Assembly (NCBI GenBank): GCA_018003315.1
Contig: JAGNEJ010000004.1
Coordinates: 1 to 64,000 of the forward strand
From: Verrucomicrobiales bacterium
Lineage (GTDB): Bacteria; Verrucomicrobiota; Verrucomicrobiia; Verrucomicrobiales; V1-33
DNA: 64,000 nucleotides
Direction: 5' to 3'
How positions within the stretch are numbered: position 1 is the stretch's first letter; every line of letters begins with the position of its first letter. The translations under genes and the position numbers were made by a program. The notes beneath the pieces are model-generated. The model ran no database searches. It was not told the DNA's origin and saw nothing but the letters and a program-made list of their open reading frames with translations. Shown one piece after another: positions 1 through 64,000 of this stretch.

Positions 1-337
1 TCGCCAGTTCCGATCCCGTGGCCTGGCTCACCCCGTATTCCCATTCCGTCACCTGCAGGCCGGTGCTGGCGTTCTCGCACAGGAGTTTGGCAAGCAGGCT
101 GTCGTCGGTGTATTCATACCGGGTCGTGCGGTTCACATCCGCCGCCGAGGAACTCGACGAACTGCTCTCACACTGGCAATTTTCCAGGAGCGTCACCACC
201 CGGTCCGCATTGTCATATTCCCGACAGGTCACCGTGTCCGCGGCATCGGTTTCCTCGGTCGCATTGCCGGCAAAATCATACCAGGTCGAAGACACAAGAA
301 TGTCATCGCTGCGCTTCCAAGTATTGGTCCGCTTCAT
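1..337 (-). CDS. RHS/YD-repeat protein, partial (runs off left edge)
   Basis: The minus-strand reading frame from an ATG at 337-335 stays open to the window edge. It contains YD-type repeat motifs typical of RHS proteins: TWYDFAGNATEETDAADT, REYDNADRVV and RTTRYEYTDDSLLAK. RHS proteins are large secreted or surface beta-cocoon proteins, often toxin carriers. A run of seven serines sits between two repeats, which is unusual and may be a low-complexity linker. An in-frame TAG lies about 55 bases upstream of the ATG, so no longer N-terminus is possible in this frame. The visible 112 residues start directly inside a repeat with no signal peptide. The gene may therefore be a 5'-truncated or displaced RHS copy. 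The C-terminal part and any toxin domain are outside the window. Confidence 0.7.
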   Translation of the reverse strand, partial: MKRTNTWKRSDDILVSSTWYDFAGNATEETDAADTVTCREYDNADRVVTLLENCQCESSSSSSSAADVNRTTRYEYTDDSLLAKLLCENASTGLQVTEWEYGVSQATGSELA

Positions 338-460
338 TGTTTCACTTTTCACTTTTCGCCCTGTGCTTCGAGAACCGGAACAGTCACCTTCCTACACAAA
401 CGCGGAATAGGCGAAACGAGAACGACTCGTCATCCTGTTTTCCACACACATTCACGCACC

Positions 461-1633
461 ATGAACCGCCTGCTCCTGTCCCTCGCCGCCGTGGCAATCA
501 CCGTTCCAGCCCAAGCCACGATCGTCACGCTAACGACCCCGTTCAATACCGGCGTGGATGCGGGTGGCGTCCCCCTCGGAACCGGAGGGGCGGACCCGCA
601 CTTCGCCTGGGTCGGCGTGCCGCCCAGCGGCGGCCCCACCCCTGTGGTGCTTGATCATGGGGCCTTCCCCGTACCTCCCTGGCTCGACATTGCTGCCGGA
701 CCCACCTCACGCTGGATCGCACCGACCACCAATGCCAACGGCAACGCCGGCAGCTACATCTACCGCACCACGTTTACCGTTCCGGCAGGGGTGGACCCTT
801 CCCAAGTGTACTTGCGGGGACGCTGGGCTTCCGATGACCCCGGCGCAACGATCACGGTCAATGGCGTGGCTTCCGGCATCACCAACGGCAGCGGTTTCAC
901 CGCGTGGAGTGACTTTGCCATCCAGCGCTGACTAACCAATGGTCTGAACACCATTGACTTCACCGTGCCGGATGCTGGCGGCTGCTGCACCGGACTGCGC
1001 GTGGAATTCGGCCAGGCCCGCAGTGGGGCAGTCGGCCAGGTGCCGATACCCGGTCTCATGAACTCCGGTGTGGGATTCCCGGAGGGAACCTCCCTGCCCA
1101 ACGGTTCGGCTTCCCCGGGCGGGTGGGCGGCTTCGCTGAGCTACCCTGGTCCCAATCCGGTTTACGCGGCCGGAGCCGGCATCATTCCCAGCCCGCCGTG
1201 GGTTGCGCCCAACTCAGATTCCGCCTGGCTCTCGCTGGCACCCAATGACGTCAATGCGCCCCCAGGCACGGCGTGGATCTCCATTCCCTTCGATCTCACC
1301 GGTCTCGATCCCGCCACCGCTCACATCTTCGGCCGCTGGACGGCGGACGATGTCGGGCACGACATCTTTCTCAACGGCAATCCCACCGGAAATGCCCAGG
1401 TGGGCGGTTTCTCCGCTTGGAGTGACTTCAGCATTTCCCCCGGCGATGGGGACACGTTTCTCCCCGGCATCAACTACCTGACCTTCCAGGTGGAGAATGG
1501 CGGAGCGAGCAACAATCCCGCCGGGTTGCGCTGGGAGATTCTGAGCGCCACCGCTGCAGCGGTTCCGGAATCGTCCACCTGCGCCATGCTGGCCATCGCG
1601 GGATTTGCGGCCTTCCGCCGCCGCCGGGCCTGA
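461..1633 (+). pseudogene. PEP-CTERM protein with two similar beta-domains, interrupted by TGA
   Basis: The frame opens with a signal peptide (MNRLLLSLAAVAITVPAQA) and ends with a PEP-CTERM-like sorting signal (VPESS, a hydrophobic stretch, then FRRRRA), so the protein should be an exosortase substrate at the cell surface. A single in-frame TGA at 929-931 splits it. Downstream the same frame continues without interruption for about 230 codons to the normal stop. The two halves carry the same module: GRWASDDPGATITVNG with AWSDFAIQR before the TGA, and GRWTADDVGHDIFLNG with AWSDFSISPG after it. The codon at the TGA is not expected to be Cys by comparison with the second module, so recoding as selenocysteine is unlikely. 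A nonsense mutation or sequence error is the simplest reading. No Shine-Dalgarno sequence precedes the ATG. Confidence 0.75.
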
Positions 1634-1787
1634 GGCATTGGCGATCCAACGCTGCTTCCCGCCCTGCCATCCGGTTGCGGATTTTCACGACTCTGAATTT
1701 CGCTCGATGTGTCTGGTGATGGGTGCTGTCCGTCGCGTGAATTCCATTGCCGTGTCTGGCAAATCACGGCGGCATATTCACGTCAAA

Positions 1788-1820
1788 ACAAAACCCGCAG
1801 CACCGTGCCGCGGGTTTTGT
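1788..1820. terminator. Bidirectional intrinsic terminator downstream of atpA and the PEP-CTERM gene
   Basis: An 11-bp perfect stem (ACAAAACCCGC pairing with GCGGGTTTTGT) encloses an 11-nt loop. On the minus strand the stem is followed by TTTG, completing the run TTTTGTTTTG after the GC-rich base, so it can end atpA transcripts. On the plus strand the 3' arm is also T-rich (GGGTTTTGT), so it can serve the PEP-CTERM gene ending at 1633. Confidence 0.8.
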
Positions 1821-1854
1821 GACAAAGCAGCGGTGGCTGATTCCACTGCGCGAT

Positions 1855-1935
1855 CAAGAAGATCAATATCCCGGAGGGATCGCCGCCTTTAGCCGGCTGG
1901 CAAGCCTCCGGCTTGATCATGCGGCTCATTCTGAA
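1855..1935. repeat. Dispersed REP-like repeat, copy A
   Basis: Two small interrupted palindromes lie together: ATCCCGGAGGGAT at 1868-1880 and CAAGCCTCCGGCTTG at 1901-1915, followed by TCATGCGGCTCATTCTG. The same two palindromes and tail recur at 14822-14925. The element lies between the atpA stop codon and its terminator. Confidence 0.6.
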
Positions 1936-1954
1936 CGCGAATGGAGTCGGTCGG

Positions 1955-3484
<1,530 letters not shown>

Positions 3485-4042
3485 GGAAATAGCAAAGGAG
3501 TTCGGGTTCGGGTTGCGGTGGTGGGCAGTCTGCTCTTCCAGGCTCTGGGCTCAAGGCACCAAGCGGCAGCCGCCGCAATTTACATCGATTGCCGGGGAGC
3601 AGAGGCGAGGGAGATAACGAGAGTCCCTCGGTTTCGCAAGCCCTATTTGTGAAATTTTTCACAAACTCCCCCGCCCTGCCACCGACTCCAAATCCCCCGC
3701 TCCTTCCACCGCGGTCCATGCGACCAATGATCTCAGCAGCCGGAGGTTCCTCATCGGCAAAACCGCCGGGTCCACTCGGCAAATGCCACATTCCGGCTGC
3801 GTTCACCGCGGGGGAATCCCCAAAACACTCCTCATTCGGCCCAATGGATTCAAAATCACGCGCATTCGCCAGGGTTTCGCATTCTCAAAAAATACAATTT
3901 CGCTCGAAATTCAGGAAAAATTAACGAAATAAACACTTGATAGTAAAACAATTGGAGCCAATTCACGGAAACCTCACCAAATTCTTGATTCTTTGAACCG
4001 ATGCATCTACATCTTTCAGTTTCAAGCAATTCCAACTAGAGA
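3485..4042. other. Divergent intergenic region between atpA and the rapA-like gene
   Basis: These 558 bases separate two divergently transcribed genes and must hold both promoters. No convincing protein gene is visible. The half near 3885-4040 is markedly AT-rich compared with the surroundings, as expected of a promoter for the plus-strand gene. A TTGATT at 3985-3990 with TACATC 17 bases downstream is a weak sigma-70-like candidate. A perfect palindrome lies at 3646-3665 and is listed separately. Confidence 0.5.
3646..3665. promoter_or_regulatory. Perfect AT-rich inverted repeat upstream of atpA, possible operator
   Basis: The sequence is TTTGTGAAA, two T residues, then TTTCACAAA: 9-bp arms that match perfectly. 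It lies about 160 bases upstream of the atpA start codon. The TGTGA/TCACA half-sites resemble CRP/FNR-family operators, but the spacing is shorter than in those sites, so the protein that might bind is unknown. Confidence 0.4.
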
Positions 4043-6973
4043 ATGAATCGATTCGTCCCCGGACAGCGCTGGCTAAGTCAAACAGAACCAGAACTTGGCC
4101 TCGGTTTGGTCATCAAATCTGAACCCGACAAAGTCAGCATCGTATTTCCGTCCACCGAGACGACACGGGTTTATACCATCGAGTCGCCCCCGCTGACCAG
4201 GGTGCGTTTTTCGGTCGGGGACATCCTGAAAACCCAGGACGGAAAGTCGTTTGTGGTTGAAGACCTTACGGAAAAAAACGGGCTGGTGACCTACCTGAGC
4301 AAAGGCAAGAAAATCGACGAAAGTCGGCTGTCGGACTCACTGACATTCAGCAAACCGATGGACCGCCTGCTCAATGGCCAGGTGGACGACAAGGGAATCT
4401 ACAACCTGCGGCATCGGGCGCTCTACCGGCGATTCAAGACTTACCGTTCACCCCTGCGGGGCCTGCTGGGGGGCCGGTTTCATCCCGCAGCGCATCAGCT
4501 CTATGTGGCCACTCAGGCCACGCGGTCCATGCACCCCCGGGTGCTCCTGGCGGACGAAGCGGGACTGGGCAGACGGGTTGAGGCGGGGTTGATTCTGCAG
4601 CGACTGCAGGTTGCCGGACATGCCAACCGCGTGCTGTTGGTGGCACCGGAGCGGCTGCTGGAGTGGACGGAAACGGAACTGACCCGCCGCTTTGGATTCG
4701 CCTTCACGCGACTTTCCGAGAAAGATCTGGCCGGCTCCGCCAAGCCCGCAAAAAAGACCACCGCCAAAAAGGCCAAGGCAGGAGCAGAGGCCGCAAATCC
4801 CTTTCTGGAGAAGGGGAATTGGCTGTCGTGTTCCCTGGAGAGCTTCAAATCCAAACCCTCCCACCAGGCTGCGGATGCCGAGTTTGACGTGCTGGTGGTG
4901 GACGGGGTGGAAACCTTGGAATGGTCTGAAACCAGCGCGAGTCCGGCTTACAAGGCGGTGGACCATGCGGCGGAGGCGGCCAAGAGCCTCATTCTCCTCA
5001 GCGCCAACGGACCGGAACTGGATTTGGCCAATCACGAAGGAGCCATCCGGCTCCTGGATTCCGAGGAATTTTCCAGCCTGCGGCGCTACCACAAACACCG
5101 CAAGGACCTGGAGCCACTGGCCGCCGCAGTCATCAAGTCCGCAACGGCGAAGGACATCGACCGGGAAACCGAAGCAACGCTCAAACCCCTGGCCGCCGGC
5201 GACCCGAAGATCAAGGAATGCATCAAGGCTTGGAAAGACGACCGCGAGCATGCCCGCGATCAGCTTGTCGAGTATCTGCTCGATTCCCAGGAATGTGGCC
5301 GGTCCGTTTTCCGGAACACGCACCACAGCCTGCAGAGCCGGCTCACCCGGCGCACTCTGGAATGGGTGAAACTGGAAGCAAAACCCGAAACCCGTGACCA
5401 TCTGCGGGAGGAATTCAAACACCTGGGCAAGGAAGAACCCGCCACCGGAAAAACCAAGACCCATCCCAGTGCCGTTGACGCTCCGGCAGCCCTCTGGCTT
5501 GCGGACATCATTTCCCCACCCATCCAGCCGGCCCCGGTGCCCGCACTGCCGAAATCCACGGAACCGCCCCCTCCTCCACCCCCGCCCCCGCCGAAGGCGC
5601 TGGTCGTGTGTGCCAACAGGGGCCGCGCCATGGCTGCGGCCAAAGCCCTGGCAAAAAAAGTGCCGGACAAAATCGCCCTCATCACGGACGAAGAGCGTGC
5701 GGGGCTGCCGGCGGATTTTGCTGCGATGGTGGTCGGTCTGGAAGACACCTGCGGACGCGGGTTTTCCGGGGTGGATTTTTTGGTGCTCTGGGACACGCCC
5801 CACACGCTGGTGGAAGCGCGGCTCGGTTCCGCCCTGCTGGACCTGTCAGGCGATCCGACGCCGGTCAAAATTCTCCTGCCGTATGTGGCGGACACTCCGC
5901 AGGAGCTGCTGGGCAGGTGGCTGGCTGACGGCCTACTGGCCTTGACTCACTCCTCCTCTGCTCAGGACGCCGTCGTGGCCGAGCATTTCAAAACCGCACT
6001 CGACATCGCCAAACGCATCGGAGTCCGTCACAATCCGGCCCTGGAGGCGGAGATGAAGGCTTTGGCCAAAAAGACCCTGTCCGCCTGCGAGGCTGCAGCG
6101 AAAAAAATCGAAAAACACCGGGATTTGCTGCTGGAAACCGCCTCGTGCCGACCTTCGTATGCTGACCAGGCGCATCACCGCATGACCAGCAGCGACGACG
6201 ATGCCTCACTGGACATTTTCGTCAACCGCGTGCTGGAACAATGCGGCATGGTGGTCGAAAGCAAAGAGTCCCGCCAGAGCACCGTGAAGTGGAACCCCGA
6301 GGCCACCCACCGGCTGGAAGATGTGCCCAAGGACGGTTTGACCCTGGTCTTCAATCGCAAAGTCGCCTTGGCCAATGAGTCGAGCCAACTGCTCACCTGG
6401 GATCATCCGCTGGTGGCCAGCGCTACGGAACGCCTGCTGGCAACTGCCATCGGCAATACCGCCTACGTCGTTTGGGAAGATGAACGCGCGCAGATCGTCC
6501 TGCTGGAAGGCATCTTTTTGTCCGAGCCTGCGGCGGCCCCGCCCGCCCTGCAGGCTGAGCGCTACATGCCGCCGACTCCGGTGCGCGTGGTGGTCTCCCA
6601 CGAGCTGGAAGATCTCAGCGGCATTTACACCACCGAGCTGCTGAATAAAAACGTCCGCAATGGCCGCCGGGAATGGCTGCGCAACAATGCGCGCCCCCTG
6701 CACAGCCTCGTGCCGGGCATGCTGCGCAATCTGGTGCAGCGCGCCGAAGTCAAGGCGCAGGAGTTGGCCGCCAAGGCGAGCCACCAGACTGAGCAGATTC
6801 TCAATTCGGAAATTTCCCGGTTGCACCGCCTCCCGCAGACAGCCCGCCGCAAGGCGGAAATCGCCCGCATCGAAACGCAGATCGTCGAATTGAAAAAGCT
6901 GATGACCAGGCCACATCTCCGCCTCGACAGCCTGCGCCTCGTACGTCGGGGCCCCAGTGGCAAGGGCATCTGA
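4043..6973 (+). CDS. RapA-like RNA-polymerase-associated SNF2 protein with degenerate ATPase motifs
   Basis: At 976 residues it matches E. coli RapA (968) along its whole length. The N-terminal Tudor-like region is close (GQRWLSQTEPELGLG, then VSIVFPSTE, LTFSKPMDRLLNGQ), as is the C-terminal part (LTWDHPLV, RYMPPTPVRVVV, RLDSLRLV). RapA recycles stalled RNA polymerase using ATP. Here the helicase motifs are lost. Motif I is DEAGLGRRVEAG (about residues 171-182) instead of DEVGLGKTIEAG. Motif II is VVDGVE (about 285-290) instead of DEAH. Motif III is LLSANG instead of LLTATP. Motif VI is ARLGSALLDLSG (about 591-602) instead of QRIGRLDRIGQ. An Ala/Lys-rich insert (about 233-252) and a run of ten prolines (about 508-518) are further oddities. 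It probably binds polymerase without hydrolysing ATP (inference). Confidence 0.88.
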   Translation: MNRFVPGQRWLSQTEPELGLGLVIKSEPDKVSIVFPSTETTRVYTIESPPLTRVRFSVGDILKTQDGKSFVVEDLTEKNGLVTYLSKGKKIDESRLSDSLTFSKPMDRLLNGQVDDKGIYNLRHRALYRRFKTYRSPLRGLLGGRFHPAAHQLYVATQATRSMHPRVLLADEAGLGRRVEAGLILQRLQVAGHANRVLLVAPERLLEWTETELTRRFGFAFTRLSEKDLAGSAKPAKKTTAKKAKAGAEAANPFLEKGNWLSCSLESFKSKPSHQAADAEFDVLVVDGVETLEWSETSASPAYKAVDHAAEAAKSLILLSANGPELDLANHEGAIRLLDSEEFSSLRRYHKHRKDLEPLAAAVIKSATAKDIDRETEATLKPLAAGDPKIKECIKAWKDDREHARDQLVEYLLDSQECGRSVFRNTHHSLQSRLTRRTLEWVKLEAKPETRDHLREEFKHLGKEEPATGKTKTHPSAVDAPAALWLADIISPPIQPAPVPALPKSTEPPPPPPPPPPKALVVCANRGRAMAAAKALAKKVPDKIALITDEERAGLPADFAAMVVGLEDTCGRGFSGVDFLVLWDTPHTLVEARLGSALLDLSGDPTPVKILLPYVADTPQELLGRWLADGLLALTHSSSAQDAVVAEHFKTALDIAKRIGVRHNPALEAEMKALAKKTLSACEAAAKKIEKHRDLLLETASCRPSYADQAHHRMTSSDDDASLDIFVNRVLEQCGMVVESKESRQSTVKWNPEATHRLEDVPKDGLTLVFNRKVALANESSQLLTWDHPLVASATERLLATAIGNTAYVVWEDERAQIVLLEGIFLSEPAAAPPALQAERYMPPTPVRVVVSHELEDLSGIYTTELLNKNVRNGRREWLRNNARPLHSLVPGMLRNLVQRAEVKAQELAAKASHQTEQILNSEISRLHRLPQTARRKAEIARIETQIVELKKLMTRPHLRLDSLRLVRRGPSGKGI

Positions 6974-7079
6974 AGGCTGGACAACAGGCAGCATTGGTTC
7001 CCGGACCGATTGGAAAAAACCGCCATTGCGGAACCCGAACCGGATGCATGCCATCCGCGGGTGTGCTACGCACGCAGCG

Positions 7080-9731
7080 ATGCGTCTTCGTTGGCTCCTG
7101 CCCGCCCTCCTCCCGCTTTGTGCTGCTGCTGCCGCACCGCCGCCGGATTTCCGCTTCCAGGTCGAAGTGCTTGCGGAAGGAATGCCGCAGCCGATGCATT
7201 TGTTTCGCCTCGACGACGGACGCATTTTCTTTTCCCAAATCGAAGGGAAAATCTGCGTCTTCCTGCCGGACACCCGCAAAGTGCAGGAAGTCGGTGCCAT
7301 CGAGGTGACGACCGCCAACGAAAACGGCCTGCTTGGGATGACGCTTGACCCCGGATTTTCCGAAAACCACTGGATCTACCTGCTCCATTCCCCCAAAGAC
7401 TATCCCGGCCAAATCCTGAGCCGCTTTGTCATTTCCGAAAACCGCATGGTTTTGGCGAGCCGCAAGGACCTGCTGAAATGGGAGGAGCAGCGCCAGGAAT
7501 GCTGCCACCATGCTGGCACCCTGCGTTTCGGTCCGGACGGGTGCCTCTACATTTCCACCGGCGACAACACCCATCCCTTCGGCGATTCCGACAGTTATGC
7601 GCCGCTCGATGAACGGTCGAACCGCGGTCCGTGGGACGCCCAAAAATCCTCCGGCAACACCAACGATCTTCGTGGGAAAATCCTGCGCATCCGGCCCACG
7701 GAAGCAGGCGGCTACACCATTCCGGAGGGCAATCTCTTCCCCTCCGGCACTGCGCTCACCCGGCCGGAAATTTTTGCCATGGGGCTGCGCAACCCGTGGC
7801 GCTTTTCCATCGATGCCCGGACCGGCATCGTTTACACGGGCGACGTCGGACCGGACGCCGGAGGACCGAACAAAGATCGCGGACCGCGTGGGTATGACAC
7901 GGTCAATCAAATCCGCCGTCCCGGAAACTTCGGCTGGCCCTATGTCCGGGGAAATGAATCCTACCACGATTTCGATTTTGCCACCCGCACCCCCGGTGCG
8001 GTTTTCGATCCGCAAAAGCCGATCAATGCCAGTCCTAACAATACCGGCGCCAAAGAACTACCGCCCGTCGTGGCACCGCTCATCTGGTATCCCAGCAGCC
8101 CCAGCGACCGGTTTCCTCTGCTCGGGGCCGGCGGACGCACCGCCTGCGCCGGGCCGGTTTTTCATTTTGCGGAATCCTTTCGCACCACCGGAGGTTTTCC
8201 CGAATACTTCGACAACTGCCTGCTGGTTTACGACTGGTCGCGCCCCTTCCTGGTGCTGGCCCGGCTCAATGCCCGGTCAGAACTGGCGGAACTGCAGCCC
8301 TTCACCGCGGCCATTCGGGTGGCGCTGGGCAATGATGACGGCAGCGGACGCTTTCAGATCAAGCGTCCGGTGGACATGACCTTCGGCAATGACGGGGCGC
8401 TCTACCTGCTGGATTACGGAGAAACGTGGGGGGTGAACCGCGATGCCAGATTGGTGCGCATTTCCTATCAATGGGGAAACCTTGCTCCGGCGCCCAAACT
8501 CGCCGTAAAACCAACCGCAGGACGCGAACCGCTGACCGTCGGCCTGAGCAGCGAAGGGACCACGGACCGCGATGGCGATCCCCTCACCTTTGAGTGGCGG
8601 CTGCATCCCGGGGACCAATTGCTGGCAACCACGCCAGCGCATCAGGCCGTGCTGACCCAGCCCGGCACCTACACCGTTGAACTGAAGGTCCGCGATGACA
8701 AAGGCGGCGTGGCCAGCGTCACCGCACCGGTCACCGTGGGCAACTCTCCGCCACAAGTGGAATTTGTTGCACCACGGGAGGGCGATTTTTTCACTCCCGG
8801 GCGTCCGGTCGCTTGGAAGGTGCGCGTGCAGGATGCCGAGGACGGAGATTCCACCGCCCATGCCGACGCCTTCGCGGTGCGCACCCTCGTCAGCAGCCAG
8901 TGGCGCAAAGGCAGCAAGACGGACATTCCTCCGGGACTGACGTTGATGACGCAGAGCGACTGCTTCAACTGCCATGCGGTGGAACAAAAAATCGTCGGCC
9001 CCTCATTGATGGAGATTGCGCAAAAATACCGAAATCAGGCCGGGGCGGAAGCCGTCAGCGTGGACCGGGTACGCCAGGGATCCGCCAATGTCTGGAGCCC
9101 CATTCCCATGCTGCCCCACCCGCAGCACAGCCTGGACGAACTGCACCAGATGGTCCGCTACATTTTCAGCTTGGAAGCAGGAAAATCCGGTCCGGGACTG
9201 ACCAGGGCACTGGAAGGCATGCTGACGCCCCCTGAGGATCCCGAGCTTTCGGCGCTGGTGCTGGACGCCGCTTTCACCGATGCCGGATGCGGCGTCGCAC
9301 CGCCCATTGTTGGTCGCGCTACCCGCACCCTGCGATCCCGAAGATTTGAAGCGGAGGATGCCGCGGAAATCCACGGCTCCCTGGTCTTGAAATTTGGCAA
9401 CGCCGGTGGCAAAAAAGGGCTTGGAAGCATCGGCCACCAGCATTTCGCCCGCTTTGCCGACATTCCCTTGGAGCAATGCGGTGCGGTGACCTGCCGGGTG
9501 GCCAGCGCTGGCACCGGAGGCGTCATTGAACTTCGTTCTGACAAACCGGATGGCCGGATCCTCGCGACACTCGAGGTCAAGCCCACCGGAGCTTGGGACC
9601 GGTGGGTGGAACGGACCGCCCCCATTCCTGCGGACGTTCCGCGGAGTGAGGTTTTTGTCGTCTTCGTCAAACCCGGTGTCGGCGGCGGCATGATGAATCT
9701 GGACTGGATTCAGTTTGAACCCAGAGGCTGA
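7080..9731 (+). CDS. Secreted glucose/sorbosone dehydrogenase-like protein with PKD, cytochrome c and C-terminal CBM-like domain
   Basis: A signal peptide (MRLRWLLPALLPLCAAAAA) selects the ATG at 7080; an upstream ATG at 7044 in the same frame would bury it. The first ~460 residues are a six-bladed propeller of the PQQ-dependent sugar dehydrogenase type (GLLGMTLDPGF, HHAGTLRFGPDG, NDLRGKILRI, GLRNPWRFS, PVDMTFGNDGALYLLDYGE). A PKD-like domain follows (TDRDGDPLTFEWRLHPG), then a single cytochrome c domain with the haem motif CFNCH and a later methionine (IPMLPHPQ). The C-terminal ~130 residues resemble a CBM6/carbohydrate-binding domain (RRFEAEDAAEIHGS, WDRWVERTAPIP, MNLDWIQFEPRG). The likely role is periplasmic oxidation of a sugar or aldehyde with electrons passed to the attached haem. 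The gene follows rapA by 106 bases. Confidence 0.85.
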   Translation: MRLRWLLPALLPLCAAAAAPPPDFRFQVEVLAEGMPQPMHLFRLDDGRIFFSQIEGKICVFLPDTRKVQEVGAIEVTTANENGLLGMTLDPGFSENHWIYLLHSPKDYPGQILSRFVISENRMVLASRKDLLKWEEQRQECCHHAGTLRFGPDGCLYISTGDNTHPFGDSDSYAPLDERSNRGPWDAQKSSGNTNDLRGKILRIRPTEAGGYTIPEGNLFPSGTALTRPEIFAMGLRNPWRFSIDARTGIVYTGDVGPDAGGPNKDRGPRGYDTVNQIRRPGNFGWPYVRGNESYHDFDFATRTPGAVFDPQKPINASPNNTGAKELPPVVAPLIWYPSSPSDRFPLLGAGGRTACAGPVFHFAESFRTTGGFPEYFDNCLLVYDWSRPFLVLARLNARSELAELQPFTAAIRVALGNDDGSGRFQIKRPVDMTFGNDGALYLLDYGETWGVNRDARLVRISYQWGNLAPAPKLAVKPTAGREPLTVGLSSEGTTDRDGDPLTFEWRLHPGDQLLATTPAHQAVLTQPGTYTVELKVRDDKGGVASVTAPVTVGNSPPQVEFVAPREGDFFTPGRPVAWKVRVQDAEDGDSTAHADAFAVRTLVSSQWRKGSKTDIPPGLTLMTQSDCFNCHAVEQKIVGPSLMEIAQKYRNQAGAEAVSVDRVRQGSANVWSPIPMLPHPQHSLDELHQMVRYIFSLEAGKSGPGLTRALEGMLTPPEDPELSALVLDAAFTDAGCGVAPPIVGRATRTLRSRRFEAEDAAEIHGSLVLKFGNAGGKKGLGSIGHQHFARFADIPLEQCGAVTCRVASAGTGGVIELRSDKPDGRILATLEVKPTGAWDRWVERTAPIPADVPRSEVFVVFVKPGVGGGMMNLDWIQFEPRG

Positions 9732-9739
9732 CCGCGCCC

Positions 9740-11023
9740 TTACAAAAACCGGTCCGGGTCAACCAATGGCGAAGCCTCCGGCGGATGGTTCCCGGAAAGC
9801 AGTTCCGCGATGAGCCAGCCGGTGGCCGGGCCAAGGCTGAGTCCCAGCATGGCATGACCAGTGGCGGTGGAGAGGTTTTCGTAATTGCGAAAACGTCCGA
9901 TGTAGGGAAGCCCGTCCGGAGAACACGGACGCAGTCCGCTCCAGGCAGTCACACCGCCGAAATGCTCCGTTGCAAACTGGGGGAAATAGCGCGCCGCACT
10001 TTTGATGATGCCTTGCACGCGGCGCGGATTGATGTCCGGATTCGTTCCAGAAAACTCCATGGTTCCCCCAAAGCGCATCGCTCCACCCAGGGGCGTCACC
10101 GCGACTCGTGCCTCGGCCAGGATGCAGCAAATCTCCCCGCAAGCCGGAGGATTTGTCAGGGTCAGGCTGTATCCCTTGCCAGCCTGCATCGGCAGGGAAA
10201 CGTCCAGGCGGTCGGCAATCTCCGGCGACCAGACACCGCCGCAGAGCAGAAATTCATCCGCTTCAAATTCCGCTCCCGCGGAGGTGATGGCTCTGTGGAT
10301 TTTCCGCGAATCGCCCGCGAGGTGCGTCACCTCGGCCTGCCAGTGAAACTGCGCACCCATCTCCCGAATCCGGCGGGCCAGGCTATCAGCCAGGACCGCG
10401 GGATTCAGGTGACAGTCCTGCGGGAAATATACGCCGCCCAGAATGCGGCGCTGCAAGCCCGGATCCAGCCGGGCGATTTCCTCGCTGGTCAGGATTTCCA
10501 CGGGAATGCCCAGTTCCCTGGCCCGCGCTGCGGTGTGCGCCTCCTCGCGGGCGGCGGCCTCCGTCTGGTAAAGCATCAACAGTCCCTTCTGCACCAGCCC
10601 CATTTCGGAACCCAGTTCCTGTTCGAGTTCCAGAAACAGCCTGCGGCTAAGCAGCCCCAGATCCCGCAGGGCAAAGGCGGCACGGTCGGCGCGGGACCGC
10701 GTGGCGGCGCGCAGAAAACGCCACCCCCAGCGCAGCATTCCAGGGTTTAACCGCGGCTTGATGTAAAACGGACTCTCCGGATTCCACATCCACTTCAGCC
10801 CCAGCGACACCATGCCGGGCGAGGCCAGCGGGGCGAAGTGGCTCGGACAAATCATGCCGGCACTGCCCCGCACGCAACTGTCATGCCCCAGTCTTCCGCG
10901 CTCCAGCACGGTGACGGCGTGCCCGCGCTTCAGCAGATGCCATGCGCAGAACAGTCCGATGATGCCGCCGCCGATGATGCAGAAATGCCGTGCGGGCAGC
11001 GGGGAAGGCGGAGGTGGCTTCAT
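9740..11023 (-). CDS. FAD-dependent D-amino-acid dehydrogenase-like oxidoreductase (DadA family)
   Basis: The protein has 427 residues, the usual DadA/DAO length. The dinucleotide-binding motif IIGGGIIGLFCAWHLLKRGH begins at about residue 15, followed by LERGRLGHDSCVRGSAGM, which matches the DadA signature region. The C-terminal FAD contact region is WSGLRPCSPDGLPYIGR with ATGHAMLGLSLGPATG. Such enzymes oxidise D-amino acids or related amines (for example D-proline or hydroxyproline) to the keto or imino product. The substrate cannot be told from the sequence, and no partner genes such as alr, dadX or proline racemase are adjacent. It is transcribed in the same direction as the downstream-facing metallo-hydrolase at 11048, which ends only 25 bases before it, so the two probably share a transcript. 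Confidence 0.85.
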   Translation of the reverse strand: MKPPPPSPLPARHFCIIGGGIIGLFCAWHLLKRGHAVTVLERGRLGHDSCVRGSAGMICPSHFAPLASPGMVSLGLKWMWNPESPFYIKPRLNPGMLRWGWRFLRAATRSRADRAAFALRDLGLLSRRLFLELEQELGSEMGLVQKGLLMLYQTEAAAREEAHTAARARELGIPVEILTSEEIARLDPGLQRRILGGVYFPQDCHLNPAVLADSLARRIREMGAQFHWQAEVTHLAGDSRKIHRAITSAGAEFEADEFLLCGGVWSPEIADRLDVSLPMQAGKGYSLTLTNPPACGEICCILAEARVAVTPLGGAMRFGGTMEFSGTNPDINPRRVQGIIKSAARYFPQFATEHFGGVTAWSGLRPCSPDGLPYIGRFRNYENLSTATGHAMLGLSLGPATGWLIAELLSGNHPPEASPLVDPDRFL

Positions 11024-11047
11024 GCATCCAGACTTGCTGCGAAGCGG

Positions 11048-12448
11048 TCAAAATTCCACGGTTGTGCCGAGCTTGGCCACGCTGATTTCCTTGTCCGGAT
11101 GGGCGGCAGCCAGTCCGTCGCGAAACGCCTCGCTGCGTTCCTTTTCCCCGTGCACCAGCCACACCTTCTCCCTGGCGCCAGTCATGCGGCCAAAGTAGGC
11201 CAGCAGTTCGCTGTGGTCGGCGTGTCCCGAGAAGGAGTCGAGCGTTTCCACCCTGGCACGGACCGGATAGGATTTGCCCAGAATGTTCACCCGATGGTGG
11301 CCCTGGCGGATTTTCCAGCCCAGGGTGTGTTCTGCACAGTAGCCGACAAAAAGCACGGTGGTGCGGGCATCCTCGATGTTGTTGGCCAGGTGGTGCAAAA
11401 TGCGTCCGGCTTCGCACATTCCGCTGGCGGAAATGATGATGAACGGACCATCGAGTTTGTTGAGGTTTTTGGATTCCGTGGAACTGCGCACCAGCCGCAG
11501 CCCCTCGAAACCAAACGGGTTGCTGCGGGAGAACAGGGCTTCATAAACCCCGGCATTGAAGCATTCGGGGTGCAGCCGGAAAATTTCCGTGGCACTGACC
11601 GCCAGCGGACTGTCCACCACAATGGGCACGGCGGGAATTTTGTTCGACTCCAGCAGGTCGTGGAGCACGACCAGCAGTTGCTGGGTGCGTTCCACGGCAA
11701 AGGCGGGAATGATGACTTTCCCCCGCTTTTGCAGCGCGCCGCGCAGAATGCTGCACAACTGCTCGCGGGCATTGGCTGCCAGATCGTGCTCCACTCCGCC
11801 GTAAGTGGACTCCATGAGGACGTAGTCGATGTTTTCCGCCGGCACCGGATCGATCAGCAGTTCATTGTTCCCACGGCCCACATCGCCCGAAAACAACAGG
11901 CGCTTCTTCCGTCCCGTGCTGAACTCATGCAGGTCGAGCACGACTTGGGCACTGCCGAGAATGTGTCCGGCGTCAAGGAAGGTGGCCGTCACTCCATCGG
12001 CGATCACCATCGGTCGTTCGTAGTTGAAATTCACGAACTGGCGCAGGCAGCGCTCCGCATCCCTGGGGCTGTAGAGCGGCTCCACCTTGCCAGCCGCACC
12101 TTCTGCCGCATGGCGGTTGAGCCATTCGGCGTCACCCTCCTGGATCTTTGCCGAATCCTCCAGCATGATCTGGCAAAGATCACGGGTGGCGAAGGTGGAG
12201 TAAATGTTCCCCTTGTAACCTTGCTTCGCCAGATTGGGCAGGTTGCCGCTGTGGTCGATGTGAGCGTGACTCAGCACCACCGCATCCAGCGAGGCCGGTT
12301 CGAAAGGAAAATTCCGGTTCCGCCGGTTGGACTCCTCCCGCCGTCCCTGGTAAAGGCCGCAGTCCAGCAGAATGCGCCGTCCATTGATTTCCAAAAGATG
12401 CTGGGAACCCGTGGTGGTTTCCGCCGCTCCACAAAAGGTTAGTTTCAT
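11048..12448 (-). CDS. Metallo-beta-lactamase/beta-CASP ribonuclease-like hydrolase
   Basis: The start MKLTFCGAAETTTGSQHLL at 12448 fits the family; upstream in-frame codons add nothing recognisable. Motifs are intact: VVLSHAHIDHSGNLP (zinc ligands), DAGHILGSAQV, LLFSGDVGRG, the beta-CASP segment with ESTYGG, IPAFAVERTQQLL and IIISASGMCEAGRILHHL, then FSGHADHSELLAYF. This is the CPSF/YSH1-like branch found in bacteria and archaea, expected to cut single-stranded RNA with two zinc ions. Length (466 residues) is normal for the branch. It lies directly upstream of the DadA-like gene on the same strand, but no functional link is apparent. A cytoplasmic location is expected because no signal peptide is present. 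Confidence 0.9.
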   Translation of the reverse strand: MKLTFCGAAETTTGSQHLLEINGRRILLDCGLYQGRREESNRRNRNFPFEPASLDAVVLSHAHIDHSGNLPNLAKQGYKGNIYSTFATRDLCQIMLEDSAKIQEGDAEWLNRHAAEGAAGKVEPLYSPRDAERCLRQFVNFNYERPMVIADGVTATFLDAGHILGSAQVVLDLHEFSTGRKKRLLFSGDVGRGNNELLIDPVPAENIDYVLMESTYGGVEHDLAANAREQLCSILRGALQKRGKVIIPAFAVERTQQLLVVLHDLLESNKIPAVPIVVDSPLAVSATEIFRLHPECFNAGVYEALFSRSNPFGFEGLRLVRSSTESKNLNKLDGPFIIISASGMCEAGRILHHLANNIEDARTTVLFVGYCAEHTLGWKIRQGHHRVNILGKSYPVRARVETLDSFSGHADHSELLAYFGRMTGAREKVWLVHGEKERSEAFRDGLAAAHPDKEISVAKLGTTVEF

Positions 12449-12624
12449 CGGTGGAAATGAGAGCGAAGCACAGCGGAAATGCAAGCTGGGAACCGGCCAC
12501 ATTCGCCGCATTCCTGCCAAGGCAGCGGCTCGGAAGGCGGGCGATCAACCAGGAGAGTCAGTGGAAACGGAGTCCTCAGCCAGCCGATCAGATTCCCGCG
12601 GAGTCGATTCATTTTCTGAAACAA

Positions 12625-12670
12625 ATCAGGCCGGGTTTGCCCGCTGGTTTTGCGGGCGACCCGGCCTGAT
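12625..12670 (-). terminator. Strong intrinsic terminator of the PEP-CTERM lectin gene
   Basis: A 12-bp outer stem (ATCAGGCCGGGT with ACCCGGCCTGAT) encloses a second 6-bp stem (GCCCGC with GCGGGC). On the minus strand it is followed by TTGTTTC. It lies 26 bases past the stop codon of the gene at 12696. Confidence 0.8.
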
Positions 12671-12695
12671 CCTTGCAGGATGCAAATTCTGCACC

Positions 12696-14612
12696 TCAGG
12701 CGGTGCGCCTGCGGCGGAGGCCGACTACGGTCACCCCGAGCAGGGCGAGCAGGGCGGAACCGGGTTCCGGCACCAGCGCCCAGCCGTTATTGGTCGGCAG
12801 CCCAGTGGTTGCCAACGGCTGGAAGGACCCGTCATTGCCGACACCCGTCTTGTCGCCCAGTGCCCAGAGAATGGAGAGGTTAGCCCCGCCGCCGCCTTCA
12901 TACATGAACGATTCGAAGTTGTAGGAACCCTCCGTGAGGGTGATGCGGCCAAACGCATTGGTGTTGCCGGTGAAATAGTCCGCCGTGAGCGACATGTCCC
13001 CGCCGACATCCACCAACCCGGCGGTACCATCGCCCGTAAAGTCCGTCGCGAGATCGAAATCCTGTCCCATGATGCGAAGCTGGGAGCCGTCGTCCGAGAA
13101 CATGCCGAACGTGAGCTGAATGGATTCCCCTGGAGTGCCATTGCCGTTGTCGAGGGTGAACGATCCGCTAACTTTCATGCCGAACTCGTCCGCCGGGGTG
13201 CCTGCGGGGAAGGGAATGCCCTGTCCATCGCCAATGCCGATGGTGGCAGCACTGCCGTTGTTGGTCGCGTTAGCCCCGATGGCCGCGGCCAGGAGGTTCC
13301 GTGCTTCGGCGATATTGTTCGCAGTGCCTCCTCCGGCGGTACCCTCAGCAGCGGTTTGGACAGTGGCGGGCGCATTGAGCAGCAATGGAGTAGGCCCCTT
13401 CGAGGAAGCGTCCCCAATGGCGAGCCACTGCGCGCCTCCGGGGCTGGTGATGACGCCCTGGGCGGAACTCACCTCGTAGTAGGCACCGCCGCCGCCTTCC
13501 CAGTTCACGAATTCGATGTCGTACTCCCCTGCAGCCAGGTTGATGACGCCGCGGGTATTGGCATCACCGGTGCCTCCGTAAAAATACATGGTGGAGGAAT
13601 CCAGGGGGTCAATCTGACCGCCGCCGTTCACCGAGGTGAAATTCTGCCCAACCACCCGCAGCGCAAAGCCATCATCGGAACGCACCTGAATCGTCCAGTC
13701 GCCGCTGCTCGGCACGGAAACCCGACTCCTGGCGATCGTGAGAATGTCGTTGTCATCCACCCCCACAGCATTGGTCAGGTAGGGCAACGGGGTTCCGGCC
13801 AGTGAAGCGCCGCCAGCCGCATTGGTATCCGGATCGGCCACGTCGAGGCGTGGGACCTGGCCCAGGGTGGAAGTGCCGCCGCCGGAAAGTGCATTGTTGA
13901 CCGCTTCGTAGATATTGCCCTGAATCAACCCGCGCACTTCACGGACGCTCCAGTTGCCAACGGTGGGGGCTGGCAGGCCGCCCGTAACCGAATTGTTAAA
14001 ACTGAGCGCACTGGCGGAACGCACTCCTGCCAGCGGAGCGGCCGATGCAGTGGCGTATTCCCTGACATAGCGGAACAGCGCACCACCGGATTCATCGGTG
14101 TTGCCCGGATCATTTGCTGGCAGATTTGCGCCATAGCCGCTCCTGTTATCGTTCCATCCTCCACCTCCGGAGATGTGCACCCCATCTTCACCGCCGACAT
14201 TATTGGGTTCGCCGGGATTCCAGTTGGTGTAGCCAACCGGGGCTCCATTGGTCCAGGCAAAGGTGCCTTCAGATGCTCCGGGTGCCCCGCCGAAACGGTC
14301 GGTGAAGCCGATCCAGGCATCGCCCCGATAGGAAATGTTGTTGACCACGGTGTTTTCATAGGCACTGCCGATCTCCACCAGGTAACCCAGCGCGGACTCA
14401 CCGGGCAAGGGATTGGCCACTCCGTTGGAGGCATTGTGGGCATTCTGAAAGGAGTCCGTCCCCAGAATGAACTCATAGAGATTCCAGGTGCCGCCGGGGC
14501 CGGTGGGAGCCTGATACTGGATGACCTGCGCCTGGGAGAAGGCGGCGGTTCCCAAGGTGAGCATGAGCGCCCGGAGAACGGAGGCACGCGGGGTGAGGAG
14601 AGCGGGTTGCAT
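12696..14612 (-). CDS. PEP-CTERM surface protein with C-type lectin-like and two PA14-like modules
   Basis: The 638-residue protein begins with a hydrophobic signal segment (ALMLTLGTAAFSQAQ). Residues about 40-185 resemble a C-type lectin-like domain (TWNLYEFILG, DAWIGFTDRFGG, FAWTNGAPVGYTNWNPGEPNN, GGGWNDNRSG), a fold that binds sugars or proteins. Two later modules look PA14-like and resemble each other: WTIQVRSDDGFALRVVGQ with EYDIEFVNWEGGGGAYYEV, and LTFGMFSDDGSQLRIMGQDF with SYNFESFMYEGGGGANLSI. The end is a classic PEP-CTERM signal (VPEPGSALLALLGVTVVGLRRRRTA minus the last residues), so an exosortase should attach it to the cell surface, often with exopolysaccharide. The exosortase gene is not in the window. 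A strong terminator follows. Confidence 0.88.
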   Translation of the reverse strand: MQPALLTPRASVLRALMLTLGTAAFSQAQVIQYQAPTGPGGTWNLYEFILGTDSFQNAHNASNGVANPLPGESALGYLVEIGSAYENTVVNNISYRGDAWIGFTDRFGGAPGASEGTFAWTNGAPVGYTNWNPGEPNNVGGEDGVHISGGGGWNDNRSGYGANLPANDPGNTDESGGALFRYVREYATASAAPLAGVRSASALSFNNSVTGGLPAPTVGNWSVREVRGLIQGNIYEAVNNALSGGGTSTLGQVPRLDVADPDTNAAGGASLAGTPLPYLTNAVGVDDNDILTIARSRVSVPSSGDWTIQVRSDDGFALRVVGQNFTSVNGGGQIDPLDSSTMYFYGGTGDANTRGVINLAAGEYDIEFVNWEGGGGAYYEVSSAQGVITSPGGAQWLAIGDASSKGPTPLLLNAPATVQTAAEGTAGGGTANNIAEARNLLAAAIGANATNNGSAATIGIGDGQGIPFPAGTPADEFGMKVSGSFTLDNGNGTPGESIQLTFGMFSDDGSQLRIMGQDFDLATDFTGDGTAGLVDVGGDMSLTADYFTGNTNAFGRITLTEGSYNFESFMYEGGGGANLSILWALGDKTGVGNDGSFQPLATTGLPTNNGWALVPEPGSALLALLGVTVVGLRRRRTA

Positions 14613-15084
14613 TGGATTATTTAGATGAGAATTGCATGAACAACTAAGGAATCACCTCCGCCTTGGCAAGAAAAAATGACCCGCGTTGCCGGATGAATAC
14701 GCAAATCCCCATTTTCAGCGGATGAACACCCCGTTGCGGATGACGATAGGAGATGCGAGATGGGCTCTCCCAGCCACTGGCACCGTGCATTTTTTCCCAA
14801 TGCGCATTCAACATGCCCATCATCCCGAAGGGATGGCAGCCTGAAGCCGGTGGTATCGCCCGTGCCCTGCTCAACCACCGGCTGCCGGCGGGCAAGCCTC
14901 CGGCTTGGTCATGCCGCTCATCTGACACCCGAATTGAAATTTTTCCAAGACGCAGAGAGGCTTTCCCCGAACCGAGGGATGCACTGGTCGTCCAGCATCC
15001 AGAACTGCCGCCCGGCCTTTCCCTGACTTTTTCCTTGTCAGTCTGGAGCGGACTGCATTGAATCGCGGCTCCAGAACCTGCACG
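14613..15084. other. Divergent intergenic region with dispersed repeat
   Basis: These 472 bases separate the divergent PEP-CTERM and GDPD genes. No credible gene is visible. About 120 bases are taken up by a REP-like repeat (listed separately). The rest should hold the two promoters, but I cannot name a convincing -35/-10 pair. Confidence 0.5.
14805..14925. repeat. Dispersed REP-like repeat, copy B
   Basis: It contains ATCCCGAAGGGAT at 14822-14834 and CAAGCCTCCGGCTTG at 14893-14907, both interrupted palindromes, followed by GTCATGCCGCTCATCTG. The same order occurs in copy A at 1855-1935, but copy B has about 40 extra bases between the palindromes, including GGTATCGCCCGTGCCCTGC. Confidence 0.6.
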
Positions 15085-18000
15085 ATGAAAATGCCATCCA
15101 CCCCTCGCTTTGCCAGCGTTCTTGCCGCCGTGGCGGCACTTGCGATCGTCCCGGCCGCCCCGGTCTCTGCGACCATCCTGACATTTGAAGATTTCACCGC
15201 CAACAATGCCAATGTGTCTGCGGTGGCTAATCCGTTTGGCGCTGGGCAGTATGCCAGCCGTGCGGCTTCAGCGGTGAATGCTGGTTTTCTGGCGGGCGAC
15301 GGCTTCACTCCGGGGGTGACGGTGGCGTGGGGTGCAGGGTGCCAGACCTACACGGGCTGGCCGTTTGGCGACAATGCCACCACCGGTGCGGGGCGGGTGG
15401 CGCAGATTGATTTCGATGCCTCGGCGCAACAGCCGGTGGACATCACCTTCACGCCCGATGCGGGACTTGGTGTGGTGCTCAAGGGCTTTGCCTTCACCGT
15501 CTGGAATGGCTCGCCGACAGTGCCGGTGCAGATTCGGTGGACGGTCTATGGCGGCAGTGCCGCTGCGGGAAATGTGCTGGCCACCGGCACCTCCAACGCC
15601 CTCGGCACGGCGGGCGGTGCGCAGGTGATCTCCACCGGCCTGACCCAGCCGCACAGCAGCGCCACGCCAGTCATGCTGCGTTGGGAGCGACTCAGCGGCG
15701 ACGGCACTTACATCGCGATCAATAATCTGGAATTCAATCAAGGCTCCGCACGGACCATGCCGGTCATCACCTGGACGAAACCGGACGCCATTGTCGCCGG
15801 CACGGCGCTGAGCGGCACGCAGCTCAACGCGGTGGCCGACGCCGCGGGAACGTTCACCTACAATCCCCCTGCGGGCACGGTGCCCGCGGCCGGCACGCAT
15901 TCGCTCCAAGTGACGTTTGTGCCGGATGACACCGCCACCTATTCCAATGCCAGCGCCAGCACCACGCTGCTGGTGAAGGAAACGAACATCCCCACGGTCA
16001 CTTCCAACCCTCTGCCGCGCATCGCCGCCGGCACGGCGCTGAGCGCAGCCACCTTTAGTGGCACGGCCGACGTGCAGGGGGCGTTCACGTTCTCTCCGCC
16101 CGCCGGTACGGTGCTGCCGCTGGGCAGCCATGCCATCACCGCCACGTTCACGCCGGCAAATCCCGTCTTTTCCACCGTGCAGATTCCCTGGAGTCTCGTA
16201 GTGGAAACAACCCTGCCCGAGGGCACCGTCTGGCGTTTTGACGATGCCGCCAACCGCCTGCGGGTCTGGAGCGGCGACGACATCCTAACCTACTACGATC
16301 CCTCCGCCACCGGCTGGGCGGCGTCAAAGATCGACTTTGGCAAGGCCTCCAGCTTCGGATTGCCGCTGCCTGCGGGCGGTGATCCTGACGTGATGCATTT
16401 TGCCAACACGCTGAGCAGCGAAGGCCTGCGCCTGACCTGCAATGACCCGCCCAATGGCAACTTTGTGGACAACGGGTGGACATCCAACTACACCCTCATT
16501 TTCGACGTGCTCTATCCGTCCGGCGGAGTCACCCGCCCGCTCTACAATGCCAACATCACCAATGCGAATGCCGCGGAGGCGTCGGTGAATGCGGCTGATG
16601 CGGTGCAGGTGTCCTCACTGGCCTATGGCGCGGTGACGCCCGGCACCTGGCACCGCGTGGCGCTGGTGGTGCGCTCGGCCAATGCGGAGGGTCAGGTGCA
16701 CGTCTATGTGGACGGCACCTTCACCGGCAGCATCGGGTCGAACGACACCATTGTCAGTGCCGGATTTGCGCTGGAGGAGGCGGTGCTGTTGCTGACCTCC
16801 AGCACTGGCAACGGCGGGCCGGGCTATCTCAGCGGGCTGCGCTTTGTTGGCCGCTGCCTCAACTACGCCGAAGTCAACGGACTGGGCGGCGTCCATGCCG
16901 GCGGCCCCCATGTGCCCGGCCCGGCTGCGCCGCCCGCGCCATTTCAACCGCACCGCGACGTGCTCATCATCGGCCACCGTGGCAATGGCGGCTTCATGCC
17001 GGAAGACACCCTGCCATCGTTTCTCGGCGCCTTCGCTCTCGGTGCCGACGTCGTGGAAATCGACATCCGACTCACCGCTGACAACCGCGTGGTGGCGATG
17101 CACGACAGCACCATCAACCGCACCACCAATGGCACCGGCAACGCCTCCGCCTTCACCCTGGCACAGATCCAGACCTACGATGCCGGATCCTGGTTCGATC
17201 CGGCATTTGCGGGAACTCCCCCGCCCTCGCTCCGCGAAATCATGGCCGCAGTCAGGGACACCTATCCAAATGCCGTGCTGTATCTCGACTGCAAGATTAC
17301 CGGCCTGGCCCCGCGCATCAAAGCGGACATGGATGCCACCGGCTTTCCCGTCGAACGCCTCTGGTTCTGGAATTACAACAATGCCACCGAGACTGCCGCA
17401 GTGCGCAGCGTCTTCCCGACTTCCAAAAGCATCTGGGGCGAGACCAACTGGCACAACGGCGCCAGTATTTCCACCTGGCCGTCACTCACCGCCGCCCAGA
17501 AGCAGGCGGTGGTGGATGGCATGAAAGCGCGCGGCGTCCATGGCTTTGACTTTGGCGACAACGAAATGGATTCGCTCAACCCCACCACGCTCCAGGAACT
17601 GCGGGCCGCCGGATTCCTTGTCTCCGCCTACAGCGCCCTGCACCCCGCCTCCATGCACCGCGCCATCGAAAACCTCGGTCTCGATGCCATGGAAACGGAC
17701 TTTCCCGGCGTGCTGCGCGAACTCATGCCGCTGTATGCCAGCACCGCCACCGCCACCGCACTGAGCAGCGGTGCCGTGCAGGTGGACTTCAGCGCCTTTC
17801 CCTCGCCTCCCGTCGGCAGCGAAATCCGCGTGCGCCGCAAAGCCAAAGCCTCGCCGCCCGCCACCTGGACGGAGGTCACGCCCGCCCAGCCTTCTGCCGC
17901 GCAGCAGGTGATCGCCGGCAGCCTTGCCGCCGCCACACTTTACGAATTTCAGCCCATCCTCTGGCAAGGCGGCCAGCCGATCGCCTTTGGCAGCGTCACC

Positions 18001-18408
18001 GACGCCACCACCCTGGCCGGCGATCAGAACTTCGCCACCGCCTACGCCGCCTGGCAGACCGCCCACCCCGGCACCGGCGCGCCAGGCGAAGACAGCGACG
18101 GCGATGGCCTGACCAATCTCATGGAATTCGCCACCGGACGAACTCCGACGGCCTCCGATGGCCACAGCCCCATGGAGATCACCGGTCCGATGACGCTCCT
18201 CTACCGCCGTCAAACCGGTGCCTTCGTCCGCTGGAATGTCGAAGAGTCCTCCGACCTCACCGGCTGGACGCCGCTGCTCCCGCTCACCGAATGGCAGGAA
18301 TCCACCCTCAGCGCCGGGCCCGGTCATGAAATCAACCAAGTCACCGTCCCCCTCGCCCCCGGCACCCCGCGCCGTTTCCTGCGGATGAGTGTGACGCCGC
18401 TGCCGTAG
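15085..18408 (+). CDS. Large secreted glycerophosphodiester phosphodiesterase-domain protein
   Basis: The ATG at 15085 gives a clear signal peptide (MKMPSTPRFASVLAAVAALA with cleavage after VSA). The order over about 1107 residues is: an N-terminal beta domain (to ~220), two Ig/bacterial-like repeats (PDAIVAGTALSGTQLNAVAD and PLPRIAAGTALSAATFSGTAD), a LamG-like region (~390-600), a GDPD catalytic domain (~630-880), and a C-terminal region with the acidic motif DSDGDGLTNLMEFATGRTP. The GDPD active-site residues are visible in LIIGHRGNGGFMPEDTLPSF, DVVEIDIRLTADNRVVAMHD and NAVLYLDCK. GDPDs hydrolyse glycerophosphodiesters to glycerol-3-phosphate and an alcohol, supplying phosphate or carbon. 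Here the enzyme would act outside the cytoplasm. No PEP-CTERM signal is present, so the export or anchoring route is unclear. Confidence 0.87.
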   Translation: MKMPSTPRFASVLAAVAALAIVPAAPVSATILTFEDFTANNANVSAVANPFGAGQYASRAASAVNAGFLAGDGFTPGVTVAWGAGCQTYTGWPFGDNATTGAGRVAQIDFDASAQQPVDITFTPDAGLGVVLKGFAFTVWNGSPTVPVQIRWTVYGGSAAAGNVLATGTSNALGTAGGAQVISTGLTQPHSSATPVMLRWERLSGDGTYIAINNLEFNQGSARTMPVITWTKPDAIVAGTALSGTQLNAVADAAGTFTYNPPAGTVPAAGTHSLQVTFVPDDTATYSNASASTTLLVKETNIPTVTSNPLPRIAAGTALSAATFSGTADVQGAFTFSPPAGTVLPLGSHAITATFTPANPVFSTVQIPWSLVVETTLPEGTVWRFDDAANRLRVWSGDDILTYYDPSATGWAASKIDFGKASSFGLPLPAGGDPDVMHFANTLSSEGLRLTCNDPPNGNFVDNGWTSNYTLIFDVLYPSGGVTRPLYNANITNANAAEASVNAADAVQVSSLAYGAVTPGTWHRVALVVRSANAEGQVHVYVDGTFTGSIGSNDTIVSAGFALEEAVLLLTSSTGNGGPGYLSGLRFVGRCLNYAEVNGLGGVHAGGPHVPGPAAPPAPFQPHRDVLIIGHRGNGGFMPEDTLPSFLGAFALGADVVEIDIRLTADNRVVAMHDSTINRTTNGTGNASAFTLAQIQTYDAGSWFDPAFAGTPPPSLREIMAAVRDTYPNAVLYLDCKITGLAPRIKADMDATGFPVERLWFWNYNNATETAAVRSVFPTSKSIWGETNWHNGASISTWPSLTAAQKQAVVDGMKARGVHGFDFGDNEMDSLNPTTLQELRAAGFLVSAYSALHPASMHRAIENLGLDAMETDFPGVLRELMPLYASTATATALSSGAVQVDFSAFPSPPVGSEIRVRRKAKASPPATWTEVTPAQPSAAQQVIAGSLAAATLYEFQPILWQGGQPIAFGSVTDATTLAGDQNFATAYAAWQTAHPGTGAPGEDSDGDGLTNLMEFATGRTPTASDGHSPMEITGPMTLLYRRQTGAFVRWNVEESSDLTGWTPLLPLTEWQESTLSAGPGHEINQVTVPLAPGTPRRFLRMSVTPLP

Positions 18409-18991
18409 CAGCACGCGCTGGGACCATATCCAAAGTGGATGCGGCCAGCACCGCGATGCGCCCCCCTCACAGGCGGAGGCGCAAGACTTTCCAGCGTCCT
18501 GCGGTGCAGACGAGTTCGGCGATCCGGTGAGGCAACCGCGCCGTTCCGCATCGAGGCGGGGGGCCTTTGCGGAGGCCAAGGATGCGCGCGGCGGCCGAGC
18601 TTTTGCTCGGGCGAAACCAAGCGGTGTGTTTCCGCACCGAAATGCGGACCGCCGCCGTCAGGGCTGCATCATGCTGGCCTCCGGACAACACATCCGGTGG
18701 CGTCTGGCTCCGGCGGCCGCGCCCACTAGTTTGGCGGCCCCCGATTCCTCGGACTTTCCAGCATGACCAGCACCTGGCGGCGGCGGTCAATTTCACGTTC
18801 TACTACAATCTTCGCGGGTTTGGCCAGAACGTTTCCAACTTTTTTCGCTTTTTTTTCTGAACCCACGATCGCGGTGACCACCCCTTCGCGCGATGGCGGG
18901 TGTTTTCTGGAATGGTGGACCCGGCGCACTTCTGCGAATTTCCGGATGCGGTCTTTGCAACCCCACGGATTCCGGGCTTGAATGGCACCCG
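18409..18991. other. Intergenic region, GC-rich with small hairpins, no gene seen
   Basis: These 583 bases lie between the GDPD gene and tadA. Open frames here are shadows of GC-rich sequence without recognisable protein features. Several short hairpins are visible, including CCGAGC-TTTT-GCTCGG at 18595-18610. An AT-rich stretch with long T runs at 18836-18860 may belong to the tadA promoter. The regular hairpin content suggests a decayed or repeated non-coding element, which cannot be judged from one copy. Confidence 0.4.
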
Positions 18992-19537
18992 ATGCCCCAG
19001 CCCGATGACTCCCCCGCGCACCTCTTCCGCCCCGTCGAGGCGGATTTTATTGATCTGGGCAGCGACCAGTTTTTCATGGCCCAGGCGCTGCGACAAGCGG
19101 AACGGGCATTTGAAAAAGAGGAGGTTCCGGTTGGGGCATTGGTTGTTAGGGAAGGCCGGATCCTGGCGCGGGCGTTCAACCAGGTGGAGACGCTCAAGGA
19201 TGCCACGGCCCATGCGGAAATGCTGGCGCTGACCCAGGCGGAAAACGCGGTGGGCGACTGGCGGCTGACCGACTGCGACCTCTATGTCACCAAGGAGCCG
19301 TGCGTGATGTGCGCCGGGGCGATCATGCATTGCCGCATCCGCCGGGTGGTGTTCGGCTGCAGCGACCAGAAATCCGGTGCAGGCGGAGCCGGATTCATCA
19401 ATCTGCTGCAGCACCCGAACCTGAACCACCGCAGCGAAGTCACCGCAGGCGTGATGGCTGGGGAATGCCGGGCGCTGCTGCTGGAATTTTTTGGCAACCG
19501 GCGACGGGAAGGGCGTCGGGAAGAAAGCGGGGAATAG
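18992..19537 (+). CDS. tadA: tRNA adenosine(34) deaminase
   Basis: The catalytic zinc motifs are complete: HAEMLALTQAE (His ligand and proton-shuttle Glu) and EPCVMCAGAIMHCRI (two Cys ligands). The downstream GCSDQKSGAGGAGFINLLQHPNLNH matches TadA rather than other cytidine/deoxycytidylate deaminases. The enzyme converts A34 to inosine in tRNA-Arg(ACG), which is essential in most bacteria. The start MPQPDDSPAH at 18992 gives 181 residues, slightly longer than the usual ~160 because of an N-terminal extension; a later start is possible. The stop codon is only 2 bases from the end of the convergent acetyltransferase gene. Confidence 0.93.
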   Translation: MPQPDDSPAHLFRPVEADFIDLGSDQFFMAQALRQAERAFEKEEVPVGALVVREGRILARAFNQVETLKDATAHAEMLALTQAENAVGDWRLTDCDLYVTKEPCVMCAGAIMHCRIRRVVFGCSDQKSGAGGAGFINLLQHPNLNHRSEVTAGVMAGECRALLLEFFGNRRREGRREESGE

Positions 19538-19539
19538 AC

Positions 19540-20049
19540 CTACAGTCCCAACTGAAAATAGACGACGTCCAGCCATTGGTCGAATTTCATGCCCACCGCA
19601 CGCAGCCTCCCGGCTTCCACGAATCCGCAGGCCAAATGCAGGCGGATGCTAGGCTCCTGATCCGCTGAAATGAGCGCCACAATGCTCCGGTGGCCGGCGC
19701 AGCGGCCTGCTTCGATCAGGCGTTCCAGCAGCAGTCTGCCGGCTCCGCGTCGCTGCAGCGCAGGGTGGACGTAAACGGAATTTTCCACCGTGTGCCGGTA
19801 AGCGGACCGCGCATGGAACCGGTTCAGTGACGCCCATCCGGCCACCCTGGTCCGTCCGTGGTCGTCCTTCAGTTCGGCGATGAACACCGGATGTTCCGGA
19901 CCATGCGCCTCCATCCACGCGTGACGTTCCGCCAGGGATTCCGGCTGCTCCTGATAGGTGGCGGTCGAATGCAGCACGTAGTGGTTGTAGATTTCGGAAA
20001 TGGCAGCGGCATCCGCGGAAACGGCCGGACGGACATGGATGTATTGCAT
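19540..20049 (-). CDS. GNAT-family N-acetyltransferase, phosphinothricin acetyltransferase-like
   Basis: The 169-residue protein shows the GNAT pattern of the Pat/Bar group: an N-terminal IHVRPAVSADAAAISEIYNHYV, the central VAGWASLNRFHARSAYRHTVENSVYV, the acetyl-CoA loop HPALQRRGAGRLLLERLIEAG, and HLACGFVEAGRLRAVGMKFDQWLDVVYF. Members acetylate small amines such as phosphinothricin, methionine sulfone or other toxic amino-acid analogues, and the natural substrate is often unknown. The ATG at 20049 begins the conserved N-terminus; upstream in-frame codons have no family similarity. It is convergent with tadA, and 56 bases separate it from the MOSC gene upstream on the same strand. Confidence 0.85.
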   Translation of the reverse strand: MQYIHVRPAVSADAAAISEIYNHYVLHSTATYQEQPESLAERHAWMEAHGPEHPVFIAELKDDHGRTRVAGWASLNRFHARSAYRHTVENSVYVHPALQRRGAGRLLLERLIEAGRCAGHRSIVALISADQEPSIRLHLACGFVEAGRLRAVGMKFDQWLDVVYFQLGL

Positions 20050-20105
20050 GAGCGCAGCATGGCACATCCGGTGCGGTGCATCCGGGAAAAATGCTCCCGG
20101 AAGCT

Positions 20106-20573
20106 TCACCCCGCGGCCCCGCTGCGCACCACTCCTCCGCGGAGGATTCTGGCCCTCACACCTCCGCGTCCTTTCAGGAAGGCCTCGGCTCCGGCATGGA
20201 ATGCCTGGTCCATCCAGTAGCAGGGTGAACATTCGCACACGACTTCCAGCTCCACCCCCTGGAGTTCGAATCGCGCACCGATCAGCCGGTTCAGATCCCC
20301 GCCCGCGGTGATGACGTTTCGGCGGAGGACTTCCGGACCCTTGTCCCGAACGTCAAATTCCGCGCACAGGCTCTGAAAAACCTCCAGCGAAAACAGGGTG
20401 ACCTGCCCCTTGTAGTCCTCCTTGTAATCGAAAAACCGGTCGCCGACAATGCCCCGCCCCGCCACCAGTTGCGCCTCGGCAATTTCCTGCATCGGCTCCG
20501 TTCCGGCTGGCTGTCCGTGGTGGCCAAAGTAGTTGTGCGCTTTGGAAATGAAGATGTGTTCGATGCGCAACAT
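20106..20573 (-). CDS. MOSC domain-containing protein
   Basis: The 155-residue protein resembles stand-alone MOSC domains, named after the molybdenum-cofactor sulfurase C-terminus. Supporting segments are IFISKAHNYFGHHGQPAGTEPM, the conserved AGRGIVGDRFFDYK, VTLFSLEVFQSL, LRRNVITAGGDLNRLIGARFELQGV and the cysteine pair in ECSPCYWMDQAF. Such domains are thought to transfer sulfur or bind the molybdenum cofactor, though many single-domain members lack a proven substrate. The start at 20573 (MLRIEHIF) is preferred because an alternative at 20600 adds nine residues without similarity. It lies between the GT4 gene and the acetyltransferase, all on the minus strand. Confidence 0.85.
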   Translation of the reverse strand: MLRIEHIFISKAHNYFGHHGQPAGTEPMQEIAEAQLVAGRGIVGDRFFDYKEDYKGQVTLFSLEVFQSLCAEFDVRDKGPEVLRRNVITAGGDLNRLIGARFELQGVELEVVCECSPCYWMDQAFHAGAEAFLKGRGGVRARILRGGVVRSGAAG

Positions 20574-20633
20574 GGGGGAGGGCCTGATGGTGAGGGGCAC
20601 TGTGAACCACCGGCAAGCAGCAGGAAAGCGAAT

Positions 20634-21809
20634 TCATCCAGCCGCAGCCGGGCCCCCCGCCTCGTCATAGATCGCCTCCAGCGCCCGGGTCGCCCGGCTG
20701 CGCTCAAAATTCTCCTCCACGGAATGCCGTCCGCCTGCGGCCAGGCGGCGATATTCCTCCACGCTGGTCATGACCCGCAGGACCGCCGCGGTGAGGGTGT
20801 CAACGTCACCCTCGGGCGCCAGCAGTCCGCTGACACCGTCCTCGATGGCCTCCGGAATGCCTCCGTGTTGCGTGGCCAGCACCGGCAGGCCGCTGGCCAT
20901 GGCTTCGATCATGGCATTGGGCACGCCTTCACGATTGCCGTCGGCGGGCGTTTCACTGGGATGCAAAAACAGGTGTGAAGCATAGGCCAGATCCCGCAGT
21001 TGGGACTGGTTGACAAATCCGGTGAAATGCACCCGCCCCGCCAGCCCCCAGGCGGCGACAAGGGATTCAATTTCTCCGCGCAACGGTCCATCGCCGGCCA
21101 GCGTCAGCACCGCGCCAGGGAAGCGCGGAGCCAGGTTCCGGAACACGGCCAGCGTCGTGCGCAGGCCTTTTTTGGCGACCATGCGTCCGGCCTGTAACCA
21201 GCGCCATTCGCCGTTCTCCGGCCACGGACGCTCCACAAACGGCCATTCCTCCAGCAGCAGCCCGGTCCGCTGCAGGCGCAGTTTTTCCGCGGGACAGCCG
21301 AGATTTCCCAGTTCGGTCAACAGCGACTGCGACCGGCCCAGCACCAGTCGCGCCGCGGCAAAGACGCCCAGCAGGGCCTGCTTGAATTTCGGATGCTCCA
21401 CATCCACTCCCGCATCCGCCCCGTGAAAGGAAACCACCACGGGTTTTGGACAGGCCTGGATGAACGGAAGCAGCTGCACCGCAATGTTGCCGAAAAACAC
21501 ATGCACCACGCGGGCGTCATGCCGGTAAACTTCCTCCAACAGGCGGATGACGCGCCCCGTGGTCACCGGAACCGGCCCACGCACCACATGCCGGTGCCAG
21601 GTCCTCCGGAGCCAGCGCCAGGGAGGCTTTTCCAGCACCGTGGTCCGTTTGGGATTGAAGGGAAAAAGCGATTCATTTTCGCGCTTCTGGCAGATCACCA
21701 CCGGCTGCCAGCTCCGCAGCGAAGTCACCTGCCGGTAAATGTGCAGCATGTCCCGCTTGAGGAAATCCTGACAATAACAGGCGACAACAGGTGGCGGAGG
21801 ACGGTTCAA
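20634..21809 (-). CDS. Glycosyltransferase family 4 protein
   Basis: This 391-residue protein has the GT-B layout of GT4 enzymes. The N-terminal half contains VSFHGADAGV, near the acceptor-binding region. The C-terminal half contains LQAGRMVAKKGLRTTL, LAGDGPLRGEIESLV, HLFLHPSETPADGNREGVP and the nucleotide-sugar E-x7-E motif in EGVPNAMIEAMASGLPVLA followed by TQHGGIPEAIEDG. GT4 enzymes transfer a sugar from a nucleotide donor with retention, commonly in lipopolysaccharide, exopolysaccharide or glycolipid assembly. No membrane segment is visible, so it is probably a peripheral cytoplasmic protein. Neighbours do not identify the glycan. The next minus-strand gene upstream is the SulP transporter, 55 bases away. 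Confidence 0.88.
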   Translation of the reverse strand: MNRPPPPVVACYCQDFLKRDMLHIYRQVTSLRSWQPVVICQKRENESLFPFNPKRTTVLEKPPWRWLRRTWHRHVVRGPVPVTTGRVIRLLEEVYRHDARVVHVFFGNIAVQLLPFIQACPKPVVVSFHGADAGVDVEHPKFKQALLGVFAAARLVLGRSQSLLTELGNLGCPAEKLRLQRTGLLLEEWPFVERPWPENGEWRWLQAGRMVAKKGLRTTLAVFRNLAPRFPGAVLTLAGDGPLRGEIESLVAAWGLAGRVHFTGFVNQSQLRDLAYASHLFLHPSETPADGNREGVPNAMIEAMASGLPVLATQHGGIPEAIEDGVSGLLAPEGDVDTLTAAVLRVMTSVEEYRRLAAGGRHSVEENFERSRATRALEAIYDEAGGPAAAG

Positions 21810-21863
21810 TGCACCGGATTTAGAAGCACTCCCCCGCCATCGGCAAGTGCAAACGCGGCGGGT

Positions 21864-23555
21864 TCATTTGCCGAGCAATACCCCGGCACGGACCAGGGCC
21901 TCGTCGAGGTTGGCGCAGAAGTTGTCCAGTCCGATCCGCTCGGCCAGCCCGCTTTCGTAAAAAACCTTCATCGGCTGCGGCTGCACGGCGGTCAGCACAA
22001 TGGTGACGCCGTCGCGGTGCATTTTTTCCACGGCCACCTCCAGGGAATGCAGGGCGGTGGCATCGACGGCGGGAACGTGACGCAGACGGAAAATGACCAG
22101 GCGGGGTTTTCCCGCGTGGGCGCGCAGGGCTGCTTCCAACTTTTCCACCGCGGCAAAAAACAGCGGCCCCTCAAACCGGAACAGCACCACCCCATCCGGA
22201 ATCGACTTGCCGCGCAGCGAGTTGGAACCGTCAAATTCGGAATCCGTGTCGGGGGTCAGCAGCTTCACATGGGAAATGTTTTCCATGCGTTTGACAAACA
22301 GCACCACGGCGATGACCAGCCCGACGGCCACCCCCACGGTGAGATCGAACACCACGGTCAGGACAAACGTGGTGAGCAGCACGGCGAAATCCGACCGGGA
22401 ACTCCTCCGCAGTTCTCTGAAAGTGTCCCATTCCGCCATGCGCACCGCCACCCCCATGAGGACCGCTGCCAGCCCGGCCAGCGGAATAAACCGGGCCAGC
22501 GGCGCCGCAAACAGGACAAAGGCCAGCAGCACCACGGCGTGCACCATGCCGGCCAGCGGAGAGCGACCGCCGCTGCGAATGCTCGCCGCCGTGCGGGCGA
22601 TCGCCCCGGTAGCGGCAATCCCCCCCACAAACGGCACCGCCAGATTCGCCAGCCCCTGGCCGATGAGTTCGGAGTTGGAATCATGCCGGGTGTCGGCCAT
22701 GCCGTCGGCCACCGTGGCGGAAAGCAGACTTTCAATGGCACCGAGGGCGGCAATGGTGAAAGCGCTGCCCGCGAGGGCGCGGAGTTTTTCCAGCGAGATG
22801 GCTGGCAGATGCCAGTCCGGAAACCCGCTGGGCAGTCCGCCAAACCGCGTTCCGATGGTCGCCACCGGCCATTGCAGGAAATACACCAGCAGCGTGGTCG
22901 CCACCACGGCCACGATGGCCGCCGGCACCCGGCGGGTCAGCCTGGGCCACAGGAAAACAACCAGCAGCCCCAGTCCGCCCACCACCGGCGTCTCCCAGGT
23001 CGGCCACGCCGTCCAGTCGAGTTCCCGCAGGTGCTTGCCCACCTCCCAGGCCAGTTCCGGGGCATCACCGGGGCGCTTGAAGGAAAGCCCCAGAAACTCG
23101 GGAAGCTGTCCCAGGAAAATGATGACGGCGATGCCGCTGGTGAACCCGGCAATGACTGGATAGGGAATGTAGCGCAGCAGCGCCCCGAGCCGGAATATCC
23201 CCATCAGCACCAGCAGCAAGCCCGCCAGCAGGGTGGCCAGGGCCAGGCCGTCATACCCGTGCGCCGCCACCACTGCCGCCAGCACCGGAACAAATGCTCC
23301 GGTCGGTCCGCCAATCTGCTGCCGGGAGCCGCCGAAAACCGAAATGATGAATCCACCGACGATCGCCGTCCACAAACCCTGCCCGGGAGCGACTCCCGAG
23401 GCCATGCCAAATCCGATGGCCAGCGGCAGGGCGATGATGCCCACCGTCACCCCCGCACCCAGATCCGAAAAAAACGAGCGCCGGGCATCCGCGGTGAACA
23501 AGGCCAGGAAGGCGGGCCGGTAGAGGAAGGCACGGGAGGAGAACAGGGCTTTCAT
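21864..23555 (-). CDS. SulP-family anion transporter with C-terminal STAS domain
   Basis: The 563-residue protein has about ten to twelve hydrophobic helices, opening with FFSDLGAGVTVGIIALPLAIGFG, the SulP signature region, and GGSRQQIGGPTGAFV, which forms the anion site in this family. The STAS domain lies at the C-terminus (PDGVVLFRFEGPLFFAAVEKL, RLVIFRLRHVPAVDATALHSL). SulP proteins exchange or co-transport sulfate, bicarbonate, or related oxyanions; selectivity cannot be assigned. The start at 23555 (MKALFSS) is preferred over 23594. It is divergent from the UGA-containing HMA gene at 23754, sharing a 198-base promoter region, which hints at, but does not prove, common regulation. Confidence 0.9.
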   Translation of the reverse strand: MKALFSSRAFLYRPAFLALFTADARRSFFSDLGAGVTVGIIALPLAIGFGMASGVAPGQGLWTAIVGGFIISVFGGSRQQIGGPTGAFVPVLAAVVAAHGYDGLALATLLAGLLLVLMGIFRLGALLRYIPYPVIAGFTSGIAVIIFLGQLPEFLGLSFKRPGDAPELAWEVGKHLRELDWTAWPTWETPVVGGLGLLVVFLWPRLTRRVPAAIVAVVATTLLVYFLQWPVATIGTRFGGLPSGFPDWHLPAISLEKLRALAGSAFTIAALGAIESLLSATVADGMADTRHDSNSELIGQGLANLAVPFVGGIAATGAIARTAASIRSGGRSPLAGMVHAVVLLAFVLFAAPLARFIPLAGLAAVLMGVAVRMAEWDTFRELRRSSRSDFAVLLTTFVLTVVFDLTVGVAVGLVIAVVLFVKRMENISHVKLLTPDTDSEFDGSNSLRGKSIPDGVVLFRFEGPLFFAAVEKLEAALRAHAGKPRLVIFRLRHVPAVDATALHSLEVAVEKMHRDGVTIVLTAVQPQPMKVFYESGLAERIGLDNFCANLDEALVRAGVLLGK

Positions 23556-23753
23556 GAAGCAATCCACCCATACCGGGGGTGCGCCGGTCTGCATCCGCTC
23601 AATTTTTCCCGCTTCGGTGCGCGGACGGGCCTTCGTTCTGCTCTACCGATTGATTCGAAAGGAATGGTTGAATTGCCAGATGACAAATGCCGGATCCTGA
23701 CCGATGAATCGGGCGCAAGGCGGTTCACCGCACCCACGAAAAAACAGACATCC

Positions 23754-24125
23754 ATGAAATTCATCGCATCCATCCTGGCGGTCGTCACGCTGCTTGCCGG
23801 TTTCGCGTTCAGCGAAACGGCAGCGAAGACGAAATACGTTGTCGGCATGACCGGCGTCACCTGAGCAGGCTGCAAAAAGCACGTCCGTGAGGCGTTTGCA
23901 ACACTGAAGGGAGTCGATAAGGAGTCCATCAAGATCGAAGCAGAGGGCGAAAGCCAGAAGGTCACATTCAATTCGACCGATGCATCGATCACCAAGGAAC
24001 AGGCAGTGAAGTCACTCGGCGACCAAGCCGACACCTACATTGTCAAAACCTTCAAAACCGATGGTGGTCCGGCCGGTGACGGCAAGAAAACGGAGGAACC
24101 CAAGAAGGAGAAAAAGTCCGAGTAG
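23754..24125 (+). CDS. Candidate selenoprotein: secreted HMA-fold protein with UxxC motif (in-frame UGA at 23862-23864)
   Basis: The frame starts with a signal peptide (MKFIASILAVVTLLAGFAFS) followed by TKYVVGMTGVT, then UGA at 23862-23864, then AGCKKHVREAFATLKGV and 87 further codons to TAG at 24123-24125 without another stop. The HMA (heavy-metal-associated) fold normally has CxxC at exactly this point (TGVTCAGC), so the UGA replaces the first metal-binding or redox cysteine, giving UxxC. Conservation continues beyond the UGA (VTFNSTDASITKEQAVKSL), so the downstream frame appears to be maintained. A bacterial SECIS-like hairpin follows at once (23865-23900). A selenocysteine-tRNA-like gene occurs at 37382-37475. 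The C-terminal ~20 residues are lysine- and glutamate-rich. The mature product of about 100 residues would lie in the periplasm or outside and might carry a metal or act in redox transfer. The alternative is a nonsense mutation or sequence error. Confidence 0.78.
23865..23900 (+). promoter_or_regulatory. Candidate bacterial SECIS element
   Basis: Directly after the UGA, TGCAAA (23871-23876) pairs with TTTGCA (23895-23900). Inside, CAC (23880-23882) pairs with GTG (23887-23889), leaving the apical loop GTCC (23883-23886). The loop starts 18 nt after the UGA and begins with G then U, as expected of SelB-binding hairpins, which lie close behind the UGA inside the coding region. Confidence 0.6.
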
Positions 24126-24177
24126 CAGCCGCACCGGACAGGACCTTCCAACCAACCATCAAGACCGCTTTGCCAGC

Positions 24178-24215
24178 CACCCCGGCCGCCGTTGCGCGCC
24201 GGGGTGTTCTGTTTT
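24178..24215 (+). terminator. Intrinsic terminator of the UGA-containing HMA gene
   Basis: A 9-bp perfect stem (CACCCCGGC with GCCGGGGTG) closes an 11-nt loop, and TTCTGTTTT follows. It lies about 50 bases after the TAG of the HMA gene and just before the convergent end of avtA. A dedicated terminator argues that the upstream frame is a real transcription unit. Confidence 0.75.
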
Positions 24216-24224
24216 CAGGGCGGG

Positions 24225-25490
24225 TCACAATCCCCTGACAACATCTGCAATGATGCCGATGCCGTCCTGCACGATGGCCGGAGCCTGGGAAAACGTCATG
24301 CGCAGGCACTGCCGCCGGTGCGGCCAGTCGTCGTCCGCCAGGCCGAAGAAGAAATACTCCCCGGGCACGATGAGCACCTTGCGAGCCTTCAGCCGCTGAT
24401 AGAGTTCCCGGGTCGGGATGGGGAGGTCGGGGAAGTGCAGCCAGAGAAAGAACGCCCCTTCACTCTTGTGCCAGGCATAGGGAAATCCGCTGCCAAAGGC
24501 GGATTCGATCCACTGCCGGGCGAGCAGGGAGCGTTCCTCGTAGAATGGCCGGATCAGTTCACGGGAGACCCGGCTCATTTCCCCCGATTGCAGCAGCGGC
24601 AGCGCCAGGGCCTGTCCCAGGTTGGTGTTGGCCAGTCCGACCACGCTGGTCATGGCCGCGATCGCTTTCGCAATCGGCGGCGGAGCCACCACAATGCCCG
24701 TCCGGGTGCCGGGCAGTCCCAGTTTGGACAAGCTGAAGCCCAGAATCATCGTCTCATTCCACACCGGCTTCGCCTCGACAAAAATCGCCCCCGGAAACGG
24801 CAGGCCGTAGGCATTGTCCACCAGCAGGGGCACTCCGTTGGCCCGGGCCAGTTCGTCGAGTTGGTGGATTTCCTCGTCGGTCAGCACATTGCCGGTGGGA
24901 TTGGTGGGACGCGAAACGCAGACGGCGGCAATCGCATGCTCCTGAAACGCAGCGGACACGGCCGCAAAATCCACCCGGTATTTGAATTCGTGAGGGCCAG
25001 TGCCTTCGATCAACGGCGCGCAGGCCACGAACAGGTCCGGTTCCAGTCCCTGGTTTTCGTAGCCGATGTATTCCGGAGTCAGCGGGAGCAGGATTTTTTT
25101 TCGTTTACCGTCGGGCTGTTCTCCGGCCAGCATGTTGAACAAAAAGAAGAACGCCGTCTGCCCGCCGGGAGTTACGGCGAGGTGCTCCGCCGTGATGTCC
25201 CACCCGCATTCCGCGTTGAGGAACCCGGCCAGCGCCTTGAGAAATGCCGGATTGCCGCGCGGCGGGTCGTAATTGGCCAGCATCCGGTCAAAAGCGCCGC
25301 CATCCGCCAGCATGTCCGCCATGTGCTGACGCCAGACCGCCTGCACCGCGGGAATGTGGGCAGGGTTGCCACCGCCCATCATGCGCATGTCAGGCTGGCC
25401 GGTCAGGGCGGTGCCCAGATCGTCCATGAGTTCCTGAATCCCGCACGGCCCGCCGAGTTTGGCGCCGAATTTGGAAAATGAAATGTCCAT
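24225..25490 (-). CDS. avtA: Valine--pyruvate aminotransferase
   Basis: The protein matches E. coli AvtA throughout: MLGGGNPA-type segment (MMGGGNPAHIP), NYDPPRGNPAFLKALAGFLN, PLTPEYIGYENQGLEPDLFV, CVSRPTNPTGNVLTDEEI, LVDNAYGLPFPGAIFVEAKP and LGFSLSKLGLPGTRTGI, where the lysine binds pyridoxal phosphate. The enzyme makes valine or alanine by transferring an amino group between valine or 2-oxoisovalerate and pyruvate. It is class I/II fold, cytosolic, and of normal length (421 residues). The start at 25490 (MDISFSKFG) fits the alignment; a frame extension to 25517 would overlap ruvX. It is the third gene of a manC-ruvX-avtA transcription unit, 23 bases after ruvX. Confidence 0.93.
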   Translation of the reverse strand: MDISFSKFGAKLGGPCGIQELMDDLGTALTGQPDMRMMGGGNPAHIPAVQAVWRQHMADMLADGGAFDRMLANYDPPRGNPAFLKALAGFLNAECGWDITAEHLAVTPGGQTAFFFLFNMLAGEQPDGKRKKILLPLTPEYIGYENQGLEPDLFVACAPLIEGTGPHEFKYRVDFAAVSAAFQEHAIAAVCVSRPTNPTGNVLTDEEIHQLDELARANGVPLLVDNAYGLPFPGAIFVEAKPVWNETMILGFSLSKLGLPGTRTGIVVAPPPIAKAIAAMTSVVGLANTNLGQALALPLLQSGEMSRVSRELIRPFYEERSLLARQWIESAFGSGFPYAWHKSEGAFFLWLHFPDLPIPTRELYQRLKARKVLIVPGEYFFFGLADDDWPHRRQCLRMTFSQAPAIVQDGIGIIADVVRGL

Positions 25491-25513
25491 CCCAGCCCCA
25501 TCCGCCCGGATTG

Positions 25514-25999
25514 TCATGGCTGCAAGTCCGCACCTTCTCCGGCGCTCTGGTCGTCCAGGGCGATGAGCCGCGGGCCGTTGTGCCAGTCGAGAAATTCCTG
25601 CAAAATGACCGCTGCGGCCGCCTGGTCGATCACCGGTTTCTGGCGCCGTTCCCGTTTGCCCGACTCACGCAGGCGCAATTTCGCCTCCTCCGTGGACCGG
25701 TATTCATCCTGAAAATGCACAATGCAGCGGTCCGGCAGCAGCGGGCGCAGGGCGGCGGCAAACCGCTGGACTTTTTGCGCCGCCCGCCCCTCGGTGCCGT
25801 CCTGGCGCAGGGGCAGGCCGATGACGACAAACTCCGCATGGCGCTCCGACACCAGATTTGCAATGCGCTCCAGCGCCTCCAGTTGCGGCGTGGCCGGCAG
25901 AGTTTCCACCGGATGGGCCAGCACTCCCAGGGCGTCCGAGGCGGCCAGTCCGATGCGTGCCGTCCCGTAATCGATTCCGACCGCCCGTGTTGCGCTCAT
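25514..25999 (-). CDS. ruvX: Putative pre-16S rRNA nuclease (YqgF/RuvX family)
   Basis: The 161-residue protein carries the RNase-H-like motifs of YqgF: the opening GIDYGTARIGLAASD with its first catalytic aspartate, the central VVIGLPLRQDGTEGRAAQKV, and HFQDEYRSTEEAKLRL followed by DQAAAAVILQEFL with further acidic residues. YqgF is needed for 5'-end maturation of 16S rRNA and was earlier proposed to be a Holliday-junction resolvase. It starts 9 bases after the manC stop codon, so the genes are probably co-transcribed, as is common for this gene in unrelated operons. The C-terminal 20 residues are an acidic tail not seen in most homologues. Confidence 0.92.
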   Translation of the reverse strand: MSATRAVGIDYGTARIGLAASDALGVLAHPVETLPATPQLEALERIANLVSERHAEFVVIGLPLRQDGTEGRAAQKVQRFAAALRPLLPDRCIVHFQDEYRSTEEAKLRLRESGKRERRQKPVIDQAAAAVILQEFLDWHNGPRLIALDDQSAGEGADLQP

Positions 26000-26007
26000 G
26001 CCTGCTG

Positions 26008-27081
26008 CTAGTGGAGATTTTTCGGAACCAAGTCCACCAGTTTTTTGATGGCATCGGCAGAATGTTTGTCGGCAATGAGCAGGGCATCGCCGGTCTGGAC
26101 GATAATGAGGTCCTGCACGCCAAGCAGGGCCACCTGCGTATTGGCTTCGGTGAAGACGATGTTGCCGGTGGACTCGATCTGCGCCAGCGGGCTGTTTGCG
26201 CTGTTGTGCTGCACGTCAGCGGGCAGGTATTTGCCCACCGAAATCCAACTGCCGACATCATCCCAGTCAAAGGTGGCTTCGATGTTCAACACGCGGGTGG
26301 CATGTTCCATCAGCGCATAGTCGATGGAAATGGGCGACATCTCCGGAAACTGGGCGGCTATCGTGGCCGCCACGTCCGAAGTGCGGCGGATTTCCGCCAC
26401 AAAGTGCATCAGCTGCGGGCAGTGCGTGGTCAGTTCATGAACAACCGTTGGCAGACTCCAGATAAACATGCCCGCATTCCAACTGAAATTTCCCCTGGCC
26501 AGAAACTCCTCGGCCAGGTCCGGGTTGGGTTTTTCCCTAAAGCGGGACACCTCGTAAACCGCGGTCGGATGCTGCAGTCCGGAAATGAACGCCCGGCGGC
26601 CGCGCTCGACATAACCAAAACTCGGACAGGCCCAGGTCGGCTTGATGCCGATGGTGACGAGGGCCGGAGTTCGGCTGGCCACTTCCACCGCCGAAGTCAT
26701 GCAGGCGTGAAAGGCTGCCGTGTCCTTGATGAGCTGGTCTGCGGGCAGCACCATCATGGTGGCATTGGGGTCACGCCGGACCACCCAGCCGATGCCCAAG
26801 GCGATGGCCGGGGCGGTGTCCCGCTTGACGGGTTCGGCCAGGATGTTTTCGGCGGGATGCCCGGGCAGGAGCGCCCGGACCGCGTCCTCCTGCTCCCGAT
26901 TTGTCAGGATCAGGATGTTTTCCTGCGGCACCAGGCCGCGGAGCCGCTCCAGCGTCTGTTCGAGCAGGGTGGAGTCGTCAAACAAATGGAGCAGTTGTTT
27001 CGGTTTGGCATCGCGGCTCAGCGGCCAGAAGCGGCGGCCGCTGCCGCCGGCGAGAATGACGGCATAGGTGGAGGAGGACAT
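26008..27081 (-). CDS. manC: Mannose-1-phosphate guanylyltransferase
   Basis: The nucleotidyltransferase signature GGSGRRFWPLSRDAKPKQ is at residues 12-29. Further matches are EPVKRDTAPAIALGIG, VLPADQLI, GYVERG, SRFREKPN, NFSWNAGMFIW and FDWDDVGSW, all typical of the single-domain (~355 residue) GDP-mannose pyrophosphorylases. It joins mannose-1-phosphate and GTP into GDP-mannose for glycans. No C-terminal phosphomannose isomerase domain is present, so that activity must come from another gene. It begins a transcription unit with ruvX (9 bases on) and avtA. GDP-mannose could feed the GT4 enzymes or the GT11-like protein at 54983, via GDP-fucose (inference). Confidence 0.92.
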   Translation of the reverse strand: MSSSTYAVILAGGSGRRFWPLSRDAKPKQLLHLFDDSTLLEQTLERLRGLVPQENILILTNREQEDAVRALLPGHPAENILAEPVKRDTAPAIALGIGWVVRRDPNATMMVLPADQLIKDTAAFHACMTSAVEVASRTPALVTIGIKPTWACPSFGYVERGRRAFISGLQHPTAVYEVSRFREKPNPDLAEEFLARGNFSWNAGMFIWSLPTVVHELTTHCPQLMHFVAEIRRTSDVAATIAAQFPEMSPISIDYALMEHATRVLNIEATFDWDDVGSWISVGKYLPADVQHNSANSPLAQIESTGNIVFTEANTQVALLGVQDLIIVQTGDALLIADKHSADAIKKLVDLVPKNLH

Positions 27082-27277
27082 GCGTGGTGTGACTGGAGAG
27101 TGAGGTCAGGGCGTCCTTCTTTCAGTTTTCGCACGGCGTCAATTTCGCATTCCCGCTTGTCGGCGTGATGCCTGCCGGTAAGCTCCCGCCGGAATTACCC
27201 TTTTCTGCCTCCATGAAACCGCCCCATCAGGGTTGCCACGGCGTTGCTGCCGGGCCGCTGCTGCCCGACTTCGCACT

Positions 27278-28144
27278 GTGAAACAGGACCAGTTTTTCAT
27301 CCTGCTGGAGGTCGCCGTCGCGGCATGGCTCATGCTGCTGCTCGGGCTGCCCATCCATGCGCTGCTGCGCCGGCGGAAAACCGCCTCCGCTGCTACCGCT
27401 GGAGCGCCGGACGCGCCGGCAGGCTTTTCCTTTTCCGGACGGGACCTGGCATTTTCCCTCGGCATCTGCTGGGTCTTCATGAGCCTGCTGCTCGCCTCCG
27501 GCGCGGAGGCGGCATTCGGGAAGCCTGCTCTGACATCGAATCATCCCGCATCCCTCACCAGCGGCCTCGTCACCGTCCTGATCCTTCAGTCCGTGCAGGT
27601 GTTCCTCATCGTCGCCTATCTGCGCGTGGGACGCCGCGTTTCGCCCGTGCAGATTTTTGGCATTGGCCGTCATCCACCGCTCAAGAGCTTCGGCCTTGCG
27701 GTGGTCATGATCCTGCCGGCCGCCACTGCCGCTCTGCTGCTGGCGCAGCTCGTGCACGCCTGGGGAGTGGCCGCCGGCTGGGACCTCCAGGAGCAGGAAA
27801 CGGTACAACTGCTGCGCACGTCGTCGGACTTCACCGAACAGCTGCTGCTCCTGCTGGTCGCCTGCGTCGGCGCACCGGTCATGGAGGAACTGCTCTTCCG
27901 CGGCATGGTTTACAACGGCCTGAAGCGCTTTTCCGACACCTGGTTTGCCCTGCTGGCTTCCTCGCTGCTTTTTGCGGTCATGCACGCCCATCTGCTGACG
28001 CTGCCCTCGCTGTTTGTCCTAGGACTCTTCTTCGCCCTGGCCTACGAGGCGACGGGCTCCCTCCTGGTCAGCATCCTGATGCATCTGCTGTTCAATGCCT
28101 CCCAGGCATGCTCCATTCTCCTGACAAATGGCACCGCAGGATGA
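27278..28144 (+). CDS. CPBP-family intramembrane glutamic endopeptidase
   Basis: The protein has about seven hydrophobic segments and the three CPBP motifs: EELLFRGMVYNGLKR (EExxxR), a following FAVMHAHLLTL with the conserved histidine, and HLLFNASQA (HxxxN/B). The family includes CAAX prenyl-protease homologues and bacteriocin-immunity proteins. The reading frame has no ATG at its beginning. GTG at 27278 (MKQDQFFILLEVAV) starts exactly at the first membrane segment and is my choice; TTG at 27233 would add 15 arginine-rich residues and cannot be excluded. The gene overlaps thiL by 17 bases, so the two are co-transcribed. Confidence 0.83.
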   Translation: MKQDQFFILLEVAVAAWLMLLLGLPIHALLRRRKTASAATAGAPDAPAGFSFSGRDLAFSLGICWVFMSLLLASGAEAAFGKPALTSNHPASLTSGLVTVLILQSVQVFLIVAYLRVGRRVSPVQIFGIGRHPPLKSFGLAVVMILPAATAALLLAQLVHAWGVAAGWDLQEQETVQLLRTSSDFTEQLLLLLVACVGAPVMEELLFRGMVYNGLKRFSDTWFALLASSLLFAVMHAHLLTLPSLFVLGLFFALAYEATGSLLVSILMHLLFNASQACSILLTNGTAG

Positions 28145-29048
28145 ACCGCCCCTCCGCCTCGCGGACCTCGGCGAGGATGAAATCGTCCGCCGCCTGACCC
28201 ATGCGCTGCCGCTTTCCCCCGGAACGGTGGCGGGAGCAGGCGATGACTGCGCCGTGCTCGCCACAGCGGACCGGCGCTGGCTGCAGCTTTTCAAGACCGA
28301 CTGCATCGTCGAACGCATCCATTTCCTTCCGGACACTCCGCCGCGCAAAATCGGCTGGAAAGCACTCTGCCGGTGCATCAGCGACATCGCGGCCATGGGC
28401 GGACTGCCCACCGAAGCCGTCGTCACCGTCGCCGCGCCGGCGGACCTGCCCTGGCGGAGGCTCTCCGGAATTTACACCGGCCTGAAGACCGCCTGCCGGA
28501 AATTCGGAGTGGGGCTGGTCGGCGGTGAAACCTCGCGGGTGCCGCCCGGCGCGCCGCTGCTGCTTTCCGTGGCCATGCTGGGGCGGGTGGAACGCCGCTG
28601 TCTGGTCCAACGCAGCGGCGGCAGGCCGGATGATCTCGTTTTCGTCACCGGACGGCTCGGCGGCTCGCTGCGCGGCTGGCATCTGGATTTCTCCCCGCGA
28701 ATGGACGCCGCCCGCTGGCTGGCCGCCCGCTTCCGCCCCACGGCCATGATGGACCTGAGCGACGGCCTCGCGGCAGATCTCCCGCGGCTGGCCGCCGCCT
28801 CCGGCACCGGATGGGAGGTTTTTCCGTCCGCGGTGCCGCGCCGCAGCGGATGCACCCTGACCCAGGCCCTGCACGACGGCGAGGACTACGAACTGCTGTT
28901 CTGCCTTCCGCCGCGCCGCTGCGCCGCCCTGGTTTCGGAATGGAAACGGGCATTTCCAAAGCTGCCACTAACGTGCATCGGACGGCTCACTGCCGACACG
29001 AAATGTCAGAATGGAATGCCTCCCGGCGGCTGGCAGCATTTCCAGTGA
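28128..29048 (+). CDS. thiL: Thiamine-monophosphate kinase
   Basis: ThiL motifs are present along 306 residues: VAGAGDDCAVLA, FKTDCIVERIHFLPD, SDIAAMGGLPTEAVV, VGLVGGETSRVPPG, RSGGRPDDLVFVTG, MMDLSDGLAADLPRLAAASG and HDGEDYELLFCLPP. The enzyme phosphorylates thiamine monophosphate to the coenzyme thiamine diphosphate using ATP. It is one of the PurM/SelD superfamily; the SelD N-terminal Cys/Sec-Gly-rich loop is absent, so it is not selenophosphate synthetase. The protein is shorter than E. coli ThiL (325) mainly through a reduced substrate loop in the middle. It overlaps the CPBP protease gene by 17 bases and is convergent with the AroE-like gene. Confidence 0.9.
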   Translation: MAPQDEPPLRLADLGEDEIVRRLTHALPLSPGTVAGAGDDCAVLATADRRWLQLFKTDCIVERIHFLPDTPPRKIGWKALCRCISDIAAMGGLPTEAVVTVAAPADLPWRRLSGIYTGLKTACRKFGVGLVGGETSRVPPGAPLLLSVAMLGRVERRCLVQRSGGRPDDLVFVTGRLGGSLRGWHLDFSPRMDAARWLAARFRPTAMMDLSDGLAADLPRLAAASGTGWEVFPSAVPRRSGCTLTQALHDGEDYELLFCLPPRRCAALVSEWKRAFPKLPLTCIGRLTADTKCQNGMPPGGWQHFQ

Positions 29049-29077
29049 CCGGACGGAGGAGGACTGGCACCGCCTGC

Positions 29078-30022
29078 TCAGCGGTTTTCCAGCGCGAGCC
29101 TGGACAATTCCTCGAACACCGGGCCGCGGCCTGGAATGGCGACGCCGAACACATCCCCGATCACCTGGGTCCAGCCGTGCAGGAAAAACACCCAGCCATC
29201 CTCCAGATGAAGCTGCCGAGCCTGCTGCTGGGCGCGGGCCTGTTCCAGAAAAACCAGACTGCCGCGGTAGTTGAAGTCCCAGGCGAATCCCTGCTGCGGA
29301 AAGCGGGCGGCATTGGTCAGGGGTGATCCCGGAGCGTCCTTGCCCAGGCCCGTGGCGTTGACCACGAGGGAATGCGGCGGCAGGCGGTGGACGAGGGCAT
29401 CCGCCAGTTCCGGATGCGCAACGTGATGGCAGACCAGCTCCACGCCGCTGCGCCATCCCGCATGGAGCCGCCGCAGATGTTCCAGCCGCGGCAGGCTGCG
29501 ATTGGCCGCGTGAATGCGCCCCGGGCGGTTGGTGCCATGCTCCGCCCGGCACAGGTGCCATGCCAGGGAAATGGCAGACCCGCCGGCACCGAGGATCAGC
29601 GCCTCCGCGCCGGATTCTATCCAATGTCCCGGCGGAAGAAAGGCGGCCAGGGAATCGCCAGCGGTCCACGGGTCCACCGCACGGGCGTGCAGTTTCCCGT
29701 CCCGCTTGCAGAGGCTGCTGACCTCCCCCATGGAAGCGGACAGCGGCTCCACCACGTCGAGCTGATCCTGACAGGCCGCATACAGATCCATCTTGTGCGT
29801 GGTCACCAGGGCACCGAGGGCCAGCGGGTCGTTTTTCAGGAAATCCACCGCCTCGCGGTAGCGCTGCGGATCATCGTGCAGGCGAAAATCCATGCCGCGC
29901 AGTTCGCATTCACCCAGACCCAGACAGGCCGCCCAGCGCGGAAAAATGCGATTGCTGGATGACTGGCCGGTGGTCACGCCGAAGAACAGCATCGTGGGCC
30001 GGGTGCAGGGGGGGAAGTTCAT
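29078..30022 (-). CDS. Shikimate dehydrogenase-like protein
   Basis: The layout is that of AroE: an N-terminal substrate domain (FFGVTTGQSSSNRIFPRWAACLGL, LGALVTTHKMDLYAAC with the catalytic lysine) and a C-terminal NAD(P) domain (ALILGAGGSAISLAWHL, VNATGLGKDAPGSPL). The usual SxS motif that holds shikimate is replaced by TGQSSSN, the HK lies in TTHKM rather than IPHK, and the end is YRGSLVFLEQARAQ. The protein is therefore a divergent member (YdiB/AroE-like or quinate/amino-shikimate-type), and its substrate is uncertain. The start codon is also uncertain: ATGs at 30034, 30022 and 29992 are all in frame without Shine-Dalgarno motifs. 30022 was taken as a compromise. It is convergent with thiL. 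Confidence 0.75.
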   Translation of the reverse strand: MNFPPCTRPTMLFFGVTTGQSSSNRIFPRWAACLGLGECELRGMDFRLHDDPQRYREAVDFLKNDPLALGALVTTHKMDLYAACQDQLDVVEPLSASMGEVSSLCKRDGKLHARAVDPWTAGDSLAAFLPPGHWIESGAEALILGAGGSAISLAWHLCRAEHGTNRPGRIHAANRSLPRLEHLRRLHAGWRSGVELVCHHVAHPELADALVHRLPPHSLVVNATGLGKDAPGSPLTNAARFPQQGFAWDFNYRGSLVFLEQARAQQQARQLHLEDGWVFFLHGWTQVIGDVFGVAIPGRGPVFEELSRLALENR

Positions 30023-30081
30023 GGGAAAGGGCAACCGGTCAGCATGGCGGAAACCTGCGGAAATCGATTGCGGAAAAACAG

Positions 30082-32505
30082 CTAGGGTCCGCGGTCATTG
30101 GTCAGGTTTTTCCTCCATTGCGCCGCCCGTTTGCCGAGCAGTTCCGCCGGTGCGTCCACCAGGTAGTCGTAGCCCACGGGATTGAACTGCTTCAATTCCT
30201 CCAGGCTGGCGTGCCAGCGTCCGTCGCGTTTGCCGGGAAAGATGGGACGCTGGTGGTTCAGGTCATAGAAGCGCGCCCAGAACGGCCTTCCGTCCGGGCC
30301 GGGCGGAAGCCGGTGGGCGGCAAACCAGGCCAGGGCCGCCTCAATGGCCGCGACCACGGCATGGGGCGGTCTGGGAATTTCCATCAATGCCAGCACCGCA
30401 TCGACACTTTCGCTCCCGCTCAGCGAAGGAGGCTCAAACCCGCGGGCCGCCACCGGTTGCAGGGTGAACGGGTCATACTGGGCACACCAGACCGTCGGCT
30501 TGCCGCCGCATGACACCTGGAGGCGCAGCAGCACCCCGCGGGCAGCGGCCAGGCTGGCCGCGGCCCTTGCCTGGCGGGGCGCGTCCAGCCAGTGGCACTC
30601 CCCCGCCCCGGACGCGGCCAAGGCCAGCAGTTCCATGATGTTGCCCAGCGCGTTGTCGTTCAGCGTGACGGCATCATGGTAGGCACCCTCCAGCGGATAG
30701 CACTGGGGCCAGGCACCATTGGGGAACTGCGCCTGGAAAATGTAATCCAGCCCGCGTTCGATCGCGCTGCGGGTTTGCGCCGCCGGTTCCGCGGCCTCAC
30801 AGCGCAGCAGGAAGCGCAACTGCGCGGTGGTGGAGCGGTTGTCAAAGGTTCCGGCATAGCGGGACGGCCTGCTCTGCGAGGTCCACTGGGTGCCGGCGGG
30901 ACGCGGACCGGCAGCGTAGTCCACCGCCTTTGACCAGCCGCCGGACGGAAGTTGATAGGAAAGCACCGCCGCCTGCAACCGTTTTGCCTCCTCCGAGCGA
31001 AACCATTCCGCCGGCAGCCGGTTGTCGCATTTGAAATCGCGCCCTTCCGGCGCAATGCGCGGCGCGGCCAGCCCCGCTGTCTTCACCTCGTCCGCCAGCG
31101 CCGCATCATTTCTGCGCCTCCAGTCATCGGAACGCTCCAGCCAGTCTTTCCAGAGGTCCCGTTCGGCAGCCGGCAGCGCCGCGAGCCGTCCAGCATACCG
31201 GTCCATGGAATAGGGTGAGGGCGTGGGCATCGGCAGGTGCCTGTCGGCAAATGGAACCATCACCTTCCAATCCTCCAGCAGCACGTCGTGTCCTCCTTCC
31301 CGAATGAAATACCCCAGGCGGCCAGTCAGCGGTTTGCCGCAAGGAGGCCGCTGCGCCGGCAGCGCCACCTTGGCACCCAGCAGTTCAAAAACGGGTGCCG
31401 CCGCGGTCACACTGAGAAATTCACCCTCCGGATCACTCCAGGCGTCGGCTTCCGCGCTGGTGACCAGCAGCGCTCTGGGAGCAGTCAGGGCAAGCAGTTC
31501 ATGCTGGTCCACGGGCAGGGCTGCCTCGTTGTCCGCATAATGCGCAAAGCGTCCGGCGAACCAGTGAGGAAAGCGTTTTGTCAGATCGGCCACCGTTTCG
31601 CCCGCCAGATGCCTGCTCAGAGCAGCTCCTCCGGCACCGGAACCATTGGAAATGACCAGGGCAAAGCGCTCATCCTGCGCGGCGGCCCACAGGGCTGTTT
31701 TGCCAAGTCGGCTGAATCCAATCAAGCCCACGCGCCTGGCATCGATGCGCGGGTTGGTTTCCAGATAGTCCATCGCCCGGCTCAACCCCCACGCCCAGGC
31801 ACCAATGCTCCCCCAGTCGCCGGAACCGGGCTCCGCGGCCAGGCCGCGCACCCCTTCCTTCCAGCGGCCGGGTTCATCGGGTTCAATTTCCCCATAAGCC
31901 GCGGTGGCCACTGCCAGCCCCTGCTCCAGCACGTAGTCGATCTGCCACTGGTGGCGGTGCGCGCCCCGTCCGGCCTCCGTCGGCCGGTGATTTTCCAGCC
32001 GGTTGGAAAAAAGTCCCAGCGCCCAATGCTTCGGCAGCGGCAAGTCAGGATCCTCGATCACCGTATGGTTGCCATCAAAATTCAGCCCCAGCAGGATCGG
32101 CACCGGCCCGGGCACGTCATTGGGCAGGAAAACAAGCAGCTCCATCTGCCGTCCGTCCTCCCGCCCTTCAAACAACACCCCAACCCGCAGCCGGGTGGCC
32201 CGTCCGCCGCGCGTCGAGGGCAGTTCCTCACGCACTGAAAATTTCAAATTCGCCGGTCTGCCCAGCAGGGTGCGACCGTAGATTTCGGATTCAAACAGGC
32301 GCAGCAGTTCGGGTCGCCGCTTGCCCATCCATGCCTCCGGATCCTTCACGGCGCTGCCGTCCTGACAAATCAACGGATTCGGAAAGGGCAGTGCTGCGGT
32401 GCCGGTTCCATCTGTGGCTTCCGCTTGAAAGACTGGGAAAAAGGAACCCATGAACATGGTCAGCAAAGCCGAAGCAGCGGAGGCTGGACACGGGCAGCGG
32501 GTCAT
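30082..32505 (-). CDS. Secreted CE15 glucuronoyl esterase fused to PL10 pectate lyase
   Basis: A signal segment (SALLTMFMGSFFPVFQAEA) precedes two catalytic domains. Residues about 40-440 match carbohydrate-esterase family 15: the nucleophile motif GFSRLGKTALWAAAQDERF near residue 262, SNGSGAGGAAL, ALLVTSAEADAWSDPEGE and the catalytic histidine in REGGHDVLLEDW. Residues about 500-800 match family 10 pectate lyases: FPNGAWPQCYPL, TLNDNALGNIMELL, WCAQYDPFTLQPVAARGFEPPSLSGSESV and FWARFYDLNHQRPIF. Together they could remove ester linkages and cleave pectin-type polygalacturonate. The ATG at 32505 overlaps the stop codon of the upstream repeat-protein gene (ATGA), implying translational coupling. 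The enzyme should act outside the cytoplasm. Confidence 0.9.
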   Translation of the reverse strand: MTRCPCPASAASALLTMFMGSFFPVFQAEATDGTGTAALPFPNPLICQDGSAVKDPEAWMGKRRPELLRLFESEIYGRTLLGRPANLKFSVREELPSTRGGRATRLRVGVLFEGREDGRQMELLVFLPNDVPGPVPILLGLNFDGNHTVIEDPDLPLPKHWALGLFSNRLENHRPTEAGRGAHRHQWQIDYVLEQGLAVATAAYGEIEPDEPGRWKEGVRGLAAEPGSGDWGSIGAWAWGLSRAMDYLETNPRIDARRVGLIGFSRLGKTALWAAAQDERFALVISNGSGAGGAALSRHLAGETVADLTKRFPHWFAGRFAHYADNEAALPVDQHELLALTAPRALLVTSAEADAWSDPEGEFLSVTAAAPVFELLGAKVALPAQRPPCGKPLTGRLGYFIREGGHDVLLEDWKVMVPFADRHLPMPTPSPYSMDRYAGRLAALPAAERDLWKDWLERSDDWRRRNDAALADEVKTAGLAAPRIAPEGRDFKCDNRLPAEWFRSEEAKRLQAAVLSYQLPSGGWSKAVDYAAGPRPAGTQWTSQSRPSRYAGTFDNRSTTAQLRFLLRCEAAEPAAQTRSAIERGLDYIFQAQFPNGAWPQCYPLEGAYHDAVTLNDNALGNIMELLALAASGAGECHWLDAPRQARAAASLAAARGVLLRLQVSCGGKPTVWCAQYDPFTLQPVAARGFEPPSLSGSESVDAVLALMEIPRPPHAVVAAIEAALAWFAAHRLPPGPDGRPFWARFYDLNHQRPIFPGKRDGRWHASLEELKQFNPVGYDYLVDAPAELLGKRAAQWRKNLTNDRGP

Positions 32506-33917
32506 GGGCGCGACACTTCCTCCAGACGGTGTTCCAGTCGCTTCCGGATCTGGGCGGCGACCGCTGCGGGCAGTGTGGCCAAAGCGGCTTCAGCTGCGGA
32601 AGGATCCTCCTGGTTCCATGTGTGCAGCGCCGTGGTCAGCAGGGAAAGTCTGGCGTTTTCCTCCGTGTGCTTCTGCGCCCAGGCAAAGGCTCCGGCCGGA
32701 TCCTCCTCGTGCACGGAATCAACCAGGGCTTCGATGCCAACGTTTTTCGCTCCGCCGTCGGGAAGCCGGGCGATCCATGCAGACGCGGCCGCGGCGTCCT
32801 GGCGCACCCAGGACCCGGCCAGTTCCTCGGTGGCCGCCTCCCTGGCTTGGCCAACGGGCAGGCCGTCAATGAAGGTCATCGCCTTGTCAGGATCAGGAAG
32901 ACGCCGGACGATTTCCCTGGCCAGCGGAACATAGTTGGCAAATCCCTCGCCCGGATCCCGGAGGCCGGAAAATCCCGCGGCAAGCTCCCCGGCCCGGGCT
33001 TCTTTGGCAGGGTCATTGAACAGCACCTTGGCCAGCACCTCACCGGCTTGAGCGCCGCTGAGTCCCAGCGCCCATTGCCTGGCCGCATCCGGTGCTGCAT
33101 GCATCCAGCGCCCCAGAACGGCATCCAGTGCCGCCGAACGGTCGGCTGCATTGGTCAGGGTCAGCACGCCGACGGCAGCCGCAGCCGGATCTTTGCGCGC
33201 CCAGGCAAGTCCGATTTGTTCCGCGTGGGCTTCATCCACGTCTGCGGCAGGATCCCCCGTGCGCCAGGCATTCACACTGTTGACCGCTTCGGCCGGGTCA
33301 TCCACCGACAACAAATCGATCCATTCGCTGCGTGCACCGTCGCGCAGGTCCGAAGACTGGAGCTTCTCCATCAGGGACCGCAGGGCACTCCGGTTGCTGC
33401 GTGCCAGGGTCGCAAAAACCCAGCCTCCACAGTCGGCTTCCTCCACGCGTTCCTCGTTTGCCAGAATGATCCGCACCCCGGCGGCGGCATCCAGTTCCAT
33501 GAGCCGCTGCAGCAGAGTGCCCACCACGGCGCTGGCACCGTCCTCGGAAAAGTCCACAGCGCCATCCTTCCCCTCCCCGCCCATTCCCTCGGCATCCGCA
33601 AAATACGTTTCCAGCATCGTCACCAGTTCGCCCGCGGAACAGGGTTCAATCCGCCGGATGAACTCAAAAAATTCCGGCGTGGGAGCATCGTCGGAAGCCT
33701 GAGTGATCTGGCGCATCAACCGCCGCAGGTTTTCCGTCCGGGCGGCAGCGGATGGCGGCGCTGCCTTGCCATCGGCGGCCTGAGTTGGCGCAGTCATGGA
33801 AACAATCTGCTGCGGTTCCGCCTTCGATTTGACGCCGGCGCCGCGGATCAGCCATCCGCCCACGGCACCAACGCCAAAAGCCAGCAGAAGAAAGGCGGGA
33901 CGGAAGAGCGGATTCAT
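32502..33917 (-). CDS. Membrane-anchored helical repeat protein (WxxxDPxxA-type repeats)
   Basis: The N-terminus is a single membrane helix (FRPAFLLLAFGVGAVGGWLI), followed by ~430 residues of alanine-rich helical repeats. The recurring pattern is a tryptophan, a few residues, then D-P/A-A-A: LAWARKDPAAAAVG, WMHAAPDAARQWAL, SWVRQDAAAASAWIARLPDG, FAWAQKHTEENARLS and TWNQEDPSAAEAALATLP. Such repeats are expected to form a solenoid like TPR. I do not recognise a named family. ATG at 33917 (MNPLFRP) or 33926 (MRRMNPL) both fit; the former was chosen. The stop codon overlaps the ATG of the CE15-PL10 gene (ATGA), so a role in assembly or regulation of that enzyme's production is possible. Confidence 0.7.
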   Translation of the reverse strand: MNPLFRPAFLLLAFGVGAVGGWLIRGAGVKSKAEPQQIVSMTAPTQAADGKAAPPSAAARTENLRRLMRQITQASDDAPTPEFFEFIRRIEPCSAGELVTMLETYFADAEGMGGEGKDGAVDFSEDGASAVVGTLLQRLMELDAAAGVRIILANEERVEEADCGGWVFATLARSNRSALRSLMEKLQSSDLRDGARSEWIDLLSVDDPAEAVNSVNAWRTGDPAADVDEAHAEQIGLAWARKDPAAAAVGVLTLTNAADRSAALDAVLGRWMHAAPDAARQWALGLSGAQAGEVLAKVLFNDPAKEARAGELAAGFSGLRDPGEGFANYVPLAREIVRRLPDPDKAMTFIDGLPVGQAREAATEELAGSWVRQDAAAASAWIARLPDGGAKNVGIEALVDSVHEEDPAGAFAWAQKHTEENARLSLLTTALHTWNQEDPSAAEAALATLPAAVAAQIRKRLEHRLEEVSRP

Positions 33918-34016
33918 TCGCCGCATTTTATGGATGATTCCGGCTGCCTTGCAACCGTCACAAATCCGCAAAATTTGACGACAACAGGCCAATCCCGGCG
34001 AATTTTGGCGCATCTC

Positions 34017-34757
34017 ATGGCCAGCGGCAACGAAGACATCTCCGACATCCTCAAGCGCGGCGGCATCCCCCGGCACATTGCCGTCATCATGGACGGCAAT
34101 GGACGCTGGGCGAAACAGCACGGGCTCATCCGCTCCCGCGGCCACCGCGCCGGGGCGGATGCCGTGGTGAACTGCGTGGAAGCCTGTCAGCAACTCAGCG
34201 TGGAATTCCTGACCCTCTATGCCTTCTCCACTGAAAACTGGCGGCGGCCGAAAACGGAAGTCGCAGCGCTGATGACCCTGCTGGAAAAATTTCTGAAGGA
34301 AAAAACCCCCACGCTGATGGAGAAAAACGTGCGGCTGCAGGCGATCGGACGGCTGCACCAGCTTCCGGAACGCTGCCAGGCACGCCTGCACCAGTCCATT
34401 GCGGAGACCAGCGGCAACTCCGGCCTGACCATGATTCTGGCGCTCAATTACGGCGGGCGGGAAGAAATCATCGACGGCATCCACAGCCTGTTGCGGGAAG
34501 TGCAGGCTGGCCACCTGGACACGGCGATGATTGATCCGGACGTGTTCTCCAAGCACCTCTACACCCGCTACTATCCGGATCCCGACCTGATGATCCGCAC
34601 CAGCGGCGAGCTGCGCATTTCCAATTTCCTGCTCTGGCAAATCAGCTACGCCGAAATCGTGGTGCTGAAAAAGCTCTGGCCTGATTTTGCCCATGCCGAT
34701 CTGTTTGCAGCGGTCCGGGAATTCCAGGGGCGGCAGCGCCGGTTCGGAGGCGTCTAG
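34017..34757 (+). CDS. uppS: Isoprenyl transferase (undecaprenyl diphosphate synthase)
   Basis: The cis-prenyltransferase motifs are complete: HIAVIMDGNGRWAKQHGL with the catalytic aspartate, RSRGHRAGADAV, LTLYAFSTENWRRP, LNYGGREEIIDG, and DPDLMIRTSGELRISNFLLWQ followed by YAEIVV. The enzyme makes C55 undecaprenyl diphosphate from farnesyl diphosphate and isopentenyl diphosphate, providing the lipid carrier for peptidoglycan and glycans. The ATG at 34017 gives 246 residues, the normal length. No Shine-Dalgarno sequence is visible (the ATG follows CGCATCTC). It starts a plus-strand series with rpe and the phosphopantoate ligase; the gap to rpe is 55 bases. Confidence 0.95.
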   Translation: MASGNEDISDILKRGGIPRHIAVIMDGNGRWAKQHGLIRSRGHRAGADAVVNCVEACQQLSVEFLTLYAFSTENWRRPKTEVAALMTLLEKFLKEKTPTLMEKNVRLQAIGRLHQLPERCQARLHQSIAETSGNSGLTMILALNYGGREEIIDGIHSLLREVQAGHLDTAMIDPDVFSKHLYTRYYPDPDLMIRTSGELRISNFLLWQISYAEIVVLKKLWPDFAHADLFAAVREFQGRQRRFGGV

Positions 34758-34812
34758 GGCGCCAGTGCGAAACGGGATTGCGCTTCACCGGGCGGCACCC
34801 ATAGTCCCAGGC

Positions 34813-35478
34813 ATGATCGATTTTTCCAAGCGCTACATCGCGCCATCGGTGCTGGCGTCCGACTGGAGCCGGCTGGCGGAGGAATGCCGCCGTGCCATCC
34901 GCTGCGGTGCCGACTGGCTGCACCTCGACGTGATGGACGGTCACTTCGTGGACAACATTTCCTTCGGTCCAAATTTCGTCGCCACCATCCGCCGCTCCGA
35001 AGAAGCCTGGCTGGATGTGCACCTCATGATCACGCGGCCGGACCACTTCCTGGCACGGTTCATCAAGGCCGGCGCCAGCCACATCAGCGTGCATGTCGAG
35101 GCCGACCATGATGTCGCCCACACCCTGCGGCAGATCCGCGAAGCCGGACTAACCTGCGGACTGGCCATCAATGCGCAGACGGACTTTTCCGCCGCGGAGC
35201 CGTTCCTGGGACAAATCGACCTCTTCCTGGTGATGACCGTCAACGCCGGCTTTGGCGGACAGGAACTGATTCCCGCAACGCTCGAAAAAGTCCGGGCGGC
35301 AAAAAAAATCCGGGAACAACGCGGATTGAATTTCCACATCGAGGTCGATGGCGGCATTTATGCGCACACGCTGCCGTCCGCCCTGGAAGCTGGCGCCAAC
35401 GCCATCGTCGCCGGCACTGCCCTGTTTGCCGCACCGGACATGGCAGGGGAAATCGCGCGGTGGCGGGCGCTGCCCTGA
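34813..35478 (+). CDS. rpe: Ribulose-phosphate 3-epimerase
   Basis: The TIM-barrel signature residues are visible: APSVLASDWSRLAEE, ADWLHLDVMDGHFVDNISFGP, LDVHLMITRPD, HVEADHD, LVMTVNAGFGGQELIP, HIEVDGGIYAHTLPSALEAGANAIVAGTALF. Metal ligands (His, Asp, His, Asp) are all present. The enzyme interconverts ribulose-5-phosphate and xylulose-5-phosphate in the pentose phosphate pathway. Length is 221 residues, as usual. The start MIDFSKRYIAPSVLASD is unambiguous. Thirteen bases separate it from the downstream phosphopantoate ligase gene, so they are likely co-transcribed. Confidence 0.95.
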   Translation: MIDFSKRYIAPSVLASDWSRLAEECRRAIRCGADWLHLDVMDGHFVDNISFGPNFVATIRRSEEAWLDVHLMITRPDHFLARFIKAGASHISVHVEADHDVAHTLRQIREAGLTCGLAINAQTDFSAAEPFLGQIDLFLVMTVNAGFGGQELIPATLEKVRAAKKIREQRGLNFHIEVDGGIYAHTLPSALEAGANAIVAGTALFAAPDMAGEIARWRALP

Positions 35479-35491
35479 CAAGCCGGAACGG

Positions 35492-36220
35492 ATGCCTCCG
35501 CCTGACATGGTGCCCACATCCCACCCCCGTTACATTTCGCTGATGACCCGCGACCGGATCGTCGCGGGCGTCGAGCGCGGCGTGACCTCCATTCACGGAC
35601 TCATCGCCCATGGCCGCGGCGAGGCCTTCGACTATCTGCTGGGTGAACGCACCCACGGCTTCGCAGAGCAGGCCATCGCCGCCGCCGCGGCACTGCTGCG
35701 CTCCGCCAGGCATCCCGTCCTTTCCATCAACGGCAACGTGTGCGCTCTGGCCGCTGAAGAAATGGCTGCGCTGGCCACCGCATGCGGTGCGCCGCTTGAG
35801 GTGAACATTTTCCATACCTCGGATTCCCGGGAGCGCGCCATCCGCGACAGGCTGCTGGAGGCCGGGGCACCGGAAGTGCTGATGCCCAGCCGAACCCATG
35901 CGCTGGAGCACATCGACCACAACCGCCGCTGGGTGCATCCGGACGGAATCTGGACGGCGGACGTTGTCTTCGTGCCACTGGAGGACGGGGACCGCTGCCA
36001 GGCACTGGTCAAAAACGGCAAACAGGTCATCACCGTGGACCTGAACCCCATGTCCCGCACCGCCCGCACCGCCACCATCACCATTGTGGACAATCTGGTC
36101 CGCTGCCTGCCCCTGCTCATCGAGGCACTGCGGACGACGCCGACACCTCCAGTCACGCCATTCAACAATGCCCAGGCACTGCATCTGGCCGAACAGGCGA
36201 TTCGCAGCGGCACTCCTTGA
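35492..36220 (+). CDS. 4-Phosphopantoate--beta-alanine ligase (archaeal-type phosphopantothenate synthetase)
   Basis: The protein resembles the archaeal phosphopantothenate synthetase family along its full length. Supporting segments are PTSHPRYISLMTRDRIV, GVTSIHGLIAHGRGEAFDYL, LLGERTHGFAEQAI, VLSINGNVCALAAEEM, EVNIFHTSDSRERAI, WVHPDGIWTADVVFV, PLEDGDRCQALV and DLNPMSRTARTATITIVDN. In archaea it joins 4-phosphopantoate with beta-alanine using ATP, partnered by pantoate kinase, and replaces the bacterial PanC route to coenzyme A. Finding it in a bacterium is unusual. No pantoate kinase gene is nearby. The gene follows rpe by 13 bases. The start is either 35492 (MPPPDMVPTSH) or 35507 (MVPTSH); the conserved part begins at PTSHPRY either way. 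Confidence 0.85.
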   Translation: MPPPDMVPTSHPRYISLMTRDRIVAGVERGVTSIHGLIAHGRGEAFDYLLGERTHGFAEQAIAAAAALLRSARHPVLSINGNVCALAAEEMAALATACGAPLEVNIFHTSDSRERAIRDRLLEAGAPEVLMPSRTHALEHIDHNRRWVHPDGIWTADVVFVPLEDGDRCQALVKNGKQVITVDLNPMSRTARTATITIVDNLVRCLPLLIEALRTTPTPPVTPFNNAQALHLAEQAIRSGTP

Positions 36221-36326
36221 AATTCCCAGCGCGAAATTCCCGGACCGCATCCGCCGCGTCGGACCTCCCGCCGACTCCCGCAGATTCGTTACAGACGCAG
36301 CGCGCAAATGAGAGCATCGTTGCGCC

Positions 36327-37307
36327 ATGCTCCGTTCCATTCTGTTATTCCTAGCCACCATCACGACGGGCCAGCCAGTCCGTTCCGCCGCCGCACCCGC
36401 GGAACCGATGCGGGTTGGCATCATCGGCCTGGACACTTCCCATGCCATTGAGTTTACGGCGATCCTGAACACGCCGCGGCCCGCGGGTGCGAATTACGGC
36501 TGCAAGGTGGTCGCTGCCTATCCAAAAGGCAGTCCTGACATTAAGGAAAGTGTTTCCCGCGTCCCGGAATACACGGAAAAACTGCGCTCCGCAGGCGTGG
36601 AAATTGTCGATTCCATCGACGCCCTGCTCGGCAAAGTGGATGCGGTGCTGCTGGAATCCAATGACGGCCGGCCCCACCTCGAACAGCTGCGCCCCTGCCT
36701 GAAGGCTGGAAAACCGGTTTTCATCGACAAGCCCATCGCCGCCTCCCTCGCGGATGTGCTGACCATTTTCCGCGAGGCCCGGGAGGCGAAGGCTCCGGTC
36801 TTTTCATCCTCCGGACTCCGCTACGCCAAGGCAACCCAGGAAGTGCGCAACGGCAGCCTGGGAAAAGTCCTCCATGCGGAAACCGTGAGTCCGGCGCACT
36901 TGGAACCGACTCATCCCGACCTGTTCTGGTATGGCATTCACGGCGTCGAAACCCTGATGACGCTCATGGGTCCCGGAGTGGATCGCGTCAAACGCGGAGT
37001 CACCTCCGATGGAAAAATCGAAGTCGTGGCCACCTGGAAGGATGGACGCACCGGCGTCTTCCGGGAAGGCCAGGGCTACAGCGCCACGATCAAAGGCGAA
37101 AAAGGCGACGGCCAGGCGGGAAAATTCGACGGTTATGAGCCGCTGGTGAAGGAAATTGCCGCATTTTTTCTCACCGGCAAATCGCCGGTCGCCGAGGCCG
37201 AAACCGTGGAAATCTATGCGCTCATGGAAGCAGCGGATGAAAGCAAGCGGCGCAGCGGAGCCGAGGTCACCCTGGCAGAAGTGCTCGCCAAAGCTGCGGC
37301 CAAGTAG
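36327..37307 (+). CDS. Secreted Gfo/Idh/MocA-family oxidoreductase
   Basis: An N-terminal hydrophobic segment (LRSILLFLATITTGQPVRSAAA) suggests export. The NAD(P) fold follows (RVGIIGLDTSHAIEFTAIL), with the family motif DKPIAASLADV at about residue 135 (normally EKP) and HGVETLMTLMGPGVDRV in the substrate domain. The C-terminal part (DGYEPLVKEIAAFFLTGKSP) is also typical. Such oxidoreductases act on sugars, inositols or uronates. The GxGxxG loop is altered to GLDTSH, as in a subgroup common in planctomycetes and verrucomicrobia, and catalysis is not assured. The gene is separated by 106 bases from the phosphopantoate ligase and is convergent with the tRNA-Sec-like gene. Confidence 0.8.
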   Translation: MLRSILLFLATITTGQPVRSAAAPAEPMRVGIIGLDTSHAIEFTAILNTPRPAGANYGCKVVAAYPKGSPDIKESVSRVPEYTEKLRSAGVEIVDSIDALLGKVDAVLLESNDGRPHLEQLRPCLKAGKPVFIDKPIAASLADVLTIFREAREAKAPVFSSSGLRYAKATQEVRNGSLGKVLHAETVSPAHLEPTHPDLFWYGIHGVETLMTLMGPGVDRVKRGVTSDGKIEVVATWKDGRTGVFREGQGYSATIKGEKGDGQAGKFDGYEPLVKEIAAFFLTGKSPVAEAETVEIYALMEAADESKRRSGAEVTLAEVLAKAAAK

Positions 37308-37381
37308 CCGTGGTCAGCGCCATGCACCCGGCAGTGTTGTTCCCGATCAACAATCCATTGCGGCAGCTGGGTTTGAAGGAG

Positions 37382-37475
37382 CGGAGAGGCAAGGAATCGA
37401 ACCAAGCCCTGCAAGGAGCACTTGCAGACAACGGTTTTGAAGACCGCGAGGGCCACCAGGCACCCATCACTCTCC
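37382..37475 (-). tRNA. selC: Candidate selenocysteine tRNA, anticodon UCA
   Basis: Read on the minus strand, the sequence folds as a 94-nt tRNA lacking an encoded CCA. The acceptor begins GGAGAG pairing with CTCTCC (37470-37475 with 37383-37388). The anticodon loop is CTTCAAA on a GCGGT/ACCGT stem (anticodon at 37438-37440), the same loop as E. coli selC. The long variable arm has a perfect 7-bp stem (CTGCAAG/CTTGCAG around 37409-37427), as in tRNA-Sec. A D arm with a short loop (TGGT) between GCC and GGC follows the AT spacer. The T loop is TTCGATT. Weaknesses: a U-C mismatch at acceptor position 7 and two U-U mismatches in the T stem, so the molecule is imperfect or the sequence has errors. 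It sits 222 bases downstream of the RND operon's last gene, on the same strand. Confidence 0.75.
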
Positions 37476-37696
37476 ATTGAAGTCACCAGACACCGGCACG
37501 ATAAAAGGGGTGAGGTGTCAGGCAAATAAAATCGCAGGCGGAAGTTGCCCGGATTTTTGCCGGACGGACCCCGCTCACTTCAGGTGGAGCAATCAGCGCG
37601 ACGATGGCGCCAAGGTCAACCCGGCGGACGAGCACGAGGGCCATGCTGGCATTTGTTCGCCAGCGCTGCCTCGTCCGGGCGATGTTCGCGGTTGCT

Positions 37697-39211
37697 TCAG
37701 TGGCGACGTCCGAACATGCGCTTCAGCAGGCCGGGTTTGGCAGGCGTTGCGGACGTTGCGTCAGGGTCCGGTGCGGAGGCTGGAATTTCCACTGGCAGGC
37801 TTTGATTCCAGCCACCGCCCAAGGCCTTGACAAGGGCGACGGTGGCGATGAGCCGCTGGCCGCGGATTTGATCCAGCGCGCGTTTGGCGGCCAGGGCAGA
37901 GCGGCTGGCGTCGATCACTTCCAGGTAGGGGGAACTGCCGGCTTCATACCGTTTCATGGCAAAATTCACCGCATCCATCGCTGCTGCCCGCGCTTTCGTT
38001 TGCGAGGCAAACTGCGCGCTCAAATTCCGCAATGCTGCCAACTGGTTTTCCACGTCCGCAAATGCCGTGAGCACGCTCTGCCGGTAAAGTGCCAGGGCTT
38101 CATCGTGCGCGGCGCGCACCGCCTCCAGATTCGCACGGCCCCGGCCTCCGCTGAACAGCGGAAGGCTGACGCTGGGGCCGATGCCCCATTTCTGGCTCTC
38201 CGTCACAAACAGGGAGCTGAGTTCGCCGCTCAAAAAACCGCCATTGCCAATCAGCTTGATGGAGGGGAAAAACCACGCCTTGGCCACGCCGATCTGTGCA
38301 TTGGCAGAGGCGAGCCGGCGCTCGGCCTGGGCCACGTCGGACCGCCGTTCCAGGAGATCGCTCGGCAGTCCGGCGGGAATTTCCGGCGGCGCGCCCTGGC
38401 TGCCTTCCCGGGCCTGCAGATGGAATTCCGGCGCCAGCGTGCCGCTGAGCACGGCAATGGCGTTTTCAAGCTGGTCGCGCTGGGTTTGCAGTCCGGCCAG
38501 CTCGGTCCGGGCGGAAGCCAGCTCCGCTTCGCTCTGGGCCTGCTCCAGTTCGCTTCCCGCACCGGCTTTGACCTTGGCCGTGGCGATGTCCAGGGCCTTG
38601 CCCCGCCACATGACGGCCTCTCTGAGCGTTAGGATTTCCTCATCGACGGCCCGCAGCCGGAAGTAATTCTGCGCCACGTCGGCCTGGAGGCTCAGCAGTA
38701 CGCTCTGCATGGCCGCTGCGGCGGCAGCGGCGTCCGCGCGGGCTCCTTCAAACTGGCGGCGCACTTTTCCCCAGAGGTCGATCTCGTATGTCAGGTCCAG
38801 GGGCACGTCGAAGGACGCCCCCTCATAGCGCACTCCGTTGAGGGGAAACGCGGATGGCATGTTCGCGGAGGTCCCCTGATGCTGCGCGGTGGCCCCTGCG
38901 CCGAGGGCGGGAAAAAACTGGCTGCGGGCAATTCTGGCGGCGGCGCGGGCCTGGTCGAATCGGGCAACGGCAGCCTTCAGTTCCTGGTTGTGCCGGGTGG
39001 CAGAGTCCAGGAGTTGGTTGAGCGTTTTGTCCTTGAAAACGGTCCACCAGGCGCCGCGCGGCAGGGTTTCCAGCGGACGCATCTCGCGCCACTGCGGAGC
39101 CGCCTTGTAGTGCCTGGGTGCGACGGTCTCCGGCTTTTTGAAATCCGGACCGATCTGGGCCGCCGCGGGCACGGAAGCAAGTGTCAGGAGCAGGAGCAGT
39201 GGTGTCTTCAT
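37697..39211 (-). CDS. RND efflux outer-membrane channel (OprM/NodT family)
   Basis: The 504-residue protein is a TolC-like factor of the NodT/OprM group: IGPDFKKPETVAPRHYKA at the N-terminus, LNQLLDSATRHNQELKAAVAR, DLTYEIDLWGKVRRQFEGARA, LPSDLLERRSDVAQAERRLASANAQIGVAKA and YLEVIDASRSALAAKRALDQ. The usual lipobox cysteine before GPDF is absent (SVPAAAQIGPDF), so it is probably a plain signal-peptide protein (MKTPLLLLLTLASVPAAAQ) and not lipidated. The channel would join the RND pump across the outer membrane. Its ATG overlaps the RND gene's stop codon by 4 bases (ATGA). It is the last gene of the TetR-MFP-RND-OMF set. Confidence 0.93.
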   Translation of the reverse strand: MKTPLLLLLTLASVPAAAQIGPDFKKPETVAPRHYKAAPQWREMRPLETLPRGAWWTVFKDKTLNQLLDSATRHNQELKAAVARFDQARAAARIARSQFFPALGAGATAQHQGTSANMPSAFPLNGVRYEGASFDVPLDLTYEIDLWGKVRRQFEGARADAAAAAAAMQSVLLSLQADVAQNYFRLRAVDEEILTLREAVMWRGKALDIATAKVKAGAGSELEQAQSEAELASARTELAGLQTQRDQLENAIAVLSGTLAPEFHLQAREGSQGAPPEIPAGLPSDLLERRSDVAQAERRLASANAQIGVAKAWFFPSIKLIGNGGFLSGELSSLFVTESQKWGIGPSVSLPLFSGGRGRANLEAVRAAHDEALALYRQSVLTAFADVENQLAALRNLSAQFASQTKARAAAMDAVNFAMKRYEAGSSPYLEVIDASRSALAAKRALDQIRGQRLIATVALVKALGGGWNQSLPVEIPASAPDPDATSATPAKPGLLKRMFGRRH

Positions 39212-42200
39212 GGCTGGAGTGGCTGGTCAAGGACAGGTTCTGGCAGGGAAGCAGGGGGAGGATCCGGCTGGACAATTTGCGATTTTTTTCGCCCCAGATT
39301 CATGAGCACGACGTAGAACACCGGCGTGAGGAAGAGCCCGAGGAAGGTGACTCCGATCATGCCGGCAAAAACGGCACTGCCCATGGCGCGGCGCATTTCG
39401 GCTCCGGCTCCGTGGCTGACCACCAGCGGATACACCCCGGCGATGAAGGCGATGCTGGTCATGAGAATGGGGCGCAGGCGCAGGCGGCAGGCTTCCAGCG
39501 CGGCGGCCACGGGACTCATTCCCTCATGCTGCTTTTCCCGTGCGAATTCCACAATGAGGATGGCATTCTTGCAGGCCAGTCCGATGAGAACGATGAACCC
39601 GATCTGGGTGAAAATGTTATTGTCGCCGCCGGCAATGAACACCCCTGCCAGGGCAAAGAGCAGGCAGAGCGGCACGATGAGAATGATCGCCAGCGGGAGG
39701 CGCAGGCTTTCATACTGCGCGGCCAGCACCATGAAGACCAGCAGGATGCACAGCGGATAAATGTAGATGGCGGTGTTGCCGGCGATGACTTTTTGATAGA
39801 CCAGGTCGGTCCAGTCGGCTTCGAATCCCGGCGGCAGCACCTGTTTTGCCAGGGAGGCGATTTTTTCCTCCGCCTGGGCGGAACTGAGCGGCGGCAGCGG
39901 CGCGCCGTTGAAGTCTGCAGCCAGAAAGCCGTTGTAGTGGGTGACCCGGTCCGGGCCGTTGACTTCGCGGACGTTGACCATGGAACCGATGGGTGCCATG
40001 GCACCGGAGGCGTTGCGGACTTTCAGCCGGGTGATGTCGGAAATGTCGTCACGGTATTGCGCTTCCGCCTGCACCACCACTTGATAGGTGCGCCCGAAAC
40101 GGTTGAAATCATTCGCATAGAGCGAGCCAAGATTCACCTGCAGTGCTTCATACAGCGACTGCAATGGCACCCCCTGTGCCTTGGCCTTTTCGCGATCCAC
40201 GCTGGCTTCCAACTGCGGCACGTTCACCGTATATCCGGTGAACGGCTGGGCGAAGGAGCCGGACTGATGCGCGGCTCCCAGCAGGGCCATGGCCGCTCCG
40301 TAGGTGGCTTCGTAGCCCTGGTCGCCCCGGTCGGTGATCATCATTTTGAATCCGCCAATGGTCCCCAGGCCGTTGACCGGAGGCGGCTGGAAGACGGCGA
40401 CGAAGGCTTCCTCAATGGCGCTGAACTTCGCATTGAGCGCACCGGCGATTTCCGCTCCGCTGAGTCCGGGACCGCGGCGATTTTCAAATGCGTCCAGGGA
40501 GACGAACACGATGCCCGCATTCGAACTCATGGAAAATCCCTGAATGGACAAACCGGGAAAGGCCACCGTTCCGGAAACGCCCGGCTGTTTCAGGGCGATG
40601 TCCGTGAGCTTGCGGATGGCGGCCTCGGTGCGGTCGAGCGAGGCGGCATCCGGAAGCTGGGCAAAGGCGACCAGATACTGTTTGTCCTGCGTGGGAACAA
40701 AACCGCCGGGGACCACCTCGAACGCTTTCCAAGTCAGGAAAACCAGCCCGCCGTACACCAGCAGAGCCACCGCCGCCCGCCGGGCGATGACGCGGACCAC
40801 GCGGACATAACGGTCGCCAAACCAGGAAAAAAAGCGGTTGAACGGGCGGAAGATCCAGCCCAGCAGCCGGTCCAGAATCCGGCTCACCACATCTTTTTTG
40901 GCCCGGTGGTCACGCAGTAGCAGCGCGGAAAGCGCCGGGCTGAGCGTCAGGGAATTGAAGGCGGAAATGACCGTGCTGATGGCGATGGTGACGGCAAACT
41001 GCCGGTAGAACTGCCCGGTTAGGCCGCTGATGAATGCCGTGGGAATGAACACGGCGCACAGCACCAGCGCGGTGGCAATGATGGGCCCGGTGACCTCTTT
41101 CATGGCCTGGGCGGTGGCTTCGCGCGGGGTCAGCCCCAGGGCGATGTTTCGTTCCACGTTTTCCACCACGACGATGGCGTCGTCCACGACGATGCCGATG
41201 GCCAGCACCAGGCCGAAGAGGGAGAGGTTGTTGATGGAAAATCCCAGCAGGTGCATGACCGCGAACGTGCCGACCAGTGACACCGGCACCGCGGCCAGCG
41301 GAATGATCGACGCCCGCCAGGTCTGCAAAAACAGCACCACCACCAGCACCACCAGGCCGATCGCTTCCAGCAGGGTGGCCACCACGGCATTGATCGATTT
41401 TTTCACGAAGACCGTCGGGTCATAGACCACGTCGAAGTCGATCCCTTCCGGAAATTTCGTTTTCAGCTCCGCCATCCGCTGCCGCACGGACTGGGAAAGC
41501 GCCAACGCATTGGACCCGGGAAGCTGGAAGATGGGAATGCCCACGGCTTCCCGGTTGTTCAAAAGACTGCGCAGCGCGTATTCGCCGGACCCCAGCTCCA
41601 CGCGGGCCACCTCTGAAAGCGTGGTGATCTCCCCGTGCGACCCGGTTTTGACGATGATGGCGCCGAATTCCTCCTCGGTCACCAGGCGCCCCTTGGCATT
41701 GATGACCAGCTCGAACGGCACGGTGCCGGAAACCGGCTGCTGGCCGATGGCACCGGCGGCCACCTGCACGTTTTGTTCGCGGATGGCATTGACGACATCC
41801 CCGGCGGACACTCCCATGGACGCGGCCTTGTCAGGATCCAGCCAGATCCGCATGGCGTAGTCGCCGCCCCCAAACAACTGCACCGAGCCCACGCCAGGCA
41901 GTCTGGCCAGCTCGTCCTTCACGTTGAGGTTCGCAAAATTCCGCAGATAGAGCGCGTCGTAGCGCCCGTTGGGTGAAAACAAATGCACCACCATGGTCAG
42001 GTCTGGCGAGGATTTCACCGTGGTCACGCCGAAGCGTCGCACTTCCTCCGGCAGCTTCGGCAGCGCCTGGGAAACGCGGTTCTGCACCTGCACCTGGGCC
42101 ATGTCGATGTTCGTTCCGACCTTGAACGTCACCGTCAGGGTCATCGTCCCGTTGGAGGTGCTCTGCGAGGACATGTAGAGCATGTTTTCCACCCCGTTGA

Positions 42201-42414
42201 TGATCTGTTCCAACGGCGAGGCAACGGTTTCCGCAATCGTTTTTGGATTGGCACCGGGATAAGTGGCGGTGACGATGACCGTGGGCGGGGTGACTTCCGG
42301 ATACTCGCTCACCGGCAGACGCCAGAGCGAAATGGCGCCCAGCAGGAAAATGAGCATGGACAGCACCCCGGCGAAAATGGGCCGGGTGATGAAAAAATGG
42401 GAAAGCGTCTTCAC
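39208..42414 (-). CDS. RND multidrug efflux permease (AcrB/HAE1 family)
   Basis: At 1068 residues, with the AcrB-like first segment MKTLSHFFITRPIFAGVLSML, VVTATYPGANPKTIAETVASPLEQIINGVENMLYMSS, and transmembrane repeats including FSINNLSLFGLVLAIGIVVDDAIVVVENVER (the proton-relay Asp pair in VDDAIV), it is a hydrophobe/amphiphile efflux-1 pump. The central segments LPGVGSVQLFGGGDYAMRIWLDPDKAA and NDFNRFGRTYQVVVQAEAQYRDD are typical of MexF/AcrB-type pumps. It sits in the inner membrane and exports drugs or other amphiphiles with proton influx. It lies 29 bases after the membrane-fusion protein gene and overlaps the OMF gene. Confidence 0.96.
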   Translation of the reverse strand: MKTLSHFFITRPIFAGVLSMLIFLLGAISLWRLPVSEYPEVTPPTVIVTATYPGANPKTIAETVASPLEQIINGVENMLYMSSQSTSNGTMTLTVTFKVGTNIDMAQVQVQNRVSQALPKLPEEVRRFGVTTVKSSPDLTMVVHLFSPNGRYDALYLRNFANLNVKDELARLPGVGSVQLFGGGDYAMRIWLDPDKAASMGVSAGDVVNAIREQNVQVAAGAIGQQPVSGTVPFELVINAKGRLVTEEEFGAIIVKTGSHGEITTLSEVARVELGSGEYALRSLLNNREAVGIPIFQLPGSNALALSQSVRQRMAELKTKFPEGIDFDVVYDPTVFVKKSINAVVATLLEAIGLVVLVVVLFLQTWRASIIPLAAVPVSLVGTFAVMHLLGFSINNLSLFGLVLAIGIVVDDAIVVVENVERNIALGLTPREATAQAMKEVTGPIIATALVLCAVFIPTAFISGLTGQFYRQFAVTIAISTVISAFNSLTLSPALSALLLRDHRAKKDVVSRILDRLLGWIFRPFNRFFSWFGDRYVRVVRVIARRAAVALLVYGGLVFLTWKAFEVVPGGFVPTQDKQYLVAFAQLPDAASLDRTEAAIRKLTDIALKQPGVSGTVAFPGLSIQGFSMSSNAGIVFVSLDAFENRRGPGLSGAEIAGALNAKFSAIEEAFVAVFQPPPVNGLGTIGGFKMMITDRGDQGYEATYGAAMALLGAAHQSGSFAQPFTGYTVNVPQLEASVDREKAKAQGVPLQSLYEALQVNLGSLYANDFNRFGRTYQVVVQAEAQYRDDISDITRLKVRNASGAMAPIGSMVNVREVNGPDRVTHYNGFLAADFNGAPLPPLSSAQAEEKIASLAKQVLPPGFEADWTDLVYQKVIAGNTAIYIYPLCILLVFMVLAAQYESLRLPLAIILIVPLCLLFALAGVFIAGGDNNIFTQIGFIVLIGLACKNAILIVEFAREKQHEGMSPVAAALEACRLRLRPILMTSIAFIAGVYPLVVSHGAGAEMRRAMGSAVFAGMIGVTFLGLFLTPVFYVVLMNLGRKKSQIVQPDPPPASLPEPVLDQPLQP

Positions 42415-42443
42415 GGATTCAGGGAATGCAGCCGATCATGGAG

Positions 42444-43607
42444 TTAGGATTTGGCAGCCGCGGCGGCTGCCTTCGGCGCGGCGGGTTCCGCCGGAGTTAC
42501 GGGCTGCCCGGGCTGGTGCACCCTGGCACCGCCATTGACGATGATTTTCTCCCCGGCCTTCAACCCCTCGCGAATGATGCGTCGGCCATCAATGATCGGC
42601 CCCAGCACCACCGAGCGGTACTGCGCCAGGCTCTTTTCATCGACCATCATCACATAGGAGCGTCCGAGATCCGTGCGCACCGCCGTCGGATCAATGGCGG
42701 GTGCGGAATACTGCCCGGTCATCGGAAGCCGAATGCGGGCGAACAAGCCGGGTGTCAGCAATCCGTCGGCGTTGGAAAACTCCGCCCGCACTGCCATGCT
42801 GCCGGTGGCGGGGTCGAGCCGGTTGTCGAGGGACTCCACCCAGCCGCGGTGCGGAAAGCCGTCTTCCCCGCTGAGCTGGAGTTCCACCGGGACGCGCCCC
42901 TTGTCGTCCTTCAGGGTCTTCCCAGCCCTGACCAGCGCCTGGTATTTCAGCAGGGAACTTTCATCGACCGCGGCATAGACATGCATCGGATCCACCGACA
43001 CCAGGGTGGTCAACTGCGTGCTTTGACTCACCGTGTTGCCGGTAGTGACCAGGGCGCGGCTCACCCGTCCGGCAATGGGTGCGGTGACTTCGCAGTAACC
43101 GAGATCAATTTCCGCGGAACGCAGTGCGGCCCGGGCTGCGGCCAGCGCGGCTTGGGCCTGCAGGTGCAGGCTTTCCCGGCCTTCCGACTGCTCCGGGGAG
43201 ATGGCCTTGGCCGCAAGCAGGGCCGGCGCACGGTCGAATTCCCGCTGGGCGGAAAACGCCGCCGCTTCCGCACGCTTCAGCTCGCTGCGCGCCACCTCCG
43301 TCTTGGCCAGCAGGGGTTCCTTGTCGAGTACAAACAACACCGCATCTTTGGCCACGATGCTGCCCGCCTGGAACCGCACCTCCTGCACCATTCCGGCAAT
43401 CCGCGGGCGCAGTTCAACGGTTTCCACCGCGGCCACCCGTCCGGTGAATTCCTGCCATTCCACCACCGGCTTTTCCTCCACCACATTCATGGTGACGGCT
43501 GCCGGCATCATCGGCGCTCCCCCTCCCCCCTGCGAGCGATGGCAGGCGGTAAGCAGAACTGCAAACGAAGCGGCAGTGGCAAGGACGGGAAGCGCAGAGA
43601 GTTTCAT
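42444..43607 (-). CDS. RND efflux periplasmic adaptor lipoprotein (membrane fusion protein)
   Basis: The N-terminus is a lipoprotein signal (MKLSALPVLATAASFAVLLTACHRS, lipobox LTAC at residues about 19-22). After it come the AcrA/MexE elements: EFTGRVAAVETVELRPRIAGMVQEV, RAGSIVAKDAVLFVLD-type barrel-sandwich residues, a helical hairpin rich in alanine, ITAPIAGRVSRALV-like DLGYCEVTAPIAGRVS, and LFARIRLPMTG. The poly-Ala-Lys tail is low complexity. The adaptor links the inner-membrane pump with the outer-membrane channel. The start at 43607 gives the lipobox; the earlier in-frame ATG at 43673 lies within the TetR gene. A putative TetR operator lies just upstream at 43639-43652. Confidence 0.93.
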   Translation of the reverse strand: MKLSALPVLATAASFAVLLTACHRSQGGGGAPMMPAAVTMNVVEEKPVVEWQEFTGRVAAVETVELRPRIAGMVQEVRFQAGSIVAKDAVLFVLDKEPLLAKTEVARSELKRAEAAAFSAQREFDRAPALLAAKAISPEQSEGRESLHLQAQAALAAARAALRSAEIDLGYCEVTAPIAGRVSRALVTTGNTVSQSTQLTTLVSVDPMHVYAAVDESSLLKYQALVRAGKTLKDDKGRVPVELQLSGEDGFPHRGWVESLDNRLDPATGSMAVRAEFSNADGLLTPGLFARIRLPMTGQYSAPAIDPTAVRTDLGRSYVMMVDEKSLAQYRSVVLGPIIDGRRIIREGLKAGEKIIVNGGARVHQPGQPVTPAEPAAPKAAAAAAKS

Positions 43608-43638
43608 GGCAGGAGCAAACGAAGTTACGAAGATTAAA

Positions 43639-43652
43639 GTTGACTGGTTGGT
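43639..43652 (-). promoter_or_regulatory. Putative TetR operator upstream of the RND adaptor gene
   Basis: On the minus strand the sequence is ACCAACCAGTCAAC. It matches ACCGACCGGTCAAA at 44319-44332, upstream of the tetR gene, at 11 of 14 positions. It lies 32 bases before the start codon of the adaptor gene, where a repressor could block transcription. Confidence 0.5.
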
Positions 43653-43669
43653 AGCATTTTCGACAAAAA

Positions 43670-44275
43670 TCAAGCCACCGCCACCTGGACTCCGAGAATT
43701 TCCAGGATGCCGGATTCGATTTCACAAATCGGCTGCAGCGTGTTGAAAATGCGGGCCCGGGTATGGGTGCCTTCGATGTAGTCCTGCAAAATCCGCGCCT
43801 TCCTTGCAGGGGCCGGAGCATCGATTTCCCCGGCGGCATGGGCATCCCGGATGGCGCTTTCCAGATAGCGCAATTGAGTGTCCAGCAGCTCCTCCACTTT
43901 GGCGCGGAGTTTTGACTCGCGGGTGCCGATTTCACTGCCCAAGGAAAACAGCGGACAGCCGCAGACGCACCCGGCTTCCTGGAGCCGTTTTTCCTGAAAT
44001 TCCAAGTCCCAGCGCGCCATCCGGCACAGTCGCTCCAGCGGTGGAACCGCAGGCGAAAAAATCGCGTCCATCTTCGGTTTGGCCTCGTGCCACATCGCTT
44101 CGAGCGCCGCAATCGCCAAATCCTCCTTGGAAACAAAATGGTGGTAAAAGCTTCCCTTTTTCACCGCGCTCCCCTCACAGATGCGGTCCACGCCCGTGGC
44201 ATGATAGCTGGTCCGCCAGATCAGGTCGGCGGCGGTGTGGATCAGGCGGGCTTTGGTGTCAGAATGGCGGGGCAT
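43670..44275 (-). CDS. TetR/AcrR-family transcriptional regulator of the efflux operon
   Basis: The 201-residue protein starts with a TetR helix-turn-helix: DTKARLIHTAADLIWRTSYHATGVDRICEGSAVKKGSFYHHFVSKEDLAIAAL. The remainder is the variable ligand domain with a Cys pair (QEAGCVCGCPLFSLGSE), typical of the YxaF/AcuR-like group that senses small molecules. It is encoded at the head of the efflux operon on the same strand, 62 bases before the adaptor gene, so it probably represses the pump and itself. Two candidate operators flank it (43639-43652 and 44319-44332). The start MPRHSDTKARL at 44275 precedes the HTH. Confidence 0.9.
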   Translation of the reverse strand: MPRHSDTKARLIHTAADLIWRTSYHATGVDRICEGSAVKKGSFYHHFVSKEDLAIAALEAMWHEAKPKMDAIFSPAVPPLERLCRMARWDLEFQEKRLQEAGCVCGCPLFSLGSEIGTRESKLRAKVEELLDTQLRYLESAIRDAHAAGEIDAPAPARKARILQDYIEGTHTRARIFNTLQPICEIESGILEILGVQVAVA

Positions 44276-44318
44276 GAAATCGACTTTTGCAGGAGAGCGG
44301 CGATTCAAACCCAAACAA

Positions 44319-44332
44319 ACCGACCGGTCAAA
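44319..44332 (+). promoter_or_regulatory. Putative TetR operator upstream of tetR
   Basis: The sequence ACCGACCGGTCAAA contains the perfect 8-bp palindrome GACCGGTC (44322-44329), a common core of TetR-family operators. It lies 44 bases upstream of the tetR start codon and matches the site at 43639-43652 at 11 of 14 positions, which suggests autoregulation together with control of the pump. Confidence 0.55.
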
Positions 44333-44385
44333 TCATTTTCCACTGATCATCCTACGCGGCTGCCAGACCGACCATTCCGGCAAGA

Positions 44386-45657
44386 TTATTTGGGGGCCTT
44401 CTTGGCCTCGATTTGCGAACGCAGGGCGCCCAATTCCGGCAGTTTGGGATTTTCCTTGGCGGCTTCGCGAGCGCAGAGGTCCGCGCCGGGCACGTCTCCG
44501 GCGGCGAGCTTTCGCTGCCCGTTGATGACATGGATCATGGCATCACCCCCGATCAATTTTCCGGCCTTGCGCAGGGCCGCCTCGGCTTCGGGCAGTTTGC
44601 CGGCTTTTTGCAGGATTTCGGAGAGCAGCACGCCTGTCACCACCTCATGGCCCTCGTGAAGCGGAGGATTTTCCAGCAGGGCGGTCAAACGGTCCACCCG
44701 CGGCTGGGTGGTGCCGGCATCGTTGAGTTTCACCAGGGCTTTGAGTTCCATGGAATAAATGTCAGGGGCCTTGCGGGCGGTGACCCCCAGGGTGTCGATG
44801 GTGTCCAGGGCACTGGGACGGTGCAGGATGTCCTCCTGAAGCAGGCCTTTGAGCTTCAGGACGTCGGTCTGATCCACGTCCTCGCCAAACACCGTCTGCC
44901 ACGGCTTGAGGCTTTTGAGATCGGTCGGCATTTCGATGAGCACGGTGCGGCGGGCCACTTCACTGGCATAGACGCCGAACGTCCAGTCGTAGAGATCCAC
45001 GATTTTGAATTCGTTGCCACTGGCATGCACCAGCAGGTCGTAATAGAGGAGGCGCTCCGCCTTCGGCATGGTGCGGAGGGTCACGCAGGGATAACCGGCC
45101 CGTTTGGACAGGCGCAGAACCTGGGTGGGAATGCGGTCCGCACCCATGAGGACCTGGCTGAAAATGCCCGGCACCTGGGTGGAAATCAGCGCATTCACCT
45201 GATCCCTGACAAAATACCGGATGTCGCGCCCCGCATTGAACGCAACCTGGGTGCGGTACACCAGCGCGTCGTAGAGCACCGCCTTGTGCACGTCATCCTG
45301 GCGGCCCTCGGTCAAATCCTGCGCCAGTTGACGGGCCCAGGTTTCACACGCCGCCTGCTGGTCGCGGGTCAATTCCGCGGGCGGAAAGGGATTTTTGGCC
45401 ATCGGCTCCTCCCGCATGAATACTTTGGTGATGAGAAAATACCCCAGCAGAATCGGCAGGCCGATGCCCAGCACCCAGATGCCGATCGTGGCTCCGATGT
45501 TCGCTGTGGCCTCGCCGCCGCTCTCCTTGCCGGCTTTTCCTTTTCCGCCTTTCTTTTTCTTCTTTTTCCTGGGCGGGTCCGGCACGCGAGAGTAGCCGGG
45601 CAGCCCCGGCTGTTGGTACTGCGGCTGCTGATGGTAAGGCTCCTGCGGGTCACTCAT
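44386..45657 (-). CDS. Single-pass membrane protein with C-terminal TPR-like region
   Basis: The N-terminal 50 residues are rich in Pro, Gln and Lys (QPQYQQPGLPG, RKKKKKKGGKGKAGK), followed by a membrane helix (IGIWVLGIGLPILLGYFLI). The basic segment before it suggests the N-terminus stays in the cytoplasm. The large C-terminal part (about 340 residues) probably lies outside the membrane and ends in helical TPR-like pairs (LLSEILQKAGKLPEAEAALRKAGKL, INGQRKLAAGDVPGADLCAREAAKE). I do not recognise the central region (YPCVTLRTMPKAERLLYYDLLV). The start MSDPQEPYHQQ at 45657 gives a 423-residue protein; an in-frame extension to 45849 has no features. No operon partner is evident. Confidence 0.6.
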   Translation of the reverse strand: MSDPQEPYHQQPQYQQPGLPGYSRVPDPPRKKKKKKGGKGKAGKESGGEATANIGATIGIWVLGIGLPILLGYFLITKVFMREEPMAKNPFPPAELTRDQQAACETWARQLAQDLTEGRQDDVHKAVLYDALVYRTQVAFNAGRDIRYFVRDQVNALISTQVPGIFSQVLMGADRIPTQVLRLSKRAGYPCVTLRTMPKAERLLYYDLLVHASGNEFKIVDLYDWTFGVYASEVARRTVLIEMPTDLKSLKPWQTVFGEDVDQTDVLKLKGLLQEDILHRPSALDTIDTLGVTARKAPDIYSMELKALVKLNDAGTTQPRVDRLTALLENPPLHEGHEVVTGVLLSEILQKAGKLPEAEAALRKAGKLIGGDAMIHVINGQRKLAAGDVPGADLCAREAAKENPKLPELGALRSQIEAKKAPK

Positions 45658-45847
45658 GGGCGCAGCATGGAAGCATCCGCCACTCCCGGCAAGCCGAGAA
45701 TCGCATTTGCGGGAGTGGCCCGCGCCTGGCAGAAACAGGTTGCCGTGAATGCGCGTTTGCCGCCGATGCGGTGGATTTCTATGATGCCGCCCCATGTTTC
45801 CTGGATCTACCACCCGGGCCAACCCCTCCCGACACCTTGACCATTTC

Positions 45848-46366
45848 ATGCCCCTGGAGTTTTTCTACGCCCAAGCCGGACGTGGAACTCCCCCCGCCAC
45901 TTACATTGACGGCACGGACATGCCGGAACCCTGCCGTCACCTGCTGGTGCACGCGTCCGACATGACGCCGCGCCTGGCCGGCTTCCACGGATCGGAAATC
46001 GAACTGGAAGTAATGGAGGCACAGAAATCCGAACTGTTTGTCATGCGCATGGTGGTGCTGCGCCGCAAGGACACCGGAAAGCCGGTGGAATTCGGCGCCA
46101 TCGGCATTCATCTGGAAGGGTTCAATGCTGAAACCCGCGAGGAAATCCGCACCGGCATCACTCCACTGGGCGGCATCCTGGGCCGCCGGAACATCCCCCA
46201 CCAAAGCCAGCCAAAGGCCTACTTCTCCATCAGGGCGGACGATCTCATTGCCCGCCTGCTGCAGGAACCGGTCGGGGTGACGCTCTACGGTCGCTGCAAT
46301 GCCCTGCTGCACCCCGACGGCATCGCCTTCGCCGACATTGTGGAAATCCTGCCGGGCGGCGGTTGA
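45848..46366 (+). CDS. Conserved hypothetical protein, weak chorismate-lyase-like pattern
   Basis: The 172-residue protein has no signal peptide or membrane helix. Its central part (LFVMRMVVLRRKDTGKPVEFGAIGIHLEGF, then GITPLGGILGRRNIPHQSQPKAYFSI) loosely recalls the chorismate-lyase fold, where a beta-strand run is followed by a G-x-LG-x-L turn, but the catalytic residues cannot be matched. I therefore treat it as unassigned. The start MPLEFFYAQAGRG at 45848 is preferred; a longer form at 45794 adds residues with no evident structure (MFPGSTTRANPSRHLDHF). The gene is convergent with the DUF2905 gene at 46422 and divergent from the membrane protein gene at 45657. Confidence 0.55.
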   Translation: MPLEFFYAQAGRGTPPATYIDGTDMPEPCRHLLVHASDMTPRLAGFHGSEIELEVMEAQKSELFVMRMVVLRRKDTGKPVEFGAIGIHLEGFNAETREEIRTGITPLGGILGRRNIPHQSQPKAYFSIRADDLIARLLQEPVGVTLYGRCNALLHPDGIAFADIVEILPGGG

Positions 46367-46421
46367 GTTCGCTTCGGCTAGGGAAGTCGGCTCTGTGGCA
46401 GATCGCACGAAAGTTTTTGTC

Positions 46422-46625
46422 TTACCATTTCCGCAGCAACCACGCGGCAAGACTGACGACCAGGCTGACGAGCAGCAGGGAGGTGATGGGAAAAAACAGC
46501 ACCAGGCCTGGCTTTTCGATGCGGATGTCGCCCGGCAGACGACCCAGCGGCAGCTTCGCCAGCCACGGCCAAAGCAGTCCGGCGAGCAGGCAGGCGATCC
46601 CGATGGCGATGAGCGCTTTCTGCAT
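46422..46625 (-). CDS. DUF2905 small membrane protein
   Basis: The 67-residue protein has two membrane helices around a conserved turn: IAIGIACLLAGLLWPWLAKL, then PLGRLPGDIRIEKPGLVLFFP, then LLLVSLVVSLAAWLLRKW. The segment LGRLPGDI-RIEKPG is the hallmark of the DUF2905 family, which has no known function. The start at 46625 (MQKALIAIG) is supported by family length. It ends about 55 bases from the convergent hypothetical gene, and 20 bases separate it from the methyltransferase gene upstream on the same strand. Confidence 0.8.
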   Translation of the reverse strand: MQKALIAIGIACLLAGLLWPWLAKLPLGRLPGDIRIEKPGLVLFFPITSLLLVSLVVSLAAWLLRKW

Positions 46626-46645
46626 GGGGACAATGAAGGGAAAAC

Positions 46646-47563
46646 TCAGGCACGCGTGATTTCTGCGAACAGCAGCGGTTGCAAGAGAATCGTCCGCCCC
46701 TCGTGCGGCACAGAATGGGCGGCCAGTTCTTGAAGGAGCACTTTTTGCCTGGTTTCGCCCAGTTGGGAAAATCGGCAAAGAAACAGAAAATCCAGCAGAG
46801 CCGGACCATCACCGCTGCCGGACAGGCATTCGGTGACATCGATCCGGGCGGTGGCGGTTTGCAGTGCGGACTGAAACGCTCCGGAAAGGGACGCCAGGAT
46901 CTGTCGCAGATCACTTCCGGGCTCCGTTTGCGACTGCGCCGGCATCTCCACCTGGCGGTAAACCGCAGCCTTGAGCGCAGGCAGGCCCGCGTCGTCGCTG
47001 ATGCAGACCAGCAGCCGACCATTCGGAGCCAGCATCGCTGCCGCCTTGGCCACCGCTGCCTGCCGCTCCGCAAAATGATAGAGCGAATGCATGAAGACGA
47101 TGCGGTGGAACAGCTCCGACGGCGCAAAGTCCTCGAATTTCACCGGGTGCAGCACGGGCATTTCCTCTGGGGCGAGTCCGGCGACGGCGGCCTCCCGCTG
47201 CAGGGCATCCAGGGAGCGTCGGTTAGGGTCCAGGGCATGATAGGAAAACGGACGTCCGCGGCGCACCAGGCACTGCATCCACGGCAGGTCCATCTCCCCG
47301 CTGCCACAGCCGATGCTCAAGATCCGCGGCTGCTCGTCCCCGGTGAACTGCAGCCAGGGCGAGTGCTCCATCCAGCGCTGGATCACCTCGCGTTCATCGG
47401 ATGCCCGCCGGAAGGCGCGGTGGGAAAGCAGGTAGTCCTCCTCCTTCAGCCAGAGCCCGGGTTTTTTGGACGTTGACGCAGCCGCTTCTCCGCCGCCAGT
47501 GCCGACGGGCGGGCCTGCCTTGGCGGCGGCACGGCGGAAGAATGGCCATTTAAGCATCGACAT
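46646..47563 (-). CDS. Class I SAM-dependent methyltransferase-like protein
   Basis: The S-adenosylmethionine motif I is in RILSIGCGSGEMDLPWMQ, followed by YHALDPNRRSLDAL (acidic residue for ribose contact) and IVFMHSLYHFAERQAAV, MLAPNGRLLVCISDD. The C-terminal ~100 residues do not match any family I recognise. The substrate is unknown. The N-terminal segment (MSMLKWPFFRRAAAKAG, with Lys/Arg) may contact membrane or acidic partners. The start at 47563 (or 47557) overlaps the upstream acyltransferase gene's end by about 14 bases, so the two are co-transcribed and may serve one lipid or envelope pathway. Confidence 0.75.
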   Translation of the reverse strand: MSMLKWPFFRRAAAKAGPPVGTGGGEAAASTSKKPGLWLKEEDYLLSHRAFRRASDEREVIQRWMEHSPWLQFTGDEQPRILSIGCGSGEMDLPWMQCLVRRGRPFSYHALDPNRRSLDALQREAAVAGLAPEEMPVLHPVKFEDFAPSELFHRIVFMHSLYHFAERQAAVAKAAAMLAPNGRLLVCISDDAGLPALKAAVYRQVEMPAQSQTEPGSDLRQILASLSGAFQSALQTATARIDVTECLSGSGDGPALLDFLFLCRFSQLGETRQKVLLQELAAHSVPHEGRTILLQPLLFAEITRA

Positions 47564-48812
47564 GCTCCAGTTGGCGTCCCCCGTAGTGCGGGTTCCGCCC
47601 GTTGATGACATCCAACCCGCCTTGCACGGCCGCCTCGAAGCCGCGGGTCAAATCCTGCGCCGCGGTCCGGCTGCGGGCATTTTTCTCCAGCACGCAGCGG
47701 ATGGAAACAGGCGGGAGAATCATGGCATAGGCATGGCGCTGGCCGAACGGACGGCAGGCGCGGGAATAGAGATCCTCAGCCAGCCGTTCGGAAGTTTCGG
47801 CAAAACGGTCGATTGTGGGATTTTCCGCAAGGTAGTTTCCCGCATAGCCCAGCAGGCGAAGCACTAGCATGGCCTCATCCGCCCAGCCGGAAGCGGCCGG
47901 GTGGTCGATTTCGCGCGCCGGATCGGCGCGGACATCATGCACGGCCGACCGGACGCGGCGAACCCGCTCCTGCAAGCCCGTGTCAGGCTTCCCCGGCAAT
48001 CCCATTTTCTGTTCCAGCCCTGACAAAATAATTTCTGCGCTGCGTTGCACCTGCTGGTCGGTGGCATCCTGGGGGCTGGGGACCGGATAGCCGCGCTGCT
48101 TCAGATTGCGCTCGACCGCCAGCAGGCCAATGCGCTGCACCTCCCGCAGCACCGGGGCGGCAGCGTCAAACTGCGTGCCCAAAGCGTCGGCAATTCCCGC
48201 CAGCCTCCGGTGCACTCCAGGGCGGGGGTCGTGCAGGTGCGTGGTTTTGATCGCAATGGGCACCGCAAACACTTCCGCCGCGTCACCCAGCTGTTTCTGG
48301 GCACGAATGCCAATGAAGGCGGCCCCTTCCTGAAAGGATGCCGGACGGTCATTGGCTAGATGCACATTCCCCTCCGGAAAAATGGTGAGTGGCGCGTGAC
48401 CCTCCGCCAGCACCTGGATGGCGGTCTTCAGCGACTGCGTGTCGCCGGCGTCCCGATCCACCGAAAACGAACCCGTCCGCTGCATCAGCCAGGCCTGGAA
48501 TTTGCCCCGCAGAAACACATCGTATGCCGCCATGAAGACCGCGGGCAAGCCGCAGCGCCGCAGAACTTCCGTCACGATCTGAGGGTCACTGTGTGTTGGG
48601 TGATTCGGCACAAAGAGCAGGCGGACTCCGCGGCGCGCCGTGAATTGCTCCAGCCGCTCCATCCCGAAAACTTCCAGGTTCCGGATGCGGTGCTGCGGTC
48701 CAGGCAGGATGATGCGCCGGTTCGTTTCACGCGCCAGAAACCGGATGAACGCATTGGGCTTCGGTGGGAAGAAGCGGTATGGTGCGTCGGGAAACGGCAG
48801 CATGACGGCCAT
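47550..48812 (-). CDS. PlsC-like acyltransferase
   Basis: The central acyltransferase motifs are recognisable: RLLFVPNHPTHSDPQIV (HxxxxD version, with His and Asp), then AWLMQRTGSFSVDRDAGD and TIFPEGNVHLANDRP (the EGxxx substrate motif). This is the 1-acyl-glycerol-3-phosphate acyltransferase superfamily. The C-terminal ~200 residues are an extra helical region without clear family match. The gene has no strong membrane helices, so it would be peripheral. It overlaps the downstream methyltransferase gene by about 14 bases. The start at 48812 (MAVMLPFPDAPYRFFPPKP) is the first ATG and gives the usual extension before the domain. Confidence 0.75.
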   Translation of the reverse strand: MAVMLPFPDAPYRFFPPKPNAFIRFLARETNRRIILPGPQHRIRNLEVFGMERLEQFTARRGVRLLFVPNHPTHSDPQIVTEVLRRCGLPAVFMAAYDVFLRGKFQAWLMQRTGSFSVDRDAGDTQSLKTAIQVLAEGHAPLTIFPEGNVHLANDRPASFQEGAAFIGIRAQKQLGDAAEVFAVPIAIKTTHLHDPRPGVHRRLAGIADALGTQFDAAAPVLREVQRIGLLAVERNLKQRGYPVPSPQDATDQQVQRSAEIILSGLEQKMGLPGKPDTGLQERVRRVRSAVHDVRADPAREIDHPAASGWADEAMLVLRLLGYAGNYLAENPTIDRFAETSERLAEDLYSRACRPFGQRHAYAMILPPVSIRCVLEKNARSRTAAQDLTRGFEAAVQGGLDVINGRNPHYGGRQLEHVDA

Positions 48813-48922
48813 TTACCAACCCGAATCCCGCTTGCGCAAGGGCATTTCCAAAGGTTGGAAACCTGTCAGCTGCAATCAAAAGGATCAGTTGCAGCCGCCG
48901 TGCGGGAAGGGCAGATTCCCGC

Positions 48923-49864
48923 ATGAATTCGCGGTTCCTGCTCACTGTTTCCACCTCCCTGCTAGTGGTCCTCCCAAGCCTCCCCGCACAGGAAGCCAAA
49001 CCCGCCGAAAGCGCCCCGGCAGCCGAAACACCGGCAAAGCCAAAGCCGGATTTCATCCGCTTCCGGCAGGAGGAATCCACCGCCCGGCTGGAAACGGCCG
49101 TCAAATCCTATGCCAATGCGGACGGAGTGACCGTGGACCTGGTCGGCGTCGTTCACATCGCCGACAAGAGCTACTATCAAAAACTCAACGAACGCCTGGC
49201 TGGCTACGATGCCGTGCTCTATGAACTGGTGGGCGATCCCGCCGCACTGAAGGATGAAACCCTGCGCAAGCCGGACAATCCCCTGCGCAGCCTCCAGAAG
49301 CTGGCCGGCGGGATGCTGAAGCTGGACTTCCAGTTGGACAACATCGACTATACGCGTCCCAATTTCGTCCATGCCGACCTGAACGAAAAGCAGTTCGGCG
49401 ACCGCATGAAGGCCCGCGGCGAAAGCCTGATGAGTCTGCTAGGGCGGGCGATGAAAATGGAACGCGAAGGTGCCATCCCCGGTCAAAAAGAAATGCAGGA
49501 CCTCGCTCTCCCCGAAATTCTGGCAGCCCTGGGCAGCGGCGACGGCGCGGATGGCATCAAGATCGTCATGGCGAAAATGTTTGGCCATGCCGAGGAAATG
49601 ATCGATTCCTTTGAAGGGAAAGAGGGCACGGTGCTGCTGGCGGAACGCAACCAGGTCGTCGCCGATAAACTCAAGGAAAGCGTGGACGGCGGGAAGAAAA
49701 AACTGGCCATTTTTTACGGTGCCGGACACCTGCAGGGACTGGAGGAACTCATCGGCAAACAAGGATTTGAACCGAAGCAGGAAGAATGGCTGGCAGCGTG
49801 GACGATGAAGAAAAAGCCCGCTGCAGCACCAAAACCACCGACCGGCACCGGCAGGAAAATCTGA
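48923..49864 (+). CDS. Secreted TraB/GumN (TIKI-like) family protein
   Basis: A signal peptide (MNSRFLLTVSTSLLVVLPSLPAQ) is followed by a domain of the TraB/PrgY/GumN superfamily: VDLVGVVHIADKSYYQKLNERL, YDAVLYELVGD, LLAERNQVVADKL and AIFYGAGHLQGLEELI, which contain the conserved histidine, glutamates and GxGH positions. Related proteins are putative metalloproteases (Tiki) or plasmid pheromone regulators. The role here is unknown but should be periplasmic or extracellular. The Pro/Ala-rich stretch after the signal and the Lys/Pro-rich tail are low complexity. It is divergent from the PlsC-like gene and ends 7 bases before the convergent dgkA. Confidence 0.82.
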   Translation: MNSRFLLTVSTSLLVVLPSLPAQEAKPAESAPAAETPAKPKPDFIRFRQEESTARLETAVKSYANADGVTVDLVGVVHIADKSYYQKLNERLAGYDAVLYELVGDPAALKDETLRKPDNPLRSLQKLAGGMLKLDFQLDNIDYTRPNFVHADLNEKQFGDRMKARGESLMSLLGRAMKMEREGAIPGQKEMQDLALPEILAALGSGDGADGIKIVMAKMFGHAEEMIDSFEGKEGTVLLAERNQVVADKLKESVDGGKKKLAIFYGAGHLQGLEELIGKQGFEPKQEEWLAAWTMKKKPAAAPKPPTGTGRKI

Positions 49865-49871
49865 CGATTCC

Positions 49872-50252
49872 TCACCAGAGGAACCGGACAACATGCGGCC
49901 AGAACACCAGGCCGCCGATGGTGGCCGCCCCAGCCGCCGTGAGGAGCACGGCCGCCGCCGCGACATCCTTCGCCCGCCCGATGAGCGGATGGAAGCCGGG
50001 GGATGTGGCATCGGCCAGAAATTCGAAAGCGGTATTCATCGCCTCCGCCGACCACACCGCCGCCACCGCCAGCACGATCCAGCACCATTCCGCCGCGCAA
50101 AGCTGAAAGTAAAAACCACCCAGCGCGACCGCAACGGTAGCCGCGGCATGGATCCAGGCATTGTGCTGGGTGCGCAGCATCACGCCGAGGCCGCGGAGGG
50201 CGAACTGGAAACTCCGCAGACGCGAGGAAAGGGCAAAGGGACGGTCAGGCAT
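49872..50252 (-). CDS. dgkA: Diacylglycerol kinase / undecaprenol kinase family protein
   Basis: The 126-residue protein is the size of DgkA, with three hydrophobic segments and the active-site residues AEAMNTAFE (glutamate and asparagine) and the IGRAKDVAAAAVLL motif. In Gram-positives these kinases phosphorylate undecaprenol; in Proteobacteria, diacylglycerol. Which substrate applies here cannot be told. The N-terminal basic stretch (LSSRLRSFQFALRGL) is the amphipathic surface helix. It is convergent with the TraB-like gene. Confidence 0.88.
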   Translation of the reverse strand: MPDRPFALSSRLRSFQFALRGLGVMLRTQHNAWIHAAATVAVALGGFYFQLCAAEWCWIVLAVAAVWSAEAMNTAFEFLADATSPGFHPLIGRAKDVAAAAVLLTAAGAATIGGLVFWPHVVRFLW

Positions 50253-50634
50253 CCCGAAAGCTGCCCCTGCCCGGAAGCCAGGTCAACCGATCGACGATTT
50301 CAATACCGATCTAGCGCCAGATCAATGGAGCGGAAGCGGACTTCGCCCGACAGGCCGGAGCCGAGGGGCGCAATGAGGCTGGGGATTTTGTTGGAACGCG
50401 AGGAATGGTAGTCTTGGACGCGACTGCCAGCCTCGCAAAACGGACGCGGCACCAAGCGGGCAAATCATACCCAATTCGCCAAATCCGGTTAATGAATCCA
50501 GCTCGCGCTGGGTTCGGTCCATTGCACCGCAGACCGGCATTTTCCCATCCGGCGGGAAATTCGTTTACACCGGCAGGGCAGCGGTTACGTTGGCCGCACC
50601 CCACCAATTTTGTCATCCTTCACCCCGTCACCTC
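50253..50634. other. Intergenic region upstream of lemA
   Basis: No credible gene is visible in these 382 bases. They lie between the start of dgkA (minus strand) and lemA (plus strand) and so contain both promoters. GC-rich frames on the minus strand have no protein features. Confidence 0.4.
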
Positions 50635-51237
50635 ATGTCCGCAATTCTCATCGGTTTGCTCGTCCTTGTCGGCATCGCCCTGCTGCTCGTTTTCTGGGTG
50701 GTGGCCATGTACAATGGTCTGGTCACCCTGCGCAACCGCTACAAGAACGCCTTTGCACAAATCGATGTCCAACTCAAGCGCCGGTATGATCTGATTCCGA
50801 ACCTCGTCGAAACCGCCAAGACCTACATGGCGCACGAAAAAGGAACGCTGGAGGCGGTCATCGCCGCACGTTCCCAGGCGAATGCCGCCCGCGAGGCCGT
50901 GGCGGCCAATCCCGGCAACCCCCAGGCCATGGGGCAGCTGAACCAGGCGGAAGCCGGACTGACCGGTGCATTGAGCCGGTTCATGGTGCTGCAGGAGGCC
51001 TACCCCGACCTCAAGGCCAACCAGAACATGATGCAACTCACCGAGGAACTGACCTCCACGGAAAACAAAATCGCCTTCGCCCGGCAGGCCTACAATGACG
51101 CGGTGATGAACTACAACAACAAGCGGGAAATGTTTCCCAGCAGCATCATCGCCGGGGCTTTTAATTTCGGCGAAGCCACCCTGTTTGAAGTCAAGGAGGA
51201 CAAGGAACGGGACCCGGTGAAGGTTTCCTTCAACTGA
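50635..51237 (+). CDS. lemA: LemA family protein
   Basis: The 200-residue protein has one N-terminal membrane helix (ILIGLLVLVGIALLLVFWVVAMYN) and the LemA signature: NRYKNAFAQIDVQLKRRYDLIPNLVETAKTYMAHEKGTLEAVI, MVLQEAYPDLKANQNMMQLTEELTSTENKIAFARQAYND and the FPSSIIAGAF end. LemA-type proteins form coiled-coil bundles at the membrane. They are often paired with an M48 peptidase, which is the case here: the HtpX-like gene follows after 54 bases. The start MSAILIGLL at 50635 is the last ATG before the helix. Confidence 0.93.
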   Translation: MSAILIGLLVLVGIALLLVFWVVAMYNGLVTLRNRYKNAFAQIDVQLKRRYDLIPNLVETAKTYMAHEKGTLEAVIAARSQANAAREAVAANPGNPQAMGQLNQAEAGLTGALSRFMVLQEAYPDLKANQNMMQLTEELTSTENKIAFARQAYNDAVMNYNNKREMFPSSIIAGAFNFGEATLFEVKEDKERDPVKVSFN

Positions 51238-51291
51238 GCCTGCCGCCGCCCCGGAAGCTGAGGGGCTGCGGACGGATACTGCCTCGCTCCC

Positions 51292-53244
51292 ATGGACTTT
51301 TTCGCCAGCCAGGATGCGGCGCGAAAGAAAAGCCGTTTCCTCGTTCTCTATTTCGCTGCAGCCATCGCCGGCCTCATCCTGGCGCTGTATGCGGTGCTGA
51401 TGGTGGCGGTGAACCAGGCGGAAAACGGCAGCGTCCGCCGCGACCCGCGCACCGGTCTGCAGGTGAAATCGCACCGCACTGCCCGGTGGTGGGATCCCAT
51501 GGTGTTTCTGTGGGCATCGGGCGGCACCCTGGGCGTCATCGCCCTGGGCAGCGGTTACAAAACCATGCAGCTTTCCGGCGGCGGATCCGTGGTGGCGCGG
51601 GATCTGGGCGGGCGGCTGCTGGACCGCAACAGCAGCGATCCTGACGAACGAAAGCTGCTCAATGTCGTGGAGGAAATGTCCATCGCCTCCGGCATGCCGG
51701 TCCCGGATGTTTACCTGCTGGATGAGGAGGACGGCGTCAATGCCTTCGCGGCCGGGCGCACTCCGGGGGATGCCATTGTCGGGGTGACCCGCGGGGCGAT
51801 GCGGCTGCTTTCCCGCGATGAACTCCAGGGCGTCATCGCCCACGAGTTCAGCCACATCCTCAATGGCGACATGAAACTGAACCTGCGCCTCATCGGCCTG
51901 GTGCATGGGATTCTGATCATGGCGCTGATCGGACGCATTCTGATGCGTTCGATGTCCGGCCCGCGCTCCAGCTCTAACAACAGCAAGGGTGACCCGCGCG
52001 CCGCTATCTTTCTCTTTGGTCTGGCGCTGATGATCCTCGGCTACCTTGGCGTGCTGTTCGGGCGGATCATCAAAGCGGCCGTGTCCCGCCAGCGGGAATT
52101 CCTCGCCGATGCCTCGGCGGTGCAGTTCACGCGGCATCCGGAAGGCATCGCCGGTGCCCTGCGAAAAATCGGCGGACTCCAGGCGGGATCACGGCTCGCC
52201 ACCCCAAAAGCCGAGGAGGCCAGTCACCTCATGTTCAGCAATGCCCTGAGCAATTTTCCCTCGCTATTCGCCACCCATCCTCCGCTGCCGGAGCGCATCC
52301 GGGCGATTCTCCCCCAGTGGGACGGCAGCTTTCCGGAGGTCGCCCTGCCTGAAATCGCCGCTGGCGCCCGACCCGCGGATGCCCGCATGGCTTCGTTCGC
52401 CGGTGCTGCACCGCCGCCCCGGAATGTCCGCGCCATGGAACCGTTTGAACGCATGGGAGCCGTCACCGAGGCGGAACTGGCCGCGGCGCGCAGCCTCTTC
52501 GCCTCCCTGCCGCCCGACTGGCACCAGCACCTGCGCAGCCCTGCCGGGGCGCAGGCTATGATGTTTGCGCTGCTGATGTCCCAGGACGAGGCGCTGCGCG
52601 ACGCCGAGGTGCAGATGCTCCGCAGTGCCGTGGACGAAGGCACCCTGGACCTGACACTGCAGCTCCAACCGGACGTGGCCCGCCATTCTTCGGCCACGCT
52701 CATTGCCGTCATCGACCTGGCCATTCCCGCCCTGCGCCGCCTCATGCCCGCAGAGTATCACCGCTTCAAAAATATCCTGCATCACCTCATGGCCAGCGAC
52801 CAGCGGCTCGACCTGTTCGAGTTCATGGTGCAGAAAATCCTCCGCCGTCACCTCGACCTCTGGTTCAACCAGGTGGAGGCTCCGCGAGTCCAGTTCACAA
52901 AATTGCCCCAGATCGCCCAGGATGCCCGTCTGGTGCTTTCCACCCTGGCCTCGGTCGGCGGACGCGATGACGATGCTGCCTTGGCGGCCTTTTCCTCGGC
53001 GCAGCAGGTGTTTGCCGAGAACCAGGCGGACCTCGGCCCCTTTGCCGCCACGGTGGACCTCCAGGCGCTGGACCAGGCGCTGGACCGCATCGACAGAGCC
53101 TCCCCGCTCGTGAAAAAAAGCTTCCTCTACGCCTGCGGCCGAACCGTGATGACCGACGCCAGCGTCACCGGTGAGGAAGCCGAACTGCTCCGCGCCGTGG
53201 CGGATACCATCGGCTGCCCGATTCCGCCATTCGTCACACGTTAG
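51292..53244 (+). CDS. M48-family zinc metallopeptidase (HtpX-like) with C-terminal extension
   Basis: The peptidase core carries the zinc-binding HEFSHILNGDMKL (HExxH) at about residue 184 and the third ligand in REFLADASAVQFT about 75 residues later. Four membrane helices surround it (LYFAAAIAGLILALYAVLM, MVFLWASGGTLGVIALG, LVHGILIMALIGRIL, FLFGLALMILGYLGVLFG). The C-terminal ~300 residues are cytoplasmic-looking helical sequence (PPDWHQHLRSPAGAQAMMFALL) without a clear match, an extension not seen in E. coli HtpX. The enzyme probably degrades or processes membrane proteins, together with LemA, whose gene is 54 bases upstream. It ends 7 bases before the convergent PagL-like gene. Confidence 0.9.
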   Translation: MDFFASQDAARKKSRFLVLYFAAAIAGLILALYAVLMVAVNQAENGSVRRDPRTGLQVKSHRTARWWDPMVFLWASGGTLGVIALGSGYKTMQLSGGGSVVARDLGGRLLDRNSSDPDERKLLNVVEEMSIASGMPVPDVYLLDEEDGVNAFAAGRTPGDAIVGVTRGAMRLLSRDELQGVIAHEFSHILNGDMKLNLRLIGLVHGILIMALIGRILMRSMSGPRSSSNNSKGDPRAAIFLFGLALMILGYLGVLFGRIIKAAVSRQREFLADASAVQFTRHPEGIAGALRKIGGLQAGSRLATPKAEEASHLMFSNALSNFPSLFATHPPLPERIRAILPQWDGSFPEVALPEIAAGARPADARMASFAGAAPPPRNVRAMEPFERMGAVTEAELAAARSLFASLPPDWHQHLRSPAGAQAMMFALLMSQDEALRDAEVQMLRSAVDEGTLDLTLQLQPDVARHSSATLIAVIDLAIPALRRLMPAEYHRFKNILHHLMASDQRLDLFEFMVQKILRRHLDLWFNQVEAPRVQFTKLPQIAQDARLVLSTLASVGGRDDDAALAAFSSAQQVFAENQADLGPFAATVDLQALDQALDRIDRASPLVKKSFLYACGRTVMTDASVTGEEAELLRAVADTIGCPIPPFVTR

Positions 53245-53251
53245 GCAGATT

Positions 53252-53893
53252 TCAGAAGGACCGCGAAATGCCGAGCATGGGACCGAGTGCGTCCAGGCCC
53301 GGATTGGGGTCAGTGGCCCCGCGGTTGGAAAAATGCTGGTACATGACGCCGCCCCCCACTGCCCATCCGCGGGAAAAATAATGGCGCACCCCCAGCGTGA
53401 TGAACCAGTTGTAGGTAAAGTCCTGCCCCTGCCCACCGGGCACCCCCTGGCTGTCGATGGCACCAAAGCCGCCCCCCACACTGAGGTGGAAATAGGTGTG
53501 TTTGCTAGTCCAGTATTCGATGGAGGGACTGCACGACCAGCCGAAGTAGTGGCTTTCCGGTCCCTCGACGATGGCCTCCGCGAGCAGAGTGAAACGGTGG
53601 CGCAGCACCAATTGGTCATCCTCACCAAAGCGAAAGCGCAGGTGGGCGGGAGTGCGCAGGGACAATGCCTGGGGCAGCACCAGATAGTCGAGAAAGGTAT
53701 TGTCAGAAATGCGCCAGAGCGAAGCCGTTTCGAAGTCCACCGCCCACTGGTCCGTGGGGTCCGGTTCCGCTGCCGGATTGAGCAGCGGCACCGCCAGGTC
53801 CCTGCCCGCCGGCGGGCTTCCCGCATGGAGGGGACGGAAGGAGACAAATGTCAGGACAACCACCGCAGCACAGAGACCGGAATACGAAAGCAT
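53252..53893 (-). CDS. PagL-like outer-membrane lipid A deacylase / acyloxyacyl hydrolase
   Basis: The 213-residue protein has an N-terminal signal (SGLCAAVVVLTFVSFRPLHA) and beta-barrel-like alternation through the rest (LRFRFGEDDQLVLRHRFTLLAEAIVEG, YFGWSCSPSIEYWTS, YFHLSVGGGFGAID). It ends in an aromatic residue typical of outer-membrane proteins (SRSF). Near the C-terminus, MYQHFSNRGATDPNPGLDALGP matches the catalytic HxSN(x)G region of PagL. PagL removes the 3-O-linked acyl chain of lipid A. If correct, the organism has lipopolysaccharide or a similar lipid A in its outer membrane. The gene is convergent with the M48 peptidase and 63 bases from the repeated sequence at 53957. Confidence 0.72.
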   Translation of the reverse strand: MLSYSGLCAAVVVLTFVSFRPLHAGSPPAGRDLAVPLLNPAAEPDPTDQWAVDFETASLWRISDNTFLDYLVLPQALSLRTPAHLRFRFGEDDQLVLRHRFTLLAEAIVEGPESHYFGWSCSPSIEYWTSKHTYFHLSVGGGFGAIDSQGVPGGQGQDFTYNWFITLGVRHYFSRGWAVGGGVMYQHFSNRGATDPNPGLDALGPMLGISRSF

Positions 53894-53956
53894 GGCGGGG
53901 AGTTTACCGCAGATTTTCTCCGACCGTGAGTGAATTTTTTCTCCGCGGAAGGGCGA

Positions 53957-54036
53957 GTTGCCTCAAAATAAATGACACCGGGGGAGCGTGAACGAGTGGG
54001 GAACTGGCGGACCGTTGCCTCAGAATGGACGACACC
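53957..54036. repeat. Two 23-bp direct repeats at the left edge of the IS3-like remnant
   Basis: GTTGCCTCAAAATAAATGACACC (first 20 bases GTTGCCTCAAAATAAATGAC, 53957-53979) recurs as GTTGCCTCAGAATGGACGAC with ACC following (54014-54036). They share 19 of 23 positions and are 57 bases apart start to start. They lie next to the point where transposase similarity stops and may be remnants of the element's end. Confidence 0.5.
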
Positions 54037-54079
54037 GGATGGACCCACCACCGGACATGAGTCAATTGAGTCGAAAAGA

Positions 54080-54504
54080 GTGTCCATCGTGTTGCTCACG
54101 GCCCAGCCAAGCACGCAGCGCGTGTGCCAGTCCATGACCGCGCAAAGGTAGGCGTGGCCGCGCGGCATGGGCACATACGTGATGTCGGCGCACCACACCT
54201 GATCCGGCCTGGTGACGCTCAGATCACGCAGCAGGTAGGGATAAATGCGGTGCGCCTTGTCCGGGATGCTGGTGCGCGGTTTGCAGTAGATGGCTTCCAT
54301 GCCCATCACGCGGTGCAGGCGTTGCAGGCGTTTGCGGTTGACTCCAAGCCCGTGATCGCGCTCCAGCACGGTGACCAATCGCCGCGTGCCCAGGCAGGGA
54401 TCGCGCAGGTAGATTTCATCCAGCAGCCGCATGAGCTTCGCGTCGTCTTCACGCTCGGGCACCGGCACGTAGCTCGCGCTGGATCGCGCGACGCCCAGGA
54501 GCTG
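54080..54504 (-). pseudogene. IS3-family transposase orfB, truncated
   Basis: The frame preserves the first half of an IS3 orfB: QLLGVARSSASYVPVPERED, DEIYLRDPCLGTRRLVTVL, LGVNRKRLQRLHRVMGMEAIY, RPDQVWCADITYVPMPRGHAYL with the first DDE aspartate, and DWHTRCVLGWAVSNTMDT. After that point, near 54080, the sequence departs from the family (LFDSIDSCPVVGPSG) and the second Asp and the Glu of the DDE triad are missing. The expected start of orfB, about 20 residues (RLSLRRQC-type), is also absent, replaced by orfA-like sequence. A non-functional fragment is the only reasonable conclusion. Confidence 0.78.
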
Positions 54505-54521
54505 TCATTGCGTTCTCATGC

Positions 54522-54884
54522 TCAGCCTTGGGTGGTGTGGTTCAAGCAGTTCGGCAACGCGCCGTCCCACACTCCGAGCTGCCTGGATTTTTTTACCACA
54601 AAGTCCAGCTTCACCGTGAGTTCGCCGATTTTGGAATGCAGATGCTCGCGCTCCTTCCCGAAGTCCTCCTTCGGTGCCTCCCTGCCGCTCTCAAACACGA
54701 GGCCAGCCTGTGTCGAGAGCCGCTTCTTCCATTCGGATACCTGCACTGGATGCACGTCGAAATCGGCGGCAATCTGCTGTTCGGTCTTGATGCCTTTGAT
54801 GGCTTCCAAAGCCACTCGGGCTTTGAACTCGGGGTCATGCCTTTTGCGTTTGGCTTTCACTTTGGTTTTGGGTGTTGGGTTCAT
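54522..54884 (-). CDS. IS3-family transposase orfA
   Basis: The 120-residue protein resembles IS3-family OrfA: RKRHDPEFKARVALEAIKGIKTEQQIAADFDVHPVQVSEWKKRL is the helix-turn-helix, followed by a leucine-zipper-like coiled coil (REHLHSKIGELTVKLDFVVKKS). The C-terminal end LGVWDGALPNCLNHTTQG differs from the usual programmed frameshift joint, so an OrfAB fusion is not expected. Start options are 54884 (MNPTPKTKVK) and 54905 (MVERSWAM); the first is preferred because it precedes the basic segment. The downstream orfB is truncated. Confidence 0.72.
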   Translation of the reverse strand: MNPTPKTKVKAKRKRHDPEFKARVALEAIKGIKTEQQIAADFDVHPVQVSEWKKRLSTQAGLVFESGREAPKEDFGKEREHLHSKIGELTVKLDFVVKKSRQLGVWDGALPNCLNHTTQG

Positions 54885-54982
54885 CGCCCAAGATCGCTCT
54901 ACCATAGCTTAAAATCCGCTCCCAACTGGCCCAAATTCCGGGGCCACCTCAGTATCGCCAGAAATTCCTTAACGAAGTAAAG

Positions 54983-55681
54983 CTAATTATTTGGAGAGTA
55001 GTTCTCCATCATGGACTGCGCCAGGAAAGTTGCCCACCAATCCAACCAGTTCTGCCCGAATGCAACCTTGCGGGACCCGCTCAGCGTTCGGAAATGGTCA
55101 ATGGCTGGCAGGTTGAGCACCGCATCCGCCACGTCACGAACGGAAGCAACCAAGGAATGTTCCGGATTGTCAGTCAGAATCACCAGGCGTTCGTGCGGGA
55201 CTGATGCAGCCAGGTGGCGGATTTCCTCCTGAGTCAGGCAGCCCGCAGTCAGTCCGGTCTGGCAAGCCCCCGGCCTGACCGAGACGACCAAATCATGGTC
55301 CGAGACCGCCGCGGAATGATTGTTTGCTGGCGGCCGGCTTTCCCAAAACGGACGCAGCCAGTCGTTGCGGATCCGGCCGGCGGCTTCCTCGATCAAATCC
55401 ACCCGGCGAAAACGCCCATCCAGCACAATTTTGACGCCTGGCCTTTCGTGCAGGTCCATCGGGAGGATGCGCCGTCCGGTGACGGCCTCCTGCGGCCAAT
55501 CTCCCTTCCAAGGGATGACCGGCGAAAAGACGCTCTCCCCCTCCACTTTTTCACGGGTGGCGGGAAACCACGGCAACGGCAGCGCCTTGAGGCGGTAACT
55601 CCAGCGTTCCGCAAGAATGCGGCCAAAACAATACTGGAACATCCGTTCACCCAGGCCGCCGTGATAACAGATTTCGATCAT
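54983..55681 (-). CDS. GT11-like (alpha-1,2-fucosyltransferase-like) protein
   Basis: The N-terminus IEICYHGGLGERMFQYCFGRILAERW matches the GT11 nucleotide-sugar signature (GGLGNQ-M/L-FQYA-x-G-RALAE) at eight or more positions. The rest (LVVSVRPGACQTGLTAGCL, ERLVILTDNPEHSLV, FRTLSGSRKVAFGQNW) follows the order expected in such enzymes: the R-x-G-D/A loop, the T-D/DD loop and the S/T-F-xWW loop with WLDWWATF. Members move L-fucose from GDP-fucose to glycans. The start ATG overlaps the stop codon of the upstream 826-residue gene (ATGA), so they are translated together. It is the last gene of the four-gene operon, 99 bases from the IS remnant. Confidence 0.7.
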   Translation of the reverse strand: MIEICYHGGLGERMFQYCFGRILAERWSYRLKALPLPWFPATREKVEGESVFSPVIPWKGDWPQEAVTGRRILPMDLHERPGVKIVLDGRFRRVDLIEEAAGRIRNDWLRPFWESRPPANNHSAAVSDHDLVVSVRPGACQTGLTAGCLTQEEIRHLAASVPHERLVILTDNPEHSLVASVRDVADAVLNLPAIDHFRTLSGSRKVAFGQNWLDWWATFLAQSMMENYSPNN

Positions 55682-58158
55682 ACGGGATTGCCGCTGTTTT
55701 GCCAGCCCCAGTCCGCCATCCAGAAGGCTCCAGCCCGCAACCCGCGCTGCTCGCAGAGCATCCACGCCTGGGTGTCGAGGTCGGCCGTTTCGCTGGCGTT
55801 TTCTGCAAGGATTTTGGCGAAGGCCGTGTTTAGCAAACTCATTCCGCCGCGCAGCAAAGGACGGTCGCCGGATTCAGCGTCCACGGATTTGCCGCGGTGA
55901 TGCCGCACCACGGCAAAGGAAGCCCATTCCGGGGACAGAAACATCTCCGCACCGGCCGCGGGAAGGCAATTTGGCTCCAGCCACACAAAGGCGCTGGTCT
56001 GGAGGCGCGGGACCACGGCCTGAAGGATGTCCAAATCCGGTGCCACGCTCCACGGGCTTTCCAATTCCACAAACGTCACCGTTTCCGCTCCTGGCAGGCC
56101 GGCAAAAATCGTCCGCGGCACGTTTTGCAGGACCACAATAACTGGCACCCTTTTGGGAAAACTCCATGCCTGCCAGTTTCGCCAAAAGCGCGTCACGTCC
56201 GCCGCTGCCACCGGGATCACGATCGAAAGGTCCTCTCCGCACCGTACGGGACATGCCAGGGCTCGGATCGTTGCATCCTCCGCTTCCCGCCGTGCCGCCC
56301 ACCACCGCTGCTGCCACCTGGATTCATCCGGACCATAGACCACAAGCTGTGGCTGCGATTCCACCCGCATTGGGTCCTCGGCGGCATGGACGCCCTGAAT
56401 CCGATGACGCTTCGGTGCAAATTCTTCGGCATGGCCCCCTGCCCCATCGCCCGCCGCCTCCTTGCCTGCATTCCAAAAACCGCCATCTGCACCCTCGCCA
56501 AATTCGTCCCACCCCATCCCAAAACACATTGCCCCGGAGCCCACAGGGGCACTCGCCGTCACAACCACTTCATCCATCCCGGCAAACATCCCATCAATCT
56601 GAGCGCAAACCAGCGTTCCCGGCGCAAGATACAGCGTCTTTTCAAACGGTGAACTCGCCAGCGCCGCTGCCAGCGCTTCCTCGTTTCCGCCATCCGGCTG
56701 CATGCGGAAGTAGTGGACTCCGTAGCGCTGGCAACCCACCCGCAGTGCCGGGATTTCCCGACCCAGCAGAATTACCGTCACCGGCCCCTTCCAGTGATGC
56801 CGCAGGGAATGCAGCGTCACCACCGTCGCGTCTGCCCGGCCACGCTCCGGAGTCACGACCAGCACCCCGCACCCCTTCAGCCGGTCCTTACGTTCTGTTT
56901 CCCATGCCGCATCCACATCTTCCGGCGAGGCGCACAGCGGCAGGGAAATGGGAAACTCTCTATTCCATTCCCGCTTTTCCTGCGGCACTCCCAGCCACCA
57001 GCGTCCGTCATCATCCGTGGCGTCCGGAGGTCCTGCCGCCAATGCCACCGCCAGAGTCCCGTCCGGCCAGAACCGACGCCCATATTGCGAGCCTCCCAAT
57101 TTTCCTTCGGGAGACAGCCGGCGCAGCCAGTGCGGCATGCAGTCACCAAGCCATGAATAGCCCGCCTCCACATCGAAATAGACGGCATCCACCTCGCCTA
57201 TCCCTCCGCCGGTCCCATGCACCATCAGCTTCTCCGCCACTCCAGCCTCATCTATCGCCTTCGCCGCGTTTCCGGCGGTGCTCATCACCCGCCCAAGTTT
57301 CCCACGCAGCCATTTTCGATCCGCTGCCACCAACTCGTCCCCGCTGGGCACTGCCAGCCGCCAGTGGTCGAGCCAGATCGCCTCTCCGGCCCCCGTTACT
57401 GCTTCCGGAATCTGTTTCTTCGGGTAGGCGCCCAGCCAAGCCACCCGCTTCGGTCCGGGCCACGGTTCGGGCATCCGCACCTTCGGAAAATCCGCTGGCA
57501 GGTCGCCCATACCCCATTTTCGCGATTTGCGCCCCAGCCAGTTCACCACCGTAGGCCCCAGATGCAGCACCGTAAAGGGCAGGTGCTTCCGCTTCTGCTC
57601 CGCAAAGCTCAGCGCAAACGCCGTGTCGTCATGCACCTTCTCGCTCCGCGGCCCCTCGATCACCGGATACCGGTTCGGTTCCGTCCCGTTGTGGAAAAGC
57701 TGAAAATACCCCCAAATCCCCGTCGTCCGCTCGCAATGCGCCTCCCATGGCTCATGCGCCAGCGCCCTCTCCAGCTCCTGCGGCGTCAGCACTATCTTCC
57801 GCCCAGCCACCCCATACAAACACCCCGCCTCCAGCCCCTGCCCCTCCAGCCGCTCCCGAAAATCCGCAGGCAGGATAATGTCGGCGTCCAGAAGCAGGAG
57901 CCAGCCCGCTGCTGTTTTTTCCAGAAGAGCATTGATCGTTCGGGCTTTGTGGAACCTCATGTCAGTTTCACCTTCATCAGTTTCAGGCGTAGCCACAAAG
58001 ATCAACCCAAGGGCCGCGCAGACTTCGGCCGTGAAAATGTCTTTCTCAATAGAGCCGATTTGCCACTCCGTAAACGACGCCAGTTGCCCTGAAGCCGTGA
58101 CCAGGAGAAGGTCAGCATATTCTATGGATACGGTTGCAGCCGAAAATTCAAATCCCAT
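55678..58158 (-). CDS. Large multi-domain glycosyltransferase-like protein (826 residues)
   Basis: The N-terminal ~200 residues look like a GT-A glycosyltransferase: LLLVTASGQLASFTEWQIGSI, TPETDEGETDMRFHKARTINALLEK and WLLLLDADIILPADFRERL with the DAD/DxD metal motif. A later region (GVLVVTPERGRADATVVTLHSLRHHWKGPVTVILLGREIPAL) and the C-terminal third (DLSIVIPVAAADVTRFWRNWQAWSFPKRVPVIVVLQ) look like further GT-like domains, so up to three glycosyltransferase-like modules may be fused. No signal peptide is present. Enzymatic activity for the last two is not provable from the residues seen. It overlaps the downstream GT11-like gene and is 15 bases from the upstream anchored-protein gene. Confidence 0.65.
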   Translation of the reverse strand: MGFEFSAATVSIEYADLLLVTASGQLASFTEWQIGSIEKDIFTAEVCAALGLIFVATPETDEGETDMRFHKARTINALLEKTAAGWLLLLDADIILPADFRERLEGQGLEAGCLYGVAGRKIVLTPQELERALAHEPWEAHCERTTGIWGYFQLFHNGTEPNRYPVIEGPRSEKVHDDTAFALSFAEQKRKHLPFTVLHLGPTVVNWLGRKSRKWGMGDLPADFPKVRMPEPWPGPKRVAWLGAYPKKQIPEAVTGAGEAIWLDHWRLAVPSGDELVAADRKWLRGKLGRVMSTAGNAAKAIDEAGVAEKLMVHGTGGGIGEVDAVYFDVEAGYSWLGDCMPHWLRRLSPEGKLGGSQYGRRFWPDGTLAVALAAGPPDATDDDGRWWLGVPQEKREWNREFPISLPLCASPEDVDAAWETERKDRLKGCGVLVVTPERGRADATVVTLHSLRHHWKGPVTVILLGREIPALRVGCQRYGVHYFRMQPDGGNEEALAAALASSPFEKTLYLAPGTLVCAQIDGMFAGMDEVVVTASAPVGSGAMCFGMGWDEFGEGADGGFWNAGKEAAGDGAGGHAEEFAPKRHRIQGVHAAEDPMRVESQPQLVVYGPDESRWQQRWWAARREAEDATIRALACPVRCGEDLSIVIPVAAADVTRFWRNWQAWSFPKRVPVIVVLQNVPRTIFAGLPGAETVTFVELESPWSVAPDLDILQAVVPRLQTSAFVWLEPNCLPAAGAEMFLSPEWASFAVVRHHRGKSVDAESGDRPLLRGGMSLLNTAFAKILAENASETADLDTQAWMLCEQRGLRAGAFWMADWGWQNSGNPV

Positions 58159-58173
58159 GCGCGGCGTTTCAAA

Positions 58174-59001
58174 TCACTTCTTCGAGCTTGGAACATCCTG
58201 AACGGAGAGCAAGGCTGCAAACGGCAATGGCATCTCTGAAGCTCCGTATTCGGCCTCGCTCACAACCTCCCCTGATGCTTCATCGGTTACTTTGAATCCA
58301 TATCCACCTATCCTGTCGGCGGTGGAACCCAGGTTGTGGTTGTTAACCCAAAAAGTGATGCCGTAGCGGCCAAACCACGCCCAGCCATTGATGTAGCGCT
58401 CAGAAATTTTTGGATTCCCTAAGGAGTACATGCTAAGCTTGTGGTGTTCGAACAGAGCTCGCCCACGCTCCGCGTCGAGAGAAGTTTGGTAGATTTCCAG
58501 AAACTCCCTAACGACGGCTCCAGCGTGCCTCCCATCTCCGGGCGGCAGGTAGAAAATCGATTTTTCGCCCGTAGGATCATTTAAAACTTGAAGCCGTCGC
58601 CGCATCACCTGCAACTCTCGGTTGTACAAATCTTCCAATTTATGCGTGAGTTGTTTACGTTCTTGAGGCGTGATCTCAAGCAGTTCAGCATAATAGTCAT
58701 CAATAAAAAATACGCGTCTTCCGTTTCTCTCGCCAATTCCATAAAATCCAAGATTCACGCCGTCGGCAATGGCAGTTTTTAATTTCTCGCGATAGTATGC
58801 TAAACGCTGCGGGTCCTCCACTCGCTCGGCTACGGAAGTCTTTGCGGCACCATTCGTTGCTCGCATGTCTGGCTTCCCCTGCGTGAATGCCGGAGATGGG
58901 CGACGCTGCTGAAGCCATTGCCAAGCAAAAAACGACGCCACGGCCACGACGACGCCAGCCAGAATGGCAAACCGCCGACCTCTCGGTTGCCGCGCACTCA
59001 T
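58174..59001 (-). CDS. Membrane-anchored protein of unknown function
   Basis: The 275-residue protein begins MSARQPRGRR and has one N-terminal membrane helix (FAILAGVVVAVASFFAWQWL) with the rest probably outside the membrane. The remainder has a helical stretch (RQLTHKLEDLYNRELQVMRRRLQVL) and a C-terminal region with no recognised fold (RYGITFWVNNHNLGSTADRIGGYGF). I do not recognise a family. The ATG at 59001 overlaps the stop codon of the Tat-exported protein gene upstream (ATGA), so it is translationally coupled and probably works with it. The base composition is lower in GC than the flanks, as is the adjacent 3' two-thirds of the upstream gene. Confidence 0.6.
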   Translation of the reverse strand: MSARQPRGRRFAILAGVVVAVASFFAWQWLQQRRPSPAFTQGKPDMRATNGAAKTSVAERVEDPQRLAYYREKLKTAIADGVNLGFYGIGERNGRRVFFIDDYYAELLEITPQERKQLTHKLEDLYNRELQVMRRRLQVLNDPTGEKSIFYLPPGDGRHAGAVVREFLEIYQTSLDAERGRALFEHHKLSMYSLGNPKISERYINGWAWFGRYGITFWVNNHNLGSTADRIGGYGFKVTDEASGEVVSEAEYGASEMPLPFAALLSVQDVPSSKK

Positions 59002-61820
59002 GGTGGCGGAGGCGCTGGCCACCAGAATTCACTGGTCTCGGCCAATTGATTCTGGGCGTAGTTGTTGCTGCTTTCAAAGCGCATGGAAACCATGGCCGTG
59101 ACGAACTTCGGAGCGTGTAATCGGAAATGGTCTGTCGGCTCAATCCACTTGTTTTGCGCCTCATGGCGCCAAATCACCTCAGGGAAATCCTTGCTTGCAT
59201 AATGGTTAATCGTTCCCGTATTTCCGCGATGCTCTGCATCCGGTATCTTGGATTGGTCCTGCTCAGTCAGGCATCCGGAAAAGTAATCGAATTCTCCCGG
59301 TCCGGTCAGGTTGCTGCTGGCAGCCATTGCGTTCTTCGGCGGCTCGAGTAGTCCCTTTTGTAGGTCAACCTCGCCAAGGTAGTCTTGCGGGTCCTTTATT
59401 CGTCTTGATGGGGTAATGACCCCAAGGGACAGGATTTTTCGCAGTTTGCTGCCGACGCTTACTTGCCCAACTCCAAGCGATGCCCCGGCTCCTGCGAAAT
59501 CGGCAGTGATGCGATCGCTCGAATCCCCAGAAACCCATGCACCGTATCCGAAAACGCTCAGCCATAGTTCCTTGTAGCCTCGATCCGGATGAACCCAATT
59601 ACGCAAAATGACTCCCGCAGCGCCGCCGGCCAAGCCGTTGTTCGATCCGTCGGTCTGAACCCTGTTCTTTCGGGAGTATACGTGTGTCCCGATTGTTATT
59701 AAGTTCAATTTTCCAGTACCATCGGCGACCTCGATTTCATAGTTCTGCAGAAGATAGTTCTGCTCATCGCGGGATGGGCGGTTGCAGTTTTCTATGCACG
59801 TAATCCAAAGTTTTTTATAGTAGCGGTCGTTGATGGCCACGTTGCAAACTGGATTTCCTGCGTTCACCAGTTCCATACGCTTTGCCCACGACTGTTCGAT
59901 TTCCGCGCGGTGTGCAGGGATCAGATTGTCGAGATCAGTGCTAATATCTGTATGGTTCCCGCCACTCTGGTAAGTTCTGATGGTGACACGCCGTTTGCCA
60001 GTCTGGTCAACGCTAAGGTTGACAATATCTCCTTGCCTGGAGTGACCATTGTTTGCTTGCCAATGCGGATGACCGATTCCTTGGATCGGCCGAAATTCAT
60101 AGAAGCCTTTTGTGGCCTGTTTGTAAAGCTGCTCAAGGTGTTTTGGCGAAAAGAGAATTGCGTGGGTATTCAGAGAGGACCGGTCGTCCTCCCTAGGCAA
60201 AAACAATTCCGAGGGGTCTTCCAGCGGACCGATTTCCATCTTATGAATCACATCGCGGAGTTCAGCCAAGCTCTCGGTTTCTTCCGATGAGAGCGCTTTT
60301 TTTCGAAGCAAGACGTTGATTTCCTTCACCTTGTCTCTGTACGCTTGCAGATCATTCGGAAGATTGTCGAAGAACCATTTGCCCCTTGGCCACTCCATTT
60401 TCCCATGTGTGGCGGCCAGGAATGCCTCCGCGCCCTCTCCGTTCCGCGGGGTTGTAGCATACGCGATTGGTTTTGAACATTGCTTGAGGCGAAATTCATG
60501 GGGCGTTGTTGGGGTCGGAACTGCCGCCGGAGTATCCGAAAAGCCATCCACAGCGGCACTGTCAGCAGGATTTTGGTACTTCCACCCTTGGGTCAACACG
60601 TCATAGGTTCCAACGATTTCCACCAAGTCGCCTGGTTCATACTCAGACTCGGCCTCCACCGGGGCAATGGCATCCCTCCAGGAAGGGAGTCCCGGCGTTG
60701 CAGCGCTCAGGTAGAGGCCTTTGGATACATTGCGAAAAACCGTCCAAAAACCAGTAGTCAGTGAAGGCGGTGGAACGGCAGGCCATACTTCATCTGGTGG
60801 TGGGGGTAGAGGCAGTTCGGGAAGGATTGGCAACGGAACCTCTGCGCCCAAACCAACGCCTGCGTAAAAAACCTTCAGATTTGAGCCCGTCGGGGCGAAC
60901 GACGGCGTGATGGTGAGCAGGCCGGATTCCCGGTCCACCCAAAAATCCATCGGCGCGAAAGCATACCCTTCGACGGCAGCTTCCCAGTCGTAAAACGCAT
61001 CCAGCGGGTTGGCGGGGTTGTTATTGGCATCAAGGACATTGCTGCCCGGCGCCGGGGCCCAGGCATTGGCGGCGATGGGAGTCCGGCCAGTGATGGGTCC
61101 GGGGACGATGAGTTGGTAATAGGCGCCCTGGTGGCGGACGATGTCGCCCTGCACGTAAGCGGTGGAGTCGTTCCAGTCATTGGCGTCAGGCCCGGTGAAG
61201 GCAATTTGGTTCCAGAGGGGCACAAGGCGCTTGACGACCACGCCACCGATGCCGGGGTAATCGCCCGCATTGGTATCCAGAGCCACTTGGGGGCCGCTGA
61301 GGATGAGATCAAGCCGGCGGGTCCATTCCGGGGCGGTGGGGCTGCGCCGCCCCACGAAATACCACTGGGACTGCACCGGGTTGTAAAAGCCCATGACGCG
61401 AATGTCATCACCGGAATCATAGAGCCCGGCATTGCCGAAGGCGCTCACCCCCATCGTCAGTGTCGGAACCGCCGTGGTGTGGGCGCCAATGAATTCGTCC
61501 TTGGTGGCATTGTACCAGACACTCCAAAAATCCGAGGTAGGCACTGGATTTTGGAAGTAGATGGGAGGCGGCTGGCCCCACTGCCCGAACAATGCCAACG
61601 CCAAGCCTTCCGGAAGCGGGCCGTTGCTGCTCAAATACTCTGGTGGATCATACGGGTCCACCTGGGTGTAGGCTTCCACTTTGAACCGGTAGGGCTGGGT
61701 GGGGGGCGCATCGTAATAGGTTTGCTCGTCCGCATAACTTTCAACCCTCAAACCATGCAGAGCCACCACGCTACCAACGGTGGCCACGGAAGCCGTTTTC
61801 ATAAAATCCCTCCGCGTCAT
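58998..61820 (-). CDS. Tat-exported 940-residue protein with internal repeat and ChtBD3-like segment
   Basis: The N-terminus MTRRDFMKTASVATVGSVVA contains the twin-arginine export motif TRRDFMK, so the folded protein is sent across the inner membrane. Two ~58-residue modules are similar: FWSVWYNATKDEFIGAHTTA... to SQWYF (about 98-155) and FWTVFRNVSKGLYLSAATPG... to QGWKY (about 358-415). Between them, about 216-255, a segment DWNDSTAYVQGDIVRHQGAYYQL resembles a small chitin/carbohydrate-binding (ChtBD3) domain. The rest (DRYYKKLWITCIENCNRPSRDEQNY, IRTYQSGGNHTDIST) has no recognised fold and no metal or haem motif. It heads a minus-strand operon with the anchored protein, the GT-like protein and the GT11-like protein. 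GC content falls inside the gene around 60860. Confidence 0.6.
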   Translation of the reverse strand: MTRRDFMKTASVATVGSVVALHGLRVESYADEQTYYDAPPTQPYRFKVEAYTQVDPYDPPEYLSSNGPLPEGLALALFGQWGQPPPIYFQNPVPTSDFWSVWYNATKDEFIGAHTTAVPTLTMGVSAFGNAGLYDSGDDIRVMGFYNPVQSQWYFVGRRSPTAPEWTRRLDLILSGPQVALDTNAGDYPGIGGVVVKRLVPLWNQIAFTGPDANDWNDSTAYVQGDIVRHQGAYYQLIVPGPITGRTPIAANAWAPAPGSNVLDANNNPANPLDAFYDWEAAVEGYAFAPMDFWVDRESGLLTITPSFAPTGSNLKVFYAGVGLGAEVPLPILPELPLPPPPDEVWPAVPPPSLTTGFWTVFRNVSKGLYLSAATPGLPSWRDAIAPVEAESEYEPGDLVEIVGTYDVLTQGWKYQNPADSAAVDGFSDTPAAVPTPTTPHEFRLKQCSKPIAYATTPRNGEGAEAFLAATHGKMEWPRGKWFFDNLPNDLQAYRDKVKEINVLLRKKALSSEETESLAELRDVIHKMEIGPLEDPSELFLPREDDRSSLNTHAILFSPKHLEQLYKQATKGFYEFRPIQGIGHPHWQANNGHSRQGDIVNLSVDQTGKRRVTIRTYQSGGNHTDISTDLDNLIPAHRAEIEQSWAKRMELVNAGNPVCNVAINDRYYKKLWITCIENCNRPSRDEQNYLLQNYEIEVADGTGKLNLITIGTHVYSRKNRVQTDGSNNGLAGGAAGVILRNWVHPDRGYKELWLSVFGYGAWVSGDSSDRITADFAGAGASLGVGQVSVGSKLRKILSLGVITPSRRIKDPQDYLGEVDLQKGLLEPPKNAMAASSNLTGPGEFDYFSGCLTEQDQSKIPDAEHRGNTGTINHYASKDFPEVIWRHEAQNKWIEPTDHFRLHAPKFVTAMVSMRFESSNNYAQNQLAETSEFWWPAPPPP

Positions 61821-62086
61821 CGGTCGTTCCCAAAACGGGACATCAACTGCTATGGAAGTTGGGGGGGGGTACGGAGGTTGTGGAAATTTGGACTGGGTTC
61901 ATTTCCTCCATGGCGTGCAACGTGGTGTGGTCGGTGGTTAGCGCGATGGAAGAATGCATCCTTATCCTGACAAAAGCAAGGGGAAAACAGTGGATGGGAT
62001 TTTTGCGGGCGGAATGAGGGGAACGGGCTGCACAGAAGGCGCTTTTTCTGGCGCTGGAGGCGGAACCCCGTTAGAAGTGCCGGGAG

Positions 62087-62881
62087 ATGCGGGACGTTTT
62101 GCTCTACACGATTGCTTTCGATCCACCCGGGATGCGGGTGCAGGCAGGAATGGCCCGGCTGCTGGTCGAGAGCCTGCGGACAGCGGGATATGCGGGCGGT
62201 ATTCTCCTGTTCCGGAACGGTGCGCCGGTGTTTGCGCACCGACAGTGGGAACTGGAGGAGCGGGAAATCCACACCCGAAACCTGACGGGATTGGATCTGG
62301 CGGAATGCGGTTGCCGCTTCAAATACGAAGCAGCCGCGAAACTCACGGATGCAGCAAATTACCGCCGCATCGTGTATCTGGATGCGGACATGCTGGCGCT
62401 GCGCGATCCTGAGGCACTCTGGAGCAGCGACGAGGACATTCTGTGGATGGGAGAGCCGGAATCCAGCCTGCAAGGCCGGTCCTGCCAAGGCCACCTCACG
62501 GAGGAGGACCTGAAGCGCCATCCGGATCGACAGGCTGCCAACAGCGGGACATGGAGTGTCCGGGGAGAGCGCTTTTGCGAAGTGATGGCGGAGGTGCTCA
62601 GGATTCTCGATTCGCCGCGGGTGGGAAGCAAGTCTTGGGGGGACCAACCGGCGTGGAACAAAGCCCTGCTCAGCTCCAAATTCTCAACCCGCCAGTTGCC
62701 GCCGGATTTGGTCGGATTTCCCGCCGCCTTTTCTCCGCACTACGGAAACTACCGCCAGTCTGCACTGCTCCATTTTCTGGGACTGCCGCCGGAGCAAAAG
62801 CTCCCCTTGATGCTAGGGCACTGGGCAGCGCATCGCTTCCGCGGGAAGACAGCGCTGCTCATGGATTTGCTCGATTTCTGA
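62087..62881 (+). CDS. GT8-like glycosyltransferase
   Basis: The GT-A core is visible: LLYTIAFDPPGMRVQAGMARLLVESLRTAGYAGGILLFRNGAPV at the N-terminus, FKYEAAAKLTDAANYRRIVYLDADMLALRDPEALW with the DAD metal motif near residue 103, and HLTEEDLKRHPDRQAANSGTWSVRGERF and KSWGDQPAWNKALLS for the later substrate loop. GT8 enzymes transfer galactose, glucose or galacturonic acid with retention. There is no signal peptide. The next gene (62893) is a close paralogue, 11 bases away, on the same strand. The start at 62087 is preceded by GGGAG, a possible Shine-Dalgarno sequence, rare for this window. Confidence 0.72.
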   Translation: MRDVLLYTIAFDPPGMRVQAGMARLLVESLRTAGYAGGILLFRNGAPVFAHRQWELEEREIHTRNLTGLDLAECGCRFKYEAAAKLTDAANYRRIVYLDADMLALRDPEALWSSDEDILWMGEPESSLQGRSCQGHLTEEDLKRHPDRQAANSGTWSVRGERFCEVMAEVLRILDSPRVGSKSWGDQPAWNKALLSSKFSTRQLPPDLVGFPAAFSPHYGNYRQSALLHFLGLPPEQKLPLMLGHWAAHRFRGKTALLMDLLDF

Positions 62882-62892
62882 AGCCGACCAGC

Positions 62893-63678
62893 ATGGATTT
62901 GCTCTACACCATCGCCCTGGATGAACCCGGCAGCACCCTCCAGCGGGGTCTGGCGAAAGTGCTGATCGGCTCGGTGCTGCGGACGGGATTTTCGGGGGAT
63001 GTTCTGGTTTTCGGCAACTGGGAGTTGCCACTTTACCAAATACCTCGAAAGGCCGTGACCGAAATCAACATCGACACCGGCGATCTGCGCGGCAGCGATC
63101 TTTTCCTGCTAGCGAACAAGCTGAAATACGGGGCGAGGGATTTCATTGAAGCTCCCGAACGCTACCGCACCATCCTGTATGTGGACAATGACTGTCTGGC
63201 CCTGAAAAACCTCGAAGATCTTTGCGGCTGGCGGGAAGACATCTGCTGGGTGGCGGAGCCGGGGACAAAACTGTCAGGCTGGCAGTTCCGGGGTTATTTG
63301 ACAGAGGACGAAATGACTGCATCGCAACGGCCCGGAGCCAATGCCGGAACGTTTGGGATTCGGGGCGAAAAATTCGTGGAGGTGACTGGGGAGGTGCTCA
63401 CAATCTGGTCGCAGCCTCCGGTGCTGGAAGGAGAAATCTGGGGAGACCAGCCGGCGTGGAACAAGCTTCTTGTGGGTGGAGGTTTCTCCCTGCTGCGTTA
63501 TCCGGACGAAGCAGTGAATTTCCCCCTTCTGCATCATCCGAACTGGCACGAGTATCGCAAAGCCACACTGCTGCATTTCTGCGGCCACTCCCAGAGGGCA
63601 AAAACAGAACTGCAGTTCGCAATTTTCGTCAGTCAATTCTTCGGTGAAGCGGCCGAAGCGCTGCTGACGGCGCTGTAG
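62893..63678 (+). CDS. GT8-like glycosyltransferase, paralogue of the preceding gene
   Basis: The protein aligns with the preceding gene product from residue 2 on: LLYTIALDEPGSTLQRGLAKVLIGSVLRTGFSGDVLVFGNWELP, then LKYGARDFIEAPERYRTILYVDNDCLALKNLEDL, where the usual DAD motif is changed to DND, and YLTEDEMTASQRPGANAGTFGIRGEKF, IWGDQPAWNKLL. The duplication probably arose by tandem copying. The DND motif should still bind metal. A small difference near the end (HFCGHSQRAKTELQFAIFV) contrasts with HFLGLPPEQKLPL in the other copy. The 11-base gap suggests one transcript. The two may act on the same glycan as the minus-strand operon, judging by position. Confidence 0.72.
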   Translation: MDLLYTIALDEPGSTLQRGLAKVLIGSVLRTGFSGDVLVFGNWELPLYQIPRKAVTEINIDTGDLRGSDLFLLANKLKYGARDFIEAPERYRTILYVDNDCLALKNLEDLCGWREDICWVAEPGTKLSGWQFRGYLTEDEMTASQRPGANAGTFGIRGEKFVEVTGEVLTIWSQPPVLEGEIWGDQPAWNKLLVGGGFSLLRYPDEAVNFPLLHHPNWHEYRKATLLHFCGHSQRAKTELQFAIFVSQFFGEAAEALLTAL

Positions 63679-63726
63679 CAGGAAGGCGGGCTCATTCAAA
63701 TGCAATCCTGGCCCGGTTGGATTCGT

Positions 63727-64000
63727 CTATCCTGCCTGCACTTGGGCAGTCTGTGAGTCCATCACTTCCAAAATCACTTTTTCAAATTCGGCGGCCATGG
63801 CATCTGCGGAAAATTTCTCCAAGACGGTTTTGCGACCGGTTTTTGCCAACTCGGCCGCCCGTGCCGGATTTTGCAAAAGTTCCGCCAGACAGGACGTGAG
63901 CGATTCCAAATCCTCCGGCTGGCACAGCAGACCGCCGCGAGTGGCCCGAACGATTTCACCCAGCCCGGCGTGATCCGGCTCCACAACGGGCACTCCACAG
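63727..64000 (-). CDS. Glycosyltransferase family 4, C-terminal part, runs off right edge
   Basis: About 90 C-terminal residues of a GT4-type enzyme are visible on the minus strand, starting from the window edge: CGVPVVEPDHAGLGEIVRATRGGLLCQPEDLESLTSCLAELL, then ARAAELAKTGRKTVLEKFSADAMAAEFEKVI. The segment VPVV-EPDHAGLGEIV is typical of the nucleotide-sugar half of such enzymes. The N-terminal part and start lie to the right of the window. It is convergent with the GT8-like pair (ending 63678), consistent with a glycan-assembly region. Confidence 0.75.
   Translation of the reverse strand, partial: CGVPVVEPDHAGLGEIVRATRGGLLCQPEDLESLTSCLAELLQNPARAAELAKTGRKTVLEKFSADAMAAEFEKVILEVMDSQTAQVQAG

Follow-up and report, generated by a model that had tools for sequence, protein, structure and literature searches.

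Several selenoproteins with a link to metals have been described in prokaryotes. A 2026 inventory distinguishes 119 prokaryotic selenoprotein (sub)families, and the metal-linked ones among them comprise the UxxU proteins of NF041115, MerT-type proteins with a C/SxxU motif and P-type ATPases with UxxC (PMC13188914). In addition, two Sec-containing sequences were listed as MerP in the GOS study, where their motif was not described (PMC2398784). The gene considered here lies in a window of 64,000 nucleotides, the whole stretch of DNA that was analysed, from a Verrucomicrobiales genome of 5.09 Mb (155 contigs, 96% complete). It encodes a small protein with a heavy-metal-associated (HMA) domain, in which an in-frame UGA stands at the first position of the CxxC metal-binding motif, and the reading of this UGA as selenocysteine is strongly supported by comparison with homologous sequences.

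When compared with the described systems, the protein resembles each of them in part. The UxxU metal-binding (seleno)protein NF041115 is likewise small and HMA-like and carries Sec in the CxxC positions. However, it has two Sec residues, whereas the window protein has a UxxC motif and reaches only 29.3 bits against an equivalog cut-off of 95, so that membership was rejected. This was nevertheless the nearest NCBIfam model; none of the NCBIfam cut-offs was reached by the window protein, and throughout the alignment of its homologs the same weakly matching families turn up. The periplasmic mercury-binding protein MerP (TIGR02052) is also exported and has an HMA domain in which the metal-binding motif follows the first strand, but the window protein scores 27.6 bits against an equivalog cut-off of 92.55, and no mer genes were recognised beside its gene, which is flanked by a SulP-type permease and a valine--pyruvate transaminase rather than by a mer operon; an assignment to MerP was therefore not retained. 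Cation-transporting E1-E2 ATPase selenoproteins (TIGR01525) carry the same UxxC motif (PMC13188914) in a soft-metal transport protein, although these are large membrane ATPases and not a small, exported, stand-alone domain. The MerT/CopZ fusion-like heavy metal transport selenoprotein NF045683 shares the link to metal transport and the HMA part, but it is fused to a MerT-like membrane part, and the score of the window protein is 12.1 bits against 375. Finally, CopZ-type copper chaperones (NF047957, NF033795 and TIGR00003), which are cytoplasmic, Cys-only proteins, have the HMA fold and the xCxxC motif in common with it; here too, the scores fall under the cut-offs, and membership was discarded.

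The gene, its protein and its family

The gene extends from an ATG at position 23754 to a TAG at 24123–24125 on the forward strand and encodes 123 amino acids, U37 included. Its frame contains one in-frame TGA, at codon 37 (23862–23864), followed by 86 sense codons without a second stop. This TGA occupies the place of the first Cys of the CxxC ligand motif (TGVT-U-AGC), and the second Cys, C40, is encoded by TGC at 23871–23873 and is invariant in the family. The N-terminus consists of a hydrophobic, signal-peptide-like leader (MKFIASILAVVTLLAGFAFSETA, 23754–23822), predicted from the sequence; a similar leader is present in nearly all homologs. When U is read as Cys, residues 33–86 (23850–24011) match the Pfam HMA domain (PF00403; 31.7 bits, cut-off 24.8). 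AlphaFold2, run on the family alignment, predicts a beta-alpha-beta-beta-alpha-beta core with block pLDDT values of 93–97, the confidence being low across residues 1–20. HMA domains lead the Foldseek matches of this model in the PDB, with MerP (1osd) in second place, at modest E-values of about 0.005–0.01, and a profile search of PDB sequences retrieves copper ATPase domains, mercuric reductase, MerP and CopZ. Downstream of the gene, a terminator-like stem-loop at 24178–24206 on the forward strand, followed by a T-rich tail (TTCTGTTTT), folds strongly (-28 kcal/mol for a 56-nt stretch, z -2.9). It is absent from the list of a terminator scan, probably because of the loop and tail rules of that scan. 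Thus, the main features given in a preliminary description of this DNA, namely a signal-peptide HMA protein broken only by a UGA at the first CxxC cysteine, a frame that stays open to TAG and a terminator-like structure of its own, were all borne out. An 823-aa open reading frame that overlaps the gene start (21393–23864, forward strand) runs opposite to the SulP-type gene and is apparently spurious.

One correction to this description is that the protein is no isolated oddity but belongs to a selenoprotein family that extends across Verrucomicrobiales. This family was found in 141 of the 289 genomes of this order that were searched. When 388 genomes from the whole phylum were searched with the family profile, no member outside the order was detected at E <= 1e-8, and a DNA pattern combining motif and SECIS, run over the contigs of 84,980 species, retrieved 49 stretches, nearly all of them from metagenome-assembled genomes (MAGs) named Verrucomicrobiales, Verrucomicrobia or Akkermansiaceae. 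The family thus appears to be confined to Verrucomicrobiales. A divergent sequence from a MAG labelled Planctomycetota (locus L122, NZBC01000257.1) contains two HMA-like stretches with one in-frame UGA each (GVTGMTUGGC and GVSGMRUVRMC); it fits the same pattern of UGA plus hairpin and is possibly a related selenoprotein from outside this order.

Gene neighbourhoods and the role of the protein

The gene very probably encodes a small, exported HMA-fold selenoprotein, similar to MerP or CopZ, that would bind a soft metal with Sec as a ligand. Comparative evidence shows the UGA at 23862 to be recoded to Sec within UxxC under the direction of a SECIS hairpin, and SelA, SelB, SelD and tRNA-Sec are present. 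According to the proposed model, the leader would take the protein over the inner membrane. In the envelope, U37 through its selenolate and C40 through its thiolate may then jointly bind a soft metal ion, such as Cu+, Hg2+, Cd2+ or similar, presumably more tightly than a CxxC motif, in order to sequester the metal or to pass it to a recipient. Where the Sec machinery is missing, lineages would retain the protein as a Cys form.

The main rival to soft-metal binding is a selenoprotein that handles selenium in the envelope or carries out selenol/thiol redox reactions there, for instance by binding reduced selenium or selenite en route to a selenate-type ABC transporter. What speaks for this tentative alternative is the genomic context of some relatives. 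In 20 of the fetched loci, 19 from genus g6 and one from g20, the HMA gene lies head-to-head with mnmH (selU), which encodes tRNA 2-selenouridine synthase (429–440 bits in the two cases tested). Most of these loci have a NifS-like desulfurase alongside, and 13 of the 20 contain tRNA-Sec within the fetched stretch. Where the surroundings were read out more fully (L167, positions 3341–12045, L168 and L169, from genomes G172, G061 and G086, respectively), tRNA-Sec, selD and selA follow; L167 also encodes a putative selenate ABC transporter binding protein (TIGR04553, 261 bits, over the cut-off) accompanied by PhnC/PhnE-like partners, and at its end L169 reaches the start of selB. Given these neighbours, some members of the family border on a selenium-utilisation island, and the conserved neighbours in the two genera are selenium genes rather than metal-resistance genes. 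Metal binding also gains nothing from the window, where the flanks of the HMA gene contain neither a metal transporter nor mer or cop genes. The selenium association is, however, seen only in two genera belonging to one family, and elsewhere the neighbours are unrelated, as they are in the window, where the two flanking genes are little informative. Moreover, Cys forms persist in genomes without selA, and the fold is that of metal carriers. A stricter version, according to which the protein is dedicated to selenium handling as part of a Verrucomicrobiales selenium-utilisation island, with its own Sec binding or reducing incoming selenium species or sensing the supply of selenium, is considered unlikely. 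Binding of a soft metal thus remains the preferred function.

Some further neighbouring genes deserve mention in their own right. The L168 island also encodes an ArsS homolog, together with a SenB-like protein that narrowly misses its cut-off. In another locus (L080), a gene for a ZnuA-type metal-binding ABC lipoprotein (PF01297, 134 bits; 6385–7302) adjoins the HMA selenoprotein gene on the same strand. In the window itself, genes that read as an outer-membrane factor, an RND pump and a membrane-fusion protein are located at 37700–43000 on the reverse strand, near the gene for tRNA-Sec.

Evidence for recoding of the UGA

The preliminary description had pointed to a nearby tRNA-Sec-like gene and proposed looking for selA, selB and selD. 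The tRNA-Sec gene proved to be real: it has the anticodon UCA, lies at 37381–37475 on the reverse strand, 13.5 kb from the HMA gene, and is recognised by both ARAGORN and Rfam (RF01852, 52.2 bits) as the sole match over the Rfam cut-off in the genome. A second candidate (G000:C124:17608, 46.7 bits) was rejected, as ARAGORN identifies it as tRNA-Ser(UGA). The genome also encodes all three proteins, with scores over the cut-offs (SelA, 497 against 268 bits; SelB, 287 against 242; SelD, 374 against 125). Its selD gene (G000:C124, L164, about 9885–10940) has an in-frame TGA of its own, in HLASCAG-U-ASK, and UxxK is a known Sec position of SelD (PMC13188914); this SelD is therefore probably itself a selenoprotein. 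In another locus (L058), two predicted tRNA-Sec genes are found about 600 nt apart (8887–8979 and 9587–9681), with the HMA selenoprotein gene in the same stretch.

A sequence of this kind, taken alone, shows no more than one in-frame TGA, which might also be a real termination codon or have arisen by nonsense mutation or sequencing error, the gene then being a pseudogene. The stretches around 59 matches were read, giving 63 HMA copies, the copy of the window included. At the codon that corresponds to position 37, TGA stands in 53 copies, which come from some 49 genomes, and TGC or TGT in the other 10, so that position 37 is always U or Cys, and none of the 63 copies has an in-frame stop elsewhere before the protein end. 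Random stops along the homologous genes are thus absent, UGA occurring at this one position only, and the protein sequence downstream of the UGA is conserved among homologs. The Sec-form motif is mostly MTGVTU[AGN]GCK, and the Cys-form motif is GM[VS]C or GVVC followed by xxC. Of the 48 other genomes that carry TGA here, 46 have a clear selA, the two exceptions being only 53% and 59% complete; selA is present in one of nine genomes in which the Cys form alone was read. In family f4, whose other fetched members lack selA and have the Cys form, one locus (L060, genome G173) combines the UGA form with selA, and in the tree its protein is the sister of four f4 Cys forms (98/94 support). The tree requires at least three changes between Sec and Cys, with the reservation that 86 columns cannot resolve the deep forks. 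Two loci (L076 and L086) encode two HMA repeats in a single frame. Each repeat has a UGA and a SECIS-like hairpin to itself, and these proteins probably contain two Sec apiece.

The bacterial SECIS element of the window is a hairpin at 23881–23895 on the forward strand, with a 5-bp stem (ACGUC and GGCGU) and the loop CGUGA starting 21 nt past the UGA. With this hairpin imposed, the fold has -11.2 kcal/mol, 0.3 above the unconstrained minimum. Published rules for bacterial SECIS elements ask for a loop of 3–9 nt, a stem of 4–16 bp, a G in the first two loop bases, a spacing of 16–37 nt and a minimum free energy <= -7.5 (PMC13188914), all of which the hairpin satisfies. Its loop follows an N1-GU-N2 type pattern, with C-GU-G in the window and A-GU-U in other members. 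In a gapless alignment of 45 nt from the UGA, covering 49 distinct Sec genes, 47 have at least 5 bp at the loop offset of 21 nt, against an average of 4 out of 49, and never more than 10, in 1000 trials of synonymous-codon resampling from the rest of the same genes; none of the Cys-form genes has a 5-bp stem at that place. The innermost five pairs are 97–100% paired, RNAalifold recovers the same five pairs unprompted, and both-sided, compensatory changes occur in four of the seven pairs tested. The codons that form the hairpin are strongly biased as well: Val is GTC in 52 of 53 cases (38% elsewhere in these genes), and Ser is AGT in 27 of 27 (4% of Ser codons elsewhere) or TCG in 26 of 27 (12% elsewhere). 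The preliminary description was thus right in placing a SECIS after the UGA, but its GTCC-loop hairpin (CAC-GTCC-GTG) is one register off; it has 3 bp and -0.2 kcal/mol, its register is not conserved, and it overlaps the real one.

With the TGA kept at one codon across so many genomes, the protein conserved behind it and third positions frozen where the hairpin needs them, a pseudogene or sequencing error is very improbable. The in-frame UGA at 23862 is strongly supported as a selenocysteine codon, since both this UGA and the RNA hairpin behind it are maintained in dozens of related bacteria. The interpretation first proposed has held in each of the checks that were run, as the machinery is present, Cys is the alternative residue and the hairpin is conserved with covariation. 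Bacteria do have other means of UGA read-through, but insertion of another amino acid, be it Trp or a near-cognate one, is extremely improbable, given that the UGA form tracks selA, that the alternative is always Cys, that a SECIS hairpin follows and that UGA is the normal stop of many members (for instance, L044 and L048).

Significance of the family

The stand-alone, exported UxxC HMA family is absent from the inventory of 119 (sub)families (PMC13188914), and a literature search of partial coverage yielded no paper describing it. As the family lies outside this inventory and under every NCBIfam cut-off examined, its genes are probably annotated as short stubs or missed by annotation pipelines. 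The SECIS is defined sharply enough for reporter tests, and because this small, soluble, single-domain metal-binding fold occurs in nature with either Sec or Cys, it would offer a clean test of what selenium contributes to metal binding.

Follow-up and report, generated by a model that had tools for sequence, protein, structure and literature searches.

Coenzyme A in the verrucomicrobial genome studied here (G000), and in its taxonomic family, is in all likelihood (probability about 0.9, judged from sequence comparison) made via pantoate kinase (PoK) and then phosphopantothenate synthetase (PPS), through genes that would have been transferred in while PanC and CoaX were lost. In the proposed scheme, pantoate supplied by PanB and a putative ketopantoate reductase would first be phosphorylated by pantoate kinase (pantoate + ATP -> 4-phosphopantoate), and PPS would then join the product to beta-alanine furnished by the bacterial pyruvoyl enzyme PanD (4-phosphopantoate + beta-alanine + ATP -> 4'-phosphopantothenate), leaving the final steps to CoaB, CoaC and CoaD as usual. 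The ancestral bacterial order would have been condensation by PanC followed by phosphorylation by CoaX, both genes of which the family would have lost. In Thermococcus kodakarensis it is established that phosphorylation precedes condensation (PMC6650551). The scheme draws on observed gene content, homology, residue conservation and a pattern of mutual exclusion, from which homology allows enzyme activities and flux to be predicted.

The PPS gene lies in the window, the whole 64,000-nucleotide stretch of DNA that was analysed, between two genes given for context only:

34813..35478, plus strand: rpe, ribulose-phosphate 3-epimerase (TIGR01163, 241.5 bits; PF00834)
35492..36220, plus strand: PPS, 4-phosphopantoate--beta-alanine ligase (phosphopantothenate synthetase), 242 aa, complete, with an ATG start (PF02006, NF041123, PDB 3wdk)
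36327..37307, plus strand: Gfo/Idh/MocA-family oxidoreductase (PF01408, 1.3e-10), outside the pathway

Judged by its sequence, the window gene is a real, full-length PPS. In profile searches it matches PF02006 with 202.5 bits against a cut-off of 26.4 (5e-60) and the PPS subfamily model NF010324 with 314.2 bits (cut-off 227), while the equivalog model for the archaeal 4-phosphopantoate--beta-alanine ligase, NF041123, is passed narrowly, with 302.4 bits against 300. Its relatives of solved structure are 3wdk (4-phosphopantoate--beta-alanine ligase, 1.4e-64) and 4mb0 (phosphopantothenate synthetase, 2.1e-63). Alignment shows that 62 of the 64 columns that are near-invariant in archaea (at least 93% conserved among 34 archaeal homologues) are retained, the exceptions being V79I and A205C. 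The original prediction of an archaeal-type PPS at this position is thus borne out by PF02006, NF041123 and the structural relatives alike, and neither of the signs that would speak against it, a failed profile match or missing conserved residues, was seen. A working enzyme catalysing the ATP-dependent condensation of 4-phosphopantoate and beta-alanine is therefore predicted.

The genome carries a single PPS copy, whose GC content (65.6%) and GC3 (78.6%) resemble those of neighbouring genes, on a contig of 120,948 bp whose DNA looks bacterial. Since related genomes are mostly metagenome-assembled and contamination of the G000 assembly is estimated at 2.56%, archaeal DNA contaminating a metagenome-assembled genome might account for the gene, but this explanation is refuted in practice and its chances are negligible: PPS begins just past a bacterial rpe on this 121-kb contig with matching GC3, and it recurs through the family as one clade of the PPS tree.

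The immediate surroundings carry little information about function. The order is uppS and rpe upstream and a GFO_IDH_MocA-domain gene downstream, with a gap of 13 nt from the rpe stop to the PPS start, and PPS and rpe are possibly co-transcribed in G000. The original prediction described an operon-like arrangement between rpe and a Gfo/Idh/MocA gene; the neighbours are as it stated, but they are not conserved around PPS in other family genomes. Within flanks of 1.5-6 kb, neither the 11 other family loci nor L058, L059 or L067 had rpe in the vicinity of PPS, and the Gfo/Idh gene was not near PPS in the relatives' loci. A conserved operon with rpe, uppS or Gfo/Idh was accordingly rejected, none of them adjoining PPS in the other family loci, and because the order is not conserved it gives no functional signal beyond the possible co-transcription with rpe in G000. 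Elsewhere in the window, a single 807-aa open reading frame (30082-32505, minus strand) joins a glucuronoyl-esterase-like domain (PF22244) to a pectic acid lyase domain (PF09492), and positions 37697-44314 (minus strand) hold what appears by eye to be an RND efflux set, with TolC-like, AcrB-like and AcrA-like proteins and a TetR-like regulator.

The partner enzyme is encoded elsewhere. A homologue of the GHMP-type pantoate kinase lies on another contig, between purK and moaA (G000:C12:49273-50025), which leaves PoK unlinked to PPS in G000. It scores 135.7 bits against NF040725, below the equivalog cut-off of 380 bits, a threshold that must be narrow because the archaeal control genomes all fall short of it as well; the assignment as PoK is accordingly made from homology and genome pattern rather than from this cut-off. 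The nearest solved structure is the pantoate kinase 6jbc (8.6e-16, residues 1-249 aligned), the enzyme from Thermococcus kodakarensis. With chimeric E. coli protein queries, G000 gave matches for PanB, PanD, CoaB, CoaC and CoaD, and Pfam confirmed PanB and PanD, the latter as PF02261 (2e-33); these searches are read for presence or absence only, single-sequence queries being less sensitive than profiles. No match to panC, coaX or coaA was found in G000, the search for pantothenate kinase covering CoaX and CoaA, and a chimeric query including E. coli CoaA found no CoaA in G000 or in the family genomes searched. The expectation of an archaeal-like pathway should a pantoate kinase be present is therefore supported, PoK being found and PanC, CoaX and CoaA not, and the term "mixed" that was originally applied to the pathway is apt, its beta-alanine enzyme being the bacterial PanD.

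Some details of gene arrangement accompany these assignments. In G000, coaB and coaC sit on separate contigs (C11:25610-26224 and C28:12291-12779), whereas the two lie side by side in G399, G401 and G187. A FolK domain (PF01288) and PanB (PF02548) share one uninterrupted 418-aa frame in G000 (C31; L190 578-1834, minus strand), a possible FolK-PanB fusion, and PanB of G388 likewise lies in a long open frame of 521 aa.

The lack of PanC would also be expected of a pantothenate auxotroph in which PPS and PoK serve other roles. This is very improbable: with neither CoaX nor CoaA found, imported pantothenate would have no known entry enzyme, PanB and PanD are retained, and the near-complete preservation of the archaeal PPS residues together with the joint retention of PoK and PPS points to the same function as in archaea.

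The distribution of the genes also argues for replacement by PoK and PPS. PPS is present in 12 of the 13 genomes of the family, the exception being a genome that is 77% complete, and PoK in 11, the two lacking it being 75% and 77% complete. PanC (PF02569) and CoaX (PF03309) were each found in 0 of the 13, whereas other families of the order have PanC in all 24 genomes examined, each above 315 bits, and CoaX in all eight tested. This difference shows a loss that has become fixed family-wide. The 13 genomes form one clade and their counts are not independent; all are drafts, in which an absence is weak evidence in any single genome but not across 13. Within a sample of 387 genomes from the phylum, PPS occurs in only three besides G000. 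By gene content, then, this is a family-wide replacement of PanC and PanK by PoK and PPS and not a stray gene. Both genes would have entered by transfer from a source beyond the order, ahead of the divergence of the sampled family members, and been inherited since.

The same pattern extends to other bacteria. When 84,980 species genomes were scanned, 548 PPS relatives were confirmed, of which the nearest 80 were used. Three of the family's PPS proteins proved identical, across the aligned part, to those of records labelled Verrucomicrobiales bacterium and Verrucomicrobiaceae bacterium, which puts the lineage in Verrucomicrobiales. Among the 80 relatives are Poribacteria, Gammaproteobacteria, Gemmatimonadaceae, Latescibacterota, Chloroflexi, Cloacimonadota, Spirochaetes and Planctomycetota, as well as several CPR groups, Nano- and Woesearchaeota and other archaea, and in many of these 80 PoK lies directly upstream of PPS. 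Poribacteria (L062-L066 and other loci) supply many of the nearest matches among the same 80; their PoK mostly does not adjoin PPS and was located elsewhere in the genome where tested. No PPS was found on mobile carriers, in searches of IMG/VR for close patterns and of 72,556 plasmids. PanC rose above its cut-off in none of the 34 PPS-bearing genomes tested, from the family and from many phyla beyond it, so that PPS and PanC are mutually exclusive in every lineage tested; in the 27 such genomes taken from the species-genome scan, CoaX was found in none and PoK in 24. This exclusion bears on the idea that PPS works alongside divergent, undetected PanC and PanK in a redundant mixed pathway. Profile searches can miss very divergent homologues and type II PanK lay outside the search, but PanC is otherwise easily detected, as its scores throughout the rest of the order attest, and its exclusion of PPS holds across many phyla, which makes such redundancy most unlikely.

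The phylogenetic comparison suggested with the original prediction places the PPS of the family as one clade (98/94) within a bacterial clade (97/94), outside which the nearest sequences are those of Nano- and Woesearchaeota. Spirochaetes, Cloacimonadota and two genomes of a distant family of the same phylum (f34) fall elsewhere, among sequences of Thermoproteota, Thaumarchaeota and Asgard archaea. A single origin of bacterial PPS was rejected by the AU test (p = 7e-4), as was a PPS clade uniting the window family with f34 (p = 1.2e-4); judged from these trees, PPS was acquired by bacteria more than once. The PoK tree likewise has the family as a single clade (100/96), which groups with two Nanoarchaeota sequences (93/86, falling to 74/50 without long branches), and joining it to other bacterial PoK was rejected (AU p = 0.0016). 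As the family's PPS groups with other bacteria and its PoK does not, the two genes may come from different sources. It should be noted that the AU tests were run after the trees had been seen, that some branches are long and that the trees are unrooted, so that either side, DPANN archaea or bacteria, may have been the donor.

The two f34 genomes, G046 and G320, present a different arrangement, in which PPS and a CoaX-family gene are separated by 7-8 nt:

L006 7681-9181 (G046:C1): PPS and CoaX-like gene
L007 4669-6167 (G320:C68): PPS and CoaX-like gene

PanC was searched for in both genomes and not found, and both give only weak GHMP matches to the PoK model. A GHMP-type PoK hidden among the three weak matches in G046 was considered and rejected, as these are adjacent GHMP-family genes, including MVD, read as a mevalonate set. 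The CoaX-like protein matches TIGR00671 with 88.7 bits (cut-off 58.2), and AlphaFold models it (pLDDT 83.7) in the CoaX fold, with CoaX 2h3g as the best PDB match. The D-x-GN, G-x-DR and TGG motifs are kept, and D-x-GTA, GG-x-I-x-PG and T-x-x-LP are altered, the Asp before GTA being replaced and the GG and LP lost; the proteins sit on a very long branch. The simplest reading, to which we would give even odds, is that in this candidate a type III pantothenate kinase has become a pantoate kinase. Alternatively, the protein may be a CoaX homologue without catalytic activity, some other gene acting as pantoate kinase. If the conversion to a pantoate kinase is true, it would represent a third way to 4'-phosphopantothenate, with pantoate kinase invented independently. 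In three genomes of the same order as f34 (G126, G438 and G439) PanC and CoaX are normal, and PPS was not found. In another, G349, the PPS at a contig end (L008 1-1387, G349:C145) occupies two frames, frameshifted or fragmentary, and adjoins an intact GHMP-type PoK homologue, which may reflect draft error or decay.

An entire bacterial family, along with members of several other phyla, appears to have exchanged an essential segment of central metabolism for one in which two steps are reversed, offering a clean, testable case of cross-domain pathway replacement. Such bacteria would probably do without free pantothenate (vitamin B5), neither making it nor using it; if so, annotation pipelines based on PanC and PanK would wrongly call them auxotrophs, and PanK-dependent pantothenate-analogue drugs should not act on them. 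In 2019 PoK and PPS were described as "unique to the archaea" (PMC6650551). Searches of the open-licence literature for pantoate kinase together with Verrucomicrobi*, or for 4-phosphopantoate, returned nothing relevant. The enzymes belong to known families; what appears new, measured against that literature, is that a bacterial family, and several phyla, use them in a fixed and exclusive way.

Compared with known systems, the window family shares with archaeal PPS (3wdk, 4mb0) and PoK (T. kodakarensis, 6jbc) the protein families, the near-invariant residues and the pairing of the two enzymes. The absence of PanC and PanK is likewise common to both (PMC6650551). It differs from archaea in its bacterial host, in a pyruvoyl PanD that replaces the archaeal decarboxylase as the source of beta-alanine, in the unlinked positions of PoK and PPS, and in the placement of its enzymes in a bacterial/DPANN branch away from mainstream archaeal sequences. 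Closer at hand are the PoK-PPS pairs of Gammaproteobacteria, Gemmatimonadota, Latescibacterota, some Poribacteria and Levyibacteriota, the nearest PPS relatives among the matches listed; all but Levyibacteriota share the 97/94 bacterial PPS clade with the window family. These lineages likewise lack PanC and CoaX, but their two genes are adjacent, whereas those of the window family are unlinked and its PoK falls outside their PoK clade. The f34 genomes resemble the family in having PPS without PanC, yet they acquired PPS separately and, in place of a GHMP-type PoK, carry a remodelled CoaX homologue next to it.

Follow-up and report, generated by a model that had tools for sequence, protein, structure and literature searches.

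A Verrucomicrobiales selenocysteine tRNA gene with a tandem U-U opposition in its T stem, best described by a 6/6 acceptor/T branch

The bacterial route to selenocysteine (Sec) starts with serylation of tRNA-Sec by SerRS, continues with the conversion of Ser to Sec by SelA using selenophosphate from SelD, and ends with delivery by SelB to a UGA codon accompanied by a SECIS element (PMC13188914). The window analyzed here, a 64-kb stretch of a Verrucomicrobiales genome, carries on its minus strand a sequence that the original prediction read as a tRNA-Sec-like gene with two U-U mismatches in the T stem and one U-C mismatch in the acceptor, and hence as either divergent, decaying or slightly misread. 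Is this gene damaged, or does it represent a normal tRNA-Sec of its lineage, and which UGA codons could it serve?

Structure and surroundings of the gene

ARAGORN finds one tRNA in the window, a tRNA-SeC(tca) at 37381–37475 (minus strand), and the Rfam model RF01852 matches 37383–37475 (minus strand) over its full length (model positions 1–91) with a score of 52.2 bits and an E-value of 1.2e-07, the gathering score being 47 bits. The extent of this match, together with the discriminator G73, places selC at exactly 37382–37475, 94 nucleotides through G73, which confirms the predicted tRNA-Sec with anticodon UCA. The 3′ CCA is not encoded and the next three bases are CTC.

The acceptor stem is formed by GGAGAG (37470–37475) and CUCUCC (37383–37388), six base pairs that are 100% paired in 53 distinct homologues, with G73 at 37382. 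G73 is invariant in alignment A1, for which the homologue filter itself required it. The D arm (37449–37465, GGG-U-GCC / UGGU / GGC-CCU) has 6 bp, one bulged U and a four-nucleotide loop; 96.5% of its alignment cells are paired over the 53 distinct rows, and four pairs show changes on both sides. The anticodon arm (37431–37447), delimited by ARAGORN and the alignment, presents the loop CUUCAAA (37436–37442) with the anticodon UCA at 37438–37440. The variable arm (37409–37427) consists of CUGCAAG paired with CUUGCAG over 7 bp around the loop UGCUC, with compensatory changes at all seven pairs. The T arm (37389–37407, GCUUGG-UUCGAUU-CCUUGC) has a 6-bp stem broken by a tandem U-U opposition, in which 37404 and 37405 face 37392 and 37391, that is, tRNA positions 51-63 and 50-64; twelve nucleotides separate the T loop from G73. 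The original prediction had correctly read from the sequence the CTTCAAA loop, the variable arm of 7 bp and both U-U mismatches of the T stem. Thermodynamic folding of the gene gives a z-score of −1.84, which by itself is weak evidence; the case is carried by the covariance-model score and the comparative data.

An RND efflux operon lies upstream of selC and a MocA-like gene is convergent with it; relatives do not keep this arrangement as a block. Consisting of HlyD, AcrB-type and outer-membrane components (37697–43673, minus strand), the operon shares the strand of selC and ends about 220 bp before it. The region upstream of selC shows no promoter-like site, and promoter and terminator scans around the gene were uninformative. 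Elsewhere in the window, 30082–32505 (minus strand) encodes an 807-residue protein that combines glucuronyl-esterase-like and pectic acid lyase domains in one chain (Pfam PF22244 and PF09492).

Selenocysteine machinery of the source genome

The source genome is a 5.09-Mb draft of 96.5% completeness, in which the selC of the window is the single RF01852 match above the cut-off; the seven next matches examined proved to be ordinary tRNAs for Ser, Leu, Cys, Gly and Trp. A second selC candidate of 46.7 bits, located beside selD, was rejected as a tRNA-Ser(tga), which lies a few hundred bases from selD (L017 1501–2535, contig C124 of G000). The genes selA (497 bits), selB (287 bits) and selD (374 bits) all score above their curated cut-offs, and SelB has the GTPase, SelB β-barrel and SelB winged-helix domains. 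They are located on contigs other than that of selC, which adjoins neither selA nor selB. In addition, the reading frame of selD contains a UGA, in the motif CAGUASKL, so that synthesis of SelD itself requires the organism to read UGA as Sec. The gene thus combines an RF01852 score above the cut-off, UCA, G73 and a 6-bp D stem with a four-nucleotide loop, in a genome that has selA, selB and selD.

The T-stem mismatches recur through the order

Homologues of selC were obtained from searches of 189 genomes of the order and 387 genomes of the phylum. Sixty distinct genes share 12 nucleotides between T loop and discriminator, the length by which the set is defined. They were filtered on anticodon spacing, T-loop motif, G73 and a paired outer acceptor, and the T stem was not used, except that eight of the 60 came only from a pattern scan and were picked for the U-U tandem. 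Comparison with the selC genes of related genomes shows that the mismatches recur through the order: among the 52 distinct homologues unselected for the T stem, both U-U oppositions are present in 40 and the one at 50-64 in 48, and the oppositions at 50-64 and 51-63 are found in six of its families. A T arm identical to that of the window (GGCUUGG..CCUUGCC) occurs in another genus of the same family (L050). A pattern scan for the T-stem arrangement, run over 84,980 prokaryote species, returned 45 stretches, all from Verrucomicrobiota and including a cultured relative, Rubritalea profundi SAORIC-165; it would miss distant look-alikes because the pattern also fixed the anticodon stem.

These data bear directly on the possibility that the gene is decaying or a pseudogene, or that its T arm contains a sequencing error. 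Such a reading could appeal to the RF01852 score, 52.2 bits against up to 68.7 bits in other members of the order, and to the three mismatches counted under a 7/5 model. The mismatches are, however, order-wide, recurring at 50-64 and 51-63 in six families, and the very same T arm is found in L050, which excludes decay or misreading as their cause; moreover, the helices are intact except at the U-U layers, and the client UGA and all the sel genes are retained. We therefore regard damage as extremely improbable, and this part of the original prediction is not upheld.

The U-U tandem is not strictly required, since the T stem is partly or fully paired at these layers in a few relatives. Two genes from another family of the class (L125 and L132, family f10) have all six T-stem layers paired, L125 with Watson–Crick pairs throughout. 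In another genome (L060, contig C73 of G074), two near-identical selC genes lie about 700 bp apart, at 102–195 and 804–897, with selA 5–6 kb away.

The acceptor/T branch is best described as 6/6

In all 60 homologues the 3′ side of the acceptor/T branch comprises 12 nucleotides instead of 13. The 6/6, 7/5 and 8/4 models of this branch were compared on alignment A1 (53 distinct rows). Positions 7 and 66 pair in none of the 53 rows, where 66 is always C and base 7 is U, A or C, while 48-66 is G-C in 52 of them. The layer 49-65 is paired in 53 of 53 (G-C in 48, C-G in 3, A-U in 2). Its C-G form is seen in families f1 (the source genome and L050) and f2 (L061), and its A-U form in another f2 genus (L062) and in f10 (L125); this spread over several families points to more than one origin of the changes. 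For 48-66, the sixth pair of the T stem, support comes from conservation and not from covariation, as the pair hardly varies. Unguided RNAalifold also ends the acceptor at 6 bp. The 8/4 and 7/5 models fit less well, as 8-65, which 8/4 needs, is unpaired in six of the 53 rows and 7-66 in all of them, and the canonical 8/5 form with its 13-bp branch disagrees both with the 12-nucleotide 3′ side and with the unpaired 7-66. On these sequence comparisons, a 6-bp acceptor combined with a 6-bp T stem, in which 50-64 and 51-63 are usually U-U, is the best description of the branch and fits better than 8/5 or 7/5. The acceptor U-C mismatch of the original prediction accordingly exists only under a 7-bp acceptor; base 7 pairs with that C in no homologue, and it is the G on the T side that does.

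The closest competitor is a functional 12-bp tRNA-Sec of the 7/5 type known from earlier work, in which 7-66 would be a tolerated mismatch and no separate 6/6 form would exist. Both models have the same total number of layers, 12-bp 7/5 tRNA-Secs with acceptor irregularities have been described from several phyla (PMC5330540), and the invariance of the sixth T pair means that covariation does not prove 48-66. The 12-layer branch of that kind is indeed found here, but its 7-bp acceptor is not, with base 7 paired in 0 of 53 rows, while in 52 of them base 48 places a G opposite that C. Elsewhere in the phylum, sequence reading gives selC genes of either the usual 13-nucleotide type (e.g. L117, L120 and L133) or a true 7/5 type (L134 and L137). 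These true 7/5 genes are paired at 12 of 12 layers, and their SelA proteins belong to another clade. We consider the 7/5 interpretation unlikely, while still giving it some weight. That 37382–37475 (minus strand) is a functional selC, that its mismatches are not damage and that it encodes the 6/6 tRNA-Sec of its lineage is, on the comparative evidence, very probable.

Linkage and co-inheritance with SelA

Among the 50 genomes of the order with the 12-nucleotide selC type, 49 have selA (Fisher p = 2.5e-33, uncorrected for phylogeny); in 11 further genomes of the order selA is present and selC was not detected. In the SelA tree, in which two order members without a detected selC were left unlabelled, the SelA proteins of genomes with the 12-nucleotide 6/6 tRNA form one clade with 100/100 support, including those of f10 and f39 from outside the order, and the SelA partners of the 13-nucleotide and 7/5 tRNAs lie on the opposite side of that 100/100 branch. 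SelA was not found in the stretches around the selC of G495, G508, G381 and G504. The SelA that accompanies the fully paired tRNA of f10 is nested within the clade, next to the SelA of f39, a family with a single U-U in its T stem; full pairing of the T stem may therefore be secondary. These relationships suggest that selA and selC have been inherited, and sometimes transferred, as a pair. No selA, selC or HMA homologue was detected in G028, the other sampled genome of the genus, which makes the Sec trait patchy even inside a genus.

Such properties could be consistent with a distinct, previously undescribed class of tRNA-Sec, with a 6/6 branch and U-U oppositions that are nearly fixed at 50-64 and usual at 51-63, which has coevolved with its own SelA clade and in which the non-canonical T stem takes over from the missing thirteenth layer as the mark recognized by SelA and SelB and rejected by EF-Tu. 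We put this forward tentatively, as a possibility that falls somewhat short of being probable.

A small HMA-domain protein as predicted client

The original prediction held that the tRNA explains how UGA could be decoded in an HMA gene of the window. This gene (23754–24125, plus strand) encodes a 123-residue protein with a Pfam HMA match of 31.7 bits; its in-frame TGA (23862–23864, plus strand) is predicted to encode Sec at residue 37, in the motif GMTGVTUAGCK. The N-terminus resembles a signal peptide, the protein starting with MKFIASILAVVTLLAGFAFSETAAKTKYVVGMTGVTUAGCKKHV... Homologues are present in 108 of the 189 genomes of the order. In the 89 genomes compared by their best homologue, the site is occupied by TGA in 41 of the 42 that have selA and by TGC or TGT in all 47 that lack it (Fisher p = 1e-24, uncorrected for phylogeny). 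The lone exception among the 42 (L173, from G020) has both selA and selC, and its best homologue carries Cys (TGT) at the Sec site.

Sixteen nucleotides after the UGA, a SECIS-like hairpin with a 5-bp stem (ACGUC-CGUGA-GGCGU) occupies 23881–23895 (plus strand). Two of its pairs switch together from C-G to U-A, and the GU of the loop is invariant in 40 of 40 distinct sequences; as judged from these features, the hairpin appears in line with known bacterial SECIS elements. The HMA gene lies 2.5–4.6 kb from selC on the same contig in 13 relatives, 13.3 kb from it in the source genome and 77 kb in G012, a member of the same family.

The UGA/Cys alternation, the hairpin and the proximity in relatives sustain the proposed link between the HMA gene and selC, as do the presence of selA, selB, a UGA-containing selD and one selC in the genome. 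By these comparisons, the HMA gene is a predicted selenoprotein gene and a client of the tRNA-Sec of the window. The protein scores 29.3 bits against NF041115, the UxxU metal-binding (seleno)protein model, below its curated cut-off of 95. MerP-like and metal-binding selenoproteins are already known, so the client is a new member of an established kind.

The same sites speak to whether the tRNA could instead be an allo-tRNA or a selC*-like UGA suppressor charged with Ser or Cys and not with Sec. Allo-tRNAs share with this gene the UCA anticodon, the long variable arm and the 12-layer branch (PMC6267555, PMC7609411). Their branch, though, is 8/4 or 9/3, neither of which is seen here, where 49-65 covaries within the T stem; the gene has an invariant G73 and a long D stem with a four-nucleotide loop, its presence tracks that of selA, and the UGA sites show both alternation with Cys and SECIS-like hairpins. 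A suppressor of this sort is therefore very improbable, and a tRNA-Sec with a 6/6 branch is the reading that we retain.

Discussion

Comparison of sequences establishes the conservation of the gene, its pairing pattern, the linkage to selA and the UGA/Cys alternation in the client. Following the established pathway, SerRS would serylate this tRNA-Sec, the SelA of the genome would convert Ser-tRNA to Sec-tRNA with selenophosphate from SelD, and SelB would bring Sec-tRNA to UGA codons with a SECIS hairpin downstream, among them the codons in selD and in the HMA gene. The tRNA-Sec of this lineage would use an acceptor/T branch of 12 layers and not 13, made of six acceptor and six T-stem pairs. 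In E. coli, Sec read-through is abolished when the acceptor stem is shortened, and the strength of binding to EF-Tu is tuned by the T-stem layers 49-65, 50-64 and 51-63 (PMC6267555); the U-U layers coincide with two of these three positions. One may speculate that, with the extra branch length gone, it is the U-U tandem that prevents EF-Tu from binding the tRNA.

The gene shares with the 8/5 type of E. coli selC (RF01852) the UCA anticodon, G73, the 6-bp D stem with its four-nucleotide loop, the long variable arm and the company of selA, selB and selD, but differs from it by 12 instead of 13 nucleotides on the 3′ side, a 6-bp acceptor, the tandem U-U in the T stem and the D-stem bulge. It resembles the 7/5 tRNA-Secs (the Cloacimonetes type and 47 sequences; Santesmasses et al. 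2017, PMC5330540) in its 12-layer branch and functional sel genes, and a D-stem bulge has also been described in the 7/5 tRNA-Secs of Clostridiales (PMC5330540). The 7/5 type, however, has a 7-bp, often bulged acceptor (PMC5330540), whereas here 7-66 is unpaired and the G-C pair belongs to the T stem instead. The main text of PMC5330540 does not mention Verrucomicrobia. A functional precedent is provided by Aeromonas salmonicida, whose natural SelA works on a 12-bp tRNA-Sec; this is another lineage, and the available text of the same source (PMC6267555) does not mention a tandem U-U. The allo-tRNAs and selC* (8/4 and 9/3) are alike in their long variable arm, 12-layer branch and, in some, UCA, but unlike in their branch arrangement, and the gene described here differs further by its SelA partnership and UGA-Sec clients. 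Our literature search found no description of a Verrucomicrobiota tRNA-Sec or of a 6/6 arrangement, of which an earlier mention is possible.

A practical caution follows for annotation, as genuine selC genes can be mislabelled by scanners built on 13 layers or by readers who take mismatches in the T stem for decay. The SelA/tRNA pair is possibly orthogonal and as such of interest for selenoprotein engineering. Finally, a whole lineage that appears to have shed branch length, is mismatched at two of the three EF-Tu-tuning positions and has a separate SelA branch would allow the identity rules of SelA, SelB and EF-Tu to be tested through the exchange of natural components.
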